From positions 1 through 50,997 of the IMG/VR virus record IMGVR_UViG_3300024431_000006: a stretch of 50,997 nt of DNA. One strand, 5' to 3'. The notes beneath the pieces are model-generated. The model worked only from the letters and a program-made list of their open reading frames with translations, did no database searches and was not told where the DNA came from. The translations under genes were made by a program, and so were the position numbers. Below, piece by piece: positions 1 through 50,997 of this stretch (positions are counted from its first letter, which is position 1; each line of letters begins with the position of its first letter). This stretch comes from a virus.

Positions 1-157
1 GGACGGCGACTACGGGGTTCGTGCGTCCCGTGTCCCGAAGGAACGCGCACACCGCGTGAGCCATGGCCTGGGAGTCCTTGCCGCCCGACAGGCTGAGGAC
101 GATGGTCGCGCCACGTTCGATGGCGTCCAGGATCGGCGCTGGGATGGTGAGCATCAT
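1..157 (-). CDS. PAPS reductase-like protein, N-terminal part (cut by window edge)
   Basis: The first 52 codons of an adenine-nucleotide alpha-hydrolase (PP-loop) protein run off the left edge. The motif SGGKDS at residues 24-29 is the ATP-pyrophosphatase loop of the PAPS reductase family, followed by the usual helix (QAMAHAV). The start is ATG at 157 or 154 and overlaps the stop of the gene before it. The matching C-terminal part, with RYCTSDLKR, lies at 50538-50997 on the same strand, so both are probably one gene cut by the linearisation of a circular map. Phage members may act in sulfur metabolism or in DNA or tRNA modification (DndC is a relative). The substrate cannot be told from this sequence. 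Confidence 0.85.
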   Translation of the reverse strand, partial: MMLTIPAPILDAIERGATIVLSLSGGKDSQAMAHAVCAFLRDTGRTNPVVAV

Positions 158-330
158 GCCCCCCTCCGGGCCATGTCCTGGCCGGTCTCAACCGCGTCGT
201 CAAGGTCGTCGGTGTAGTAGGCGGTGGCCTCATCGCCACCCCGGAAGTTGACCCGGAACTCGCCGTCCTCGCGGCGGATGACGATCCCCAGGGCTCTGAG
301 GATCATGCGTGCCCTCGCGAGGACCATCAT
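154..330 (-). CDS. Small conserved-type phage protein, 58 aa
   Basis: The start chosen is the ATG at 330, which overlaps the stop of the upstream gene (ATGA). A longer open frame reaches 396, but its extra N-terminus lies inside the upstream gene. The protein has a basic N-terminal helix (MMVLARARMILRALG) and then a short beta-rich part with the sequence TAYYTDDLDDAVETG. No catalytic motif is visible. It sits between two genes of the same leftward operon and overlaps both, which suggests coupled translation. Function unknown. Confidence 0.75.
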   Translation of the reverse strand: MMVLARARMILRALGIVIRREDGEFRVNFRGGDEATAYYTDDLDDAVETGQDMARRGA

Positions 331-710
331 GCGAGCCTCCGACCGGCCCAGCGCATCGCCTTCCACGTCTGGAACGTGCCGTCCTGGTCGATCCACATTC
401 CGTCGCTGAATCGCGCTGAGTCACGCCTCGTGGCGATGCCCCAGGAGTCGCCCTCGCTCCACACCGAGACACCAGGCATGATGTCGTTCAGGCGCTGCTT
501 GGTGGTCGAGGTCATCCACCCGCCCGTGGTCAGGAAGATCGGGCCGTCCTGGTGGAACTCCACGATGTTGGTCGCGTGGTACCGGACGGCGATGGTCGTC
601 GGCCCCACCTGGTGAACGGTGGTGTTGTGGCCGAGGGTCCGGGAGGTCGCGCCGTCCAGGAAGGTGAGCGCGTCTGCAAAGCCGGTGAGTTGAGTGGTCA
701 TGCGGGCCAT
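327..710 (-). CDS. Conserved-type phage protein of unknown function, 127 aa
   Basis: The start ATG at 708-710 is preceded by AGGAG and is the first gene of its operon segment. The middle of the protein has alternating beta strands and turns (VRYHATNIVEF, FLTTGGWMTSTTKQRLND). I recall similar patterns in small hypothetical proteins of many actino- and proteophages. There is no signal peptide, membrane segment or catalytic signature. A second in-frame ATG lies three codons downstream. Function unknown. Confidence 0.8.
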   Translation of the reverse strand: MARMTTQLTGFADALTFLDGATSRTLGHNTTVHQVGPTTIAVRYHATNIVEFHQDGPIFLTTGGWMTSTTKQRLNDIMPGVSVWSEGDSWGIATRRDSARFSDGMWIDQDGTFQTWKAMRWAGRRLA

Positions 711-1001
711 GGGTCCTGCTCCTGTCGTAGGTCTCGGAGCCTGAGTGGTCGTCGCTCCGTTGGCGTGGTGCTACCGCCTGGCCACACCTTCGGTGCTGAG
801 ACATGGCCCTGTCAAGCACTTTCGTCGGCCCCTCTGCTAATGCCGCGAAGGTACGCCACGCCCATGGGGTGACCACCGCCAGTCCGGGGCCATGTGCAGA
901 GAAGAAAACGGGGTCAGCGCACGCCTTCGGGAGCTTGCCCAGGTGCTCGTTTGCAGGGTAGGGTAGCAGACCGAAACACCCCCTGAGACAGGACGAAGAG
1001 C
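711..1001. promoter_or_regulatory. Divergent intergenic region between leftward and rightward genes
   Basis: No convincing gene lies here. It separates the leftward operon (start 710) from the rightward gene at 1002, so promoters for both directions are expected. A TTGACA hexamer on the minus strand at 815-810 could be a -35 box, but I see no good -10 box at normal spacing. A near copy of the leader motif reads GGAGCGACGACC on the minus strand around 745-757. The ten-base word GTGCTACCGC (about 768-777) recurs in the other non-coding locus near 5556-5565. Confidence 0.45.
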
Positions 1002-1442
1002 ATGGGTCGAGAGGAGACTACACCAAGCGTGATCCGGGCCGCGCTCAGAGGCGAGGTGCTGGGCCTGCTGCCGGAGATCGTGACCATCGTGCTGGATGAT
1101 GAGGAGCCCGCAGCCGCCCGCGTGAGGGCCTTCGAGACCATCGCACGGTATGGCCTGGGCGTGGCTGACATGGGGCAAGTGGTGATCGAGGTGGCGGGTG
1201 ACGCCCACTTCGGGGTGGTGGTCATGCCTGCCCTGGAGCAGCAGCGCATCGTGCTTGCAGAGGGGGACGGCGAGGAGGTCGAGGTAGTGCGTGAGCTACC
1301 CCCGGTGCATGGGGAGGCCATCCCCCAGGAGTTGAGCGTTGAGGTGGTGCCCCAGGAGGAGGCGAGCGGGGGTGCTGAGGAGGGCACGCTTGCAGAGGAG
1401 GGGGCAGCGGAGGAAGGAGGACCGGGCGAGCGTGCGGTGTGA
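1002..1442 (+). CDS. Acidic hypothetical protein, 146 aa (possible small terminase-like helical N-terminus)
   Basis: The first 55 residues are predicted helical (IRAALRGEVLGLLPEIV, AAARVRAFETIARYGLG). This spacing resembles small phage proteins that handle DNA at terminase or replication steps, but no terminase signature is certain. Residues 55-85 look beta-rich, and the last 60 are very acidic, rich in E, G and A. Codons such as CTT GCA GAG occur twice, matching the genome-wide YTTGCAG word. The gene stands alone, followed by 500 bases with repeats. Function is not assigned. Confidence 0.65.
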   Translation: MGREETTPSVIRAALRGEVLGLLPEIVTIVLDDEEPAAARVRAFETIARYGLGVADMGQVVIEVAGDAHFGVVVMPALEQQRIVLAEGDGEEVEVVRELPPVHGEAIPQELSVEVVPQEEASGGAEEGTLAEEGAAEEGGPGERAV

Positions 1443-1554
1443 GGGACGCGAGGGCAGGTGCAGGGGGGTGGTGGAAGGCGATGGCTGTGGGCTTGCGTCG
1501 AGTACGTTCCTCCCTCTCACACGATTCCACCCAAGAATCTCGTCGTTGTCGGCT

Positions 1555-1752
1555 GGTGGGACACCTTCTGGGACAGTTAGGACACCCCCGCTCACCGCAT
1601 AGATGTTGGGTCCTGGGCGGTACGTGTCCAAGCGGTGGACACCTTTCTGGGACAGTTAACCACCTGCTGTCACGAAACCTGGGACAGTTAGAGCACCCCG
1701 GAAGGCCAGCAGGCGCGCGGGTCCTGAGCGGTCGGTGTCCAAGCGGTGGGAC
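1555..1752 (+). repeat. Interleaved direct repeats (CTGGGACAGTTA x3 and a 32-base element x2)
   Basis: CTGGGACAGTTA starts at 1568, 1647 and 1679, each exact over 12 bases. The first two copies are also preceded by GGTGG(G)ACACCTT. A second element, GGGTCCTG-GCGGT-GTGTCCAAGCGGTGG in outline, occurs at 1608-1639 and 1719-1750 with about three differences. The two repeat types alternate on the same strand. The arrangement resembles iterons or an operator array rather than coding sequence. What protein binds is not known from this window. Confidence 0.8.
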
Positions 1753-1756
1753 GGTC

Positions 1757-1786
1757 TTGACAGGTTTCCCGTGACAAGAGTATGTA
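1757..1786 (+). promoter_or_regulatory. Candidate sigma70-type promoter
   Basis: TTGACA at 1757-1762 is a perfect -35 hexamer, followed after 18 bases by TATGTA, a poor -10 match. It points at the MazG-led operon and lies directly after the repeat array, where an array-binding protein could control it. The -10 weakness keeps confidence low. Confidence 0.35.
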
Positions 1787-1921
1787 GTAGGGGGGGGGTG
1801 AGGGCTGAAGAGGTAGGGTAGCTGAGGAGCGGAGTTACTCACGCGGGGGCGCGCGAGAGGGCTGGCACGAGTTCTGCACTGTTACACGAGTAGGAAATGG
1901 GCGCGACGACCACCTGGCGCT

Positions 1922-1930
1922 GAGACGACC
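1922..1930 (+). promoter_or_regulatory. GAGACGACC leader motif upstream of the MazG-like gene
   Basis: GAGACGACC ends 17 bases before the ATG at 1948. A second, partial copy (CGACGACCACCTGG) lies just upstream from 1904. The same word precedes starts in the minus-strand operon. The Shine-Dalgarno for this gene is a separate GGAGAG closer to the ATG. Confidence 0.6.
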
Positions 1931-1947
1931 ACACACCTGGAGAGACC

Positions 1948-2280
1948 ATGCCTCACTCGGGACCCCTGTACCAACTGGCTCTGGAGATTCTGACCATCAA
2001 CCGGGCGAACGGCTGGAAGGTCGTCGAGGTCAGTGACTGGGACTCATCCGACATCACCAAGATCCCGGCGAACCTGGCGCTGATCCACTCGGAGGTGTCG
2101 GAGGCCCTGGAGGGCTTCAGGCACAACGACCCGGTGAACTTCGCTGAGGAGCTTGCTGACATCATCATTCGAGTCCTGGACCTCGCTGGTGGGCTCAAGA
2201 TCGACATCGACGCTGAGGTCGAGGCTAAGATGGAGATCAACCGGCACCGGGGTGAGCGCCACGGAGGGAAGCGGATATGA
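1948..2280 (+). CDS. MazG-like nucleotide pyrophosphohydrolase
   Basis: The 110-residue length fits single-domain MazG-like proteins, which hydrolyse NTPs or dNTPs to the monophosphate and pyrophosphate using magnesium. The acidic motif of the all-alpha NTP pyrophosphohydrolase fold is visible: E52xxE55 in the first helix and E68xxD71 in EELAD of the next helix, with a basic C-terminal helix (EINRHRGERH). ATG at 1948 has GGAGAG 6-7 bases upstream. Phage homologues are thought to tune nucleotide pools or alarmone levels in the infected cell. It leads a rightward operon of small accessory genes. Confidence 0.88.
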   Translation: MPHSGPLYQLALEILTINRANGWKVVEVSDWDSSDITKIPANLALIHSEVSEALEGFRHNDPVNFAEELADIIIRVLDLAGGLKIDIDAEVEAKMEINRHRGERHGGKRI

Positions 2281-2330
2281 AAACGTCAGCGGTTCTCAGG
2301 AAGTGCCGACGTTTCCAGTGGCCATGCTGA
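2277..2330 (+). CDS. Possible 17-aa coupled mini-ORF
   Basis: ATG at 2277 overlaps the stop of the MazG-like gene (ATGA), and its own TGA overlaps the ATG at 2330 (TGATG). The peptide would be 17 residues, basic, with two cysteines. It has no strong ribosome site of its own. It may simply carry ribosomes between two coupled genes, or be chance. Confidence 0.25.
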   Translation: MKTSAVLRKCRRFQWPC

Positions 2331-2566
2331 TGGTCATGCTGACGAAGGCCCAGATGGAGTTCCTGCTGGAGCAGTCGAAGTTCAAGACAGTAATAGCCTT
2401 CTCAGAGTGCGGCACCGAGTTCCGTCTGCAAAAGCACACCGGCATCGGGTACTCGGAGGACCCCCGCTGGGGCACGATCCAGGCGGCTCTGAGCATCGGC
2501 CTCGAAGTCTACGCCAGGCGAGAGGCCGTGAAGGCTGGTGCGGTCGAGGTGGATGATGGCCTGTGA
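2330..2566 (+). CDS. Hypothetical protein, about 78 aa
   Basis: The open frame extends further upstream, but that part is a shadow of the MazG-like gene. Reasonable starts are the ATGs at 2324 and 2330, and 2330 is favoured because it overlaps a preceding stop. The protein has an N-terminal helix (LTKAQMEFLLEQSKF), a central beta part with FSECGTEFRLQKH, and a helical end. No known motif is seen. Its stop overlaps the GTG start of the next gene. Confidence 0.7.
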   Translation: MVMLTKAQMEFLLEQSKFKTVIAFSECGTEFRLQKHTGIGYSEDPRWGTIQAALSIGLEVYARREAVKAGAVEVDDGL

Positions 2567-3111
2567 AGGCCAGCCCGGAGCGCGTCGAGAGGTTCAAGGA
2601 CGAACTCCGGCACATCCTGGCGCATCACCATCCAGAAGTGCTGGAGGCCACGCGGGCAACGCTTCGGCGCGTCGGTCTACTACCTCCCCAGGAGCAGCGT
2701 ATGAGCGATGACAGCGAGAAGGGTCCGGGATACCTACTTCCCCCGCACCTGGAGTGGGCCAGGATCACCAACGACCAGGGGCCGAGTGAGTCCGAGACGT
2801 TCAGGCACCTGACCAGGCCGCTGATGGCGATCCGGTCGGTAGACCACGGGCGCTGGCACCTCAGTGTGAGCCACCGGGACCGGGTGCCGACGTGGGAGGA
2901 GCTTGGGATCGCTCGGGACGCTCTGCTACCCGAGGACGCCTGGCTCGCCCTACCGTGGCCACCCCGCAGATACTGGATCAACCACAACCGGCGCGTCCTG
3001 CACCTCTGGGCCTTCAAGGACCCGGAGCTTCAGGAGCAGTTCAAGTGGGAGGGAGAGATGGCCCAGAAGCTCCCGACCAACAAGCCACCAGACGGAGGAG
3101 AGGAGCAGTGA
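2563..3111 (+). CDS. DUF7694-like conserved phage protein, 182 aa
   Basis: The start is GTG at 2563, overlapping the previous stop (GTGA). The N-terminal 45 residues are helical and basic. The rest has the pattern HLSVSHRDRVPTWEEL, then ARDALLP, then LPWPPRRYWINH and VLHLWAF. I recall this pattern from the small phage family DUF7694, whose function is unknown. It is part of the accessory operon and overlaps the next gene by four bases. Confidence 0.75.
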   Translation: MKASPERVERFKDELRHILAHHHPEVLEATRATLRRVGLLPPQEQRMSDDSEKGPGYLLPPHLEWARITNDQGPSESETFRHLTRPLMAIRSVDHGRWHLSVSHRDRVPTWEELGIARDALLPEDAWLALPWPPRRYWINHNRRVLHLWAFKDPELQEQFKWEGEMAQKLPTNKPPDGGEEQ

Positions 3112-3488
3112 AGACGAAAGAGAAGCTCGCCCAGGTGCTGCACGCGGCGGGCCTGTTCGACATGGAGAAGGTCGCCCGCGCTGGCCGCTACGACGACTAC
3201 GAGTCGGAGTACCCGACGCCCATCCTGGATCTCGTCGATCACCTCCGGGGGCACGGTAATGATGATCTGGCGAGACGGGCCATGGACGGCGAGTGGGACG
3301 CCTCCAAGGAGGAGTCTGACGCCTGGGCCGAGAGCGAGGAGGGGCGCGAGCTAATGCGCGGCCTCGGGGACCCCAAGAACCTGCTCCCGCCGCACCAGAA
3401 GTTCAGCAAGTGGAAGGAGGGCGAGGAGACAGCCGCAGAGCGGGGCGCGAAGATCGAAAAGAATCTACCAAACCGAAGAGGTGCGTGA
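3108..3488 (+). CDS. Conserved-type phage protein, 126 aa
   Basis: The start GTG at 3108 overlaps the previous stop (GTGA). The pattern AAGLFDMEKVARAGRYDDYESE followed by DLVDHLRGHGNDDLARRAMDGEWD and SKEESDAW matches a small family that I remember as common in phages and uncharacterised. It is mainly helical and acidic with no catalytic motif. The open frame extends upstream as a shadow of the preceding gene. Confidence 0.8.
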   Translation: MKTKEKLAQVLHAAGLFDMEKVARAGRYDDYESEYPTPILDLVDHLRGHGNDDLARRAMDGEWDASKEESDAWAESEEGRELMRGLGDPKNLLPPHQKFSKWKEGEETAAERGAKIEKNLPNRRGA

Positions 3489-3742
3489 TGGCGAATGACG
3501 AGTACGCGGAAGCGGTTGGAGAGCAGGTGAAGAGGCTGGTCCAGACCCACGAGATCCTGGTGGTGTCCCAGGCGGAGGTGGCGGCCCGTAAGGTGCGCTA
3601 CGCCATCGGGAACTACATGGACACGGTCTACGCTCGCCTCGCCCGCGAGGACGGCGGACGGCTGGCGAAGGACGAGAAGAGCGACCCGGACCAGGAGGAC
3701 ATGGGCCTGGGAGGCACCAAGGAGCCAGACGATGGATCCTGA
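3488..3742 (+). CDS. Hypothetical helical protein, 84 aa
   Basis: ATG at 3488 overlaps the preceding TGA (TGATG). The protein is largely helical (YAEAVGEQVKRLVQTHEIL) with an acidic, glycine-containing tail. Composition and GC-rich third positions support coding. No family is recognised. Confidence 0.75.
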   Translation: MANDEYAEAVGEQVKRLVQTHEILVVSQAEVAARKVRYAIGNYMDTVYARLAREDGGRLAKDEKSDPDQEDMGLGGTKEPDDGS

Positions 3743-4013
3743 AGAGGAGGTCCAGAACCTGCGCGAGTGCCTGGACTGGCTGTGTCAGCAGTCGTGGGAG
3801 GGCGGCGACATCGACGGCGGCGTCTTCCAGGACGGCCTGGAGCGCATGGGCATCCTGGTGCGCGTACCCGCCACCCAGCAGTTTCGGGAGGAGTGGGACG
3901 CGGATGAGATGCTGATCCAGCGGTGGAAGGAGAAGGAGATCCGGGCGGTCCTCGAACTCGAAGCGATGGCCCAGGCTGAAGGCGGAGACCTACTAGGAGA
4001 CACCGATGTCTGA
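3732..4013 (+). CDS. Hypothetical acidic protein, 93 aa
   Basis: It overlaps the previous gene by 11 bases and the next gene by 8. Helical segments (EEVQNLRECLDWLCQQSW, IQRWKEKEIRAVLELEAMA) surround a short central part. No catalytic motif or membrane segment is seen. The dense overlaps point to coupled expression with the kinase gene that follows. Confidence 0.75.
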   Translation: MDPEEEVQNLRECLDWLCQQSWEGGDIDGGVFQDGLERMGILVRVPATQQFREEWDADEMLIQRWKEKEIRAVLELEAMAQAEGGDLLGDTDV

Positions 4014-4464
4014 TTACACCCTACTGCTCATGGTCGGGCTTCCCCGGAGCGGGAAGACGACCCAGGCCAGGAAGATCGCCCGCGAGCGCGGGGTGGCCGT
4101 CATGATCGTCAGCCCGGATGCTATCCGCATGGCGCTGCACGGCCAGCCGTACATCCCCACAGCGGAGCCCCTCATCTGGGCCATGGCGCGGATCCAGGCG
4201 CACGCGGCGTTCATCGCTGGCCACGAGTACGTCATCATCGACGCCACGAACACCACGGTGAAGCGGCGGGCGGAGTGGGTGAAGCTCGCCAAGGGCATCC
4301 CAGGCTGTGAGACGGCTGCGCTGCTCTGCGGGGCCACCATGGACCTGTGCCTGCGTCGAGCGGTTGCAGACGGCAGGGAAGACCTGATCCCTCCCATCGA
4401 GCGCATGAACGACGAGCAGGAAGAGATCGACGAGGAAGCTGAAGACATCCGGGTGCTCTTCTGA
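4006..4464 (+). CDS. P-loop kinase, polynucleotide-kinase-like
   Basis: This is a 152-residue P-loop kinase. Walker A is GLPRSGKTT (residues 11-19, K17). SPDAIRMAL at 36-44 fits the substrate-binding segment of the T4 Pnk kinase family, VIIDATNT at 76-82 is the Walker B/lid region, and two arginines near 117-118 fit the lid. T4 Pnk uses ATP to phosphorylate the 5'-OH ends of nucleic acid. Here the HAD phosphatase is a separate gene starting at the stop of this one (TGATG), so together they look like a split kinase/phosphatase. No RNA ligase gene is seen. Another zeta-toxin-like P-loop kinase role is possible. Confidence 0.85.
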   Translation: MSDYTLLLMVGLPRSGKTTQARKIARERGVAVMIVSPDAIRMALHGQPYIPTAEPLIWAMARIQAHAAFIAGHEYVIIDATNTTVKRRAEWVKLAKGIPGCETAALLCGATMDLCLRRAVADGREDLIPPIERMNDEQEEIDEEAEDIRVLF

Positions 4465-4859
4465 TGGGGGCCCCGTGGATCGGCTTCGACCTCGACGGCA
4501 CGCTCGCTCAGTACGACGGCTGGGCTGGGCCCACCGAGATCGGGGAGCCCATCTGGAAGATGATCTACGTGGTGAAGGCGATCATCGACACGCCCGTACA
4601 CGGCATCGAAGTCAAGATCATGACCGCCCGAGTGAGCGTGCCGGAGCAGGCCGACGAGTGCCGGGCAGCGATCCAGGACTGGTGCGAGAGGCACATCGGT
4701 GCCCGCCTGGAGGTCGTCTGCTGCAAAGACCTCGACATGCTCCTGCTCTACGACGACCGCGCCATCACGGTCGAGAAGAACACCGGGAGGATCCTGACCG
4801 CGCCGCAGGCCGGCGTGGTGGCGCTCGGGAATAGCTTCAGGAAGCCCGACGAGGACTGA
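4464..4859 (+). CDS. HAD-superfamily phosphatase
   Basis: HAD motif I, DLDGT, is at residues 9-13 (nucleophile D9, acid D11). T54 in KIMTAR is the motif II threonine, K88-D89 may serve as motif III, and DDRA near 97-100 fits motif IV. At 131 residues this is a minimal cap-less HAD domain. With the kinase directly upstream it may remove 3'-phosphates, like the C-terminal half of T4 Pnk. A nucleotide phosphatase role is also possible. ATG at 4464 overlaps the kinase stop. Confidence 0.85.
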   Translation: MGAPWIGFDLDGTLAQYDGWAGPTEIGEPIWKMIYVVKAIIDTPVHGIEVKIMTARVSVPEQADECRAAIQDWCERHIGARLEVVCCKDLDMLLLYDDRAITVEKNTGRILTAPQAGVVALGNSFRKPDED

Positions 4860-5071
4860 TGGAACTCCACTACAAGTACGGCGGATGGATCGCCTACGAG
4901 GACGATCCCATCGACTGGGACCGCATCGAAAAGGACGGCTGGCCGCTCGTTCTGAAGCGCGAGGACACCCTCACGCCGAAGATCGAATGGTACGCCGTCG
5001 CGGGGTGCGTGACCATCGCCATGATGGTCGCAGGATGGTGGGGGCTTGCGGCCTGGCTGATCGCACGCTGA
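4859..5071 (+). CDS. Small membrane protein, 70 aa
   Basis: The first 40 residues are polar and acidic. One hydrophobic segment spans about residues 45-68 (WYAVAGCVTIAMMVAGWWGLAAWLI) and ends in a lone arginine, so it is a tail-anchored inner-membrane protein. Its ATG overlaps the stop of the phosphatase gene. It is the last gene before the 700-base non-coding locus. Function unknown. Confidence 0.75.
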   Translation: MELHYKYGGWIAYEDDPIDWDRIEKDGWPLVLKREDTLTPKIEWYAVAGCVTIAMMVAGWWGLAAWLIAR

Positions 5072-5280
5072 TCTTTACAGGCGATAGACGACCCCCTGAG
5101 ATCGCACCAGATGCCCAGACGCTTCGGAAGACTTCAGAGACAGACCCTGGGGACCGCGCTGGCACGCACCACGCCAACACGGAATCCCAGGACCAGACCT
5201 TCGCGTAGAAAGAAGCGGGGTGGGAGGAAGATGCGGACTCAGAGGGGTCGTAGGTCATACTAAACGGCACCGACGTGGAT

Positions 5281-5292
5281 TTGGTCGTCTCC
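5281..5292 (+). promoter_or_regulatory. Anti-leader patch complementary to GGAGACGACC
   Basis: TTGGTCGTCTCC here is the exact reverse complement of GGAGACGACCAA. Nine to twelve bases of it pair with the leader motifs of the MazG, Acb2-like, helicase, RecT, AAA+ and other genes. There is no start codon after the minus-strand copy at this position, so it does not look like one more gene leader. Confidence 0.5.
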
Positions 5293-5301
5293 GTCGTGTC
5301 G

Positions 5302-5351
5302 GGGTGGGAGGATCGTAGGCAGTCCGGTGTTGCACCGGGCTCCTCCCACCC
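5302..5351 (+). terminator. Strong hairpin with T-rich tail (attenuator-like)
   Basis: GGGTGGGAGGA (5302-5312) pairs perfectly with TCCTCCCACCC (5341-5351). Inside it, GTCCGGTG (5322-5329) pairs with CACCGGGC (5333-5340) around a TTG loop, with a 9-base bulge on the 5' side. ATCTTTT follows at once, as in an intrinsic terminator. The same 12 bases GGGGTGGGAGGA also occur at 5217-5228 and could pair with the same 3' strand instead, so two exclusive folds are possible. It ends six bases before the tRNA-like structure. Confidence 0.6.
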
Positions 5352-5357
5352 ATCTTT

Positions 5358-5428
5358 TGCGGGTTAGCCGTGGGGCTCACCAGGGGTCATATCCCTGGAG
5401 GCGCGAGGTTCGATTCCTCCGCCCGCAA
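5358..5428 (+). tRNA. tRNA-Met-like (anticodon CAT) with aberrant D-arm
   Basis: A seven-pair acceptor stem joins TGCGGGT (5358-5364) to GCCCGCA (5421-5427), and A5428 is the discriminator. The anticodon stem CAGGG/CCCTG (5381-5385/5393-5397) holds a seven-base loop with T33 and anticodon CAT at 5388-5390. The T-arm has the loop TTCGATT (5409-5415) with four or five pairs. The D-arm is short (about 16 bases between stems) and lacks a normal GG loop. CCA is not encoded. It may be a working methionine or CAT-isoleucine tRNA, or a tRNA-like element that guides RNA processing. Confidence 0.65.
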
Positions 5429-5490
5429 CTTGCAGGAAGAGTCGGTGAGGGAACTTCGCCTTGGCGATGACAGCCCAACCTAACGTCCAC

Positions 5491-5511
5491 GCTGCAAAGC
5501 TGGAGGTAGTC
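5491..5511 (+). promoter_or_regulatory. 21-base patch complementary to the helicase mRNA
   Basis: The 21 bases at 5491-5511 are identical to plus-strand bases 39717-39737. Because the helicase gene is on the minus strand, a plus-strand transcript here would pair perfectly with its message over the Walker B codons (DYLQLCS). Flanks also match in part (CCA before, A after, with one mismatch each side). It could instead be a relic copy of the gene or a recombination footprint. Confidence 0.55.
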
Positions 5512-5756
5512 CACCGGCTCGCCCCCGTCGTCACGCATAGCGCGGGGCGGGGTTGTGCTACCGCGTGTCGCCACGAGGTAGCCTCCGGGTGGCCCTCGTC
5601 TCCCTTCGACGGACGGGCGGGGGTCACCAACTCTTGAGACGCGAGACCGCCCGGACATGCAAAACTCGGGGTGCTTAGTCCCCAGGCCAGTCACTGATGC
5701 TGGCAGTAGCGCGGGTGTGAAGGAGGTGCCGCGCCGGGCTCGCGCACGATAGCAGC

Positions 5757-5765
5757 GAGACGACC
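5757..5765 (+). promoter_or_regulatory. GAGACGACC leader motif upstream of the Acb2-like gene
   Basis: GAGACGACC ends 21 bases before the ATG at 5787. An AGGAG ribosome site lies between them, so here the motif is separate from the Shine-Dalgarno. Confidence 0.6.
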
Positions 5766-5786
5766 TACCCCCACCAGGAGCACGAT

Positions 5787-6140
5787 ATGCCCGACCCAGA
5801 GACCGTCGTTGGCCAGAACCCAGAAGCCCTGTCCGAAGGACCCGGAAGAACGAGCGACCCGGAAGACCTGGCCAAGAAGTCAGAGAGGTCAGAGAAGGCC
5901 CACCCCGCCGCCCGCCGCGAGCGCATCCAGATGACGAAGGCTCGCTTCCGCCACGTTGCTGTGCGTCAGGGCACGGAGCAGTCGGGCGCGATTCTCACCC
6001 TGACCGACGAGTTCGGCGCGCTTGCAGAGGTCATCGAAACCCGGTGTCACGACTCTCGTGAGAAGAGCACCGCGCTCACGCTGCTTTTGCAGGCCAAGAT
6101 GATGGCCGTACACGCGATCACGCATCGAGGTGGGGGATAA
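5787..6140 (+). CDS. Acb2/Tad1-hairpin-like protein (candidate anti-CBASS cyclic-nucleotide sponge)
   Basis: Residues 53-112 fit the small helical-hairpin family (former DUF7681) that includes the phage anti-CBASS protein Acb2. RF starts the domain at 53-54, and the hallmark CHDSREKSTALT is at 87-98, followed by a helix ending MMAVHAI. Acb2 forms oligomers that bind and sequester cyclic di- and trinucleotide signals made by CBASS, which blocks host abortive defence. Differences here are an unusual 50-residue, charged N-terminal extension and a histidine where I expect an aromatic residue after RF. ATG at 5787 has AGGAG 8 bases upstream. Function is inferred from motif similarity only. Confidence 0.7.
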   Translation: MPDPETVVGQNPEALSEGPGRTSDPEDLAKKSERSEKAHPAARRERIQMTKARFRHVAVRQGTEQSGAILTLTDEFGALAEVIETRCHDSREKSTALTLLLQAKMMAVHAITHRGGG

Positions 6141-6196
6141 ACCACTTCGGCACGACCCTTGCGGCTATCCTCAGTAGCATCGGAGGAGGGTTCGGG

Positions 6197-6811
6197 ATGG
6201 CACAGACTAGCAAATACGGGAGTCGGGTGACTGGCGACGGGCAGTACGTCCCGGAGCCGGCCACCCGGTCGGAGGCCAAGATGAAGCGCCTGGCAAGTGA
6301 GATAGGGGTGCGCCCTCCGCGTTATGGCGAGCAGCCCTTCTCCGGCGGCCCGAACGACAGGCCGTTCCCCCCGCGCTACGGCGAGACCCAGATGGCGAAG
6401 CTGGAGGCCGACGCACGCGACGTGTACATGAAGTGCGTGAAGGAGGCTGAGGTGGTGAAGGGCGGGTACCTCAACGAGCACGAGAAGAAGTCCATCAAGG
6501 TTCTCGTCGAGAAGGCGTTCCACGACGGCGGCGCGACCCAGAACATGCTCATGGAGGCGAAGCGTCGGATCGACCGGGGCCTCCCCACCGAGGGCATCTG
6601 GAAGAAGGTCACTGACGACGGGCTGAATCCCCTCCGCTTCGACGAAGAACAGTTGCGAAAGCTGGCCGACATCCCGACCCTGAAGCGTGGGGTGGGCGGC
6701 AGCTTCCCCCTGGGACGGGTACTCCGAGAGGTGCCGTCGCCGCCTCAGCCAGACGAGTACGCAGGGCTGACGACAGAGCAACGCGAGATCCTCGCAGGCA
6801 TGGAGGGATAG
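6197..6811 (+). CDS. Hypothetical protein, 204 aa
   Basis: ATG at 6197 follows GGAGGAGGG. The N-terminal 65 residues are low in structure, rich in P, R and G, with two copies of PPRYGE (about residues 39-44 and 58-63). The middle is helical (EADARDVYMKCVKEAEVV, HEKKSIKVLVEKAFHDGG) and the C-terminus is proline-rich. No enzyme motif or membrane segment is seen. It is the first gene of the segment leading to the 914-residue protein, and may be virion-related. Function unknown. Confidence 0.8.
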   Translation: MAQTSKYGSRVTGDGQYVPEPATRSEAKMKRLASEIGVRPPRYGEQPFSGGPNDRPFPPRYGETQMAKLEADARDVYMKCVKEAEVVKGGYLNEHEKKSIKVLVEKAFHDGGATQNMLMEAKRRIDRGLPTEGIWKKVTDDGLNPLRFDEEQLRKLADIPTLKRGVGGSFPLGRVLREVPSPPQPDEYAGLTTEQREILAGMEG

Positions 6812-6973
6812 ATGTGCAAACACGTCCAGTTCAACTTCGATGAAGCGATCAAGGAAGCCTGGAAGGACGCCCAGGAGGGCGACTCAGACAGGTGGGAGCC
6901 CCCCTCCAAGGAGGAGCGGAATGGGAAGCCACTGAGCCGAGAACAAGAAGCGATCTTGCAGAAGATGAGGTAG
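6812..6973 (+). CDS. Small hypothetical protein, 53 aa
   Basis: ATG at 6812 directly follows the stop of the previous gene and the frame closes at TAG 6971-6973. The peptide is acidic and helical (FDEAIKEAWKDAQEG, SREQEAILQKM) with an N-terminal CKH. It contains TTG CAG, in line with the genome word. It fills the gap between two clear genes, which supports coding. Function unknown. Confidence 0.65.
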   Translation: MCKHVQFNFDEAIKEAWKDAQEGDSDRWEPPSKEERNGKPLSREQEAILQKMR

Positions 6974-6989
6974 ACGGCAAGACTGAGGC

Positions 6990-9734
6990 ATGGCCCTCAC
7001 GAGTTTCGTCCCCAGGCGCGGCACCCGCCTCGACGGCGGCGTCTTCGATCCAGACGACCCGAAGAAGCGGCGTGGAGCGAAGAACGGTAATGGCCGTAAG
7101 GGATTCCGCCCCAAGGTCGCCCCCTCCCGCGAGGCCGAACAACTCGGTCCCATCGCCCAGGGAGACGGCTTCTACATGGACCGCAGCGGCGTGCTGCGCG
7201 CCAACCCGACGTTCCGGGAAGAGCAGCCCGACGCCGCTCGCTTCCCCTCCACCCGTCGCAGAGCGGGCGGTGGACCGAACCTACTGAGCCGGGTGCTCTC
7301 CAACTTCCGCATGACCGTGGACCCGACCCAGGAGGGGTTTGCAGACCGTGGCGTGCCCGGCCTGGTGACGGGCCTGATCCGGGACATCCAGCGGAACCCC
7401 ATCCCCTGGGCACCCTACATCGGTGACGCCATCGGCTTCCAGGAGGGCGGGGAGTTGGCGGGCGAGGGACAGCGCGAGGGCTCGCTGCTCAAGGAGTTGG
7501 GAGGCGCTGGCATCCAGGGACTCAGCCTGTTCGGCATGGGTGAACTCGGACGCCCGCTGGCGCGTGCCCTCTCGCGTGCGGCGGAGCACCCCGAGTTGAT
7601 CGGGGCCGTGGCCGCTGGCCTGAGACGGAAGCCTCTCCAGGGCGCTGCTCCCGACCCGACCCAGGAGCTTCTGGAGCTTGGTGACCCACGTAAGTCGCGC
7701 AACATCCCGGTGGAAGAGCACGGCCTGATGGAGACCGGCGATATGCCTGGTCGCTGGTTCAGCCGGACGGCCCGCGAGATCGAGGGTGCCCCGGACGAGC
7801 AGAGCGCCCAGGAGTGGCTCCGTCTGCTAACGGGTGAGGAGGGCACCCAGTTCACGCTGGCGGAACGTGGCTTCGTGACCGAGAGCGGGCTGGAGGGTCC
7901 ACTGCCCCACGGTACCCGGAGCGGGACGGCGACCACCAACGTGCGGAAGAAGAAGCAGGTCGATGTGCCCCAGCGCGAGGTCACCCAGACTCGTCTGGGC
8001 GATGTGCTCCGGGGTGGGGACCCCCAGAGGCCCGTCACGAAGCAGGAGCTTTTGCAGAGGATCGACGACCGGATGCCTCCGATGACGGAGACCATCTCCA
8101 CGGATGCGGCCTCAGAGTACGTGATTCCGGGCGGGGAGAACTACCGCGCCATCAGCATCGGGCTCGACGTGGAGAAGATGCAGGAGGAACTCATCCCCAG
8201 GCTCCACCGCCAGCTTGCAGCCGGGGATGAGATCAGGACGGGTTCGGGTATGCTGCGCCTCGACGGCGACGAGATCGTCCTCACAACGGGCGCTGGCCCC
8301 GGCAGGGTCGTGCCGAACACCGAAGAGGGTATCGCGGAACTCGCTCGCAGTCTCCCCGAGGGCGGGCTGCTGCCTCCTGGGTCGAGTGGCTCCCACATCG
8401 GCGGATCTGAGGAGATGATGCACCTGCGGGTGCAGGACAACTACAGCTTCGACGACATCAAGACCCTCGACGTGATCGAGCTTCAGTCGGACCTCTTCCA
8501 GAAGCAGGCACGCCGGGAGGGCACCGACCTCCCGTTCAGCCACTCAGACGACTTCACGGCGTTGCTCGTGCGACGTTCGTTCCGCGAGGCGATGTCCGGC
8601 GACTACCGGAGGATCTCGTTCCCGACCGGGGAGCAGATCATGGCCATCCCTGGCATGGGCGCGGACCAGCGAATCGCGGACTACTACGACAAGGTTGTGG
8701 AGCGTCAGGTGCGCCGGGTCACGAAGGAGCTTGGTCTCCCGGAGCCGGAGATTAAACACATCTACGAGGGCGGGATGTCGGAGGAGGCGCGGGACGAGGC
8801 TCTCAGCGAGGCCATCGACGAGATCGTGGGTGAGTGGGACCCCACCGACGCCGAAGAGGTGATGCGGACCAACTACCAGGATATGGTTCGTGAGGACATC
8901 GACGAGGTCTTCGACGTGGCGGAGTACCTCGACGAGGACGACTTCCTGAACAACGAGGGCCAACTCGACGAGGTGCTGTGGGAAGAGGCGGTGACCGATG
9001 CCCAGGAGTCGTACATCGCAAGCGCGGGCGAACACCTCGACTACAACGTCCCGGCTGAGTGGGAGGTGCGCGAGGCCGCGATGAACTACGAGAACTTCGA
9101 CCGCTGGCTGGAGAACAACTTCGAGGACTTCGCAGCCCACGGGGACCGGAGCCAACTGGAGACCATCTTCGACCAGGTCCAGAGTGCGTTCGAGGACCCC
9201 CACAGCTTCATCGACGACTTCGGCACTGGCGAGTCGTTCGGGTCCCTCGCCATCGACCTCCCGGAGCCGCGCAAGCCGTTCGAGCAGATCGACATGGAGA
9301 TCAGCGCCGCTCGCGAGAAGGCTCTGACTGGCGGAGGGGAGTTCGACAGGCGGGCAGACCCGACCGCCTCCAGGCTCCCAGGGGACCCTGAACGCCCCGC
9401 ACGTCGCGAAGGCGGCGACCAGCGGGCAGGGGGAGTGCGTAGAGGCAGCGGCCCGTCCTCCGACCCGATGGCCGAGGAAATCTGGTCGGGCGCGGAGCGT
9501 CGGGCCACCAACGACCTCGACCGGAGGGCCGTGGAGAGGGCCAGGGAGATGTCCAAGGAAGAGAACCTGGACCCCCTCATCCTGCTGCGGCGGGCGCTGG
9601 AGGAGCAGGAAAGCGGGCGGAAGCTCTCGAAGTACGAGCAGGCCAGGAAGGTGGGCATGAGGCTCTCAGCCCTGGTGGGCGCGACGGCTGTGGGATCGCA
9701 GGCTATGCAGCGCCGGAGAGAAGGTACCCGATGA
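6990..9734 (+). CDS. Large polyvalent-type protein, 914 aa (probable virion-associated)
   Basis: The N-terminal 95 residues are basic and disordered, followed by GFYMDRSGVLRANPTF and a region with hydrophobic helices (about 105-215). The central part around 370-550 has the pattern of phage polyvalent-protein domains: YRAISIGLDVE, HIGGSEEMMHLRVQD, KTLDVIELQSDLFQKQ, then ALLVRRSFREAMSGDYRRISFPTG. The next 200 residues are strongly acidic and helical. The C-terminus is basic, with AGATAVGS-like small residues. Such proteins are often packaged and injected. Its position just before lysis-like and terminase genes fits, but no activity can be assigned. Confidence 0.75.
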   Translation: MALTSFVPRRGTRLDGGVFDPDDPKKRRGAKNGNGRKGFRPKVAPSREAEQLGPIAQGDGFYMDRSGVLRANPTFREEQPDAARFPSTRRRAGGGPNLLSRVLSNFRMTVDPTQEGFADRGVPGLVTGLIRDIQRNPIPWAPYIGDAIGFQEGGELAGEGQREGSLLKELGGAGIQGLSLFGMGELGRPLARALSRAAEHPELIGAVAAGLRRKPLQGAAPDPTQELLELGDPRKSRNIPVEEHGLMETGDMPGRWFSRTAREIEGAPDEQSAQEWLRLLTGEEGTQFTLAERGFVTESGLEGPLPHGTRSGTATTNVRKKKQVDVPQREVTQTRLGDVLRGGDPQRPVTKQELLQRIDDRMPPMTETISTDAASEYVIPGGENYRAISIGLDVEKMQEELIPRLHRQLAAGDEIRTGSGMLRLDGDEIVLTTGAGPGRVVPNTEEGIAELARSLPEGGLLPPGSSGSHIGGSEEMMHLRVQDNYSFDDIKTLDVIELQSDLFQKQARREGTDLPFSHSDDFTALLVRRSFREAMSGDYRRISFPTGEQIMAIPGMGADQRIADYYDKVVERQVRRVTKELGLPEPEIKHIYEGGMSEEARDEALSEAIDEIVGEWDPTDAEEVMRTNYQDMVREDIDEVFDVAEYLDEDDFLNNEGQLDEVLWEEAVTDAQESYIASAGEHLDYNVPAEWEVREAAMNYENFDRWLENNFEDFAAHGDRSQLETIFDQVQSAFEDPHSFIDDFGTGESFGSLAIDLPEPRKPFEQIDMEISAAREKALTGGGEFDRRADPTASRLPGDPERPARREGGDQRAGGVRRGSGPSSDPMAEEIWSGAERRATNDLDRRAVERAREMSKEENLDPLILLRRALEEQESGRKLSKYEQARKVGMRLSALVGATAVGSQAMQRRREGTR

Positions 9735-10432
9735 GGGTAGGCACGATCATCCTCATCCTCATCCTGCTCGTTGTCACCGGGCTCTCGGTCCGGGGCATGT
9801 CAGCAGCCAGGAGGGACCTTGCAGTCGCAGAAGCGAACGAACGGGCCGCGCTCGACACGACGCGGACGCACCTCAGAGACTCAGTGGCTGCTTCTACCCG
9901 ACTCGCCGTCCAGGCGGCCATCATTCCTGACTCGGTGTCAGACGCGCTGGCCGAGGCTCTTCAGGATCGCGATGCGAACCTCGTGGCTTTTCAACGGTCG
10001 GAGATCGCCTTCGATTCGGTCGTTGCTCTCGGCCAGGTGGCCGCTGTGGACACCGTCTTCGTGGAGGGAGAAGACACGATCCGCGTCGTCACGTTCGAGC
10101 TTGAGGGACCGCCGATACGTGGCGAGCAGGTGGTCAAGCTCACTCCTGGGACGCCAGTCCCAGGCCAGGCCAGGCCCCTCTCTGTCACGCTCGACTCCCG
10201 ACTGGTGGTGAGCCCCTTCAGCATCACCTACGGCATCGCGTGTCAGAACAACGACCCAGTGTTCGCGTGGAAGACCCCGGACTGGGTGACCGCGACGTTT
10301 GCAGGGGGAACAGTCGAGCCTGACGTGTGCTACACTCCACCCCCCACACCCATTCTGTCGATCAGCGTGGGGAAGAGCGTGTGGCTGGCTGCTGGTGTAG
10401 CGGTCGGGTATCTTCTGAGCGAGGTCCGATGA
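9731..10432 (+). CDS. Membrane-anchored protein, 233 aa (spanin-like candidate)
   Basis: ATG at 9731 overlaps the preceding TGA (ATGA). One N-terminal membrane anchor spans about residues 4-20 (GTIILILILLVVTGLSV), followed by a coiled-coil-like helix (RDLAVAEANERAALD) and a long periplasmic-type beta-rich part with two cysteines. It ends in a second hydrophobic stretch (SVWLAAGVAVGYLL). Such topology occurs in phage inner-membrane spanins and in phage DUF6549-like proteins. Next to a putative holin it could act in envelope disruption. No family is certain. Confidence 0.65.
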   Translation: MRVGTIILILILLVVTGLSVRGMSAARRDLAVAEANERAALDTTRTHLRDSVAASTRLAVQAAIIPDSVSDALAEALQDRDANLVAFQRSEIAFDSVVALGQVAAVDTVFVEGEDTIRVVTFELEGPPIRGEQVVKLTPGTPVPGQARPLSVTLDSRLVVSPFSITYGIACQNNDPVFAWKTPDWVTATFAGGTVEPDVCYTPPPTPILSISVGKSVWLAAGVAVGYLLSEVR

Positions 10433-10442
10433 GGGAGGGGAG

Positions 10443-10808
10443 ATGTCAACGGAGGAGCGGAGGTCAAGGAACAGCAGCACAGGTGCGCCCACGCAGTTGA
10501 TGGTGGCCTACAAGGCGCTGCCGAAGAAGGACGTTCGGCGCTTCCAGTGGGTCGGCCTCGTGCTCATGGCCATGTCAGCGGTCTTCCTCCTGGCGGTGCC
10601 GATCTTCGTGCCGATCCCGGTGGTGAGCTACGTCGTCGCCGTCATCCTCTTCCTCGTCGGCGTCTGCTTCCTGTGGCCGCCGCTCGGCATCTGGGCGGCC
10701 TCCGCGATCCCGAACGGGGTGGCCAAGGTGATCCCCGGCATCGGTGGCCTCGTGAAGAAGGGGCTGCTCGACCAGATCCCCGACCGCCGCGACGAGGACG
10801 ACGCTTGA
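10443..10808 (+). CDS. Two-segment membrane protein (holin candidate), 121 aa
   Basis: A polar basic N-terminus (residues 1-34) precedes two hydrophobic segments, about 37-57 (VGLVLMAMSAVFLLAVPIFV) and 61-85 (VSYVVAVILFLVGVCFLW), then a polar acidic C-terminus. This is a class II holin-like topology. It sits directly after a spanin-like gene and before the terminase. The lysin gene is far away at 37086, so a holin role is only a guess. Confidence 0.55.
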   Translation: MSTEERRSRNSSTGAPTQLMVAYKALPKKDVRRFQWVGLVLMAMSAVFLLAVPIFVPIPVVSYVVAVILFLVGVCFLWPPLGIWAASAIPNGVAKVIPGIGGLVKKGLLDQIPDRRDEDDA

Positions 10809-10812
10809 CCAC

Positions 10813-10838
10813 CCCCAGGGGTGTAGGGTACCCTGGGG
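10813..10838 (+). promoter_or_regulatory. Hairpin over the terminase ribosome site
   Basis: CCCCAGGG (10813-10820) and CCCTGGGG (10831-10838) form a perfect eight-pair stem around a ten-base loop. The 3' strand contains the only G-rich Shine-Dalgarno candidate for the terminase ATG at 10842. The stem could hide the ribosome site or end upstream transcription, but no T-tract follows. Confidence 0.55.
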
Positions 10839-10841
10839 ACC

Positions 10842-12347
10842 ATGATCGAACAGAAGGTCGTCTGGACCCCAAACTCACGCCCCCAGGAGCTATTCTGCGC
10901 CTCCACTGAGGACGAGGTCTTCTACGGCGGCGCGAAGGGGTGCGCGAAGTCGGACGCCATCCTGATGGCCGCGCTCCAGCAGATCGACAAGCCGCAGTAC
11001 AAGGCGCTGATCCTCCGCCAGACGTTCCCCGAGGTCCAGGAACTCATCGACCGTAGCCACCGCCTCTTCCCCCAGATGCGGGGCGCTCCCCAGTGGTCGG
11101 GCCAACTGAAGCGGTGGACCTGGGCGGGTGGTGTCGTCCTCCAGTTCGGGTACTGCAAGACGAAGGACGAGGTCCAGCGGTACCACGGCCAGGAGTGGGC
11201 CTACATCGGGTTCGACGAGGTGGCCGACGTTCAGGACGAGCGCGTCTGGGTGATGCTCCAGGCGGAGAATCGCTGCCCGAACAAAGACGTGCTCTGCTTC
11301 ATGCGCGGCACGGGCAACCCTGGGAAGCCGGGGCACCCCTGGATCAAGAGGCGCTTCATCGACCCCTGCGGTTTGCAGGGCGAGAACGTCTACCGCTACC
11401 GCTACGAGATGCCGGGCCTCCCACCCGTCGAACTCACCCGCCGGTTCATCCCCGCTCGCGTCACTGACAACCCGGTCTACGCGAACGACCCGAAGTACAT
11501 GTCGCGGCTCTACAGCCTACCCGAGATCCTGCGGAAGCAGCTTCTCTACGGCGACTGGAGCGCCGGGTTCGGGATGGCGCTCGACGAACTCGACGCCAGC
11601 GTCCACATGGTCCAGCCGTTCGACATCCCTGCAAACTGGGTGCAGTTCGGGGCCTTCGACTGGGGGTACAACCACCCCTGGGTCTTCGGCCACTACGCGG
11701 CCTCCGAGGACGGGGTCATCGTGAAGGTGAACACGTACTCGGGCCGCTTGCAGAGCGACCGCCAGATCGCTGAGACGATCATCGACGTGGTGGACATCAC
11801 GAAGCTCCGGTACGTGACGGCGGGGCATGACTGCTGGGCTCACCACAAGTCCAGGGCGGACGACAACACCCCGTCCACGGCAGAGCGGTTCATGGAGTAC
11901 GAGATCCACCTCAGCCAGGCCAACACGGGTCGCTACGCCGGTCTCAGGAACTTCCGCGAGCAGGTGGCGTGGAAGGGGATCCTGAACCAGGGGACGATGG
12001 ACGGGGAGCCCAACTTCTACATGATGGACACGCCCCAGAATCGGAAGTGCTTCGAGACCCTCCAGGGCATGATCGTGAACCCCGAGGACCCCGAGGACGC
12101 GCTGAAGGTGGACGCGGACCCGGTCACGGGAGAGGGCGGCGACGACGTGTACGACGAGACGCGCTACGCGCTCGCGAGCCGTCCAGGGCGTGCCGAGACC
12201 AACTGGCAGGACCAGCCCGTGAGGGCCTTCGACCGGGCCGTGCTGCTCCACGAGATGGAGAAGCGGAGGCACACCGGACAGCCGGTCCAGGACCCTGACG
12301 ACATCAACTACGACGACCTACCCCAAGATGGAGTGCTGCTACTGTGA
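10842..12347 (+). CDS. terL: Terminase large subunit (packaging ATPase-nuclease)
   Basis: This motor pumps DNA into the prohead and cuts the concatemer. The ATPase domain shows a P-loop, GGAKGCAKS, at residues 29-37, with K36 as the conserved lysine, and Walker B YIGFDE at 121-126 with catalytic E126. The C-terminal RNase-H-like nuclease begins near FGAFDWGYNHPW, with further acidic residues in TAGHDCW and the DVYDETRYALASR segment near the end. At 501 residues it is normal for the Terminase_6 group. The start is ATG at 10842, behind a hairpin. No clear small subunit lies directly upstream. Confidence 0.95.
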   Translation: MIEQKVVWTPNSRPQELFCASTEDEVFYGGAKGCAKSDAILMAALQQIDKPQYKALILRQTFPEVQELIDRSHRLFPQMRGAPQWSGQLKRWTWAGGVVLQFGYCKTKDEVQRYHGQEWAYIGFDEVADVQDERVWVMLQAENRCPNKDVLCFMRGTGNPGKPGHPWIKRRFIDPCGLQGENVYRYRYEMPGLPPVELTRRFIPARVTDNPVYANDPKYMSRLYSLPEILRKQLLYGDWSAGFGMALDELDASVHMVQPFDIPANWVQFGAFDWGYNHPWVFGHYAASEDGVIVKVNTYSGRLQSDRQIAETIIDVVDITKLRYVTAGHDCWAHHKSRADDNTPSTAERFMEYEIHLSQANTGRYAGLRNFREQVAWKGILNQGTMDGEPNFYMMDTPQNRKCFETLQGMIVNPEDPEDALKVDADPVTGEGGDDVYDETRYALASRPGRAETNWQDQPVRAFDRAVLLHEMEKRRHTGQPVQDPDDINYDDLPQDGVLLL

Positions 12348-12658
12348 GCGTTGGCGACGAAGGTGCGAAGCCGGAAGAGAAGACTCTGGGCCAGACGTTC
12401 ACCATCGGGGGCAAGACCCTCGACGACTACTTCGACCAGAGGCACAGACACTCCAAGATCACGCGGGGTGAGATGTCCGAACTCATCTCGCTCTTCGTGG
12501 ACAAGCACACCATGGCGAAGGCCCTGGACGTGATGCGGTTCTACATGCGCGACACGATCAGGAAGGAGGTCGAGGAGGAGATGGGCGCGTTCATGCTGCG
12601 CCTCAAGGGGGAGCCAGAGACGACGGAGGGCGGGATCATCCTTCCCAGCGGACGATGA
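12344..12658 (+). CDS. Hypothetical protein, 104 aa
   Basis: GTG at 12344 overlaps the terminase stop (GTGA). The protein has a helical core (GEMSELISLFVDKHTMAKALDVMRFYMRD) and a hydrophilic tail ending in GGIILPSGR. It may be a terminase partner or small virion protein, based on place only. Confidence 0.75.
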   Translation: MSVGDEGAKPEEKTLGQTFTIGGKTLDDYFDQRHRHSKITRGEMSELISLFVDKHTMAKALDVMRFYMRDTIRKEVEEEMGAFMLRLKGEPETTEGGIILPSGR

Positions 12659-13008
12659 GCCCCGAACTCCTCTTCCTCTGCGGCGTCGGGGTGGGGCTCA
12701 TCATGGGCCTCTACGTGGGCGAGCGCCGGGTGACGAAGGCGCTGCACGAGATGCTCGTGAAGGGCATGATGGGGGGCGTCCCGCAGGCCGAGGTGTGGGA
12801 GCCGGAAGGGGATGACGTGGAGCCGCTCAAGCTCGTGCGCCAGGCGGACGGTGAGGTGAAGGCGATGACCTGGGACGAGGGCACCATCGTCAAAGGCGTC
12901 CAGGAGCTTCTGATGGACGCCAGGAGGCTGGGCCAGAACCTCAGCGAGGAGGAGGCCCGCGACGAGGTCATGCTGATGCTGAATAGCCAGGACGGAGAGA
13001 TGGGGTGA
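12655..13008 (+). CDS. N-terminally membrane-anchored protein, 117 aa
   Basis: ATG at 12655 overlaps the previous stop (ATGA). A hydrophobic segment at residues 4-21 (LLFLCGVGVGLIMGLYVG) is followed by a basic residue pair and an acidic helical remainder. It has no cysteine motif for a lipoprotein. Topology and neighbours allow a lysis-related or virion membrane role. Function unknown. Confidence 0.7.
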   Translation: MSPELLFLCGVGVGLIMGLYVGERRVTKALHEMLVKGMMGGVPQAEVWEPEGDDVEPLKLVRQADGEVKAMTWDEGTIVKGVQELLMDARRLGQNLSEEEARDEVMLMLNSQDGEMG

Positions 13009-13271
13009 GGGGCGTCCGCCACCCGCCACTGAGCAGATTCACCACGATGCAGAAGATCGTACTGGCTCTCGTGGGGCGCGGTCTGACCTACGCGGAGATC
13101 GGGCTCCGGCTGCACATCCACCCCCAGACAGCCAAGCGGCACGCGAAGGACGCGGCTGCGAAGATCCCCGGCAACCTCCCCTGCAAAACGAAGATCCTGT
13201 TCTGGAACCGGGGTGCGACCCTCGACCAGCTAACAGGGGAGGGCTGGACAACCGGAACCCGGAAGCAGTAG
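13005..13271 (+). CDS. LuxR-type helix-turn-helix protein, 88 aa
   Basis: GTG at 13005 overlaps the previous stop. Residues 9-55 fit a LuxR/GerE DNA-binding domain: the helix TTMQKIVLALVGRG, then TYAEIGLRLHIHPQTAKRHAKDA as scaffold and recognition helices with the usual conserved I, T and H/V positions. There is no receiver or ligand domain. It sits between the terminase genes and the tandem repeats upstream of the virion genes, so it could control late transcription or bind packaging sites. Confidence 0.75.
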   Translation: MRGVRHPPLSRFTTMQKIVLALVGRGLTYAEIGLRLHIHPQTAKRHAKDAAAKIPGNLPCKTKILFWNRGATLDQLTGEGWTTGTRKQ

Positions 13272-13328
13272 GCTGAAGCTCGAAGGTGAGTCATAAGGTG
13301 AGTCCCACCCGTTCCCTGAGAGGTTGAA
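13272..13328 (+). promoter_or_regulatory. Short intergenic stretch with tandem AAGGTGAGTC repeats
   Basis: AAGGTGAGTC occurs at 13283-13292 and again at 13295-13304, a 12-base period. It directly follows the HTH gene and precedes the first beta-rich virion gene (start 13329, with GAGAGG upstream). It is a candidate operator or promoter-proximal element. Confidence 0.45.
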
Positions 13329-13784
13329 ATGCCCGGTACAGGTTCAGAAGGTGCGCTTGCAGGTACCCCGTCACGCCTGCGTCTACCGAAGGCCCAGGCC
13401 CGTGTCGCCCGCTCCGTCTTCAACGACGGCTTCGAGATCCCCGACACGACGCCCATCATCAGGTACATCCCCATCATCCAGTGGGGGTCGATCCGCATCC
13501 GCACCAGGATCACGGGAGCGGCAGGCGTGCTCGGCTTCGAGTTCGTCCGACCGGCGCAGAACCGGAACCCGGATCAGGCCACGTCCCTGGAGGCGTTCCC
13601 CTACACGGTGGACCAGCCCGCCATCGACACGACCGCCTGGGTGGACGGGGTCGAGTTGAGCCTGGAGATCACCGACACGGAGCACCAGGGCGAAAACTGG
13701 CTGATGATTACGGCCACCGCAGCCGCGCTCTGCAACGTGGACTTCATGGACATCTCCGGGGTGAACCTTGGTCTGAGCTACTAA
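13329..13784 (+). CDS. Beta-rich virion protein candidate, 151 aa
   Basis: ATG at 13329 has GAGAGG six bases upstream. After a disordered, basic 30-residue start, the sequence alternates short strands (IIRYIPIIQWGSIRIRTRI, GVLGFEFVRP, VELSLEITD, WLMITATAAAL). This fits a small jelly-roll or decoration-type protein. It leads the run of tail-fiber-like genes. Function inferred from composition and context. Confidence 0.7.
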   Translation: MPGTGSEGALAGTPSRLRLPKAQARVARSVFNDGFEIPDTTPIIRYIPIIQWGSIRIRTRITGAAGVLGFEFVRPAQNRNPDQATSLEAFPYTVDQPAIDTTAWVDGVELSLEITDTEHQGENWLMITATAAALCNVDFMDISGVNLGLSY

Positions 13785-13787
13785 GCC

Positions 13788-14996
13788 GTGGGGTTCTCGG
13801 GCACCGAGGTAACGGAGAAGGGATTCGTTCAGGGCTGGGATCCCGCTACCGAAGACCAGGGCGACCAGCGGGCGCATCGCAACACGCAGTCGCTGGAGGC
13901 CCAGGTCTTCCGCCCCTGGGCGTGGAACCGTCACGCGGGTGCGGGCCTGCGCTACAACTTCAGGGGCGGGTACGTGGACGACGGGGTCGAGTGGGTCCTC
14001 GTGGCGGACGGCTCCATCCTCCTGGTGGACAACGAGACGAGCTTCATCGAGCGCGACATCCTGGGGGTCGTGTCCTCGAACCTCATCGGCTTCACGTACC
14101 CAGGCCGGATCCCGATGGCGACGGTCCGCACGCAGAACGGGCTCGTCATTCCCGAGACCTACGTGGACAGCAGGCCCGAGGTGGTCGGGGAGCCTACCGG
14201 GTCGCCTGGCTTCATCGACTTCACGCAGATCCAGGGCCATCTACTCCCGTCGCAGTTGGCACCAAGTACGTGCTACCTGGAGGCTGGCGCGATCTCACCG
14301 GGGTCATTCTTCGGCAAGTTCTGCGGGGGCGCATCCAGCAGCTTCGAGTTCCCCAACCTGCTCGGCATCGGTGGGCCGCCCACACTGACGACGGCCCCGC
14401 TCCAGGTGTACGGGGACGCCGACCTCCGGGGCGGCCTCCGCCTGCTAAACGCAGCCGACCTCGCGGAGAACGTCATCTTCGCGTCGGGTGCCGGGGACGA
14501 GTTCGCGAAGATCACGAACTTCATCTCGGACTCCACGATCTGGGAGGTCCGGTCGCGCACGGGGCTCGTCAACGTAGACGACCGAGAGGCCACACTCGCG
14601 CTTACCCGCACCGACAACGCGGGCAACGAGGAGATCCTGGACCTCTACAACAACGGGTTCTTCTCGTCGCCCAACAGGATCGCTGTCGGCTTCGGGACCA
14701 GGATCATCAAGACGGGCATCGACCCCGTCCTGGGCGGAAAGTGGCGTCCGTATCGGTTCGACTGGTTCCACTTCGACACGCTTGAGGAGGTCCCAGGATA
14801 CACGATCCTCAGCCCGGACGATCCCGGAGGGCCGTGCTTCGTCTTCCACATCCCGGTGAAGCTGCCGTTCAGCCAGCAGATGGCGAACGACCTGTTCATG
14901 GAGACCGACCTGGGTAGGTTCGTTCTGTCGAGGGCGACCAGTCGTCAGCCGTGGACACCTCACGATATGTGCGCCTCTAACGCAGGGTTCTCCTGA
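13788..14996 (+). CDS. Virion/tail-associated protein, 402 aa
   Basis: The start is GTG at 13788, three bases after the previous stop. The sequence is beta-rich with repeated strand-turn patterns (DGVEWVLVADGSILLVDN, LIGFTYPGRIPMATV, EILDLYNNGFFSSPNRIAVG). ADLRGGLRLLNAADLAENVIF and ALTRTDNAGNEEILDLYNNGF resemble fiber shaft segments of phage tail appendages. There is no chaperone or peptidase motif. It lies beside a clear tail fiber gene. Probable tail appendage component. Confidence 0.65.
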   Translation: MGFSGTEVTEKGFVQGWDPATEDQGDQRAHRNTQSLEAQVFRPWAWNRHAGAGLRYNFRGGYVDDGVEWVLVADGSILLVDNETSFIERDILGVVSSNLIGFTYPGRIPMATVRTQNGLVIPETYVDSRPEVVGEPTGSPGFIDFTQIQGHLLPSQLAPSTCYLEAGAISPGSFFGKFCGGASSSFEFPNLLGIGGPPTLTTAPLQVYGDADLRGGLRLLNAADLAENVIFASGAGDEFAKITNFISDSTIWEVRSRTGLVNVDDREATLALTRTDNAGNEEILDLYNNGFFSSPNRIAVGFGTRIIKTGIDPVLGGKWRPYRFDWFHFDTLEEVPGYTILSPDDPGGPCFVFHIPVKLPFSQQMANDLFMETDLGRFVLSRATSRQPWTPHDMCASNAGFS

Positions 14997-15415
14997 TGGC
15001 CAAGAACGAACAGCCCGTCTTCACCAGAGCGGGCGTCAACGAGCACGGAACGATCAGCGTTGCGAACGCGAACCTCGACGGCTCCGGGACCCTCGTCACG
15101 GTAGCAGACGGTCAGACGGAAGGCGTCAGGATCGACCAGATCGAGATCAAGGCCATCGGCACGACGACGCTCGGCATGGTCCGCATCTTCCTGTCGATCA
15201 ACGGCGGCGGAAACTTCTTCCTGTGGCGGGAGATCCCGGTCGCGGCGATCATCCCGTCCGGCACTGTGGAGGCGTTCAGTGCGGTCATCGACCTGACCAC
15301 GGCGCTGAACGATCCCCCACTGGTCCTGGCGGACACGAACGACATCATCGCCTTCGCCACCGAGAACGCTGAGTCGTTCGAGTGCTGGGTTCGCGGAGGA
15401 GCTTTCGCGGCCTAA
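14996..15415 (+). CDS. Small beta-sandwich virion protein, 139 aa
   Basis: ATG at 14996 overlaps the previous stop (TGATG). The pattern LDGSGTLVTVADGQTEGVRIDQIEIKA, then GTTTLGMVRIFLS and REIPVAA, is one I know from small uncharacterised virion-associated proteins placed near fiber genes of many phages. It lacks membrane segments. It may decorate the fiber or head. Confidence 0.7.
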   Translation: MAKNEQPVFTRAGVNEHGTISVANANLDGSGTLVTVADGQTEGVRIDQIEIKAIGTTTLGMVRIFLSINGGGNFFLWREIPVAAIIPSGTVEAFSAVIDLTTALNDPPLVLADTNDIIAFATENAESFECWVRGGAFAA

Positions 15416-17160
15416 TGAACTCGGGGCTGAAGGCTTCTGGGCAGGGGATGGACGGGCCGCCGTTCGAGCCCCCCATCGAACACTCGTCGCTCGCGGGCCT
15501 GGGGCCGCCAGCCGACGACCACCTCCAGTACCTGCTGCTTGCAGGGCGGGCCGGTGGCCAGGTCGCTTTCGGCTCGCCGGACACTGCCGAAGACCTGACG
15601 CTCGCGGGCAACCCCGGACCGGACCCTGGCTTCGTCAGGCTCAACTCCCCGGTCATCTTCGGCCCGTACAGCGCCAACCCGCTCGCGGCCTACGGCTTCG
15701 ACTACGACGCGGTCGAGGCGTTCACGGCGCTCTTCGTCGGTGGCGGCATGAACTTCTCGGGCACGATCAGTTTCACCAACCCGACGTTCATCTACGAGAG
15801 CTTCCGTGGTGCTCCAGAGATCACCACGCTCGTCAACCCCGGCTTCGCGGCCTACACCGTCATGCAGGCCCTCCCCGCGTTGTTTGCAGGGCCTGGGGCC
15901 GGGAACAACCCGCTGAATCCCCTGGTGGTAAACGCCGGGGTCTCAGTCACGAACCCCTTCGCGGGCACGCGCACGACAGCCACCATGACGGCGGTGAACT
16001 GGTCGGGCCTCATCCGCACGCAGGTAAGCGGCGCGGTCATGAACGTCACCAACCACACAGCCCTCACGGTGTCCCCGAAGTTCTCGACCGTGGCCGGGTC
16101 CACGATCAGCTTCGGAATCATCCGGGGGGTGTGGGCCCAGAACCCTGCCGCTGGGCTGTTCCAGCCGGGCCTTGGGACCGAGACCATGGTCGCGTACTAC
16201 GGGCTCGACGTGACCGCGATCCCCTTCGGCGGCGCGGTCGAGAAGGCGGCGGTCCGCTCCGCCATCACCGTGGCCGTGGACGCATGGCTCCTGCTCAACA
16301 CCGGAGGCGCGTGGTCCGACTTCGGGGATGGTGACATTCACTTCAACGACAACGCCCTGATCCGATTTGGTGCCTCAGCCCAGTCGCCAGATGCCGCGAT
16401 GTACTGGGACGGTGCGGATCTCATACTCAACCCCCACTTCTCGGCCCCGACGCCAGCAAAGGTTGTCATCCCGGAAGGCGGGTTACGAGTCGAAGCTGAT
16501 GGGTTCCCAGTCTCCGATTTCATTCGCCGCGCATCCAGCGTAAACCTGCTCCTGTCTTCGTGGAGGCTCACCGGACAGTCGTCTGGCGATATGGTCGATG
16601 GCTTCGGCACGGCACTGTTCTGGACCATCGAAGATGATGCTGCCGTAAAGAACAACATCGCGTTCTTCTCGGCTGAACGTGCAGGCGCAGACAACTCTGG
16701 GCTCTATCGGTTGCGGGTCTACACGCTCGGCGTAGCCAACCAAATCTACGAGGCTTCTCGCCTCACGTTCACAGTCACCGTTCGTGCGAAGGTGCAAGGA
16801 GCCAACGCTCTCGTTCCGATCAGTCCTGCTCAGATCACGGCAGATCAGGACGACTATCAGGGACAGGGTTCTGGCACCGCGATGCGTGGTCTGCTGCGCT
16901 TGGATACTGACGCCTCCCGCACCATCACAGGCATCGACGCTACGACAGTCGATTTCTCTGAGGCAGACGATGAGTTGCGACTCGTCAACATCGGCTCGTT
17001 CGATCTGGTGCTTGGACATCAAGACGTTGGTAGTCTGGCCACGAACCGGATCATCTCACCGACCGGCGCGGACCTGACACTTGGGCCTGGTGATTCCGCG
17101 CTGCTCTGGTATGACGGCGCGACAGCCCGGTGGCGCATCCTGGAGACGACTGGTGCGTAG
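15415..17160 (+). CDS. Tail fiber protein, 581 aa
   Basis: The ATG at 15415 (TAATG overlap) is preferred. The open frame reaches further up only inside the previous gene. DDHLQYLLLAGR near residue 36 is a common tail-fiber signature. The middle is beta-rich with fiber-like repeats. The C-terminus (about 440-581) has the module ITADQDDY, RTITGIDATTVDF, LRLVNIGSFDLVLGHQD, NRIISPTGADLTLGPGDSALLWYD, RWRIL, which recurs at the tips of many marine and environmental phage fibers. From about 16330 onward codons are clearly less GC-rich than before, suggesting an acquired receptor-binding tip. Confidence 0.85.
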   Translation: MNSGLKASGQGMDGPPFEPPIEHSSLAGLGPPADDHLQYLLLAGRAGGQVAFGSPDTAEDLTLAGNPGPDPGFVRLNSPVIFGPYSANPLAAYGFDYDAVEAFTALFVGGGMNFSGTISFTNPTFIYESFRGAPEITTLVNPGFAAYTVMQALPALFAGPGAGNNPLNPLVVNAGVSVTNPFAGTRTTATMTAVNWSGLIRTQVSGAVMNVTNHTALTVSPKFSTVAGSTISFGIIRGVWAQNPAAGLFQPGLGTETMVAYYGLDVTAIPFGGAVEKAAVRSAITVAVDAWLLLNTGGAWSDFGDGDIHFNDNALIRFGASAQSPDAAMYWDGADLILNPHFSAPTPAKVVIPEGGLRVEADGFPVSDFIRRASSVNLLLSSWRLTGQSSGDMVDGFGTALFWTIEDDAAVKNNIAFFSAERAGADNSGLYRLRVYTLGVANQIYEASRLTFTVTVRAKVQGANALVPISPAQITADQDDYQGQGSGTAMRGLLRLDTDASRTITGIDATTVDFSEADDELRLVNIGSFDLVLGHQDVGSLATNRIISPTGADLTLGPGDSALLWYDGATARWRILETTGA

Positions 17161-17464
17161 GCTCGACACGATCTTCGAGGGCCTCACGGTCGCCCGCGTC
17201 ACCATCGACTTCCCCAGCGTTAGCTCGAACGGCACCGTGGTCGTGGACACGAACGTGCCCGGTCTCGCGCTCGGGACTCACATCATCACCTGGGCTCCCG
17301 TCACGACCGCGACGACTATCGACGATCTGCTAATCACTTGGATGGTCGTTGCCGCCGACACGCTACGCACGGTACTCTACAACCCAACAGGCGGGGCCAT
17401 CGACCCGGACTCCATCGACTTCGAGTTCGTCTACGGCACCGTGAACCCCGACATCGACCCATGA
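17153..17464 (+). CDS. Hypothetical beta-rich protein, 103 aa
   Basis: GTG at 17153 overlaps the end of the fiber gene by eight bases. Strands such as VARVTIDFPSV, GTVVVDTNVPG, DLLITWMVVA and SIDFEFVYGTV suggest a small beta-sandwich. It follows the fiber and may be a fiber accessory protein. Base composition is again GC-rich at third positions, unlike the fiber tip. Confidence 0.65.
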   Translation: MRRLDTIFEGLTVARVTIDFPSVSSNGTVVVDTNVPGLALGTHIITWAPVTTATTIDDLLITWMVVAADTLRTVLYNPTGGAIDPDSIDFEFVYGTVNPDIDP

Positions 17465-17766
17465 TCCAAGGCTTCGAGGCAGACCCAGCAGAGTGGGAGG
17501 AGATCCAGACGATAGTCCGTCAGGAGATCCAGATCGACGGCGAAGCTGATGAGCCGGTGAGCTTCTTCGGGTACATGTGTGGCATGTGGGATCTGCTAAC
17601 CGACCCGGACCAGCGGACCAGGATGCTGGCTCACCAGGCGCACCAACTGCCGAACCAACTCGAAGACCAACTCGTCCACATCGACGCGGCGAAGGCGGAC
17701 ACCGAACAGAAGCTCCGCGACCGGGCTGTCGATCCCGGTGCGCCCGAACCAGAGAGGACCCCATGA
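17461..17766 (+). CDS. Hypothetical helical protein, 101 aa
   Basis: ATG at 17461 overlaps the previous stop (ATGA). It is acidic and helical, with PAEWEEIQTIVRQEIQID and a long C-terminal helix rich in Q, A and K. Function unknown; context is between fiber and portal genes. Confidence 0.7.
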   Translation: MIQGFEADPAEWEEIQTIVRQEIQIDGEADEPVSFFGYMCGMWDLLTDPDQRTRMLAHQAHQLPNQLEDQLVHIDAAKADTEQKLRDRAVDPGAPEPERTP

Positions 17767-18002
17767 GCGAGCCACGGGCAGGCGTGACCGAGGGACTTGA
17801 GAAGGAGAAGACCAAGGCCACACCGAACGGAGCGACTCCAGCAGTCGAGGTCGCCAAGTCGGGATCCCCGACCCACGTCGCGATCCCCATCGAGGTCTGG
17901 AAGGCCACGCTCGACACGCTCTCCACGCTTCCCTACGCCCAGGTGGAGCAGCTTATCCCGGCGATCCGCACCGGAGCCCCCATCACACTGACTGGAGAGT
18001 AG
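17763..18002 (+). CDS. Hypothetical protein, 79 aa
   Basis: ATG at 17763 overlaps the previous stop. A disordered, charged N-terminal half is followed by HVAIPIEVWKATLDTL and QVEQLIPAIRTG, a helical end often seen in small phage proteins placed before the portal gene. Function unknown. Confidence 0.7.
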   Translation: MSEPRAGVTEGLEKEKTKATPNGATPAVEVAKSGSPTHVAIPIEVWKATLDTLSTLPYAQVEQLIPAIRTGAPITLTGE

Positions 18003-18003
18003 C

Positions 18004-20343
18004 ATGGCCCTCAGTTCCTCACGCTTCGGGGGCATGAAGGGCAGTCCCACAGTGGCCCTCTCTCCGGGTGGCCAGGCGTTCGACTTCGACGACATCCCGG
18101 ACATCCGACAGCCCTCCGAGGACGGCCACGGGGAGTCCGACGACGACGACCGGAAGCGCATCACCTGGGCGACCTACATGTGGGACTCCCAGGACGACTC
18201 GGTTCGCAGGCGGGACCGTCAGATCGAAGAGAACATCAGGATGCTCTCCGGGCAGCAGTGGAGCGTCTTCAACCCGCGCCTGGGTCGCTTCATCGACGTG
18301 ACCCGGTGGATGACCACCGACGAGAAGAAGTGGCGGCAGCGGCCCGTCTTCAACCGGCTGCTCCCGTGGTTCATCATCACCCACGCCCGCATGACCGAGA
18401 ACCCGCCCATCGTCACGTTCGTGCCAGGGCCGGATCGGGACGACGCGATGCTGGCCGCGACCCTCGACGTGATCTTCAAGAAGAAGTGGCGGGAGATCAA
18501 CATGGCCGAGGTGTGGGACCGGGCGAGCGCCTGGCTCATCCCTGCGGGCACCACGTACCTCCAGAGTACGATTAACCTGCGGAAGGGCGACTTCGTCACG
18601 TTCGAGGGGCAGGCAGGCGAGGAGGACATGGAGGGGCTCACGGAGGAACAGGTCCAAGCCCTGGATGGCCTCGACGGGAACATCGGCTTCAGCGCGGAGG
18701 GCAAGCCGCAGTTCGACGACTCCGGGGAACCTGTCGGTCCCGAGGGGGCCCACGTCGAACGGAGGGGAGACCTCGACGTGCAGGTTCTCAACGCCGTCCA
18801 GGTGCGCGGTGAGTGGGGCCCCGACCCGTGGCACGAGAAGTCCTGGCACATGACCCGGACGTTCCACACCACGAACGAAATCTTCGAGTTGTACGGCATC
18901 AAGGTCGAGGGGTACCAGGTCCCGAACCAGGGCGGCTCCGACACCGGAATCCTGGAGCGGTTCATCTACGGCTCGGGGTACTTCGGCGCGGCTGATCCGA
19001 ACACCATCGGCAGCGACTTCAGCACGAACGTCGTCATCCCGGAGCCCACCGTGGAGGTCTTCACGCTCTGGCACCGACCCGCTCCGTTCGCGGGCATGGA
19101 GGAGGGTCCCAAGCAGCCCGGTGGACGGCTGCTCGTGGTCACGCGGGAGAAGTGCCTGCACGATTCGCCGCGCCCACTGGCCTACCCGTACACGTCGCCC
19201 ATCAGGCGCTTCGAGTTCGTCCGCCTTCCCGGACGCCCCGCTGGAGGCACGACCCCCCAGGAGGCCATGAACCAGCCTCAGCGGATGTACAACAAGACCG
19301 CTGCCGGGCTGCTGGAGCACACCAACCTCTCGACGAATCCGATCAAGATCATCGACGCCCAGTCGGGCCTGAACGAGCGACAGGTGACGAACCGTCCGGG
19401 CCTGGGGCTGAAGGTCACGAGACGGGCGAACATCCCGCCGTTCGAGTGGGTCGCACCGCCCCCACTGTCCCCGGACGTGTACCGGACGCTGGAGTTCTTG
19501 AGGCAGGAGATCGACGAACTCGGCAACCTGGTGGGGACAGAGGGTGCGGCCCCGACCGAGGACGCTTCGGGCGAACTCGTGAAGGAGCTTCGCTTCAACT
19601 CCGACCGCTTCCTGGGGCCGACGATGCGTCGAGCAGCCGAGGAGTTCGGTCGCATGGTCGAAGACTGGATCGTGATCTTCCCGGCGCTCTACGACGAAGA
19701 GGACATCCTCGCCTACGCGGGTGAGGACAACGTCGCCCGGACCATCATGGTCTACCCGGACCTCTTCGAGAGCGCCTCTGTAAACGTGCAGGCCGACGTG
19801 GAGTCGATGCTGCCCGAGGGCCGAGGCGAGCGCCAGAAGAACATCACCGCCCTGTACGCCAACGGGCTCTTCGGACCGCCAGGGACCCCGGCAGCGACGA
19901 ACGCCTTCTTCGAGCTATCGCGGTTCCCGCACCTGGGCCGCGCCGGGAAGTTCGGGGGGATCCACCGCATCACTGCCGACCAAGAGAACGGCAAGATGCT
20001 CCAGGGGGTCCCCGCGATGGAGATCCCGGTGTTCGAGTGGTACGACGATCTGGTCCACCTGATGAGCCACGAGGAGTTCATGTCGTCGCCGGAGTTCCTC
20101 GAACTCGACCCCGTCGTGCAGCAGCAGTTCGTCATGCACCGGCAGATGCACATCATGAACATCCAGATGAAGGCCGCCGAGATGGCACCACCCCCAGGGG
20201 GTGTACCGCTGGAGGGTGGAACGGGCGGCGGAGGTGGCGGCGGAGGGCCTGATGCTACATCATCCGAAGTCGCCCCCGGTCCTGGGGCTCTTCCTGGAAG
20301 CCAGGGTGAGTCACCTCTGGGCCCACCGCCTCTACCTCAGTAA
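18004..20343 (+). CDS. Portal protein, 779 aa (P22-like size class)
   Basis: The dodecameric portal is the DNA gate of the capsid and the docking site of the terminase and tail. The 779-residue length and the start RRRDRQIEENIRMLSGQQW, then KKWRQRPVFNRLLPWFIITHARMTENPP, match large portals of podoviruses. The core around 410-560 has the helical stem and wing pattern (FLRQEIDELGNLVGTEG, ELVKELRFNSDRFLGPTMRRAAEEFGRMVEDW). The last 60 residues are a flexible, G/P-rich tail. ATG at 18004 lies two bases after the previous stop. The scaffold and capsid genes follow at once, as expected. Confidence 0.9.
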   Translation: MALSSSRFGGMKGSPTVALSPGGQAFDFDDIPDIRQPSEDGHGESDDDDRKRITWATYMWDSQDDSVRRRDRQIEENIRMLSGQQWSVFNPRLGRFIDVTRWMTTDEKKWRQRPVFNRLLPWFIITHARMTENPPIVTFVPGPDRDDAMLAATLDVIFKKKWREINMAEVWDRASAWLIPAGTTYLQSTINLRKGDFVTFEGQAGEEDMEGLTEEQVQALDGLDGNIGFSAEGKPQFDDSGEPVGPEGAHVERRGDLDVQVLNAVQVRGEWGPDPWHEKSWHMTRTFHTTNEIFELYGIKVEGYQVPNQGGSDTGILERFIYGSGYFGAADPNTIGSDFSTNVVIPEPTVEVFTLWHRPAPFAGMEEGPKQPGGRLLVVTREKCLHDSPRPLAYPYTSPIRRFEFVRLPGRPAGGTTPQEAMNQPQRMYNKTAAGLLEHTNLSTNPIKIIDAQSGLNERQVTNRPGLGLKVTRRANIPPFEWVAPPPLSPDVYRTLEFLRQEIDELGNLVGTEGAAPTEDASGELVKELRFNSDRFLGPTMRRAAEEFGRMVEDWIVIFPALYDEEDILAYAGEDNVARTIMVYPDLFESASVNVQADVESMLPEGRGERQKNITALYANGLFGPPGTPAATNAFFELSRFPHLGRAGKFGGIHRITADQENGKMLQGVPAMEIPVFEWYDDLVHLMSHEEFMSSPEFLELDPVVQQQFVMHRQMHIMNIQMKAAEMAPPPGGVPLEGGTGGGGGGGGPDATSSEVAPGPGALPGSQGESPLGPPPLPQ

Positions 20344-20356
20344 GCAGGAGTAGGAC

Positions 20357-21649
20357 GTGCCAGACGAGTCTGAAAACCTCGAAGGCGAGGGAACCGAGGA
20401 CAGCGGCGGAGCAGGGGGCAAGTTCGGCATCAAAGAAGCTCTCGCGCAGGCGAGGGCTCAACTCGAAAAGGGAGACGACGATGAGTCACGTCACCAGCGG
20501 GGGAGCGACTTCGACGAACTCTCCGCTCAAGGGGAGCAGCATCAAGGCTCCGGTAGCGGCGACGGGTCAGGGGATGAAGATGAACGTCCCGGCGATGAGG
20601 ACGAGTCCGCCGAAGGGGAAGGGCTCGGGCTCGATGAAGAGCTACTAGAGGACGACGATGAAGGGTCCGACGAGCACGAGGACGACGACGAGGACAAGTC
20701 CGGGGCAGAAGCGGGAGACGAGTCCGACGAGTCCGAGGGGGACGGTGAGGAGGAGGAGAAGGAGGAGGAGGAGATCACGGTCTCCATCCCCGGACGTGGC
20801 CCCGACGACGACGACCTCGAAATAGTCGTCGATGACCAGGAGACCGCCGAGAGGCTGAACCAACTCAAGAACGGGTTCATGCGGGGCGAGGCGTACCGCA
20901 CCGGCCTCTCGGAGATCCAGGCCGCCCAGGAAGAGCTTTACGAGATCGAAGAGCAGTTCGGGGTGGACCCGGCTGGCTTCGTCCTGGAGCACATCGAAGA
21001 GAAGCATCTCCCCCAGGTGGCCCTCGCGCTGATGACCGCGCCAGGTGCCTGGGACGCCCTGAAGGAGACCGTGCAGGAGTTGCTCGAAGAGCCCTCAGCA
21101 CTTAGAACTCTACAGGCCGAGGCGAAGGCTGCTCGGTTTGAGACGAGGGAGGCTCTCCAGAAGGCGAGGGCAAACCGGACAGCGCAGAACAAGAACGCTG
21201 CCACGCTCCGGGAGGGGATCGAAAGGATGATCCCCGACGAGATGGAAGAGGGTCGTAGGACGAGGTTGCTTGCAGACGTGACGCGAGACGTGGTGGATCA
21301 CATCAACCGCCACAAGCTGCTCACCCTGGAGGCGAAAGACCTACCGACCATCGTAGCAGAACGGCTGGAGTTGAACGGGATCGACCCGCTCGACGCCAGG
21401 AAGGCCCTGAAGGACAACGGGCAGCGGCTCCGTGGCAAACCTTCGACTCGGAAGAAGTCCAAGGCGAAGCCGAAGACCGGCAAGCAACTCGTGAAGGCCA
21501 GTAAGAAGCGGAAGAAAGTCGCCGCAGCCCCCGGACCGGGGAAGCACGCAGCGCCGACCGAAGCCAGCAAACTGCCTCCGGGTCAGAATCTCAAGCAGAG
21601 GGTCGAGGAAGTCCGCAAGCGCGGCTTGGCTGCTCTCTTGAACCGCTAA
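20357..21649 (+). CDS. Scaffolding protein, 430 aa
   Basis: GTG at 20357 is preceded by GCAGGAG. Residues 1-150 are extremely acidic (long D/E/S runs), 150-320 are helical (EELYEIEEQFGVDPAGFVLEHIEEK, LRTLQAEAKAARFETREALQKA), and 340-400 are strongly basic (RKKSKAKPKTGKQLVKASKKRKK). An acidic, helical protein with a basic C-terminus between portal and capsid genes is typical of scaffolds, whose basic end binds the coat protein. No protease signature is seen. Confidence 0.85.
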   Translation: MPDESENLEGEGTEDSGGAGGKFGIKEALAQARAQLEKGDDDESRHQRGSDFDELSAQGEQHQGSGSGDGSGDEDERPGDEDESAEGEGLGLDEELLEDDDEGSDEHEDDDEDKSGAEAGDESDESEGDGEEEEKEEEEITVSIPGRGPDDDDLEIVVDDQETAERLNQLKNGFMRGEAYRTGLSEIQAAQEELYEIEEQFGVDPAGFVLEHIEEKHLPQVALALMTAPGAWDALKETVQELLEEPSALRTLQAEAKAARFETREALQKARANRTAQNKNAATLREGIERMIPDEMEEGRRTRLLADVTRDVVDHINRHKLLTLEAKDLPTIVAERLELNGIDPLDARKALKDNGQRLRGKPSTRKKSKAKPKTGKQLVKASKKRKKVAAAPGPGKHAAPTEASKLPPGQNLKQRVEEVRKRGLAALLNR

Positions 21650-21672
21650 TCATCTGATCCAGAGGTAAGGTC

Positions 21673-23037
21673 ATGCCCAGCATCACCACGACCACTGATG
21701 CGATCACCGAGGCGATGAAGGTCATCTTCTCGGATCCCCTCATCGTGAACATCGTCGAGGACACGGAGTTGATGTCGATCTTCCAGACCGACATGAACGT
21801 CCAGAACGACAACACGACGGGCGGTCGTTTCGTGGAAATGGCGCACTACTTCCAGCTTCCTGCTGGTGTTGGTGCGCGTCTGGAGAACGAGTACATCCCC
21901 GAGGCGGATGACCCGGTCTTCAAGAACAGCCGCCTCTTCCTGAAGAAGATTCAGGGAACCGTCGAGATGACGGGTGACACGATGCGTCGTGTCGTGGGCG
22001 ATGAGGGAGCCTTCATCAACTACATGGAGAGGGCTCTCCCCGACCTCGTCACCCGTCTGGTGAACGAGATCGACCGGATGTACATCGGCTTCGGTGCCGG
22101 GGTGAAGGCGCGAGCCGCAGCCACCCCCACGAAGCTCAGTTCCTCGACCATGTCGGTGGTCGTGGACCGCTCCGTTGGGGTGGATGGGTTCACCGACGCC
22201 TTCTTGCAGTTCATGGAAGGTGAGGGCTGTGTCGCTCTCGCAGCCGCAGGCCCGCTGGACGACAGCGCCATCCTGAACCCTGGGACGGCGCAGGCTTTGA
22301 CCCTCATCGACATCGACGAGGATTCGGCCCTCCTGACGTTCTCGGGTGTTGAGGCCACCATCGACGCCTGGGTGGCGGACGGTGCCGGACTGTACATCGT
22401 CGCTGGTGACGGTGCCGGTAACTCCGCAGTGCAGGCGTCGTCTGGTGACGACCGCGAGATCGCCGGGTTGATGGCTGGCGCGGACGACGGTGGGATCGTC
22501 TCCACGTACAACAACATCGACCGGACGGCGAGCGGGAACCGCCTGTGGAGGTCCATCGTCATCGACGGCTCCGACGCCGTCTGGGGTGGACAACTCACCG
22601 AGGAGCTTCTCGTCTTCGCGGACGATGAGGTCGCGGTGAAGGGTGCTGGACGCATCGACTGCGTCGTCGCATCGCGGGCCGCCTGCCGTGGTTACTGGCA
22701 GAGCCTGAAGGGTGATCGGATCTTCAACGACCCCCGTGGCCAGTACGCGGGCGGGAAGGGACATGTGGAAATCGTTCTCGGTGACCGCACCGTCATGTTG
22801 AAGGTCGCTCGTAAGCTGCCGCCCGAGGTCGTCTTCTGCTTGCAGAACGACACCTGGCGTCGGCTCACGCTGAACTCGTGGGAGTGGGATGACCGGACCG
22901 GATCCATCTGGAACCGCGTAACGGATGCCACGGGGCGGAAGGATGCCTTCTACGCGACCGGCGTGATGTACGAGCAACTCTTCTGTGTTGCGCCCAGGAA
23001 GAACGTCCGCATCGACGGCTTGAGCGCGTCGTTCTGA
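21673..23037 (+). CDS. Major capsid protein, 454 aa (HK97-fold expected)
   Basis: Gene order (portal, scaffold, this gene, connectors) and size identify the coat protein. ATG at 21673 has AGAGGTAAGG upstream. The sequence begins TTTTDAITEAMKVIFSDPLIVNI, has an extended loop with GGRFVEMAHYFQLPAGVGARLENEYIPEADD, and a spine-helix-like part (LPDLVTRLVNEIDRMYIGFG). A glycine- and aspartate-rich insertion near residues 215-285 may be a surface domain. Codons include more GTT, GCT and GGT than neighbours, as is common for very highly expressed genes. Confidence 0.88.
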   Translation: MPSITTTTDAITEAMKVIFSDPLIVNIVEDTELMSIFQTDMNVQNDNTTGGRFVEMAHYFQLPAGVGARLENEYIPEADDPVFKNSRLFLKKIQGTVEMTGDTMRRVVGDEGAFINYMERALPDLVTRLVNEIDRMYIGFGAGVKARAAATPTKLSSSTMSVVVDRSVGVDGFTDAFLQFMEGEGCVALAAAGPLDDSAILNPGTAQALTLIDIDEDSALLTFSGVEATIDAWVADGAGLYIVAGDGAGNSAVQASSGDDREIAGLMAGADDGGIVSTYNNIDRTASGNRLWRSIVIDGSDAVWGGQLTEELLVFADDEVAVKGAGRIDCVVASRAACRGYWQSLKGDRIFNDPRGQYAGGKGHVEIVLGDRTVMLKVARKLPPEVVFCLQNDTWRRLTLNSWEWDDRTGSIWNRVTDATGRKDAFYATGVMYEQLFCVAPRKNVRIDGLSASF

Positions 23038-23055
23038 TCGACAGCCGGTGGGTAG

Positions 23056-23081
23056 CCTGGGGGGCCGGTGAGCCCCCCAGG
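23056..23081 (+). terminator. Ten-pair hairpin after the capsid gene
   Basis: CCTGGGGGGC (23056-23065) pairs perfectly with GCCCCCCAGG (23072-23081) around CGGTGA. No T-run follows, so it may be a factor-dependent or partial terminator, or an mRNA-stabilising structure for the capsid message. Confidence 0.65.
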
Positions 23082-23115
23082 TCCACATCTATGTCAACCT
23101 CAGCAGGAGGCCACC

Positions 23116-23982
23116 ATGGCCATTCAGGACAGGAATGTTCACCGGGACGCGGAGCTTCTGAAGAAGGCCGCCAACGCGGTCATCGCGGACCCTGCGAACG
23201 CAGATGAGGACGAGCCCATCTACGTGAAGCAGCCCCGCTACAACTACCGGGTCTCGGACCTTTCCGCCTACGCTCGTGTCATCGCCACGGCGGACATCAA
23301 CCTTCGGGCCAAGGCGGTCCAGGACAACGGGGTGGTGGGGAGCCCGCAGTTCGCTGTGGCTGCTGCCGTCACCTTCGCCATCGAAGCTCTCTGGCAGAAC
23401 CTTGTCGGGGTGCTCACCCGTCTCGCGGCCACGGCGGCCCAGGCGTTCTCGGGCACCGAGGTTGTGCTCGACGGTACGTGGGGAGTGTGGCTCGTCACCA
23501 TCGACTCGGGCCAGACCATTATCACCATCGCGCCTTCTGGAATCATGGCCTTCGCCACCGAGGAAGACGCGCTCCGTGCGTGTCCCCAGGTGGTCGGTGA
23601 TGGCTCCGAGGGTGTCATCGGCATCCTGACGCTCGAAGCGGTTGGTGGTGACTTCACTGCGGGCACGACGAACACGAACGACGGCATCGTGGCCAACTTC
23701 AACACGTTCGATCTGGGTGGCCTCAACGCTGCCCTGGTCGTGGGCACGGATCCGCAGGCGGCGAACGCCTTGTTGACCGGGCTCACCATCAAGGACCCGG
23801 CTGGGATGCGGGTGCTCGACGGGCGTGGAGACACGGACCTTCTGGTCGTCTCTGCAAGGAGCGATGGCGCGGCAGTCTCGACCGAGGGGACTTTGCAGGC
23901 TGAGTACCGCCCGTCGCCCGTCCAGGGTGAGGGTCGCGGTGACTTGTCGGTGACTCAGACCAGGCCGCAGTACACGCCGTGA
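23116..23982 (+). CDS. Capsid-associated virion protein, 288 aa
   Basis: The ATG at 23116 has an ideal AGGAGG six bases upstream. An upstream in-frame ATG at 23068 would run through the hairpin and is less likely. The protein has a helical N-terminus (LLKKAANAVIADPANAD), a short hydrophobic run (VAAAVTFAIEALWQNLVGVLTRLAATAAQAF), and a beta-rich C-terminal half with many T, G and V residues. The strong ribosome site suggests high output, so a decoration protein is possible. No family is recognised. Confidence 0.7.
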   Translation: MAIQDRNVHRDAELLKKAANAVIADPANADEDEPIYVKQPRYNYRVSDLSAYARVIATADINLRAKAVQDNGVVGSPQFAVAAAVTFAIEALWQNLVGVLTRLAATAAQAFSGTEVVLDGTWGVWLVTIDSGQTIITIAPSGIMAFATEEDALRACPQVVGDGSEGVIGILTLEAVGGDFTAGTTNTNDGIVANFNTFDLGGLNAALVVGTDPQAANALLTGLTIKDPAGMRVLDGRGDTDLLVVSARSDGAAVSTEGTLQAEYRPSPVQGEGRGDLSVTQTRPQYTP

Positions 23983-24503
23983 TCCAGCGGCTCGTAGACC
24001 TCCCGGAGGAGTGCGAGGTGGCCCCACAGTGGGTCTTCGAGCGCCTCCGGGAGATCGACCCGCGACTCGAAGTCGTGGGGATCGGGCCAGCCTGGTGGGC
24101 TGTCGGGCGCGTGGCGGAGTACGCACCTCGTGTACGGCGCGGGCGGGAGGCTCTCGCGAGGTGGGAGAAGCTGGGGTTCACGAAAGAGAAGCACTGGCCC
24201 CTGATCCGCAACTCCCTCCTGGAGTCGCAGGGCTTCGGTCTCATCGGTCGCTACCAGTTCCGTGGCAACGAGGACTGGGGTGCGGTCATCGAGGAGATCA
24301 GGTACGCTTGCTACATGTTCGAGAAGTACGAGGGCGGGGATGAGAAGACCCGCGAGGCCATCGAAGGGGTCGCAGAGGAGACTCGTGCCGCAAGGAACGC
24401 AGCCAAGCTGATCGCTGACAAGCACTACGACGAGCGGTACCTCTTCAGGCGAATCGTCCGGGGCAACCCGGCCCCAGTCACGGTAGGAGCAGACATCTCA
24501 TGA
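23979..24503 (+). CDS. Hypothetical protein, 174 aa
   Basis: GTG at 23979 overlaps the previous stop (GTGA). The first half is beta/alpha mixed with PAWWAVGRVAEYAPRVRRGREALARWEKLGF, and the C-terminal half is helical and charged. It lies among head-completion genes. Function unknown. Confidence 0.75.
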   Translation: MIQRLVDLPEECEVAPQWVFERLREIDPRLEVVGIGPAWWAVGRVAEYAPRVRRGREALARWEKLGFTKEKHWPLIRNSLLESQGFGLIGRYQFRGNEDWGAVIEEIRYACYMFEKYEGGDEKTREAIEGVAEETRAARNAAKLIADKHYDERYLFRRIVRGNPAPVTVGADIS

Positions 24504-24955
24504 GCAAGTTCGGAGCGCGGGTGGTCGGGAAGGAACGGGCCGCCATGGCCCAGGTCGAGAAGAAGCACCACACCCGGAGGTTCGGTAGCAGGGTCATCGG
24601 TGCGGTGCTTGCACGGAGGCACGAGTTGGCCAAGGAGGTGGAGGATGGGTACGACCCGGAGAGCACCGCGAAGAAGATGGCGGAGCGACGGGCCGCCCCC
24701 GACAAGGCAGAGGCGTCGAGGAAGGCGTCGGGTGGAGAGATCGAGACCGTCGAGGCCCCGGTCACGGCGAACCTGGATGAACTCGGTGAGGCCCTCGTGG
24801 GCAACCCCGGATTCTTCGGTACGCTCTTCGCTGCCGAGAAGACGCGGGCGGGTGGTCCCAGGAAGGGAGCCCTCCGGCTGTTCCTGGCCCACGCCCTGGA
24901 GCACGAGCACGACGAGGAAGAGGTCGAGGAGATCCAGGGACTTCTGAAGGGCTAA
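24500..24955 (+). CDS. Hypothetical charged helical protein, 151 aa
   Basis: ATG at 24500 overlaps the previous stop (ATGA). It is basic in the first half (HHTRRFGSRVIGAVLARRHEL) and acidic in the second, ending in an acidic helix (EHEHDEEEVEEIQGLLKG). No enzyme motif. Virion-block context only. Confidence 0.75.
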   Translation: MSKFGARVVGKERAAMAQVEKKHHTRRFGSRVIGAVLARRHELAKEVEDGYDPESTAKKMAERRAAPDKAEASRKASGGEIETVEAPVTANLDELGEALVGNPGFFGTLFAAEKTRAGGPRKGALRLFLAHALEHEHDEEEVEEIQGLLKG

Positions 24956-24970
24956 CGATCAGGGGGCACC

Positions 24971-26152
24971 ATGCTGGTCAGACCCACAGCGGACATCGCG
25001 ACCTTCCCGGCACCTGGGTGGACCACGGCCCCCCTGTTCTCGGAAGTCAACTCTGTAGACCCGGACGACTCGACGTTCATCACCGGGCTGACTCCGGGTG
25101 CCGAGGATCCCCAGGTGGCCCTCGCGCTTGCAGACCTGGGGATCCCAGTCGGGGCGACGGGCACGATCAAGGTCCGTATGAGGCTGGCGTGGAGCGCGGC
25201 ACCGACCGTCTCCCCGGACGAGGTCCGAATCGGTCTGGCCCCGGCTGCAAGCCTGCTGGGATCCAACCCGGCTCTCACGTTCGTCCGCAGCATCGTGGGC
25301 TTCGACTCGACTGACTTCGTAGAGGTCGAGGTCGTCTTCAACTACACCGACTGGGCGGGCGACAGCAGCGTCTTCGGAGTGTACCTGGAGATGACACCCA
25401 ACGGGGTGGATGCCATCGTGGGCACCTGCTCCTGGATCGAGGTCGAAGCCTGCGTCCCGGCCCAGATCCTGACGCGCTGTCAGCTTGGGAGCCTGACCGC
25501 GCGGGAGTTGATGGTCGAGGCTCGGGACTGGAGCCCCGCCTTCGAGAAGCGGGCCCACCCGGACGCGGTCCTGATGCGGGCCGTCTCCTCGTTCGAGAAG
25601 GAGGCGACCAGCTACATCGCCATGATCCGCCCGTCGATGCTGGCGAGCACGTTCACCGTCATCCTCCCCCTGGGCGACGGCTCCGACACCGCCTTCGAGG
25701 AAGGCATCACACTGCCCGCGTACACGTTCCTGCTACCGGGCGCGACCCTCATCAACGAGAACCAGAGGAACGAGGGCCAGGAGATCGAGATGGTGAACCT
25801 GGGAGTCCGGCATCGCCCAGGGGACTACTCCTCCGACCGCCTCCTCTACACCCAGGGCAAGAAGCTCTTCCTCTCCGGCGTGGCGGCGACGTGGGCCGGG
25901 TTCGGTTCGCTCGTCTTCAGGCTCGTCCTGACGCCCGCCGAGATCAACGACCCCGACCAGCGTCTGCTGCTGCCGAACTTCGCGCACGACGCCTACGTGG
26001 GAGCGATGGTGAAGATCATGGCGGCGAGGGCCAAGGACGCCGCCAGCATCCTGATCGGCACGGAGATGATCCAGGGCGTCTGGGATGCCATCGCCCAGCA
26101 GGGTGCGGCTGAGACCTTCGTCACCGTCGATGTCTTTCCTGGAGGCTTCTGA
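24971..26152 (+). CDS. Two-part virion protein with N-terminal beta-sandwich, 393 aa
   Basis: ATG at 24971 lies 16 bases after the previous stop, with AGGGGG upstream. Residues 1-165 form a strand-rich carbohydrate-binding- or jelly-roll-like module (GTIKVRMRLAWS, DFVEVEVVFNYTDWAGDSSVFGVYLEM). Residues 190-390 are a separate mixed domain containing EKRAHPDAVLMRAVSSFEKEATSYIAMI and YSSDRLLYTQGKKLFL. It stands just before connector-like genes, so it may be a head-tail or tail-collar protein with a surface module. No exact family. Confidence 0.65.
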   Translation: MLVRPTADIATFPAPGWTTAPLFSEVNSVDPDDSTFITGLTPGAEDPQVALALADLGIPVGATGTIKVRMRLAWSAAPTVSPDEVRIGLAPAASLLGSNPALTFVRSIVGFDSTDFVEVEVVFNYTDWAGDSSVFGVYLEMTPNGVDAIVGTCSWIEVEACVPAQILTRCQLGSLTARELMVEARDWSPAFEKRAHPDAVLMRAVSSFEKEATSYIAMIRPSMLASTFTVILPLGDGSDTAFEEGITLPAYTFLLPGATLINENQRNEGQEIEMVNLGVRHRPGDYSSDRLLYTQGKKLFLSGVAATWAGFGSLVFRLVLTPAEINDPDQRLLLPNFAHDAYVGAMVKIMAARAKDAASILIGTEMIQGVWDAIAQQGAAETFVTVDVFPGGF

Positions 26153-26835
26153 TGGCCGTCACCACCACCGTGCAGGACATCCTCGACGGGGCCTACGCGA
26201 AGTCATCGAAGAACCAGCCGGGCACCATCGCGAACGAGGCCGTGGAGCTTACCGGCCTGGTCACGCGACTCCTGCGGGGGCTGTACAACTTCGCCGCCGA
26301 GGTGAACCCGATCCACTTTGCAGAGACGGCGGACGTGGTGGGTGTGGCCAGCGTCTGGGAGCGCCCCGAGTCCGCCGAGGCGATCATCAGGATCGAGAAC
26401 GATGTGTTTGCAGAAGTCATCGTCGTGCCCTACGACGACAGGCTCTGCGAGGAGCCGAAGCCCACCGTGTACGAGTTCGGGGGTGACTTCTTCGCCTTCG
26501 CCGGCCAGACGGCCCCTCCGGGCGCGACAGACACCCTGACGTTCTGGTACTCGAAGCGTCCTGACGACCCAGCGCCAGGCGGAGTGGCCGGGGTGCTGGA
26601 TTCAGACTGGCAGGAGGACTACGACGAACTCCTCATCCTGGAGGTCGCGATCTTCCTGGCGCTGAAGGATGGGCGCGGGGACGAGGCCGCCGCGCTGAAG
26701 CAGGACCGCAACGCCTGGGCTCAGAGGTTCGCGTCCTACCTCACGCACTCGACTGCAAACCTCCACCGCCGTTTCGGCCACCGCAGGCACATCAACGTGA
26801 ACACGCTGCTGCCGATGCTCACTGGAGGAGCCTGA
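26152..26835 (+). CDS. Head-tail connector/tail protein candidate, 227 aa
   Basis: ATG at 26152 overlaps the previous TGA (TGATG). The helical N-terminus (VQDILDGAYAKSSKNQPG, ELTGLVTRLLRGLYNFAAEVNP) and the central strands with TLTFWYSKRPDDPA resemble podoviral head-completion adaptors. The C-terminal helix is followed by RRFGHRRHINVN. Position after capsid genes and before the tail propeller protein supports this. Confidence in the exact role is modest. Confidence 0.65.
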   Translation: MAVTTTVQDILDGAYAKSSKNQPGTIANEAVELTGLVTRLLRGLYNFAAEVNPIHFAETADVVGVASVWERPESAEAIIRIENDVFAEVIVVPYDDRLCEEPKPTVYEFGGDFFAFAGQTAPPGATDTLTFWYSKRPDDPAPGGVAGVLDSDWQEDYDELLILEVAIFLALKDGRGDEAAALKQDRNAWAQRFASYLTHSTANLHRRFGHRRHINVNTLLPMLTGGA

Positions 26836-27533
26836 TGACGTTCGACGAGATCATCACCGAGGGGCGCTCGCGGGCGATGGACTTCGGGGCGGACTTCCCC
26901 AGCACCGGACCCGTCCTGTACCGCCGCATCCAGGTGAAAGAGCAGACCATCTTCAGCCAGGCGAACAGGGTCAACCCCGACTACTTCGGAGCGAACACGG
27001 TCGGTGCCCTCGACGCCAACGGCGACGTGAACATGGGGAGCCTGGACCAGGAGGGGTCCGCCGTGGATCCGACCGCAGGAGTCACCCGCGTCGAGATCCA
27101 GAACCCAGGGTCCCACCCTACGCTGGTCCGGGGAGACGAGGTCGCCATCGTCCCGCACAACGATCCCGAGGCTGGGCTCGCGCCCCGGATGACGCTCCGG
27201 GGGTTCGTGCTGCACGCCATCTGCGGGGACATGGACGACGTGAGCAGCGTCTGCATCTACTACGGTCGTCGCCCTGCGGACAGGGCGCTTCCGATGGACG
27301 GCACCGAGACCTCCGAACTCCCCAGCGTCTACCAGGAGCTTCTGGTCTACGACCTCACGACCTTCCTCCTCAAGATGACGGTCGGCATGGAGCCGGAAGT
27401 GAAGACCGCCGCGCTTGCAGTGCTCGCGAGCGACGTTGAGGAGATGAGTGGCACGTTCATGGCTGAAGTCGCTGACTACGCTGGCGGCCAGGTCTCGCGA
27501 TTCGGCAGCGTGGTGGGAGGTCAGAGAGTCTGA
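26835..27533 (+). CDS. Head-tail connector/tail protein candidate, 232 aa
   Basis: ATG at 26835 overlaps the previous stop (TGATG). A helical start (FDEIITEGRSRAMDFGADF) and RRIQVKEQTIFSQANRVNPDYFG are followed by strands and a C-terminal helix (LTTFLLKMTVGM). Size and end pattern are similar to the gene before it, so the two may be paired adaptor subunits or ancient duplicates. Confidence 0.65.
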   Translation: MTFDEIITEGRSRAMDFGADFPSTGPVLYRRIQVKEQTIFSQANRVNPDYFGANTVGALDANGDVNMGSLDQEGSAVDPTAGVTRVEIQNPGSHPTLVRGDEVAIVPHNDPEAGLAPRMTLRGFVLHAICGDMDDVSSVCIYYGRRPADRALPMDGTETSELPSVYQELLVYDLTTFLLKMTVGMEPEVKTAALAVLASDVEEMSGTFMAEVADYAGGQVSRFGSVVGGQRV

Positions 27534-28408
27534 TGGCTGCTGTCCGTTCAGGTATCCCGAGAGAGATCGCCCCTGGGGTCTTCATCGGTGCGACCGACTT
27601 CCGCGAGTTCGCTGGCGACGTAGGCGTGGGCTGGCCTGTGGGCATCACAGCCTATGGCGGCACAGGCAACACCTTCGTGTTGGACGAGAGCGGAGCCGGT
27701 GAGGGCATCGTCATTCAGCAGGTCGAGACCAACGCCGCCCACATGGGCATCGACGGGTTCGACAACTTCGTCGGCGTGCCCTTCGAGGTCCTGGCCCGTG
27801 GCTACGTCGAGACGGCGGGTGGCAGCGGCATCAGGATGAGGTTCGGTACGGGTCCGTTCTCGCTGAACGCGGGAAACTTCGATGACTCCGACTTCGCCAT
27901 ATTCACCACGTTCAACAACTCGGTTCGGATGAACGGAGGAACCCTGATCGGTGGCGGAGGTCAGGCTGATGGCCAGACGGTCGAGATCAACCTGGGCACT
28001 CCTGGCGGAGGCTTCGACCCGTTCTACTTCTGGGTGCGGTTCCGGCTGGAGGCCGCAGGCGCGAACGCCCGGTTCCGCCTCAACTTCACGTTCTCAGACT
28101 TCGACACGCCGCCTGCGGTGCCCACCGTCTGGGACATCGACGAGATCAGCGCGGGCGACGATGCGGCGCTCGTCCAGGCCGTCAACTCGGTGCTCGGCTG
28201 GGTCAGGTCCACTATCGGCCCGACCCAAATCTCGGACAGGCGGATCTCGTTCCTGTCGTTCAGCACGGACCCCACGTTCTCGACGCCGCCGCCGCTCCCG
28301 GACGAGACGTTCGATCAAGACGCTTCGGCCATCCCCCCCGATGTCATTATCCGCAACTTGCAGGGGACGTGGGTTGGGGCTGAGGGCACCCCAGTGGAGT
28401 TGTTCTGA
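27533..28408 (+). CDS. Beta-rich virion protein, 291 aa
   Basis: ATG at 27533 overlaps the previous stop. The sequence is rich in G, F, T and D with many short strands (GIVIQQVETNAAHMGIDGF, FYFWVRFRLEA, ARFRLNFTFSDFD), like a lectin or jelly-roll fold. It sits between connectors and the tail propeller gene. Probable tail or head surface protein. Confidence 0.7.
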   Translation: MAAVRSGIPREIAPGVFIGATDFREFAGDVGVGWPVGITAYGGTGNTFVLDESGAGEGIVIQQVETNAAHMGIDGFDNFVGVPFEVLARGYVETAGGSGIRMRFGTGPFSLNAGNFDDSDFAIFTTFNNSVRMNGGTLIGGGGQADGQTVEINLGTPGGGFDPFYFWVRFRLEAAGANARFRLNFTFSDFDTPPAVPTVWDIDEISAGDDAALVQAVNSVLGWVRSTIGPTQISDRRISFLSFSTDPTFSTPPPLPDETFDQDASAIPPDVIIRNLQGTWVGAEGTPVELF

Positions 28409-28686
28409 TGCTCGCTCACGTCGCCACTCTGTGGGAGGTCACGCTTGCAGCCGACACCGGCTTCCTGACGCCCGTCATCCAGGACTTCACCTCGACGTAC
28501 CTCACGCAGTACGACGCCATCGGCCTGCTCGTCGGCACGGACTACATCATCCGTGCGACCTACTTCTTCGACGACGGATCGAACACGGGGCCTGGGGTGG
28601 CCACGGCCTTCACGACGCTGGCAGCTAACACGGAGCCGGAGCCCGGATCGTTCGAGTTCGCCACCCAAGGCTGCGGGGCCTGCTGA
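28408..28686 (+). CDS. Small beta-rich protein, 92 aa
   Basis: ATG at 28408 overlaps the previous stop (TGATG). It looks like half of a fibronectin-III or Ig-like fold (YIIRATYFFDDGSNTGPGVATAFTTLA) and ends in GCGAC, an unusual cysteine pair. Probable virion surface part. Confidence 0.65.
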   Translation: MLAHVATLWEVTLAADTGFLTPVIQDFTSTYLTQYDAIGLLVGTDYIIRATYFFDDGSNTGPGVATAFTTLAANTEPEPGSFEFATQGCGAC

Positions 28687-30965
28687 TGCCCGTAGTCGTC
28701 CTCCCCTACGGGACGGGCCTGCAACGGTCCGATGGGGTCATGGTCCGGCTCCCTGTGAGCTTCGAGGATCTCAGGAACGTCTTCCTCTACGAGGGCAAGG
28801 CGGAGATCAGGAAGGGGATGACGCAGACCTCCGTCCTGGTGAACGACGACCCCATCAACATCGACCAGGTGGTGGGCCTGGAGGCTCTCCGCTCGCAGCA
28901 GGCGGCGCTTGCAGTCGGGTACCAGACGGCGACCGAGGAACTCTGGCTGAACATCCTCGCCATCGACGGCACGAACCCCAGTGCGGTGGGCCTGCTTGCA
29001 GACGTGAGCGTCCTGAACAACGGGTGGCTCTACGCGGTGCCCAGCCTCGTCATGGCGGAGTCGGACTCGAAGATGCTGATCGCCCACGACGAGCCGAACC
29101 TGGGCGGGCGGGTCCCCACGAAGGTGTACGATCCGTTCGGCATCACGATCAGCACTTTGCAGGCGGACCTCGACGGCGAGGGGGACGCCGACGTGCTCTT
29201 CCGAGGCATCACCCGCCACCTGACGTACATAGTCGGTTGGGGGTACGGGAACGCCACCGACCCGAACCGGCCCGACGTGCTCCGCATCTCGAACTCCGGC
29301 GACCCGGTCACGTTCCAGGACTTCGCGTTCTTCGAGGTTGGGCAGCGGGCGGAGCGCATCACGGTTTGCAGGACTGCGGGTACGTCGCTGATCGTCTTCA
29401 AGGAGACGGAGACCTACGAACTCTTCGGGTACTCCCCGGACACGTTCGGGATGCGCCCGGTGGACGTGCTCTTCGGATGCGTGGGGCACCGGCTCGCGGT
29501 CTCGGTGGGGAACCAGGTGTTCTTCTGGAGCAACCAGGGGCCCAGGGTCATCACCGGGAACCAGGCGTCCACAGACATCGCCACCCCCCTCGACATCGAA
29601 GGCCCGGACCCGACCACGCTGGTCGCTGAGTCAGATGTCCACGATGCGTTCGCACAGTACGACGCGAAGAGCCGGGTCGTCCTCTTCGTCTGGGGCCGCC
29701 GGGTCTACGCCCTCTCGATCCGCAACCCGTCGAAGCCGCGCTGGTCGTACTACGAACTCGGTGAGACGGCGCAGGTGGGCGCGCAGTTGTTCACGACGGA
29801 GAGTGGGTCCGGTGGTGTCGCTCCCACGGGGTACCCGGACATCACGCTGGGCTCTGCCGTGCCGAAGGTCGGAGAGGAGTCCATCGCGGCCACCCTGACG
29901 TGGGACAACATCGGGGACACCGCCGCAGCGGTCATCCAGATATACCTGTCGGAGGACGCAGGCGCGACTTACGTGCTGAAGAAGTCGGTGGCCTCGTCGG
30001 GCGGTGCTGGCCAGACCACGGACATCGAAGGGCTCACTCCGAACACCCCCTACAAGCTCTCGCTGCGGGCCTTCCGGGGAGCGTCGGGGACCACGCCTGC
30101 CGTGGTGCCTGGAATCGTGGACTGGACCGGCAACGCTGGGGACGCCGACAACTGGGACTCTGCCGCGTTCCGGGGGCAGGCGACGTTCGTGACTGACGAG
30201 GCCGTGCCCCTGCCGGTCTTCCGGTCTGGTGAGAACAACGGCGTCTGGGAGGTGATCTCGGGGGCGGCGTCCAGGATCACCGTCGAATGGGTCATCCCGG
30301 TAGGTGCCGAGGGCTTGGAGATCGAGATCGAACGAGCCCGCGCGGACGAGGGCAACACCGGGACCCAGGCGCTCGCTGGTGGGGTGGGGCCACCCGATAG
30401 CGGGGGCAAGCAAGCCTTCGGTGGGTTCGTGGCCCTCGCCACGGTCGCGGCGGGCACCACGAGCTACGAAGACGCCGACTTCGCCAACAACGCGCAGTGG
30501 AACCGCTATCGCTTCCGCTTCGTGGGTGCGGTCGCGTTCAGCCCGTCCCTCGACTGCTGGGGTGGACCCGACGCGCCAGGCGACGACTGGAACGCGAACA
30601 TGGACGGCGATTCCGTCTTCATCACCCTCGACTGGATCAACGCTAACGCGCCTGGACGAACGCTGTGCCCCGGACCAACGGCAGCGCCTGCAAACCACTA
30701 CACGCTGGCCTACACGAACAACATGGACGTGACCCCCGCCTCCGATGACTGGATGACGGGGACAGCGGGTGAGCGCGAGAACCCCTTCATCACCGCAGGC
30801 GGCGTGAGCGTGCTCGGTGGCGTTCCCGCACCCGAAGAGACCGACACCGTCCGCGTGGGCCTGCGTCACGAGGTGACGTGCTTCGGCACGATCTACACCT
30901 CCTACTGGGCGCGAGTGACCGGCACGCCGGACTACCGCGAAGGTCTCATCGGAGATAAGGAATGA
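28686..30965 (+). CDS. Tail tubular / stabilisation-type beta-propeller protein, 759 aa
   Basis: ATG at 28686 overlaps the previous stop. The first 350 residues have the layout of P22 gp10-like or T7 gp12-like nozzle proteins: an N-terminal segment on reading a parameter set (FEDLRNVFLYEGKAEIRKGM), then propeller blades including TYIVGWGYGNATDPNRPDVLRIS, LIVFKETETYELFGYSPDTFGMRPVD and VGNQVFFWSNQGPRVITG. Residues 380-480 look like a fibronectin-III domain (SAVPKVGEESIAATLTWDN, GLTPNTPYKLSLRAF), and more beta domains follow. It should form the distal tail tube. The added Ig-like domains are a common surface feature. Confidence 0.82.
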   Translation: MPVVVLPYGTGLQRSDGVMVRLPVSFEDLRNVFLYEGKAEIRKGMTQTSVLVNDDPINIDQVVGLEALRSQQAALAVGYQTATEELWLNILAIDGTNPSAVGLLADVSVLNNGWLYAVPSLVMAESDSKMLIAHDEPNLGGRVPTKVYDPFGITISTLQADLDGEGDADVLFRGITRHLTYIVGWGYGNATDPNRPDVLRISNSGDPVTFQDFAFFEVGQRAERITVCRTAGTSLIVFKETETYELFGYSPDTFGMRPVDVLFGCVGHRLAVSVGNQVFFWSNQGPRVITGNQASTDIATPLDIEGPDPTTLVAESDVHDAFAQYDAKSRVVLFVWGRRVYALSIRNPSKPRWSYYELGETAQVGAQLFTTESGSGGVAPTGYPDITLGSAVPKVGEESIAATLTWDNIGDTAAAVIQIYLSEDAGATYVLKKSVASSGGAGQTTDIEGLTPNTPYKLSLRAFRGASGTTPAVVPGIVDWTGNAGDADNWDSAAFRGQATFVTDEAVPLPVFRSGENNGVWEVISGAASRITVEWVIPVGAEGLEIEIERARADEGNTGTQALAGGVGPPDSGGKQAFGGFVALATVAAGTTSYEDADFANNAQWNRYRFRFVGAVAFSPSLDCWGGPDAPGDDWNANMDGDSVFITLDWINANAPGRTLCPGPTAAPANHYTLAYTNNMDVTPASDDWMTGTAGERENPFITAGGVSVLGGVPAPEETDTVRVGLRHEVTCFGTIYTSYWARVTGTPDYREGLIGDKE

Positions 30966-31492
30966 CCGGCACGCCCACCCCGACGCTCTTCTTCGGAGGA
31001 GTGGATTCCGACGCCAACATCCTGGAGTGGGGTGAGGGCTTCGTGGACGGTGACGGCGCGGTCCTGGTGGACGTGCTCGCGAAGTCAGATCCCATCGCTC
31101 CTGCGGGCGCGAGCGGCGAGGCCATCTTCAAGAACATCTACCTCACCGTCACCTTCGACATGACGGTGGATCTCATCATCACGCCCATCATCGACTTCGT
31201 GACCCTCGACGGGACTGCCGGGGCGATTCCCCCTGGGTACGCCGGAGTCGTCGATGAACGACTCACCCTCAGCCTCGTGGGTGGAGCGGAGCGGGTGACT
31301 GAGCGGTTTGAGATCGGGCTGTCGTTGCCTTACCCTGACACTGCGAACGAGAGGCTTAGGACGGCGATGCGGGGTGCCTGGTTCCAGGTCATGGTGAGCG
31401 TTGAGGGCGGGCTCGCTGCTGGCGATCTCATCCTGGAGCAGGTGGAGCTTGAGTTCGAGAACGTCCGCGAATCTGTTGTGGCCTCTACATAA
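30962..31492 (+). CDS. Virion protein candidate, 176 aa
   Basis: ATG at 30962 overlaps the previous stop. Hydrophobic strands (VTFDMTVDLIITPIIDFVTLDG, FQVMVSVEGGL, LILEQVELEFENV) point to a beta-sandwich. It lies between the tail propeller gene and the internal proteins. Function unknown. Confidence 0.7.
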   Translation: MTGTPTPTLFFGGVDSDANILEWGEGFVDGDGAVLVDVLAKSDPIAPAGASGEAIFKNIYLTVTFDMTVDLIITPIIDFVTLDGTAGAIPPGYAGVVDERLTLSLVGGAERVTERFEIGLSLPYPDTANERLRTAMRGAWFQVMVSVEGGLAAGDLILEQVELEFENVRESVVAST

Positions 31493-31504
31493 TGGAGTGG
31501 TAGG

Positions 31505-32116
31505 ATGCCCAGACGAATCTTCGGGAGGCAGCGAGAGCAGCAGGCCCTTGGCCAGTACGATCAGTTGGCCGGACAGATCGGCCAGGACCGGGAGGCGGCG
31601 TCCTCCGGGTACCTGTCGCGGGCGCTGGAGTTCGACCCGTCTCAGGCCGTCTCACAGTACGGCCAGGGCTTCCTCGACGAGGCCACTGAGCAGCTTGGGC
31701 AGCAGTACGAATCCCTCACTGGCTCGGCCACCGGATCGGGTCGGCTTCGCTCTGGGTTCTTCCAGCGTGACGCCGGTCGGATGTTCCAGGACTTCAACCG
31801 CAGGGTGGCCAACGCCATCGCCGCGCAGTCCATGAACGCCGCCCAACTCTCGCAGCGGAACACCGCTGGCCTGGGTGCCTACAGCCAGAACCTCTACGGC
31901 CAGCAGATCGACATGATCGGTGGCGCACTCGACCGCTCGCAGGGGGAGGAGAACGCGAACCAGGGAGGCGGCTTCGGTGGCTTCCTGAAGAAGGCTGCGG
32001 GTACCGCTGCGGGCTTCGTCGGCGGAGCGGTGGCTGGGCCGGTCGGAGCGTACATCGGGAACAAGGTGGGTGACTGGATCGGCAACCAGGGCGACAGCGG
32101 GTACGGGAGCGGATAA
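31505..32116 (+). CDS. Internal/ejection protein candidate, 203 aa
   Basis: ATG at 31505, 12 bases after the previous stop, has TGGTAGG upstream. The protein is rich in Q, G and A, with helical segments (LGQYDQLAGQIGQDRE, NRRVANAIAAQSMNAAQLSQRN). It ends in a glycine-rich amphipathic stretch with glycine-zipper spacing (AAGTAAGFVGGAVAGPVGAYIGNKVG, residues about 165-190). Such zippers occur in phage ejection proteins that cross membranes. Order before two larger internal proteins fits a podoviral ejection set. Confidence 0.75.
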   Translation: MPRRIFGRQREQQALGQYDQLAGQIGQDREAASSGYLSRALEFDPSQAVSQYGQGFLDEATEQLGQQYESLTGSATGSGRLRSGFFQRDAGRMFQDFNRRVANAIAAQSMNAAQLSQRNTAGLGAYSQNLYGQQIDMIGGALDRSQGEENANQGGGFGGFLKKAAGTAAGFVGGAVAGPVGAYIGNKVGDWIGNQGDSGYGSG

Positions 32117-33360
32117 TGACCTTCCGCCCTTCGGTACTCCCCCAGCGGGACGACACGTTCGAGAGGGCCTTCCAGCGCGGGTACAACCTCGTGCTCGGCG
32201 GGCAGGAGCAGCAGCGTGCCCAGCAGGAGCACGAGGCCCGGATGACGGAGTTTGCAGAGCGGGCGGAGCAGCGCGTCTACGACCGCGAGCAGGCCAACCT
32301 CGACCGGCAGTTGAAGCTGGCTGACATCGGTGCGCGTCCGATCCCGGAGGGCTCCACGCCTGCCGACATGACGCTGGCGCGTGCGCTCAAGGAGGGCGGC
32401 GTGTCCGACAGGATCAGCGAGCCCCGATTCGGGATGCAGCCCCAGCCCCAGGGTGCCGTCCAGATGCCGGGGATCCCGGAGGCTGGCATCGAGCCGACCA
32501 CTGGCCCGCAGCCGGAGGCCCAGGGTCGGGAGGTCACCTGGGAGAGTCGCGCCATCATCCCGGAAGGCACGCCCGCGATGCCGGACGACGTTCAGATCCT
32601 GGAGTCAGGGGACCAGAGGTACGCCTTCTCGAACCTCATGAACCAGCGCCTGGCCCAGGAGCGGTCGGACGAGGCTGAGGCACGCATCTCGCCCGACGAG
32701 GCGGCCCTCATCACTGCCTACCGTGCGGACAACGCGGAGCGCACTGAAGGCCAGCCCGACGAGGTCGTGCTCGCCCAGATCGCCCTCGACCAGTACAGCG
32801 AGAGGTACGACCGTGCTGGACCCCGCGAGAGGGGCCCGGACAACGTCGCGGCCCGCCAGCGCGCAGCACGGGTCCTGGAGCAGGTGGACACCGAGATGTT
32901 TAGCAGGTTCGGCTTCGAGGGTCCCCCCGAGGATCCCGAGGATCTCGAACGCTACAACGAGTTGCGTCGTAGGATCACGCAGAGGGTGGAGGACACCATG
33001 ACCGCCGTCGAGGCGGAGACGGGTCCCGAGGATCTCGCGACCATGTCCGAGGATGCACTCGCGGCTGGCTCGCACGCTGTCGATGAGGATCAGATGGAGA
33101 AGTGGTGGGCCAGGGTGCTCGACGACACCGGGGAGGCTCCCTCGATCCGCGATGAGGTCTTGGCCGCGACTGCAAACAACGAGGGGGCCATCCGTCTCAT
33201 CCGCACGTACTTCATCAGCCGTGCAGCCGAGGTGTGGGAGCGCCTCGACTGGGCCGACGCGGGGAACCGTCCGGGCCGTGGGGGCTTCAACTGGCAGAAG
33301 AACATCTTCGACGATGCCAACACGCCGGAGCAGTTTGCAGACGCCATCCTGGGAAGGTGA
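32116..33360 (+). CDS. Internal/ejection protein candidate, 414 aa
   Basis: ATG at 32116 overlaps the previous TAA (TAATG). It is helical and highly charged: FERAFQRGYNLVLGGQEQQRAQQEHEARMTEF is followed by coiled-coil-like REQANLDRQLKLA, then alternating acidic helices. There are no membrane segments. In podoviruses two or three such proteins are packaged and enter the cell first. The assignment rests on order and composition. Confidence 0.7.
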   Translation: MTFRPSVLPQRDDTFERAFQRGYNLVLGGQEQQRAQQEHEARMTEFAERAEQRVYDREQANLDRQLKLADIGARPIPEGSTPADMTLARALKEGGVSDRISEPRFGMQPQPQGAVQMPGIPEAGIEPTTGPQPEAQGREVTWESRAIIPEGTPAMPDDVQILESGDQRYAFSNLMNQRLAQERSDEAEARISPDEAALITAYRADNAERTEGQPDEVVLAQIALDQYSERYDRAGPRERGPDNVAARQRAARVLEQVDTEMFSRFGFEGPPEDPEDLERYNELRRRITQRVEDTMTAVEAETGPEDLATMSEDALAAGSHAVDEDQMEKWWARVLDDTGEAPSIRDEVLAATANNEGAIRLIRTYFISRAAEVWERLDWADAGNRPGRGGFNWQKNIFDDANTPEQFADAILGR

Positions 33361-33363
33361 TGA

Positions 33364-36300
33364 GTGGATCCCGAACTCAGGGCTGAACTAGACGAGCGGG
33401 TAAGGCTCGGCCTCTCGGCGCGCAACTTCCGCGAGGCGCTCTACATGCGTCGTCGGCGGAAGGGGACGAACTTCCTGGCCGACGCCCTCGTGGCCGCTGG
33501 CTCCGGTCCAGCCGCGTTCGTCACGTCCATGGGCGCAGGTGTCGCGGGCGTGGGCCGGATGATGCTCCCGGAGGACTTCGAGCCCGACTGGCTCGTGTCC
33601 ATGCAGCAGGAGCTTGCAGACCAGTCGAGCGAACTCAGCCGGGTGGGGTTCAAGGCGAACAAGCCCCTGGCCTTCATCTCCCGGCTGGGTGCGGAGACGG
33701 CTGGCGTGCTCGGCACCGTGGGCGCGATCACTTCTGCTGGCAAGATCGGGCGGGTTAGCAGACTCGCCGGCCTCGCTCGCCCCGTGGCCCCGAACATCGT
33801 GGGTCGGACGGGCATGGCGACCACCCGCCTGGGGAACATGGTGGCCGGTGTGCCCGCTGCGGGGGTCCAGGCTGCTGGTGGGCCCGAGGCGTCCACCGCA
33901 GCCGCGCTCGCTCACTTCCTCCCCGAGGACTCAGAGGCCCGCGAACGGATCATCGAGGCCATGGAGAACCCGGCCATCCGCATCGCGTCCGAGGTGGGCA
34001 TCGACATCGCACTCGGCGGGGTCATGGAGATCATCGGTGCCCGCATCGCGAGGTCCAGGGCCCGGAGGAAGAAGGGCGACTCGGGCGTGAGTGACGCTGA
34101 GTTCGTGGCCGACCCGCCGAAGTCTCCCGCAGACCTCGCCAGTGAGGGCAAGGGGCGCACGGAGCGTGGAATAGAGAGACGGGCCAGGGGAGAGGTGTTC
34201 GAGGGCGCAGAGCGCCGCGTGGAGCCCGAGAGGCGCATCTCAGAGGTCGATGAGGCAGCGAGGACCATCTCTGAGCAGAAGTCCATCGACAACCTGGTGG
34301 CCGGTGGCATGGAGCGGTCAGACGCTGAGGATCTCATCAGGGTGGGACGGGACATGCCGGAGGGGCCGGTGCCCGCCACCAAGGCCGAGATGGCCAGGGC
34401 CGAGATCGAGGCCCGCAACACGCGGGTCGAGGACATGCCCCTGGAGGGCATCACGGGTCCCAGGGCCGGTGCCCGCAAGGTCGTGCGTGGAGTGCCGAAG
34501 CCGGAGGGGCACCAGGTCCAGTACACGAAGGTGTCGGATGACATCGAGGCGCAGATGGCCTTCGAGGACACCTACGACGAGTTGCTGGCCACTGGCATGG
34601 TCCCGGAGGCGGTGACGAAGACCCACGACGCCCTGCGTGCAGCAGCCAGGGACATGGGCGTGGACGACCTGGCGGGGGCGGCCAAGCGGACGAACCTGGA
34701 CTCGGTCGAGTTGATGGCGCTCCGGGGGAACTTCGTCTCGAACCGGGACAAGATATTCAACGCGAGTGCTCGGATGAGTCAGATCCTCGACGAGGTGGAC
34801 TCGCGCTCCATCGGGACGAAGCGGGCGGAGCAACTCCTCGACGAGGCCGACGAGATCGAACGGTCGATGCTCTTGATGGAGAAGCAGAACGAGTCCTACG
34901 TGGCCGCCTTCGTGCGCGGGGCGTCCGAGGCTGGCCGCACCCTGAACTCGCTCCGGGCGATGTCCACGGCATCAGCGGATCCGTTCTACTGGATGCTGAA
35001 GATGCGGAAGATCAAAGCCATCGCCTCCGGCCATAACATCGGACGCGCTGGGGACACCGCTCTTCTCCGCAACCGGAACCCCATGCCGGACCTCACCCAG
35101 CAGGAGAAGCTCCTCTTCAACGAGGCGCTGGAGAAGATGCAGTCCGGCGACAACCGCGCCATGTCGGACCTGGCGACTTCGCTGTCCGGTGAGGCTGGGA
35201 TCCTCGACAAGATTATTCAGGTCCGCCGCGCCGGCCTGCTAACGGGCGTGAAGACGATGGGCAGGAACATCCTCTCGAACACCGTCGAGGCCATCCTGGA
35301 GGAGGGGCCGGAGCGCGCGATGGCCACGGTCCTCGACCGCTTCGTTGCCCCCTTCGTCTCCGGGGTCAGGAAGGTGCCCCGGACAGTCACCCGACGTGGA
35401 GCCGAGGGCGTGGAGGTGGACGTGGGCGTGGGCACCGAGTTCCGCTCGACGATCTTCACGCCGGTCGCACGAGCGAAGGCCGCGTCCAAGGGAGCGTGGG
35501 AGGGGGCGAAGAAGGCGAAGCGCGTCCTCATCAACGGAGAGGACTTCAGCCAGGGCATGGAAGCGGGCATCGAAGGAGATGTCATCGCGAGGAAGTGGGA
35601 CGAGATCCAGTCCGGCAGGCTGGACCGCGACAGCATGGTGGGCCGTACCGTCTCCTGGATCTTCGACTTGCAGGGCGGTTACGATGCGGTGTACAGGTTC
35701 GCGGCGTTCTGGGGAGCTATCGACGAGCAGGCCCAACTCTTCACCAGGCACCTCCCGGAGAACCGTAGGGCGGCGGCGAAGCAGGCGCTCGTGGACGACC
35801 CGCATCCCGAGATGATCGACGAGGCCGTGCGTCAGTCGGTGGATCGGGTCTTCGCTAACAGGACGAAGATCGCGGAGATGATGTCCGCCCTCGACCGCAC
35901 CTTCTCTTCGTGGAGGCTCGACTCCAGGATCGACCACCGGGTCGCTGGCCACCTGGCCCGCTTCGCCTTCGGCTGGGTCGCGCCGTTCCGCCGGACGCCG
36001 TCGTCTCTGCTAACGCGCTTCTTCATCGAGCGTGGGCCTCTCGGTCCCGTGAACACGGTCCTGAAAGCGAAGAACCTCCGGGTCGCCGGTAACCGCATCC
36101 AGGTGCTGCTTGCAGAGAACGGCAACATCACGATGCGGGACCTGGCGGAGCTTCGGCAACTCCAGAAGGAGTTCGTCACGGCTGGTAGCAGAGCGGCCAC
36201 CGGAGCGGGGGTCATGGCCATGGGTGCGTGGCTCGCGTCCAAGGGCCTCGCCACCGGAGCGATGCCGGCCAGCAACGCGGAGCGCCAGAAGTGGCAGCAG

Positions 36301-37083
36301 CACGGCAAGGTCCCCTACGCCGTCCGCATCGGTGACAACTGGCACTCCCTCACGGGCATGGCTCCGTTCGGCAACCTCCTGGGGTACGGTGCCCAGACCT
36401 TCCAGGACGTGAGCGAGCAGGGTGCGACGGCTGGCTCGATGGCTGCTGCCCAGGGTGCCGGCAGGATGTTCCTGGAGCAGAGCTTCATGCGCGGCATCAA
36501 CGAGATCAACAAGGCGATCATGTCCGGGGGTACGTACTCCGACCGCTTCGTCTCTTCGCAGACCGGGAGCCTGATCCCCACGATCATGTCCGACCTCGCC
36601 ATCCTCTCGGACGGGTACCTCCGGGAGACCGTGGGCGACAACCTGGCGGAGACGGCGGCCTTCGGCATGATGCGCCGGATCCCCGGAGTCTCGCGGATGG
36701 TGCCGGCGAAGCTCGACGTGTTCGGGGAGCGCATCCCGCTCGGAGCCAGCGCCGCCCTCAGTCCCACGGTGCCCCGCGAGATCCCTCAGACGGGCGTAAA
36801 AGCCTCGCTGGCCGAGGCAGACCTCCGTGTCCCCGTGGCCGCCTCCGGTCGTGGCCAGACGCGGGAGGAGCACCGAGAGGAGACGCGCACCCAGGGGCCG
36901 GAGATCGAAGGGGCCGTCGTTCAGTTGTTCAGGAGCGCAGGCTTCAGGCGCTTGGACAACGAGCAGCAGCAGGCGGTTATCGGTAACTTGTCCAGCCGGA
37001 TCCGCCGCTACATGAACGCGAACGATGGGCGGACCAAGTCGTGGGCCAGCGACGTGCGAGCAGCCCTTCAGTCAGTGAGGTAG
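33364..37083 (+). CDS. Very large internal/ejection protein, 1239 aa
   Basis: GTG at 33364, three bases after the previous stop. This is the longest gene. Residues 30-210 have hydrophobic and small-residue helices (FLADALVAAGSGPAAFVTSMGAG, AAGVLGTVGAITSAGKI-like), 210-320 are charged, and 400-620 are helical. A second hydrophobic region lies near 930-1000 (RAATGAGVMAMGAWLASKGLATGAM) and is followed by a glycine- and tyrosine-containing segment. The layout resembles the huge last ejection protein of podoviruses (functional analogue of T7 gp16). No transglycosylase glutamate motif is obvious. Confidence 0.78.
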   Translation: MDPELRAELDERVRLGLSARNFREALYMRRRRKGTNFLADALVAAGSGPAAFVTSMGAGVAGVGRMMLPEDFEPDWLVSMQQELADQSSELSRVGFKANKPLAFISRLGAETAGVLGTVGAITSAGKIGRVSRLAGLARPVAPNIVGRTGMATTRLGNMVAGVPAAGVQAAGGPEASTAAALAHFLPEDSEARERIIEAMENPAIRIASEVGIDIALGGVMEIIGARIARSRARRKKGDSGVSDAEFVADPPKSPADLASEGKGRTERGIERRARGEVFEGAERRVEPERRISEVDEAARTISEQKSIDNLVAGGMERSDAEDLIRVGRDMPEGPVPATKAEMARAEIEARNTRVEDMPLEGITGPRAGARKVVRGVPKPEGHQVQYTKVSDDIEAQMAFEDTYDELLATGMVPEAVTKTHDALRAAARDMGVDDLAGAAKRTNLDSVELMALRGNFVSNRDKIFNASARMSQILDEVDSRSIGTKRAEQLLDEADEIERSMLLMEKQNESYVAAFVRGASEAGRTLNSLRAMSTASADPFYWMLKMRKIKAIASGHNIGRAGDTALLRNRNPMPDLTQQEKLLFNEALEKMQSGDNRAMSDLATSLSGEAGILDKIIQVRRAGLLTGVKTMGRNILSNTVEAILEEGPERAMATVLDRFVAPFVSGVRKVPRTVTRRGAEGVEVDVGVGTEFRSTIFTPVARAKAASKGAWEGAKKAKRVLINGEDFSQGMEAGIEGDVIARKWDEIQSGRLDRDSMVGRTVSWIFDLQGGYDAVYRFAAFWGAIDEQAQLFTRHLPENRRAAAKQALVDDPHPEMIDEAVRQSVDRVFANRTKIAEMMSALDRTFSSWRLDSRIDHRVAGHLARFAFGWVAPFRRTPSSLLTRFFIERGPLGPVNTVLKAKNLRVAGNRIQVLLAENGNITMRDLAELRQLQKEFVTAGSRAATGAGVMAMGAWLASKGLATGAMPASNAERQKWQQHGKVPYAVRIGDNWHSLTGMAPFGNLLGYGAQTFQDVSEQGATAGSMAAAQGAGRMFLEQSFMRGINEINKAIMSGGTYSDRFVSSQTGSLIPTIMSDLAILSDGYLRETVGDNLAETAAFGMMRRIPGVSRMVPAKLDVFGERIPLGASAALSPTVPREIPQTGVKASLAEADLRVPVAASGRGQTREEHREETRTQGPEIEGAVVQLFRSAGFRRLDNEQQQAVIGNLSSRIRRYMNANDGRTKSWASDVRAALQSVR

Positions 37084-37085
37084 TC

Positions 37086-37463
37086 GTGGCGTCTTTCGAG
37101 ACCAGTACGTACTTCAGCACGAGCGAGTTCAAGCACCCCGATAAGATGGACCAGGAGCTTATCGCGAAACTCGACGTGGCCCGCGAGTTCTCCGGGATCC
37201 CGTTCCACATTTCGAGCGACTGGAGAGAGAAGGGCGACGGCAAGTCCCACCACCTGGGGAAGGCCGTTGACATCCGGTGTGAGACCTCAGCCGACCGCAT
37301 CCGCATCGTGGAGGGCCTGCTCCATGCCGAGTTCAAGCGGATCGGCGTGTACTATGCTATCGAGGGCGTCAGGCACAAGGGCGGCCACGTCCACGGTGAC
37401 GTGAACAGCGCCGAGGACGGCTTCCCCCAGGACGTGATGTGGATCGGGAAGAGCCGACACTGA
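37086..37463 (+). CDS. Peptidase M15-type endolysin, 125 aa
   Basis: The GTG at 37086 lies just after the previous stop. Zinc ligands of M15-type D,D/L,D-peptidases are visible: H55 and D62 in SHHLGKAVDI, and H101/H103 in GGHVHGD near the end, with the upstream SSDWRE strand typical of the family (M15_3 group). Such enzymes cut peptide cross-links of peptidoglycan. Length equals a single catalytic domain with no wall-binding domain and no signal peptide, so a holin or similar is needed for release. It closes the virion block next to small membrane genes. Confidence 0.88.
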   Translation: MASFETSTYFSTSEFKHPDKMDQELIAKLDVAREFSGIPFHISSDWREKGDGKSHHLGKAVDIRCETSADRIRIVEGLLHAEFKRIGVYYAIEGVRHKGGHVHGDVNSAEDGFPQDVMWIGKSRH

Positions 37464-37464
37464 G

Positions 37465-37722
37465 GTGGCTCGTGAAAAGAGAATCGCAGCAAAGACATTC
37501 TTTCGCGCACTCTGGAGGGTAGGCAACATGCCGGTGTCAGACATAGCTGGGAAGACGGTCGGCCAGGTGCTGTTCGCCAGTGCCGTGGCGGGAGCGAAGG
37601 AGTGGCTCCAGGTCGAGGGTAACTACGAGCGGCTGAGTCCGGTCGTCGCGGTGGGCATCGAGAACATCGTGGCGTCGTGGGAGGCGGCCAAGGAGGCAGC
37701 AGATGGGCAAGCCGACGCATGA
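37465..37722 (+). CDS. Hypothetical protein, 85 or 64 aa
   Basis: Two starts are possible: GTG at 37465, close to the lysin stop but with no clear ribosome site, and ATG at 37528, which has GGAGGG nine bases upstream and would give 64 residues. Both share one frame. The longer form has a basic, amphipathic N-terminus (REKRIAAKTFFRALWRV). The two-start layout could in principle make two proteins. Remainder is helical with no motif. Confidence 0.65.
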   Translation: MAREKRIAAKTFFRALWRVGNMPVSDIAGKTVGQVLFASAVAGAKEWLQVEGNYERLSPVVAVGIENIVASWEAAKEAADGQADA

Positions 37723-37894
37723 CGGGTGGAAGCCGGGGGATGAACTCCCGGAGCCCGACCCCGATCACTGGACGACGGATCCGCTCTGGAAGCTGAAGGT
37801 CAGGCGGGTCACGAACGTGGTGCGGAGCAACACCGGGAAGCTCCTCGCCCTGGGCCTCATTATCGTGGTCGCCCTGCTAACCTGGCTCACTTAG
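37703..37894 (+). CDS. Tail-anchored membrane protein, 63 aa
   Basis: ATG at 37703 overlaps the previous gene by 20 bases. The first 45 residues are polar with a basic end, and residues 46-63 are one hydrophobic segment (LLALGLIIVVALLTWL). It may help lysis, given the adjacent lysin. Its stop overlaps the stop of the convergent minus-strand gene by eight bases, with no terminator in between. Confidence 0.7.
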   Translation: MGKPTHDGWKPGDELPEPDPDHWTTDPLWKLKVRRVTNVVRSNTGKLLALGLIIVVALLTWLT

Positions 37895-38285
37895 TCGGGA
37901 TCGTATCCAGCACCCTACGCTGCTCCAGGGTGAGTCCGTCTGCTTCCCCGTACTCCGAGAGCACGCGCTCTGCTACCTCGTTGTGCTGGGCCAGGGCCTC
38001 GTCCCAGGTGCAGCAGCGGAACATGTCGCCGTCATCAGGCCCACCGAAGACCATCGTCTCGAAGACGAGCGGGGGCCCATCGTCGCTCCAGCGGTGACAG
38101 AGGCCCAGGAAGACCGTCGAGACCTCGATGGTCTCCTCCCCGTGGGTGGCGTAAGCCTCACGCCTTACGACGCGCCTCCGCGTCGTGCTGGCCGACTCGA
38201 ACCACGGGCCCCAGACCTCCACCGGCACGGGGCCGATCACCTTGTTCAGGTCGTCGAGGATGTACATGCCGGTGTGCATATTCAT
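37887..38285 (-). CDS. Conserved-type phage protein, 132 aa
   Basis: ATG at 38285 overlaps the upstream gene stop (ATGA). The pattern EVSTVFLGLCHRWSDDGPPLVFETMVFGG, then DDGDMFRCCTWDEALAQHNEV, belongs to a small family often seen near phage replication genes, function unknown. It is the last gene of the leftward operon and its 3' end overlaps the convergent rightward gene by eight bases. Confidence 0.8.
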   Translation of the reverse strand: MNMHTGMYILDDLNKVIGPVPVEVWGPWFESASTTRRRVVRREAYATHGEETIEVSTVFLGLCHRWSDDGPPLVFETMVFGGPDDGDMFRCCTWDEALAQHNEVAERVLSEYGEADGLTLEQRRVLDTIPTK

Positions 38286-38743
38286 CGTCGTGCTGGTCCG
38301 TATCTCCAGGGGGCGAGGTACGCCGCGATCAGCAGCCTGGCCGGAAAGAAGTACGCTGGCACCGCACCATCCCTGCCGTTCAGGGTTCTCACGTCGCCCG
38401 TGGGCACGTCCGCCTTGGTGATCCAGAAGAGGCCGTCGTCGTACCCGTAGACGAAGAGTCCTTTGAGCCCGTGCTCACCCTCAGCTTCGGCCATCCAGTC
38501 GTACTTGTCCACCCGACAGAAGACGACCCCTTCCGTCTCGCCGCCCCACACGTAGCTGTCGTGCTTGTTCTTCCGCCCCTTGAACTCGCAGAGCGCCAGC
38601 CGCTCCCCGTCTGCAAACAGGAACGCATCGAAGTGGCTCAACTTGGGGAGATCCTCGTCGAACGTGAGACCGTAGCGTCTGCTGAACGCCCGGAGGCAGA
38701 ACGTCTGCCTCTCCAGGTGGCGTTTGTCGTCGTCGAAGCTCAT
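38282..38743 (-). CDS. PD-(D/E)XK nuclease-like protein, 153 aa
   Basis: The core HFDAFLFADGERLALCEFKGRKN at residues 37-59 has the acidic residue, strand and E-x-K arrangement of restriction-endonuclease-fold nucleases, followed by VDKYDWMAEAE and GLFVYGYDDGLFWI strands. The family usually cuts DNA with magnesium. It lies beside a VRR-NUC gene and the recombination genes, so a role in DNA processing is likely. ATG at 38743 overlaps the TGA at 38742-38740 that would end a frameshifted VRR-NUC product. Confidence 0.75.
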   Translation of the reverse strand: MSFDDDKRHLERQTFCLRAFSRRYGLTFDEDLPKLSHFDAFLFADGERLALCEFKGRKNKHDSYVWGGETEGVVFCRVDKYDWMAEAEGEHGLKGLFVYGYDDGLFWITKADVPTGDVRTLNGRDGAVPAYFFPARLLIAAYLAPWRYGPARR

Positions 38744-39336
38744 CCCAGGAGCCAGTCCACTTCGTCGTCGGTCAGGTCAGCACTCCGATCTTTTTTAGCC
38801 TCTCGAACATCGCCTCCCGGCTCCCCAGGATGTACGTCATCCCGAACGCCTCCACGAGCTTCTGGAAGACCTCCTGCTCCGGCGTCTGCCCGTGACCCAC
38901 CTTCAGCCACTCCTCCCCCTGCTGCCTCTTCACCTCGTGCCACCAGAAAGTCCCGGAGCGAGCGTCGAACACCAGGAGGTCCGCGATCCCCGGCGTCTGC
39001 TTCGTCCTCCGGGGCTGGCTGAAGGTCACCACGCTGCACCCCACCGTCCGGTACGTCTTCCGGCAGTAGCTGTCCTCTGCGTTCTCCAGAGGGGGCTTCT
39101 TCTTCCTTCGGCGGCTGGCCACTCAACTCCTCCAGGTGATCGCGCCTCTCCTTCGGGAGCATGGCGCTGGTTCTCTGCAAAAGCTCATCGGCTCCGAGGT
39201 CCAGGTGGCCAGTGAGCCGCGACCGTGGGGGTAGGCCGTCATGTCGGGCCCACGACTTCTGGATGTCCCGGAGGGTCTCGTCTGGCCCCTCGCCACGGCT
39301 CCGGCGTGTAGGCTTGATCGGTGGCTTCGGGCTCAT
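38740..39336 (-). CDS. Hypothetical protein overlapping the VRR-NUC gene, up to 198 aa
   Basis: ATG at 39336 overlaps the helicase stop (ATGA). The first about 75 residues look like a real protein (PDETLRDIQKSWARHDGLPP, LTGHLDLGADELLQRTSAMLPKERRDHLEELS). No stop occurs before 38740, so the frame runs through the whole VRR-NUC gene in another phase. That inner part is G, A, R, E, D and P rich and looks like a shadow, yet the last 12 codons look coding again. Either a long overlapping gene or a frameshift-linked pair is present. Confidence 0.5.
   Translation of the reverse strand: MSPKPPIKPTRRSRGEGPDETLRDIQKSWARHDGLPPRSRLTGHLDLGADELLQRTSAMLPKERRDHLEELSGQPPKEEEAPSGERRGQLLPEDVPDGGVQRGDLQPAPEDEADAGDRGPPGVRRSLRDFLVARGEEAAGGGVAEGGSRADAGAGGLPEARGGVRDDVHPGEPGGDVREAKKDRSADLTDDEVDWLLG
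38772..39122 (-). CDS. VRR-NUC domain nuclease, 116 aa (127 aa if frameshifted)
   Basis: This is a PD-(D/E)XK nuclease of the VRR-NUC group, which acts on branched DNA in other systems. Catalytic residues are D48 in PGIADLLVFD and E63-x-K65 in WWHEVKRQ, after a basic N-terminus. GTG at 39122 has GGAGG at normal spacing. Near the 3' end the codons CTA AAA AAG form the slippery heptamer A AAA AAG (38796-38790) in the zero frame. A -1 slip would replace the last five residues by 16 residues ending DLTDDEVDWLLG, with the stop overlapping the next ATG. Confidence 0.85.
   Translation of the reverse strand: MASRRRKKKPPLENAEDSYCRKTYRTVGCSVVTFSQPRRTKQTPGIADLLVFDARSGTFWWHEVKRQQGEEWLKVGHGQTPEQEVFQKLVEAFGMTYILGSREAMFERLKKIGVLT
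38790..38796 (-). promoter_or_regulatory. Candidate programmed -1 frameshift site (A AAA AAG)
   Basis: The heptamer is in the correct phase of the VRR-NUC frame (CTA AAA AAG) and is the same one used in E. coli dnaX. A Shine-Dalgarno-like GGGAGG lies about 16 bases upstream (38818-38813). The -1 frame then stays open to 38740. A one-base homopolymer error in this A6 run would look the same. Confidence 0.5.
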
Positions 39337-40229
39337 GGCTTCTTCACCTTTTTCTCACCAGGCCAGGTCCCCTCCTCGTGGGGCTCCTGCTCCCGGCAGC
39401 GGAGGGTGTCGTAGTTCCACTCTATGGGCACCTCACCGTGGGGCCCGTGCCGATTCGTCAGGACGAGCCAGGTGCGTCCGCTCTTCCTCGTCCGCTCGAA
39501 GCGGCTGTGGTCGATCAGCATGATCTGGTCGGCGGTCGCTTCGATAATCATCCCGCCGTGGAGGCCCTGGGGCATCGGGGTGTCGTGGTAGTTCTTGCTG
39601 GTCTCGCGGTTAAACTGTGACAGCGCGATGACCGTCGTCTCCGTCTCACGGGCGAAGGCGTGCAGCCAGTTGGTGGTCTCCCCGACAGCCTGGTTGATCT
39701 TCTTGTCGTCGCCCAGGCTGCAAAGCTGGAGGTAGTCGATCACCAGCCACTCGACCCCGTCCTGCCGCATGTCCTCGACTGCCGCCTGCACCAGCTTCAA
39801 CTCGTACATCCGGTCGTCGTTCACGAGGAAGTTGTGCTCGTTTTGCAGAGGGGCCATGTCCTTCCACACCTTCCTGAAGTGGGCCTCCGTGAAGCCCACC
39901 TTCTCCAGCTTCCAGATCGGGGTGCTCGTCATGATGGAGTAGAGGCGAGCAGCTAACGCGGGGGCCTTCATCTCCAGCGAGATGAACCCGACCGTCTCCC
40001 CCTCCATCATCGCCCTGGCGGCCATCGCCAGAGCCAGGATGCTCTTCCCGAACTTCGGGTTGCCCCCGATAATCGTGAGCCAGCCCTTGGCCAGCCCCAC
40101 TCTGCCACCGTCGTCTCCGCAGCAGCGGTTCCATCCGTCGAAGGGTGTAGGTGTCGCCTGGACGGGTGCGAGTTGTCGTTCCTCGAACGCGGCCCGGAAG
40201 CTCGCGTCCATGATGTTCACGTAGGCCAT
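39333..40229 (-). CDS. DnaB-like replicative helicase, RecA-fold core (298 aa)
   Basis: Walker A is GGNPKFGKS (residues 55-63), Walker B is WLVIDYLQL (161-169, D165), and ALSQFNRE near 205 and LTNRHGPHGEVPIEW near 270 are the usual sensor and arginine-finger region of DnaB/gp4-type hexameric helicases. The N-terminal domain of full DnaB is missing, so this is a core-only phage form. ATG at 40229 has the GAGACGACC motif three bases upstream. The Walker B codons (39717-39737) match the non-coding locus at 5491-5511 exactly. Confidence 0.9.
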   Translation of the reverse strand: MAYVNIMDASFRAAFEERQLAPVQATPTPFDGWNRCCGDDGGRVGLAKGWLTIIGGNPKFGKSILALAMAARAMMEGETVGFISLEMKAPALAARLYSIMTSTPIWKLEKVGFTEAHFRKVWKDMAPLQNEHNFLVNDDRMYELKLVQAAVEDMRQDGVEWLVIDYLQLCSLGDDKKINQAVGETTNWLHAFARETETTVIALSQFNRETSKNYHDTPMPQGLHGGMIIEATADQIMLIDHSRFERTRKSGRTWLVLTNRHGPHGEVPIEWNYDTLRCREQEPHEEGTWPGEKKVKKP

Positions 40230-40232
40230 GTT

Positions 40233-40241
40233 GGTCGTCTC
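40233..40241 (-). promoter_or_regulatory. GAGACGACC leader motif of the helicase gene
   Basis: GAGACGACC ends three bases before ATG 40229, so it also supplies the weak Shine-Dalgarno (GAGAG). Only 12 bases separate the two genes here, so a promoter is unlikely and an RNA-level role fits better. Confidence 0.6.
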
Positions 40242-40811
40242 TCAGAGTCTGCCGATATTCATAGGACTTTTCTTCCTACCCTGCGTTTTCCACGTCTCCA
40301 TGAAGGCGCGGTTGGTGCTCACGAACGTCTTCGCCATCATCACGTACTTGGTACCCACCGCGTCCTCCGCCTCCAGGTACTCGATGTATCGGGCGAGCCC
40401 CTCCATGATCTGCAAATGGGTGTGTCCCTGCCTCAGCCGGGCGGCGTAGCCTGACTTCGCCTCCGCCCACCGCTGGCCGCCGACCCGGTCAGGGTACGCC
40501 TCCTGGAACTCTGCAAACAGAGTGGCTTTCTCGGGTGGGCGACCGTTGCGAGAAACTGTCCCAGACGCGATAGCGCCTGGCAGCAACTCCCCTTGTACCG
40601 CCTGGGTTTCAGGCACGTCGTGGGGTGTCCCACCATTTGGCACGAGGAGCCCTTCCTCCTCAGCCTGCAACTTGAACCTATGGGCCGACGAGCGAGCCCA
40701 CGTCGCACAGGCTGCGAGGTCCGCGCTACTGGCCCCAGGGTTCGCCCGGATCCAGGTGAGCGCCTCCCTCTTGGAGAAGGGCTCCTTCGCCATCTGAGCG
40801 CGTAGGCCCAC
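40242..40811 (-). CDS. Replication protein, probable helicase loader or initiator, 189 aa
   Basis: The start is GTG at 40811, which overlaps the RecT stop (TAGTG). An ATG six codons in is the alternative. The N-terminal 60 residues form a winged-helix-like segment (KREALTWIRANPGASSADLAACATWARSSAHRF). The C-terminus has EFQEAYPDRVGGQRWAEAKSGYAARLRQG and IMEGLARYIEYLEAE, a pattern I know from phage replication proteins located next to helicases. No AAA+ motif. Assignment leans on context. Confidence 0.65.
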   Translation of the reverse strand: MGLRAQMAKEPFSKREALTWIRANPGASSADLAACATWARSSAHRFKLQAEEEGLLVPNGGTPHDVPETQAVQGELLPGAIASGTVSRNGRPPEKATLFAEFQEAYPDRVGGQRWAEAKSGYAARLRQGHTHLQIMEGLARYIEYLEAEDAVGTKYVMMAKTFVSTNRAFMETWKTQGRKKSPMNIGRL

Positions 40812-41620
40812 TACTCTTCCCCGGTGTCTTCGCCTTCGCCGTTCTGGTCGCCCTGGCCCTCAAGTTGTGAGCGGAGCCGCTCCTGGGACTCCCTCGCACG
40901 GTCGGCCATGTCCTTCGAGACCTGTCCCGGCGTGTCTGACTCGGCGGTGCCTCCCACGTACCCGTCGAAGCGGTTGTCGTGCTCGACCGCCTCACCGACG
41001 AGCGGACTCAGGTCGAGCCACTTCATGACCCTCTTCACGACGGTCTTCTTCCCCATCGCTGCGAAGTCGGTGACCCAGGGCCCCTTGTTCTTGGCCTTGG
41101 ACCGCTGCCTGATCGCCTCGACCTCTGCAAGCGTCATGTACTCGAACACGATGTCGTCCGACGACAGCTTCGCCACGGCGTAGAAGCCCCGGATCTTTGC
41201 CTCCCCGATCTCGTCGTCGAGGAAGGGCTCGTGGTGGATCGCGTCTGCCGTGCCCTGGATCAGGCGGAACGCCTCACCCTTGTACACCACGCGGGCCACG
41301 AGCTTCTTCACGCCACCGCTGCGGAGCGCGAGCCGGATCAGCCCACGGTAGTCCGCGATAAACTGCGTCTTGTTTCCGAAGGGGACCAGGTGGGCACCCC
41401 CCAGCGGGTCGTCGATCAGCAGGCCCACCCTCGTGGCCGTCATGATCGCTTCGATCACCGACACGGGATCGGTGTCCGCGATTTTCGGATTCTTGTGGAT
41501 GGCCATCTTCGCCAGGCGGATGACGCGCTTAACGTGCGCCTCTGTCTGCATGGACTCGGGTAGCACCTCCAGGAGGCCGGTCTCGGCCTTCTCCAGCAGT
41601 GCGGGTAGGTTTCTGCTCAC
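40811..41620 (-). CDS. recT: RecT-family single-strand annealing protein
   Basis: Typical RecT features are present: the helical start (LPALLEKAETGLLEVLPESM), NPKIADTDPVSVIEAIMTATRVGLLIDDPLGGAHLVPFGNK-type core split around residues 45-85, QFIADYRGLIRLALRSGGV at about 87-105, and AMGKKTVVKRVMKWLDLSP near 190-208. The acidic C-terminal tail is common. It anneals single strands made by the YqaJ exonuclease encoded just upstream. GTG at 41620 overlaps the exonuclease stop (GTGA), and GAGACGACC sits one base before it. Confidence 0.92.
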   Translation of the reverse strand: MSRNLPALLEKAETGLLEVLPESMQTEAHVKRVIRLAKMAIHKNPKIADTDPVSVIEAIMTATRVGLLIDDPLGGAHLVPFGNKTQFIADYRGLIRLALRSGGVKKLVARVVYKGEAFRLIQGTADAIHHEPFLDDEIGEAKIRGFYAVAKLSSDDIVFEYMTLAEVEAIRQRSKAKNKGPWVTDFAAMGKKTVVKRVMKWLDLSPLVGEAVEHDNRFDGYVGGTAESDTPGQVSKDMADRARESQERLRSQLEGQGDQNGEGEDTGEE

Positions 41621-42681
41621 TGGTCGTCTCCTTTGGAGTCGTAGGTTCTAAGCGTCGGGAACGGGGCCCCGACTTTATCGAAACGGGTCAGGTCAAGACG
41701 GCTCTCCTCGAAGAGAGCTTCGATCACGTCGAGACTGAGCCCAGCACTCGCCAGTAGGCTGGCCATGGTGATCGGATCCAGAGGCTCCATGGCCTCCAGG
41801 CTCCGGCGTTGTAGGGTCGTCCGGCCTGGCGAGAGTCTATGATACGCTCGCAACCCAGCACCCTGAAAGACCCCATACCTGGGCTCCCCGTCTTCGTCAG
41901 ACATCAGGTGCTTCATGGTGTCCTTCGCGTACCGTTCAGCGGCCTCCCCGGCCTTCTTGATCTCCGTCGCTTCTCGCAGGCTGGCGACCGTCATGGCCCA
42001 CTCGTCGCCGTCCATCGGGATCACCGGCTCGTCGTCCGGGATCTTGGGTGCGTCGTGCCACACATCCCCCTTCTCGGGGATCGGTGGGTTCTTCGTCTCG
42101 ACGTGATCCGTCCAGAAGCGGTTGAGGACGGTGGCGACCTCCTCGAATAGCTCCGCGTCGAAGTCCATCACGAACGTGACGAACTCCCAGGGCTCGGGAC
42201 ACAGCACTGCAAACGCGCCCCACTTCATCCGGCAGATCGCCATGTAGTGCTGAAGCTGGAGCACGTAGGACTGCGGGAGCCCGTGCTCCTTCATCCTGGA
42301 GAAGACGAAGCGGTTGGCCGTCTTCAACTCCAGCACCCCAGGCCCCTCGTAGATCGTCTTGGGGTCCTTGGAGGTCGCCAGCACGATGCGGTCGGGGTGG
42401 CCTATGAAGCGACGGTGCTTGCCGTGGCGACGGAACTTCCCCAGCCGCAGCTTACGCCCCGTCTCCTCCAGGTAGAGGGTGGCGACGATGGGCTCCAGCA
42501 TCGTGCCCCGGATCATCTGAGGATTCTGGAACCTCTCCTCCTCCGGGACCGGCTTCACCTTCGAGGTCCACACATCCAGGCTGTCGCGGAAGGTGTCCAC
42601 TCCCAGGATGGGGCCAACGTCGGACCCGCCGACGCCAGCCCTCCGTCGCGCCAGGAACTTAGATCGCGCGTCGTTGTCCAT
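41617..42681 (-). CDS. YqaJ-like exonuclease (lambda-exo family), 354 aa
   Basis: The ATG at 42681 has AAGGAGGGG upstream. The open frame continues to 42771 but that part overlaps the previous gene. GVGGSDVGPILGVDTF (near residue 17-32) is the YqaJ N-terminal motif. IGHPDRIV and GVLELKTAN supply the acidic residues and E-x-K of the PD-(D/E)XK core, and QSYVLQLQHYMAICRMKWGAFAVL is the conserved helix-strand end. It degrades one strand of DNA ends to give the substrate for RecT, which overlaps its stop. Domain order and length are normal. Confidence 0.9.
   Translation of the reverse strand: MDNDARSKFLARRRAGVGGSDVGPILGVDTFRDSLDVWTSKVKPVPEEERFQNPQMIRGTMLEPIVATLYLEETGRKLRLGKFRRHGKHRRFIGHPDRIVLATSKDPKTIYEGPGVLELKTANRFVFSRMKEHGLPQSYVLQLQHYMAICRMKWGAFAVLCPEPWEFVTFVMDFDAELFEEVATVLNRFWTDHVETKNPPIPEKGDVWHDAPKIPDDEPVIPMDGDEWAMTVASLREATEIKKAGEAAERYAKDTMKHLMSDEDGEPRYGVFQGAGLRAYHRLSPGRTTLQRRSLEAMEPLDPITMASLLASAGLSLDVIEALFEESRLDLTRFDKVGAPFPTLRTYDSKGDDQ
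41622..41630 (-). promoter_or_regulatory. GAGACGACC leader motif of the RecT gene
   Basis: AAAGGAGACGACC, one base before GTG 41620, combines a Shine-Dalgarno (AGGAG) with the motif. It lies inside the last codons of the exonuclease gene. Confidence 0.6.
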
Positions 42682-42691
42682 CTGCCCCTCC

Positions 42692-43171
42692 TTAGTTCTT
42701 CCAGGGTTCTTTGGGTTCTTCTTCGTCGTCGTCGTCGCTGAGGGCGCGGCGTAGCTCGTCCATGACCTCACCCAGGGCCTTGCCCAGGTGCTCGCCCGCC
42801 TTCTGGACCGCCTGCTGCTCTCGGGTCCGGCGCTCCCACTCCTCCGGGTCCGTCTCCTTCACGATCTCCCGTGCCCGCCCACGCAGGTCGTTGACCATGG
42901 CTGCCACGGGGTTCTGGAGCGAGATGAGTTCGGTGATCGCACGCCCGCACTCGTCCATGTCTTTGATGCCCGCCACCCACTCTTTCCAGGAGTCGTCCTT
43001 GTTCAGCACCGCATCGCGGAACCGGATGCAGTGTGCGATGGCGTCTAAGGGGTTGGCGAGGAACGCATCCCCGTCTGCAAGCGCGGCGGCCATCGCGGGA
43101 CCGGCCCGCTCCAGGAAGTCCTCGTAGGACTCGGTCTCCTGATCCCAGTGCAGTCCTTGGTAGTCAAACAT
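42692..43171 (-). CDS. Hypothetical helical protein, 159 aa
   Basis: The ATG at 43171 has AGGAGG upstream; the longer frame to 43252 is a shadow. The protein is helical: SYEDFLERAGPAMAAALAD, then DECGRAITELISLQNPVAAMVNDLRGRAREIV, and a charged helix ending in a D/E-rich tail (SDDDDEEEPKEPW). It belongs to the recombination operon, directly upstream of the exonuclease. Function unknown. Confidence 0.75.
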   Translation of the reverse strand: MFDYQGLHWDQETESYEDFLERAGPAMAAALADGDAFLANPLDAIAHCIRFRDAVLNKDDSWKEWVAGIKDMDECGRAITELISLQNPVAAMVNDLRGRAREIVKETDPEEWERRTREQQAVQKAGEHLGKALGEVMDELRRALSDDDDEEEPKEPWKN

Positions 43172-43421
43172 GTCTGGCCTCCTCCAGGAAGTTGATCTGG
43201 CCCTCGTGCTCCAGCATCGCCTCCGTAGTGGGGATGCGTCCCGACCCGTCACAGTTATCGCACTTCGGGGCGAAGATGCCTTCGCAGTCGTGGCACGTCA
43301 CATCGTGCTGGTCGCCGCACATGCACTCGCATAGCAGGACACCGTCGTCGTCGCATGTCGCGCACTTCATCTCCCCGTGGCCGTGGCACTTCGGGCACTC
43401 CCTCGTGGTCCCGTCAGACAT
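43164..43421 (-). CDS. Cysteine-rich zinc-binding protein (DnaJ-type repeats), 85 aa
   Basis: Five CxxC units are visible: CPKCHGHG, CATCDDDG, CECMCG, CHDCEG and CDNCDGSG. They resemble the CxxCxGxG zinc-finger repeats of DnaJ without a J-domain. Such small phage proteins are common near replication genes and may bind protein or nucleic acid. ATG at 43421 has GGAG at normal spacing and overlaps the upstream HNH-like gene. Confidence 0.8.
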   Translation of the reverse strand: MSDGTTRECPKCHGHGEMKCATCDDDGVLLCECMCGDQHDVTCHDCEGIFAPKCDNCDGSGRIPTTEAMLEHEGQINFLEEARHV

Positions 43422-43704
43422 GGCGCATCTCCTTCATCACGAGGTGCTCCGGGCGCACGCACCTGCGGTTGCGGCACGCCTGGGACACCCGTCCACCTGG
43501 AGGCACCTTGCCGTAGGTGAGTTCGTATATGAAGCGGGGCACGCGCACCGACCGATAGCCATCCCAGAAGACGCCCGTGTCGTCGCGCTGACTGACCGTC
43601 GCACCGACCCACTCCCAGCACCCACCGTTGCCCAGCTTGTTCACGTAGGACCAGAAGCGTTCGGCCACCGATCCCTTCTTCCGACCACTCCCCCGGCCAC
43701 CCAT
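43414..43704 (-). CDS. HNH-endonuclease-like protein with altered catalytic site, 96 aa
   Basis: FWSYVNKLGNGGCWEW at residues 17-31 and VPRFIYELTYGKVPPG are standard for small phage HNH proteins. VSQACRNRRCVRPEHL at 73-88 is the HNH core with N79 and H87 kept. The first histidine (usually H-x-C) is Q75, so nicking may be lost or changed. ATG at 43704 overlaps the stop of the HTH gene upstream. It may be a domesticated HNH used for binding. Confidence 0.75.
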   Translation of the reverse strand: MGGRGSGRKKGSVAERFWSYVNKLGNGGCWEWVGATVSQRDDTGVFWDGYRSVRVPRFIYELTYGKVPPGGRVSQACRNRRCVRPEHLVMKEMRHV

Positions 43705-44033
43705 TAGGACCGCCCTGCAAGCTCGGGGATGATGCCTCCCATCCGCACGACATCTTCGACCGGGGTGTCGAAGATCCGGTCCACGATCTCGTCGAAGCTG
43801 GCGCGACGGTCCCGCAGCCGGTTGATGAGGGTCATGGGGATCCCGCGCTCACCCCTCTCCCATCGTCGCCATGTGCGCTCGTCTACGCCGCACCAGGCCG
43901 CCGCGCCCTTCTGGGTCCACCCTGGACCCCCGCGCTTCTCTCCGGGCTGCTGGGCTCTCCAGAGGCGCAACTCCTCCCCGGTGAGCCCGTCGTGAATCTT
44001 AATTCGCACGTAGTCGTTCATGTCATCCTCCAT
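43704..44033 (-). CDS. HTH regulator (XRE-like), 109 aa
   Basis: A helix-turn-helix lies at about residues 38-72: WTQKGAAAWCGVDERTWRRWERGERGIPMTLINRL, the pattern of Cro/XRE-type regulators, with the recognition helix near ERTWRRWERG. The N-terminus is polar and the C-terminus is helical without a dimerisation motif. It may control the early operon in which it lies. ATG at 44033 has GGAGG just upstream. No operator is obvious close by. Confidence 0.78.
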   Translation of the reverse strand: MEDDMNDYVRIKIHDGLTGEELRLWRAQQPGEKRGGPGWTQKGAAAWCGVDERTWRRWERGERGIPMTLINRLRDRRASFDEIVDRIFDTPVEDVVRMGGIIPELAGRS

Positions 44034-44466
44034 CGGCCTGCACGGCCATGGTTTTCGTGTCCTCTATCTCTCGCTCTTGGTACTGGTAGCTAACCTGCCC
44101 GATCACCGTCCCGACGAACTCCAGCATCGCGAGCTTGTCGAGGAAGACGTGCTTCGAGCCGTCCGGGCCGAACATGTTCTGTCGCCCCGCGTTCGGGATC
44201 TTCACCGTGTATCCGTTGTCCACGGCTTTGATGACCAGGGTGTCTATCCGCACCGGGACCTTGATGCGCTTCATCGCGACCTCGACGATCTCCTCCACGT
44301 TGTCGGTGGGCAGGAGGTTCGGCATCGAGAGTTCGATCACCCCGTCCACTAGCTTTGCAGACGCGACCCCGGTCGGAGAGAGGGTCCGCTCTCTCGTGCC
44401 CTCATCCTCCAGGCGTGTCAGGGCGTGGCCAAGCTCACCAGTCTCACCAGTCTCGTTCTCACTCAT
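44023..44466 (-). CDS. Hypothetical protein, 147 aa
   Basis: The ATG at 44466 overlaps the upstream gene by eight bases and has AGAGGAAG upstream; a longer start at 44484 is less likely. After a disordered N-terminus there is a beta-rich domain (VIELSMPNLLP, VPVRIDTLVIKAVDNGYTVKIP, KHVFLDKLAMLEFVGTVI). No catalytic motif. Function unknown. Confidence 0.75.
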   Translation of the reverse strand: MSENETGETGELGHALTRLEDEGTRERTLSPTGVASAKLVDGVIELSMPNLLPTDNVEEIVEVAMKRIKVPVRIDTLVIKAVDNGYTVKIPNAGRQNMFGPDGSKHVFLDKLAMLEFVGTVIGQVSYQYQEREIEDTKTMAVQADGG

Positions 44467-44731
44467 TTTCGTCTTCCTCTGCAAACGTGGTCATGAGGTC
44501 CCAGCACCGTTGGCATGTGCCAGAGATCAGGGCCTCACGTTCGTTGATGGATAGGTGCGGCAGCGCGTTCTGCACGAGAGCGCCCCGCTGCCACTTCACT
44601 GCGCCCTCCGATTCGAGTCTGATTCTCTGCTCGTGTCCGCAGTCGCACGTAGCGATCAGCGTCACCCACTCCTGGTCCCCAAGGTGGCCGCCGTTCACGA
44701 TCCGCAGATGGGCCTTCCCGGCGACGGCCAT
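44459..44731 (-). CDS. Small zinc-ribbon-like protein, 90 aa
   Basis: CDCGH near residue 29 and CQRCWD near 73 form a possible split zinc-binding site around a beta-rich core (EWVTLIATCDCGHEQRIRL). I remember similar small phage proteins that end GTCQRCWD-like. Start ATG at 44731 overlaps the upstream stop (TAATGG-type). Function unknown. Confidence 0.75.
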   Translation of the reverse strand: MAVAGKAHLRIVNGGHLGDQEWVTLIATCDCGHEQRIRLESEGAVKWQRGALVQNALPHLSINEREALISGTCQRCWDLMTTFAEEDENE

Positions 44732-45117
44732 CAGTTCATCGACGGCGAGCCGTTGTAACCCGCCTCCTCTAGGTCTTGCCGCAGTCGATGCGCCAGGATG
44801 ATGTCACGCTGCCTGGCTACGATGTGGGTCTGGTCGTCGGCCAGCTTCCCGTAGGCGTCGAGGAGCCCGTCCTGCTGGTGCAGCGTCCTTCGGTTCAGCG
44901 CGGTGAAGTAGAGCATCGCGCCTACGGTGAACGTGAGGATCAGGGTCCCCGCCACGTCTCCCTTCAGGTCGATCACGCCCGTGTACAGCCCGACGACGAA
45001 GAGCCACGCCCAGATCCATAGCCACCGCTCGCTCCTCGCCCAACTCACGTCGGCGTTGAAGGTGTGCGTGTCGATCCCGTGGAGGAATCTCCACGCCTTC
45101 ACTATCCGGCTTCTCAT
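44731..45117 (-). CDS. Two-segment membrane protein, 128 aa
   Basis: The ATG at 45117 overlaps the upstream TAA (TAATG). Two hydrophobic segments lie near residues 33-50 (LWIWAWLFVVGLYTGVI) and 56-73 (AGTLILTFTVGAMLYFTAL), followed by a long coiled-coil-like helix (QQDGLLDAYGKLADDQTHIVARQRDIILA). It may be an early inner-membrane protein, for example an exclusion or replication anchor. Function unknown. Confidence 0.75.
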   Translation of the reverse strand: MRSRIVKAWRFLHGIDTHTFNADVSWARSERWLWIWAWLFVVGLYTGVIDLKGDVAGTLILTFTVGAMLYFTALNRRTLHQQDGLLDAYGKLADDQTHIVARQRDIILAHRLRQDLEEAGYNGSPSMN

Positions 45118-45446
45118 TAGTTGGCCTTCTCCGGGTCGATGGCCGCAGGGTGCAGCACCTTCATGTCTTGCCCCTGGCGGATTAGCGCGTCGGTTGCGAC
45201 CAGGATGTGGACGCGGATGAGGAAGCACTCGCAGTGCTCGAAGTTGGGGGGGCCCGCCTTCCCGTGGTCGGGGCAGGAGTCCTGGTGCTCAGTGGCCAGG
45301 ACGATGTTGTCCGTAGGCTTGAGCCCGTGCCGGATGCAGAGCGCCTGGGCAGTGTCGAGGATGACATTCCCGATCTCCTCGCGTGGGGCCTTGGCGTCGA
45401 TCTCTACATCGAACTCGGTAACGCAGCGCATCCTCTCGTCAGTCAT
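45117..45446 (-). CDS. Hypothetical protein, 109 aa
   Basis: ATG at 45446 directly follows GAGACGACC with no spacer. The protein has CPDHGKAGPPNFEHCECF in the centre, a possible metal-binding loop, flanked by strand-rich parts (TDNIVLATEHQDS, LIRVHILVATDALI). Its stop overlaps the next gene. Function unknown. Confidence 0.75.
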   Translation of the reverse strand: MTDERMRCVTEFDVEIDAKAPREEIGNVILDTAQALCIRHGLKPTDNIVLATEHQDSCPDHGKAGPPNFEHCECFLIRVHILVATDALIRQGQDMKVLHPAAIDPEKAN

Positions 45447-45930
45447 GGTCGTCTCGGTTAAGTGCCTGCTCGTAGTAGCCGCGCATCATGGCCGCAGCTT
45501 CTGGGCCATAGATGTCTTCGGTGGCCTCCAGGTAGATGTGAACCAGATCGGGCGGGATACATTCCGCCCTCATGTGCTCGTCGAGGGGGAGACAGGAGTC
45601 AGCCTCGTCGATCAGGTCCAGGATGCCCTCGTGGTGGTAGCGCCGGCCAGGATAGTAGACGCGCCCTTCGCACACCTCGTGGTAGATGGGCGTCGGGTCG
45701 ATGATCGTCCCGTCGTCTCGTTCGATCCAGCCGTGGCCCGCCACGATCACGCCCGAGGTCGCCCAACCCTCCACGTACCACTCGGCGTCCTCAGCCACGA
45801 TCATGCCGCAGAAGGCGTTGCGGAAGCAGTCCTTGTCCCTGGCCTTCACGACAGCGCACACCCGGATCGACTCCTCCACGTCCAGCCAGTCGTCGGCCAG
45901 GCGCTTCACAACTTCAGTTGAGGTCGCCAC
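45439..45930 (-). CDS. Putative papain/transglutaminase-like (C-H-D) protein, 163 aa
   Basis: C35 in DCFRNAF, H66 in AGHGWIE and D78 in TIIDPTP are spaced like a Cys-His-Asp triad. YVEGWA (52-57) and a later YYPGRRY fit a family known from phages and bacteria with the pattern C-x-RNA, YVEG-A, H-W, D-T. Such folds cut or make amide bonds, but the substrate is unknown. GTG at 45930 overlaps the upstream gene by 17 bases. It could act on host protein or be an antidefence factor, which is a guess. Confidence 0.65.
   Translation of the reverse strand: MATSTEVVKRLADDWLDVEESIRVCAVVKARDKDCFRNAFCGMIVAEDAEWYVEGWATSGVIVAGHGWIERDDGTIIDPTPIYHEVCEGRVYYPGRRYHHEGILDLIDEADSCLPLDEHMRAECIPPDLVHIYLEATEDIYGPEAAAMMRGYYEQALNRDDHD
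45447..45455 (-). promoter_or_regulatory. GAGACGACC leader motif touching the start codon at 45446
   Basis: GAGACGACC abuts ATG 45446 and lies in the last codons of the upstream gene. There is no other Shine-Dalgarno, so the motif cannot be an ordinary ribosome site here: GAG is only six bases from the ATG. Confidence 0.6.
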
Positions 45931-46273
45931 TTGGCTCCACCCCCTCGTCGTCGCGGATCTTCATCACCATGTCGCGAGGCAGGATCTTGCCCATCGCCAG
46001 CTTCAGCGCCGCCTCGTCGTTGGTCATCAGGTGAACCTCCATCCGCAGGCAGGAGCAGTGGCAGAGATCGAAGTCCCTCGCCACCACCGACGCGCAGCCG
46101 TCGTCGTGGAAGACCTTGCACTCGAAGTTGATGTCCAGGTTCTCCTCCTCGTCGGGCCCATCCGGGTAGAGGTTGTCCATGACCTCCGAGGCTGCGTCTA
46201 GCATGTTCTCCATCATCTCGTGGGCGGTGGTGTCCGCGAGCTTCTTCAGGCCGATCACCTCGAAGAGCTTCAC
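45914..46273 (-). CDS. Hypothetical protein, 119 aa
   Basis: GTG at 46273 overlaps the upstream stop (GTGA); the longer frame to 46528 is a shadow. It is helical and acidic, with a cysteine-containing middle (NFECKVFHDDGCASVV, CHCSCLRMEVHL), perhaps a small metal site. It follows the DUF7192-like gene. Function unknown. Confidence 0.72.
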   Translation of the reverse strand: MKLFEVIGLKKLADTTAHEMMENMLDAASEVMDNLYPDGPDEEENLDINFECKVFHDDGCASVVARDFDLCHCSCLRMEVHLMTNDEAALKLAMGKILPRDMVMKIRDDEGVEPSGDLN

Positions 46274-47247
46274 CAGTCCACCCCCTCCGGCAGCGCGGCC
46301 AGGTTGGCGTCGGCCAGGTGCCGGAGCGCGTTCTTCACCGCCATCTCCGCAGCCATCTCGTTGAAGCAGTCGGGCAGGACCACCTGGGGAACTTCGATGG
46401 CCCCAGCCGCGACGGCGTGGGGGACGATGGCGTCCACGTTCGTCATGTTGCCCAGGGCGCGAGTGGTCGGGTGGTGCGTGGCGCACATCGTGTAGAAGAC
46501 GAACGTCCTGAACGTCGCTGGGCTGCAAACCACCCCGGCAAGGGCGTCGGGTCGCATGTACTCCCCAGCGCCCTTCAGACGGCAGCAGACGGTGTGACGG
46601 TGGTGTCGCTGGGGCCCATTCTCCTCAGCCCGCTCGTTGCCGTAGCGGTTCACCGCCATGGCCGTGAGCGTCGTCTGATAGCCTGCCTTCTCCAGCACGT
46701 TGCAGAGGGCGAGCGCAGCAGCCCCGGACCAGAAGAGTTCGTCGTGGCTGCGACCAGCGTTGCCGCCCCACCCGACCACCACGTTGATGATCGGGTTGGC
46801 GATGGCGATGCGCCTGGTGGTGCTCCTCCAGGCTGAATCGAAGTGCCCGTCGAGCAGCCGCTCCCGGCTGAACTCATCCCCTCGCTCACCCCACGACACG
46901 CGGCGTCGAATGTCCACCGGCTGGGCCACGGCCCCTTCCAACGTCTCCGCGAGCTTCATGGCCTTATCGGCCCCGCCCTGCCAGCCCTTGGTGAGCCGGT
47001 CGCGGACGCTCTTGATACTCTTCAGCCGGCCCAGGTAGAAGCTCCTGGGAGCGTGCCCATCATACGGGTCGTTGTAGTCCTGGGTCCCCTGGCTCGCCCC
47101 GTGGACGGACTGGAGGATCTCGCGGTTGTGATCGGGGCACGTCTCCTGGGCGAACTTCTCCAGGCCCAGCACCTCGTGAATGTCGATGCAGATGTACCGC
47201 TCGTGGCGGCCATCCGCCTTCGAGTTGTTCAGGTTGATGACTCGCAT
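46270..47247 (-). CDS. DUF7192-like partner of the AAA+ ATPase, 325 aa
   Basis: ATG at 47247 overlaps the ATPase stop (TAATG). The central part is RDRLTKGWQGGADKAMKLAETLEG, then RRRVSWGERGDEFSRERLLDGHFDSAW, IINVVVGWGGNAGRSHDELFWSGAAALALC and GYQTTLTAMAVNRYGNE. I recognise this as the DUF7192 pattern found beside phage MoxR-type ATPases. The fold looks von-Willebrand-A-like (strand VVVGWGG, later helix) without a clear DxSxS metal site. It probably works with the ATPase as an adaptor. The target is not known. Confidence 0.75.
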   Translation of the reverse strand: MRVINLNNSKADGRHERYICIDIHEVLGLEKFAQETCPDHNREILQSVHGASQGTQDYNDPYDGHAPRSFYLGRLKSIKSVRDRLTKGWQGGADKAMKLAETLEGAVAQPVDIRRRVSWGERGDEFSRERLLDGHFDSAWRSTTRRIAIANPIINVVVGWGGNAGRSHDELFWSGAAALALCNVLEKAGYQTTLTAMAVNRYGNERAEENGPQRHHRHTVCCRLKGAGEYMRPDALAGVVCSPATFRTFVFYTMCATHHPTTRALGNMTNVDAIVPHAVAAGAIEVPQVVLPDCFNEMAAEMAVKNALRHLADANLAALPEGVDW

Positions 47248-49238
47248 TAGAAGGGCACCTCCTGGCCGTCCAGGTCGATGGCGATGCCGACGCGAGACTT
47301 CTCGTCGGGCGTCCAGGAGATCGTCTTCTCTGCGAGCACCTGGTCCCACGGGTCCCCAGCGGCCAGGTCCATGCAGGCGAACTCCAGCCCTCGCGTGGAC
47401 CATACCCGCTGCATCCCCAGGTCCTGGAGCTTGTTGCGGATGCGCCACCACTCCTTCAGGACCTTCCGCGCTGCCTTGGCGTCCAGGTAAGCCTCAGCGA
47501 TGGACCGCTCGACGTTGTGATCGTAGTCAACCTCGAAGTAGGAGAACCTGTCGAGGAAGGCCGCGTCCAGTCGGTTGCGTCCCACGTACTGGAGGTTCGC
47601 ACCGAGGCCCCAGGTGTTGGCCGCACAGAGGACGTGCGTGTCCTTGTGGCGGATGGCGTAGGGGTTCTCGTGGCGGTTGGGCAGAGCCATGCGTCCACTG
47701 CTCAGAGCCTCGTTCAGCACGAGCAGCACGTTCGGGTTGGAGGCGTCCACCTCGTCGATGAAGATGAGACCGCCATGCTCCCATTTATCCACGATCTCGG
47801 TGCCCATGTACAGCACCTTGTTCGCCAGCGGGATGCAGCGTCCGGTCAGCATCCCCTCACTCATCCCCTCAGAGCACGACAGGTAGGCGTACCGATCCTC
47901 CATGCCGAGAGCCTGGGCGATCATCGTGGCCAGGTAACCCTTACCCGTCCCGGCTGGCCCCACCATCATGACGTTCCGCTTGCGGGCCAGCATCGTGAGG
48001 ATCCTGGCGAACATCTTATGCGGAGTTCCCTCGACCTCAACGTCCTGGCCGCCCGTCTCCACCACGATGCGCTGAGGCACCGAGATGTGCTCCAGCACCT
48101 GGACCGCGATGGCTTCGATGTCCAGTTCGAGAATCCCGCCCATCTTCTCGGTGATCTCTGCAACGATGGCCTCGTGGTTCTCGGCCAGGTGCTCCGGCAG
48201 GATCTTCGACAGCGCCTTGTCCACGAGCTTGAGGACTGCAAGCGGCGACACCCCACTTCCGCCGCCACCCTCAGCCGCTCGCTTCTTGCACGTCTCAGCG
48301 ACCTTCGCGAGATCGCCGTACACCTGGGTCAGCGCCTCAGTCACGGCGTTGGCCACGAGCTTCCGCGTCCAGTCATCGACCCCAGCCAGGGCCTTGGTGA
48401 CGACCCGGATCACCTCCGGGTGGGCCTCGTGGACGATGCGCTCACGGGCCGCGACACCAGACAACTGAGCCTGGGCCTCGCGTAGGATAATCAGGTCGTC
48501 GAGTTCGACGTTCTCCCGGTCGTCCTCCGGTGCGGGCAGGTCTTCCTGCTCCTCCGGCTGGCAGCACCCAGGCGTCGTGCCACGGGCCTCGCCACACTCG
48601 GGACACGTCGGCATCTGGGGCGTGTCGTCGTCCGACTTGCCGTCCCCCTCGCCCTCGCTCTCCGACTCCTCCTCCTCCGACTCGTCGTCGTCGCTCTCAG
48701 GGCCCTCGTCGCCGTCCTCACCCTCACCCCCACCACCACCACCCCCGGAGCCCTGGGGATCCTCTGAGCCCTGCTCCTGGTCCTGCTCCTGCTCCTCGTC
48801 GGGCTGGTCCTGCTTCCGGTTCCCCTGGGGGTCATTCCCCTTCGGGTAGGCACGGCCCCGCGAGCGGTTGCACTTCTCCTTCACGATGTCGTCGATGCCC
48901 AGGCCCGTCTTCTCGCGGAAGTCCCGGCGACCCTCTTCGATGGCCTCTTCCTTCCCCTCGACGTGGTACCGCTCCTTGAAGATCCGCTTGCGGCCCGTGT
49001 CGGGTTCGGCGTACTCGGCACTGTAGACGAAGGGCCGGTCCTGGGCCTCGCCTTCGGCCTCGCTCCGGTCGTCCTGGTCGTCGTCGTCCTGGTTGCCGCC
49101 CTCGCTCCCCTGGGGGAGGTCAAGCTCGTTGTCCGGGGTGGACGGGTTCTTCAGGAAGTCTTGGTACTGGTGCCACTTAGCCAACTGCCGGTCGTAGTCC
49201 GGTGCAGAAGGATCGGTGGGAAAAGCTACGTAGTCCAT
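47247..49238 (-). CDS. MoxR/CbbQ-type AAA+ ATPase with acidic, zinc-ribbon N-terminal region, 663 aa
   Basis: The ATG at 49238 has GAGGG upstream. The longer frame to 49388 covers other small genes. Residues 55-220 are very acidic with D/E/Q/G runs. CPECGEARGTTPGCC near 210-230 is a probable zinc ribbon. Walker A is GPAGTGKG (427-434), Walker B is LIFIDEVDA (491-499), and arginine-rich sensor segments follow (RNRLDAAFLDRFSYFEVDYD). This class remodels protein complexes with VWA-type partners; the DUF7192-like gene follows directly. Confidence 0.85.
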   Translation of the reverse strand: MDYVAFPTDPSAPDYDRQLAKWHQYQDFLKNPSTPDNELDLPQGSEGGNQDDDDQDDRSEAEGEAQDRPFVYSAEYAEPDTGRKRIFKERYHVEGKEEAIEEGRRDFREKTGLGIDDIVKEKCNRSRGRAYPKGNDPQGNRKQDQPDEEQEQDQEQGSEDPQGSGGGGGGGEGEDGDEGPESDDDESEEEESESEGEGDGKSDDDTPQMPTCPECGEARGTTPGCCQPEEQEDLPAPEDDRENVELDDLIILREAQAQLSGVAARERIVHEAHPEVIRVVTKALAGVDDWTRKLVANAVTEALTQVYGDLAKVAETCKKRAAEGGGGSGVSPLAVLKLVDKALSKILPEHLAENHEAIVAEITEKMGGILELDIEAIAVQVLEHISVPQRIVVETGGQDVEVEGTPHKMFARILTMLARKRNVMMVGPAGTGKGYLATMIAQALGMEDRYAYLSCSEGMSEGMLTGRCIPLANKVLYMGTEIVDKWEHGGLIFIDEVDASNPNVLLVLNEALSSGRMALPNRHENPYAIRHKDTHVLCAANTWGLGANLQYVGRNRLDAAFLDRFSYFEVDYDHNVERSIAEAYLDAKAARKVLKEWWRIRNKLQDLGMQRVWSTRGLEFACMDLAAGDPWDQVLAEKTISWTPDEKSRVGIAIDLDGQEVPF

Positions 49239-49366
49239 GGGGTTCCCTCTGCAAGTATGGTCGTCTCCGGGGGGCTGACATAGTACGGCCCGCCCGCGAA
49301 CTCTGCAAGTGCTATGTGCTGCCTCGATTCTGGACCCGTTGCAGAATGGATCCACGTCCTCGTCAT
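49226..49366 (-). CDS. Small hypothetical protein, 46 aa
   Basis: ATG at 49366 overlaps the upstream stop (ATGA) and the TAG at 49228-49226 lies inside the start of the AAA+ gene in another frame. The peptide reads as a normal protein (IALAEFAGGPYYVSPPET, ILAEGTPW) and has two LAE units encoded CTT GCA GAG, the genome word. It is short and easily missed. Function unknown. Confidence 0.6.
   Translation of the reverse strand: MTRTWIHSATGPESRQHIALAEFAGGPYYVSPPETTILAEGTPWTT
49259..49267 (-). promoter_or_regulatory. GAGACGACC motif upstream of the AAA+ gene
   Basis: CGGAGACGACCA lies 20 bases before ATG 49238, inside the small gene at 49226-49366. It is the longest match (12 bases) to the patch at 5282-5293. 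Confidence 0.55.
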
Positions 49367-49488
49367 GGGAGCGCCTCACCGAGGGCAACCATCAACGTCC
49401 ACAAGGCCCACTGGACCGCCATGGCCAGCGCCAGCCCTCCTGCCAGCATCGCGGTCCAGTACATGAAGTCGAGCACGCGGCGGATCAT
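49363..49488 (-). CDS. Small membrane peptide, 41 aa
   Basis: ATG at 49488 overlaps the upstream stop (ATGA). A single hydrophobic helix covers most of the peptide (FMYWTAMLAGGLALAMAVQW). It follows a two-arginine N-terminus, giving an N-in orientation. Function unknown. Confidence 0.65.
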   Translation of the reverse strand: MIRRVLDFMYWTAMLAGGLALAMAVQWALWTLMVALGEALP

Positions 49489-49709
49489 GCCCAGCCCTCC
49501 GTTGCGAGCTTCACCTGGGTGTCCCTCGACCACGGCTCCGTCCTCGAAGTGGAGAACGTGCGCTCTCCGATGGTGGCCGCCTTGCCGGCCAGCTTCACCG
49601 TCGTGGATCCGCTCGACTGCCACACCACCTTCGCGGTGCGGCCTGAGTCATCCCAGATGATCCGCGTGCCTACGCGCTGGTCTCCCAGGCGTCTGAACCC
49701 CGGTCTCAT
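49485..49709 (-). CDS. Small beta-rich protein, 74 aa
   Basis: ATG at 49709 overlaps the upstream stop (ATGA); longer frames upstream are shadows. The sequence has short strands with T, V and W (RIIWDDSGRTAKVVWQSSGST, RTEPWSRDTQVKLATEG), like an SH3-type small barrel. Function unknown. Confidence 0.7.
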   Translation of the reverse strand: MRPGFRRLGDQRVGTRIIWDDSGRTAKVVWQSSGSTTVKLAGKAATIGERTFSTSRTEPWSRDTQVKLATEGWA

Positions 49710-50203
49710 GCGAACCTCTTCGCGCACACCGGACCGATGCCCCTGGCCACGCTCTTGGGGTCGGTGAGTTCGGCGTTGCAGACCAGGCAGCGTCCCCACT
49801 GGTGGCCCCACGCCATCGCCTCTTCGAGCGTCAGGTGCCGGTCGGGCGTCAGGTGCCGGAACGGCTCGCGTCCCACGTAGATCCAGTCCCGCTTCTCCTG
49901 GTCGTAGACCTTGGCGTAGCGGCTGGTCTTGGTGCGGTTCATCTGGACCCGGAAGAACTGGTCCCCCAGGCGGTAGAATCCTACCTCCGGGGGCATGATC
50001 TTCGGGTCCTTGCGGGCCTTCTCTCGCGCCTGGCACTTCTCACGCATCTTCACCGCCGCCGCGTGCTGCTTCGGGGTGAACCCTCCCCACTTCTCGTAGG
50101 AGTTCGCGAGGTCCGTAGCGAACCCGGACCACGTCTGCTTTTGCAGCCATGCTTGCAAGGGCGAGTCCGCCACCTGCTCTCGGGGTACTCTCAGCTTCAC
50201 CAT
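49706..50203 (-). CDS. DUF6011-like zinc-binding protein, 165 aa
   Basis: The C-terminal motif GRCLVCNAELTDPKSVARGIGPVCAKR (about residues 138-163) is the DUF6011 signature, a small C-x2-C ... C zinc site. The middle has GFYRLGDQFFRVQMNRTKTSRYAKVYD, a strand-rich region common in the same phage family, and the N-terminus is helical. ATG at 50203 has GGAG plus the GAGACGACC motif upstream. Role unknown, often near early genes. Confidence 0.8.
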   Translation of the reverse strand: MVKLRVPREQVADSPLQAWLQKQTWSGFATDLANSYEKWGGFTPKQHAAAVKMREKCQAREKARKDPKIMPPEVGFYRLGDQFFRVQMNRTKTSRYAKVYDQEKRDWIYVGREPFRHLTPDRHLTLEEAMAWGHQWGRCLVCNAELTDPKSVARGIGPVCAKRFA

Positions 50204-50205
50204 CT

Positions 50206-50214
50206 GGTCGTCTC
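50206..50214 (-). promoter_or_regulatory. GAGACGACC leader motif of the DUF6011-like gene
   Basis: GAGGAGACGACCAG precedes ATG 50203. GGAG within the motif is the apparent Shine-Dalgarno. A 108-base non-coding gap lies upstream, so a promoter could be present here. I see a hairpin of CCACC and GGTGG at about 50261-50277 but no clear -35/-10 pair. Confidence 0.6.
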
Positions 50215-50311
50215 CTCAGTGTTGGCCGTTGGCCAGTGACTGGTTGGTTTCCTGCTACCACCCCCTGGAGGTGGTTTCGCCTGGGGACCACCCAAGCTCG
50301 TCAGGCAGGGC

Positions 50312-50518
50312 TCAGAGGACTATGTCAGCCCCTCCGGTCGTGTCGGTCGGTCGCCACGTCCCAGGAGCCTCTGAGGCGCACTCCTGGACGCCTGAGTGGT
50401 TGAGCCAGCACTCCGAGTTCTTCGAGAGCGCGGCGTGGCCCCAGAGGGCCGCCAGGCAGGTGAGGATTAGCAGGAGGCCCAGCGCGTCGTGAAGCGGTCG
50501 CTCGAAGCGTGTTCTCAT
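50312..50518 (-). CDS. Small secreted or membrane protein, 68 aa
   Basis: ATG at 50518 lies four bases after GAGACGACC. A hydrophobic segment at residues 12-29 (LGLLLILTCLAALWGHAA) after a basic start looks like a signal peptide or anchor. The rest has two cysteines (ECWLNHSGVQEC) that could form a disulfide in the periplasm. Function unknown. Confidence 0.7.
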   Translation of the reverse strand: MRTRFERPLHDALGLLLILTCLAALWGHAALSKNSECWLNHSGVQECASEAPGTWRPTDTTGGADIVL

Positions 50519-50522
50519 GTGA

Positions 50523-50531
50523 GGTCGTCTC
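50523..50531 (-). promoter_or_regulatory. GAGACGACC leader motif upstream of 50518
   Basis: GAGACGACC ends four bases before ATG 50518, in the 19-base gap after the PAPS-reductase-like gene. Confidence 0.6.
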
Positions 50532-50537
50532 TCCCGC

Positions 50538-50997
50538 CTAACGGCGGATGTTGAGGGCGTTGCAGAGGTCGAGCACCGAGGTCGTCTCGGTGAACGTGTA
50601 GCCGTACTGCTGCTCCAGGTCGGCCAGGTCGTTGGCGTACTCAGGATTCGCCAGGGCCCCGCGCTCCAGGTCGCCCTTCGATCCGAAGATGCAGAGCGAG
50701 CACGAGAGCCGGTCGTTGCCCAGGGCGTAGGCGGGGTGGACGTGCAGCCCCTCGCGGCCTCCGATGGCCTCCCACACCTGGGCCTCAGTCCACTCGTGGA
50801 TGGGACGCCAGGTCAGCGCCTCGCGGGTCTTGGTGGTGATCCGTTTGCGGGGCTCCCAGCACGGCTGCTTTGCACGCCTGGAGGACTCCTCAGCCCTCAC
50901 GCCTTCCACCGAGATCACGAGGTTGGTGGGCAGTGCGATGATCCACTTGTTGATGGGGTCGCGCTTGAGGTCGCTGGTGCAGTAGCGGTTCTTCGAC
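50538..50997 (-). CDS. PAPS reductase-like protein, C-terminal part (cut by window edge)
   Basis: The open frame enters from the right edge with NRYCTSDLKRDPINKW, the cysteine-containing motif after the PP-loop domain, then VISVEGVRAEESSRRAK, LTWRPIHEWTEAQVWEAI and NDRLSCSLCIFGSKGDLE with a C-x2-C pair typical of the family. It matches the N-terminal part at 1-157. The reading phases of the two ends require a missing number of bases that leaves remainder 1 on division by 3, so the ends do not join directly. From typical family spacing I expect about 130-180 missing bases. Confidence 0.88.
   Translation of the reverse strand, partial: SKNRYCTSDLKRDPINKWIIALPTNLVISVEGVRAEESSRRAKQPCWEPRKRITTKTREALTWRPIHEWTEAQVWEAIGGREGLHVHPAYALGNDRLSCSLCIFGSKGDLERGALANPEYANDLADLEQQYGYTFTETTSVLDLCNALNIRR

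Follow-up and report, generated by a model that had tools for sequence, protein, structure and literature searches.

The DNA analysed here (the window) comprises 50,997 bases and corresponds to one complete IMG/VR viral record, belonging to an uncultured group of phages. Its late genes lie on the plus strand, between roughly 5.8 and 37.9 kb; most of the early genes, between 37.9 and 50.9 kb, lie on the minus strand. Genes elsewhere in the genome abut or overlap; the locus studied here separates an accessory gene (4859-5071) from an Acb2-like gene (5787-6140).

5072-5786, plus strand (late-gene strand): non-coding locus without an ORF of coding composition; fold z -2.32

A first-pass annotation made from the letters of the window had described these 715 nt as non-coding, and their composition agrees: ORFs in 5072-5786 on either strand lack the codon-position G+C pattern of the phage genes, and a protein-coding reading of the locus was rejected on this ground. 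A minus-strand ORF (4971-5270), for which the patch described below could have served as leader, was likewise rejected as its composition is not coding. A very basic peptide (MPRRFGRL...RRKKRGGRKMRTQRGRRSY) could be read from an ORF of 50 codons at 5111-5263, whose codon composition is unlike that of coding sequence. The surroundings of the locus showed no sigma-70-like promoter.

The protein encoded directly downstream (5787-6140), an Acb2/Tad1-hairpin protein, is likely an anti-CBASS sponge, and an Acb2/Tad1-hairpin gene also lies near the terminase in relatives G002 and G003. Just upstream of the locus, 4006-4859 holds an AAA_33 polynucleotide-kinase-like kinase gene and an adjacent, weakly polynucleotide-kinase-like gene. 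Further downstream, 6990-9734 encodes a 914-aa ORF with no Pfam or PHROG match and no IMG/VR relatives; used as query, this neighbour protein recovered no relatives.

A terminase-based search found eight relatives (G001-G008) of about 70% identity and others (G013-G019) at greater distance. The same search in bacterial genomes returned none, the closest terminases of annotated phages are just ~37% identical, and no close homologue of the locus was found in annotated phages.

The window and its relatives also show extreme restriction-site avoidance. Of 64 six-base palindromes, 48 are absent from the window, with 213 occurrences observed against about 950 expected. Among the absent ones, many with 20-57 copies expected, are CGATCG, CGGCCG, CCGCGG, CCCGGG, GAGCTC and CTGCAG; GGATCC, TGGCCA and TCGCGA occur at or near the expected frequency. 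G002, G003, G004, G006 and G007 each lack 46-47 palindromes, in sets that differ partly between phages. One-base neighbours of absent palindromes are over-represented, for example TTTGCAG (34 versus 1.4); TTTGCAG was rejected as a regulatory motif because its enrichment follows from the missing CTGCAG.

A motif at early gene starts has its complement in the locus

The sequence GAGACGACC occurs 11 times on the two strands of the window, compared with 1.7 +/- 1.3 times in shuffles. Eight copies sit 0-27 nt ahead of start codons and two fall in coding sequence (23844 and 50580); the remaining copy, on the minus strand at 5283-5291, is the patch. The chance probability that 8 of the 10 non-patch copies fall inside 35-nt leaders is 3e-12.

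1922-1930, plus strand: leader motif GAGACGACC, MazG-like gene (start 1948)
5757-5765, plus strand: leader motif, Acb2-like gene (start 5787)
40233-40241, minus strand: leader motif, DnaB-type helicase gene (start 40229)
41622-41630, minus strand: leader motif, RecT gene (start 41620)
45447-45455, minus strand: leader motif, directly ahead of a 109-aa gene of unknown function (start 45446)
49259-49267, minus strand: leader motif, AAA_5 ATPase gene (start 49238)
50206-50214, minus strand: leader motif, DUF6011 gene (start 50203)
50523-50531, minus strand: leader motif, 68-aa gene (start 50518)
5283-5292, plus strand: patch GGTCGTCTCC, complement of GGAGACGACC in early leaders

The first-pass annotation had reported a patch complementary to the leaders of at least eight genes on both strands. 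This complementarity is present, and the motif count lies far above the shuffle control that had been proposed for it (11 copies against a shuffle maximum of 5). In six of the eight leaders the preceding T is also matched, giving 10-11 pairs with the patch. One of the eight targets lies in cis, as 5283-5291 is complementary to 5757-5765 in the Acb2-like leader on the same late-strand transcript; judging from the sequence, this pairing might regulate the Acb2-like gene.

A structured RNA domain upstream of the late operon

Six relatives (G002, G003, G005, G006, G007 and G008) carry a domain of about 125 nt, D1, in non-coding sequence on the late strand, upstream of the terminase and late operon. 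D1 was identified from synteny and folding, and leader data played no part. Three hairpins (a, b and c) are enclosed by a closing helix of 14-15 bp, in which GGCGUCAGGNAGG pairs with CCUNCCUGGCGUC. Compensatory changes affect 22 of the 41 pairs in a five-sequence alignment, a count that no shuffle or slid control approaches, and 88% of the alignment cells pair, whereas shuffles give 75% and slid controls no more than 48%. A D1 covariance model recovers all members at 72-117 bits, which for the sequences that built the model is so by construction. D1, with its strong covariation, is a new structured RNA domain. Rfam, including GOLLD and ROOL, gave no match to D1 or the locus at the gathering or a relaxed threshold, and G013-G019 showed no D1 match. 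An additional candidate member from a pattern search was rejected (14 bits, coding sequence of an unrelated contig), and two AT-rich matches to the pattern GGTTTTGTCGTTGCCGTC were taken as chance. Short basic ORFs starting with MP lie near D1 in G007 and G008.

In the window, the best match to the R1 model within positions 1-12,000 falls inside the locus and contains the leader-complementary patch.

5212-5357, plus strand: D1-like domain, best R1 model match in 1-12,000; fold z -3.48
5218-5228, plus strand: 5' arm of the closing helix (GGGTGGGAGGA) in the fold
5265-5302, plus strand: hairpin b in the fold, with the leader-complementary patch in its tip
5322-5340, plus strand: hairpin c (TCCGGTGTTGCACCGGGC) in the fold
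5341-5351, plus strand: 3' arm of the closing helix (TCCTCCCACCC) in the fold

This match scores 12.4 bits (E 0.12), is not significant alone and is nearly equalled by the next one. The fragment folds with the D1 topology of a closing helix and inner hairpins, but a competing helix is available, as an identical copy of the 5' arm at 5302-5312 competes for the same partner. The GGUC part of the patch is unpaired in this fold and its remainder lies in the upper stem. Like D1 in the relatives, the locus precedes the terminase and late operon on the late strand, and its loop is complementary to the phage's own early-leader motif (p 0.0025 for the leader complementarity of the window RNA). Structure alone is not proof of membership; because the R1 match is weak and the duplicate arm offers a competing helix, we consider it likely, and not more than that, that the window RNA belongs to the D1 family.

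Loops and leader motifs change together between lineages

The window motif GGAGACGACC is entirely absent from the relatives. An unbiased k-mer over-representation search of the leaders returned different top words for different phages: GAGACGACC in the window, TCGAAAGGA in G006 and G007, and GGGAGAGAA, CGCAAACC and CACACAGGA in G002; the word in G003, ACGCAGTA, is weaker. Complements of the top leader words sit in the D1 of the same phage. Leader motifs in G013-G019 were never as strong as those of the window or G006/G007.

The correspondence is bipartite in G006 and G007. Their leaders have the form CTCTCTCTCTCGAAAGGA-N(4-9)-ATG, and the leader sequence CTCTCTCTCGAAAGGA (CTCTCTCTC-TCGAAAGGA) matches loop b CCUUUCGA plus loop c GAGAGAG, so that two loops could pair with two adjacent leader parts in antiparallel order. 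CTCTC stands ahead of TCGAAAGG in 5 of 7 G006 leaders, where 1.2% is expected (p 6e-9), and in 3 of 6 G007 leaders. For G002, CGCAAA matches loop c UUUGCGU and CACACAGG matches loop a CCUGUGUG; for G003, CGCAGTA in three early leaders matches UACUGCG in D1. Most of these seeds are predicted to be unpaired, with values of 0.52-0.88 where D1 as a whole averages about 0.3. The AAA_5 ATPase gene illustrates the change within one orthologue: its leader has GAGACGACC in the window but CGCAAACC in G002, and either motif matches the RNA of the phage that carries it. Separately, some G002 leaders have a small hairpin AGCCC-NNN-GGGCT between CGCAAA and the ribosome binding site, as in stretch L025 (497-533 and 1048-1085).

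Loop and leader motif thus co-vary between lineages at the level of sequence, a joint change that points to a single RNA with the early messages, as a set, for its targets. A comparison of patch and motif in related phages had been set beforehand as a check on the annotation, and it bore the proposal out for this patch: the differing loops of the relatives complement their own differing leader motifs.

The leader motif could instead be the binding site of a phage protein acting in translation or transcription, with the locus copy serving as an autoregulatory site or decoy and the complementarity arising as a by-product of an inverted copy. Dispersed motifs near gene starts are found in other phages with no demonstrated RNA partner (the cluster K SAS, PMC3203893), and the distance from motif to start varies from 0 to 27 nt, both of which suit a protein site. 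Such a site does not account for the locus copy being always the complement and placed in D1 loops across several lineages, and a single site leaves unexplained why two loops match two adjacent leader parts in G006/G007. We consider the protein-site explanation rather improbable.

Each leader set matches its own RNA best

Cognate matching was quantified by counting exact 7-mer complements between early leaders and D1, with leader starts assigned by a simple rule and leaders overlapping D1 left out (G002 and G003). The cognate lineage scored highest in all five leader sets. Window leaders scored 142 with their own RNA and at most 20 with other lineages (shuffle p 0.0025). The corresponding values were 30 versus 6 for G002 (p 0.021), 6 versus 0 for G003 with its three leaders (p 0.0095), 28 versus 20 for G006 (p 0.003) and 96 versus 44 outside G006/G007 for G007 (p 0.001). 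G007 leaders scored 84 with the RNA of G008, a sister with the same loops. G006 and G007 are not independent; combined over four lineages, Fisher's method gave p 9e-7. Among 50-nt pieces taken from within early genes, the observed value was reached in 0 of 200 in each phage.

The signal has limits. Late-gene leaders of the relatives score 0-2; window late leaders score 52, part of this complementarity being anti-Shine-Dalgarno-like, and the window signal is therefore not confined to early genes. Hexamers gave a weaker excess (p 0.09 for G002). Raw duplex energies favour the cognate RNA in the window only, and are not discriminating because they are driven by G+C content.

These values bear on whether chance and composition could produce the matches, pyrimidine-rich loops simply meeting purine-rich ribosome binding sites. 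Part of the excess is indeed anti-Shine-Dalgarno-like (CUCCUCC occurs in several D1s), and the failure of raw duplex energies to favour cognate pairs fits such an origin. Dinucleotide shuffles, the D1s of other phages and the coding controls nevertheless all score lower, and generic ribosome-binding-site complementarity was rejected for this reason; moreover, the G002 and G003 motifs, CGCAAA and CGCAGTA, are unlike a Shine-Dalgarno sequence. An origin by chance and composition is very improbable in our view.

The helicase patch and the tRNA-like fold

Downstream of the D1-like domain, the locus contains two further features.

5357-5428, plus strand: non-canonical tRNA-like fold, T-loop TTCGATT, CAU at the anticodon position; z -2.6
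5491-5511, plus strand: helicase patch, exact 21-nt complement of helicase message 39717-39737
39717-39737, minus strand: helicase message segment (Walker B codons) matched by 5491-5511

The annotated pairing of the second patch, perfect over 21 bases across the Walker B codons with partial matches in the flanks, is present and exceeds shuffles. Including the flanks, the match has 79% identity over about 61 nt (E 6e-8; locus span 5484-5538). Shuffles of the locus give 13.2 nt on average and at most 15, and the 21-nt match is therefore not chance. It covers the DYLQL codons, a segment that matches the helicase genes of relatives over 14-15 nt. The minus-strand reading of the locus, AMRDDGGEPVDYLQLCSVD, shares with the helicase sequence, DMRQDGVEWLVIDYLQLCSLG, both DYLQLCS and the preceding MR-DG residues. 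The relatives have no counterpart of the patch. From its sequence, it looks like a piece of the helicase gene in inverted orientation, acquired in the lineage of the window. It could act as an antisense RNA, a role to which the relatives lend no support. The proposal of a multi-target antisense locus holds up in the comparison for the first patch, and the helicase patch, missing from the relatives, falls outside it.

A stronger version would make the helicase patch the functional part of the locus, an antisense RNA whose sole target is the helicase message, and would treat the match to the leaders as incidental. The length of the exact match, far beyond that in shuffles, is what recommends it. 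Set against this are the absence of the patch from relatives, the residues shared on the minus strand, as expected of an inverted gene-fragment duplication, and the predicted locus fold, in which the patch is mostly paired (mean unpaired 0.35). We regard a helicase-only antisense function as extremely improbable.

The segment 5357-5428 folds into a cloverleaf-like shape. ARAGORN calls no tRNA there, and the one Rfam candidate, tRNA-Sec, stays under the cut-off at 21 bits (E 0.17); the annotated tRNA-like element is thus present as a fold (z -2.6) and is not recognised as a tRNA by either tool. No tRNA was called in the relatives examined, and a relaxed T-arm scan of the relatives found one distant tRNA-like element only, in G006, and none adjoining D1. 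The G006 element (33430-33496) is a short one, GGCCCGG...GGGGTTCGACTCCCC...CCGGGCC, in a non-coding gap, and ARAGORN did not call it in the stretches of G006 that were scanned. The suggested release of two RNAs by RNase P and tRNA processing is unsupported, because there are no tRNA calls and the relatives have just this one distant element, not beside D1. The adjacent kinase-like genes at 4006-4859 and the tRNA-like fold might together form an RNA-repair module.

A model for early-gene control by D1

The main reading starts from what the genomes display directly: the position of D1, the fold of the relatives with its covariation, the complementarity excess in each phage and the co-variation of loops and leaders. 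We infer from these a stable D1 transcript that would act in trans, repressively and at a particular time. At a probability of roughly 0.6, D1 acts on the early messages as a regulon by base-pairing, and most likely keeps them from being translated in late infection.

A structured D1 RNA would be made from the late strand with late transcription, and its loops would pair with the motif common to the early-gene leaders of the same phage. Pairing in the window and in G006/G007 would cover the Shine-Dalgarno sequence and start region and lower translation, such that replication, recombination, nucleotide and counter-defence functions could be switched off as a group. Strand and position make it plausible that early genes are shut off in the late phase. 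Repression is less obvious in G002 and G003, because their motif lies upstream of the ribosome binding site; decay or activation of the message may be the outcome there instead.

The flow of control could also run the other way, with D1 leading the late operon transcript at its 5' end and abundant RNAs from early leaders pairing with its loops to hold off or release late expression early in infection. In all members D1 lies on the late strand upstream of the terminase and late operon, as this arrangement would have it; the complementarity data fit it equally, and the window has a cis complementarity between 5283-5291 and the Acb2 leader at 5757-5765. Against it, a single stable RNA facing many leaders is the usual arrangement of regulator and targets, and in the window and G006/G007 the matched part of the early-gene leaders lies on or next to the Shine-Dalgarno site. 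We judge the reverse flow unlikely and retain the reading in which D1 acts on early messages.

Going further, D1 may represent a new class of regulator, a junction-shaped RNA of the late phase whose several loops read a bipartite address in leaders to silence an early regulon, with loops and address re-coded jointly in each lineage. We put this broader claim forward tentatively, at a little under even odds.

Comparison with known systems

The phage early-to-late switches known so far are mainly protein or promoter circuits. In bacteria, multi-target sRNAs use unpaired loop seeds that pair with the Shine-Dalgarno regions of many messages. D1 resembles them in having loop seeds complementary to many translation starts; unlike them, it has both partners encoded by the phage, and its fold is a multi-hairpin junction. 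GOLLD and ROOL sometimes occur near tRNAs. They are large structured RNAs encoded by phages (PMC12286853), whereas D1 measures about 125 nt and has no Rfam match. Closer in kind are the phage base-pairing RNAs lambda OOP, aQ, P22 sar, PreS, VpdS and 24B_1, which act on one or a few targets or on host genes (PMC12197685). They share with D1 that a phage-encoded RNA pairs with messages, but none of those described there relies on a leader motif that recurs across many early genes of its own phage and changes along with the RNA loop from one relative to the next.

The nearest parallel to the leader motif is the start-associated sequence (SAS/ESAS) of cluster K mycobacteriophages, which overlaps the ribosome binding site of many non-structural genes (PMC3203893, PMC12699233). 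Its partner was left open as 'either RNA or protein' (PMC3203893), and its role was still termed unverified in 2025 (PMC12699233). Like the window motif, the SAS is a short conserved motif at many gene starts of one phage group; its consensus is GGGATAGGAGCCC, compared with GGAGACGACC in the window. Unlike for D1, no RNA partner has been described (PMC3203893, PMC12699233), and hairpin fold and location differ.

The K1 phages Adephagia, Anaya and Angelica each have a single SAS copy on the complementary strand. The Adephagia (JF704105) copy, at 58682-58694, sits in a strongly folded non-coding gap (58447-58878; z -5.25), where it forms part of a strong hairpin's loop (CCUCCUAUCC), and in Anaya it is likewise in the loop of a gap hairpin. 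A blastn search with the Adephagia gap region matched 177 Mycobacterium phage records. In Amgine and Shadow1 the SAS is kept and the loop is no longer its exact complement; a changed SAS had been predicted for Amgine from its altered loop, and this prediction failed, the SAS being unchanged there and retained in Shadow1. Because both phages keep the SAS despite a changed loop, cluster K is a lead rather than support.

The address that D1 would read may have counterparts in the start-associated motifs of other phages. The D1 model bears on what the cluster K SAS binds, as the Adephagia hairpin carries the complement in its loop. If the model is true, D1 is a phage-encoded post-transcriptional master switch with a simple, rewritable code that co-evolves with its address.
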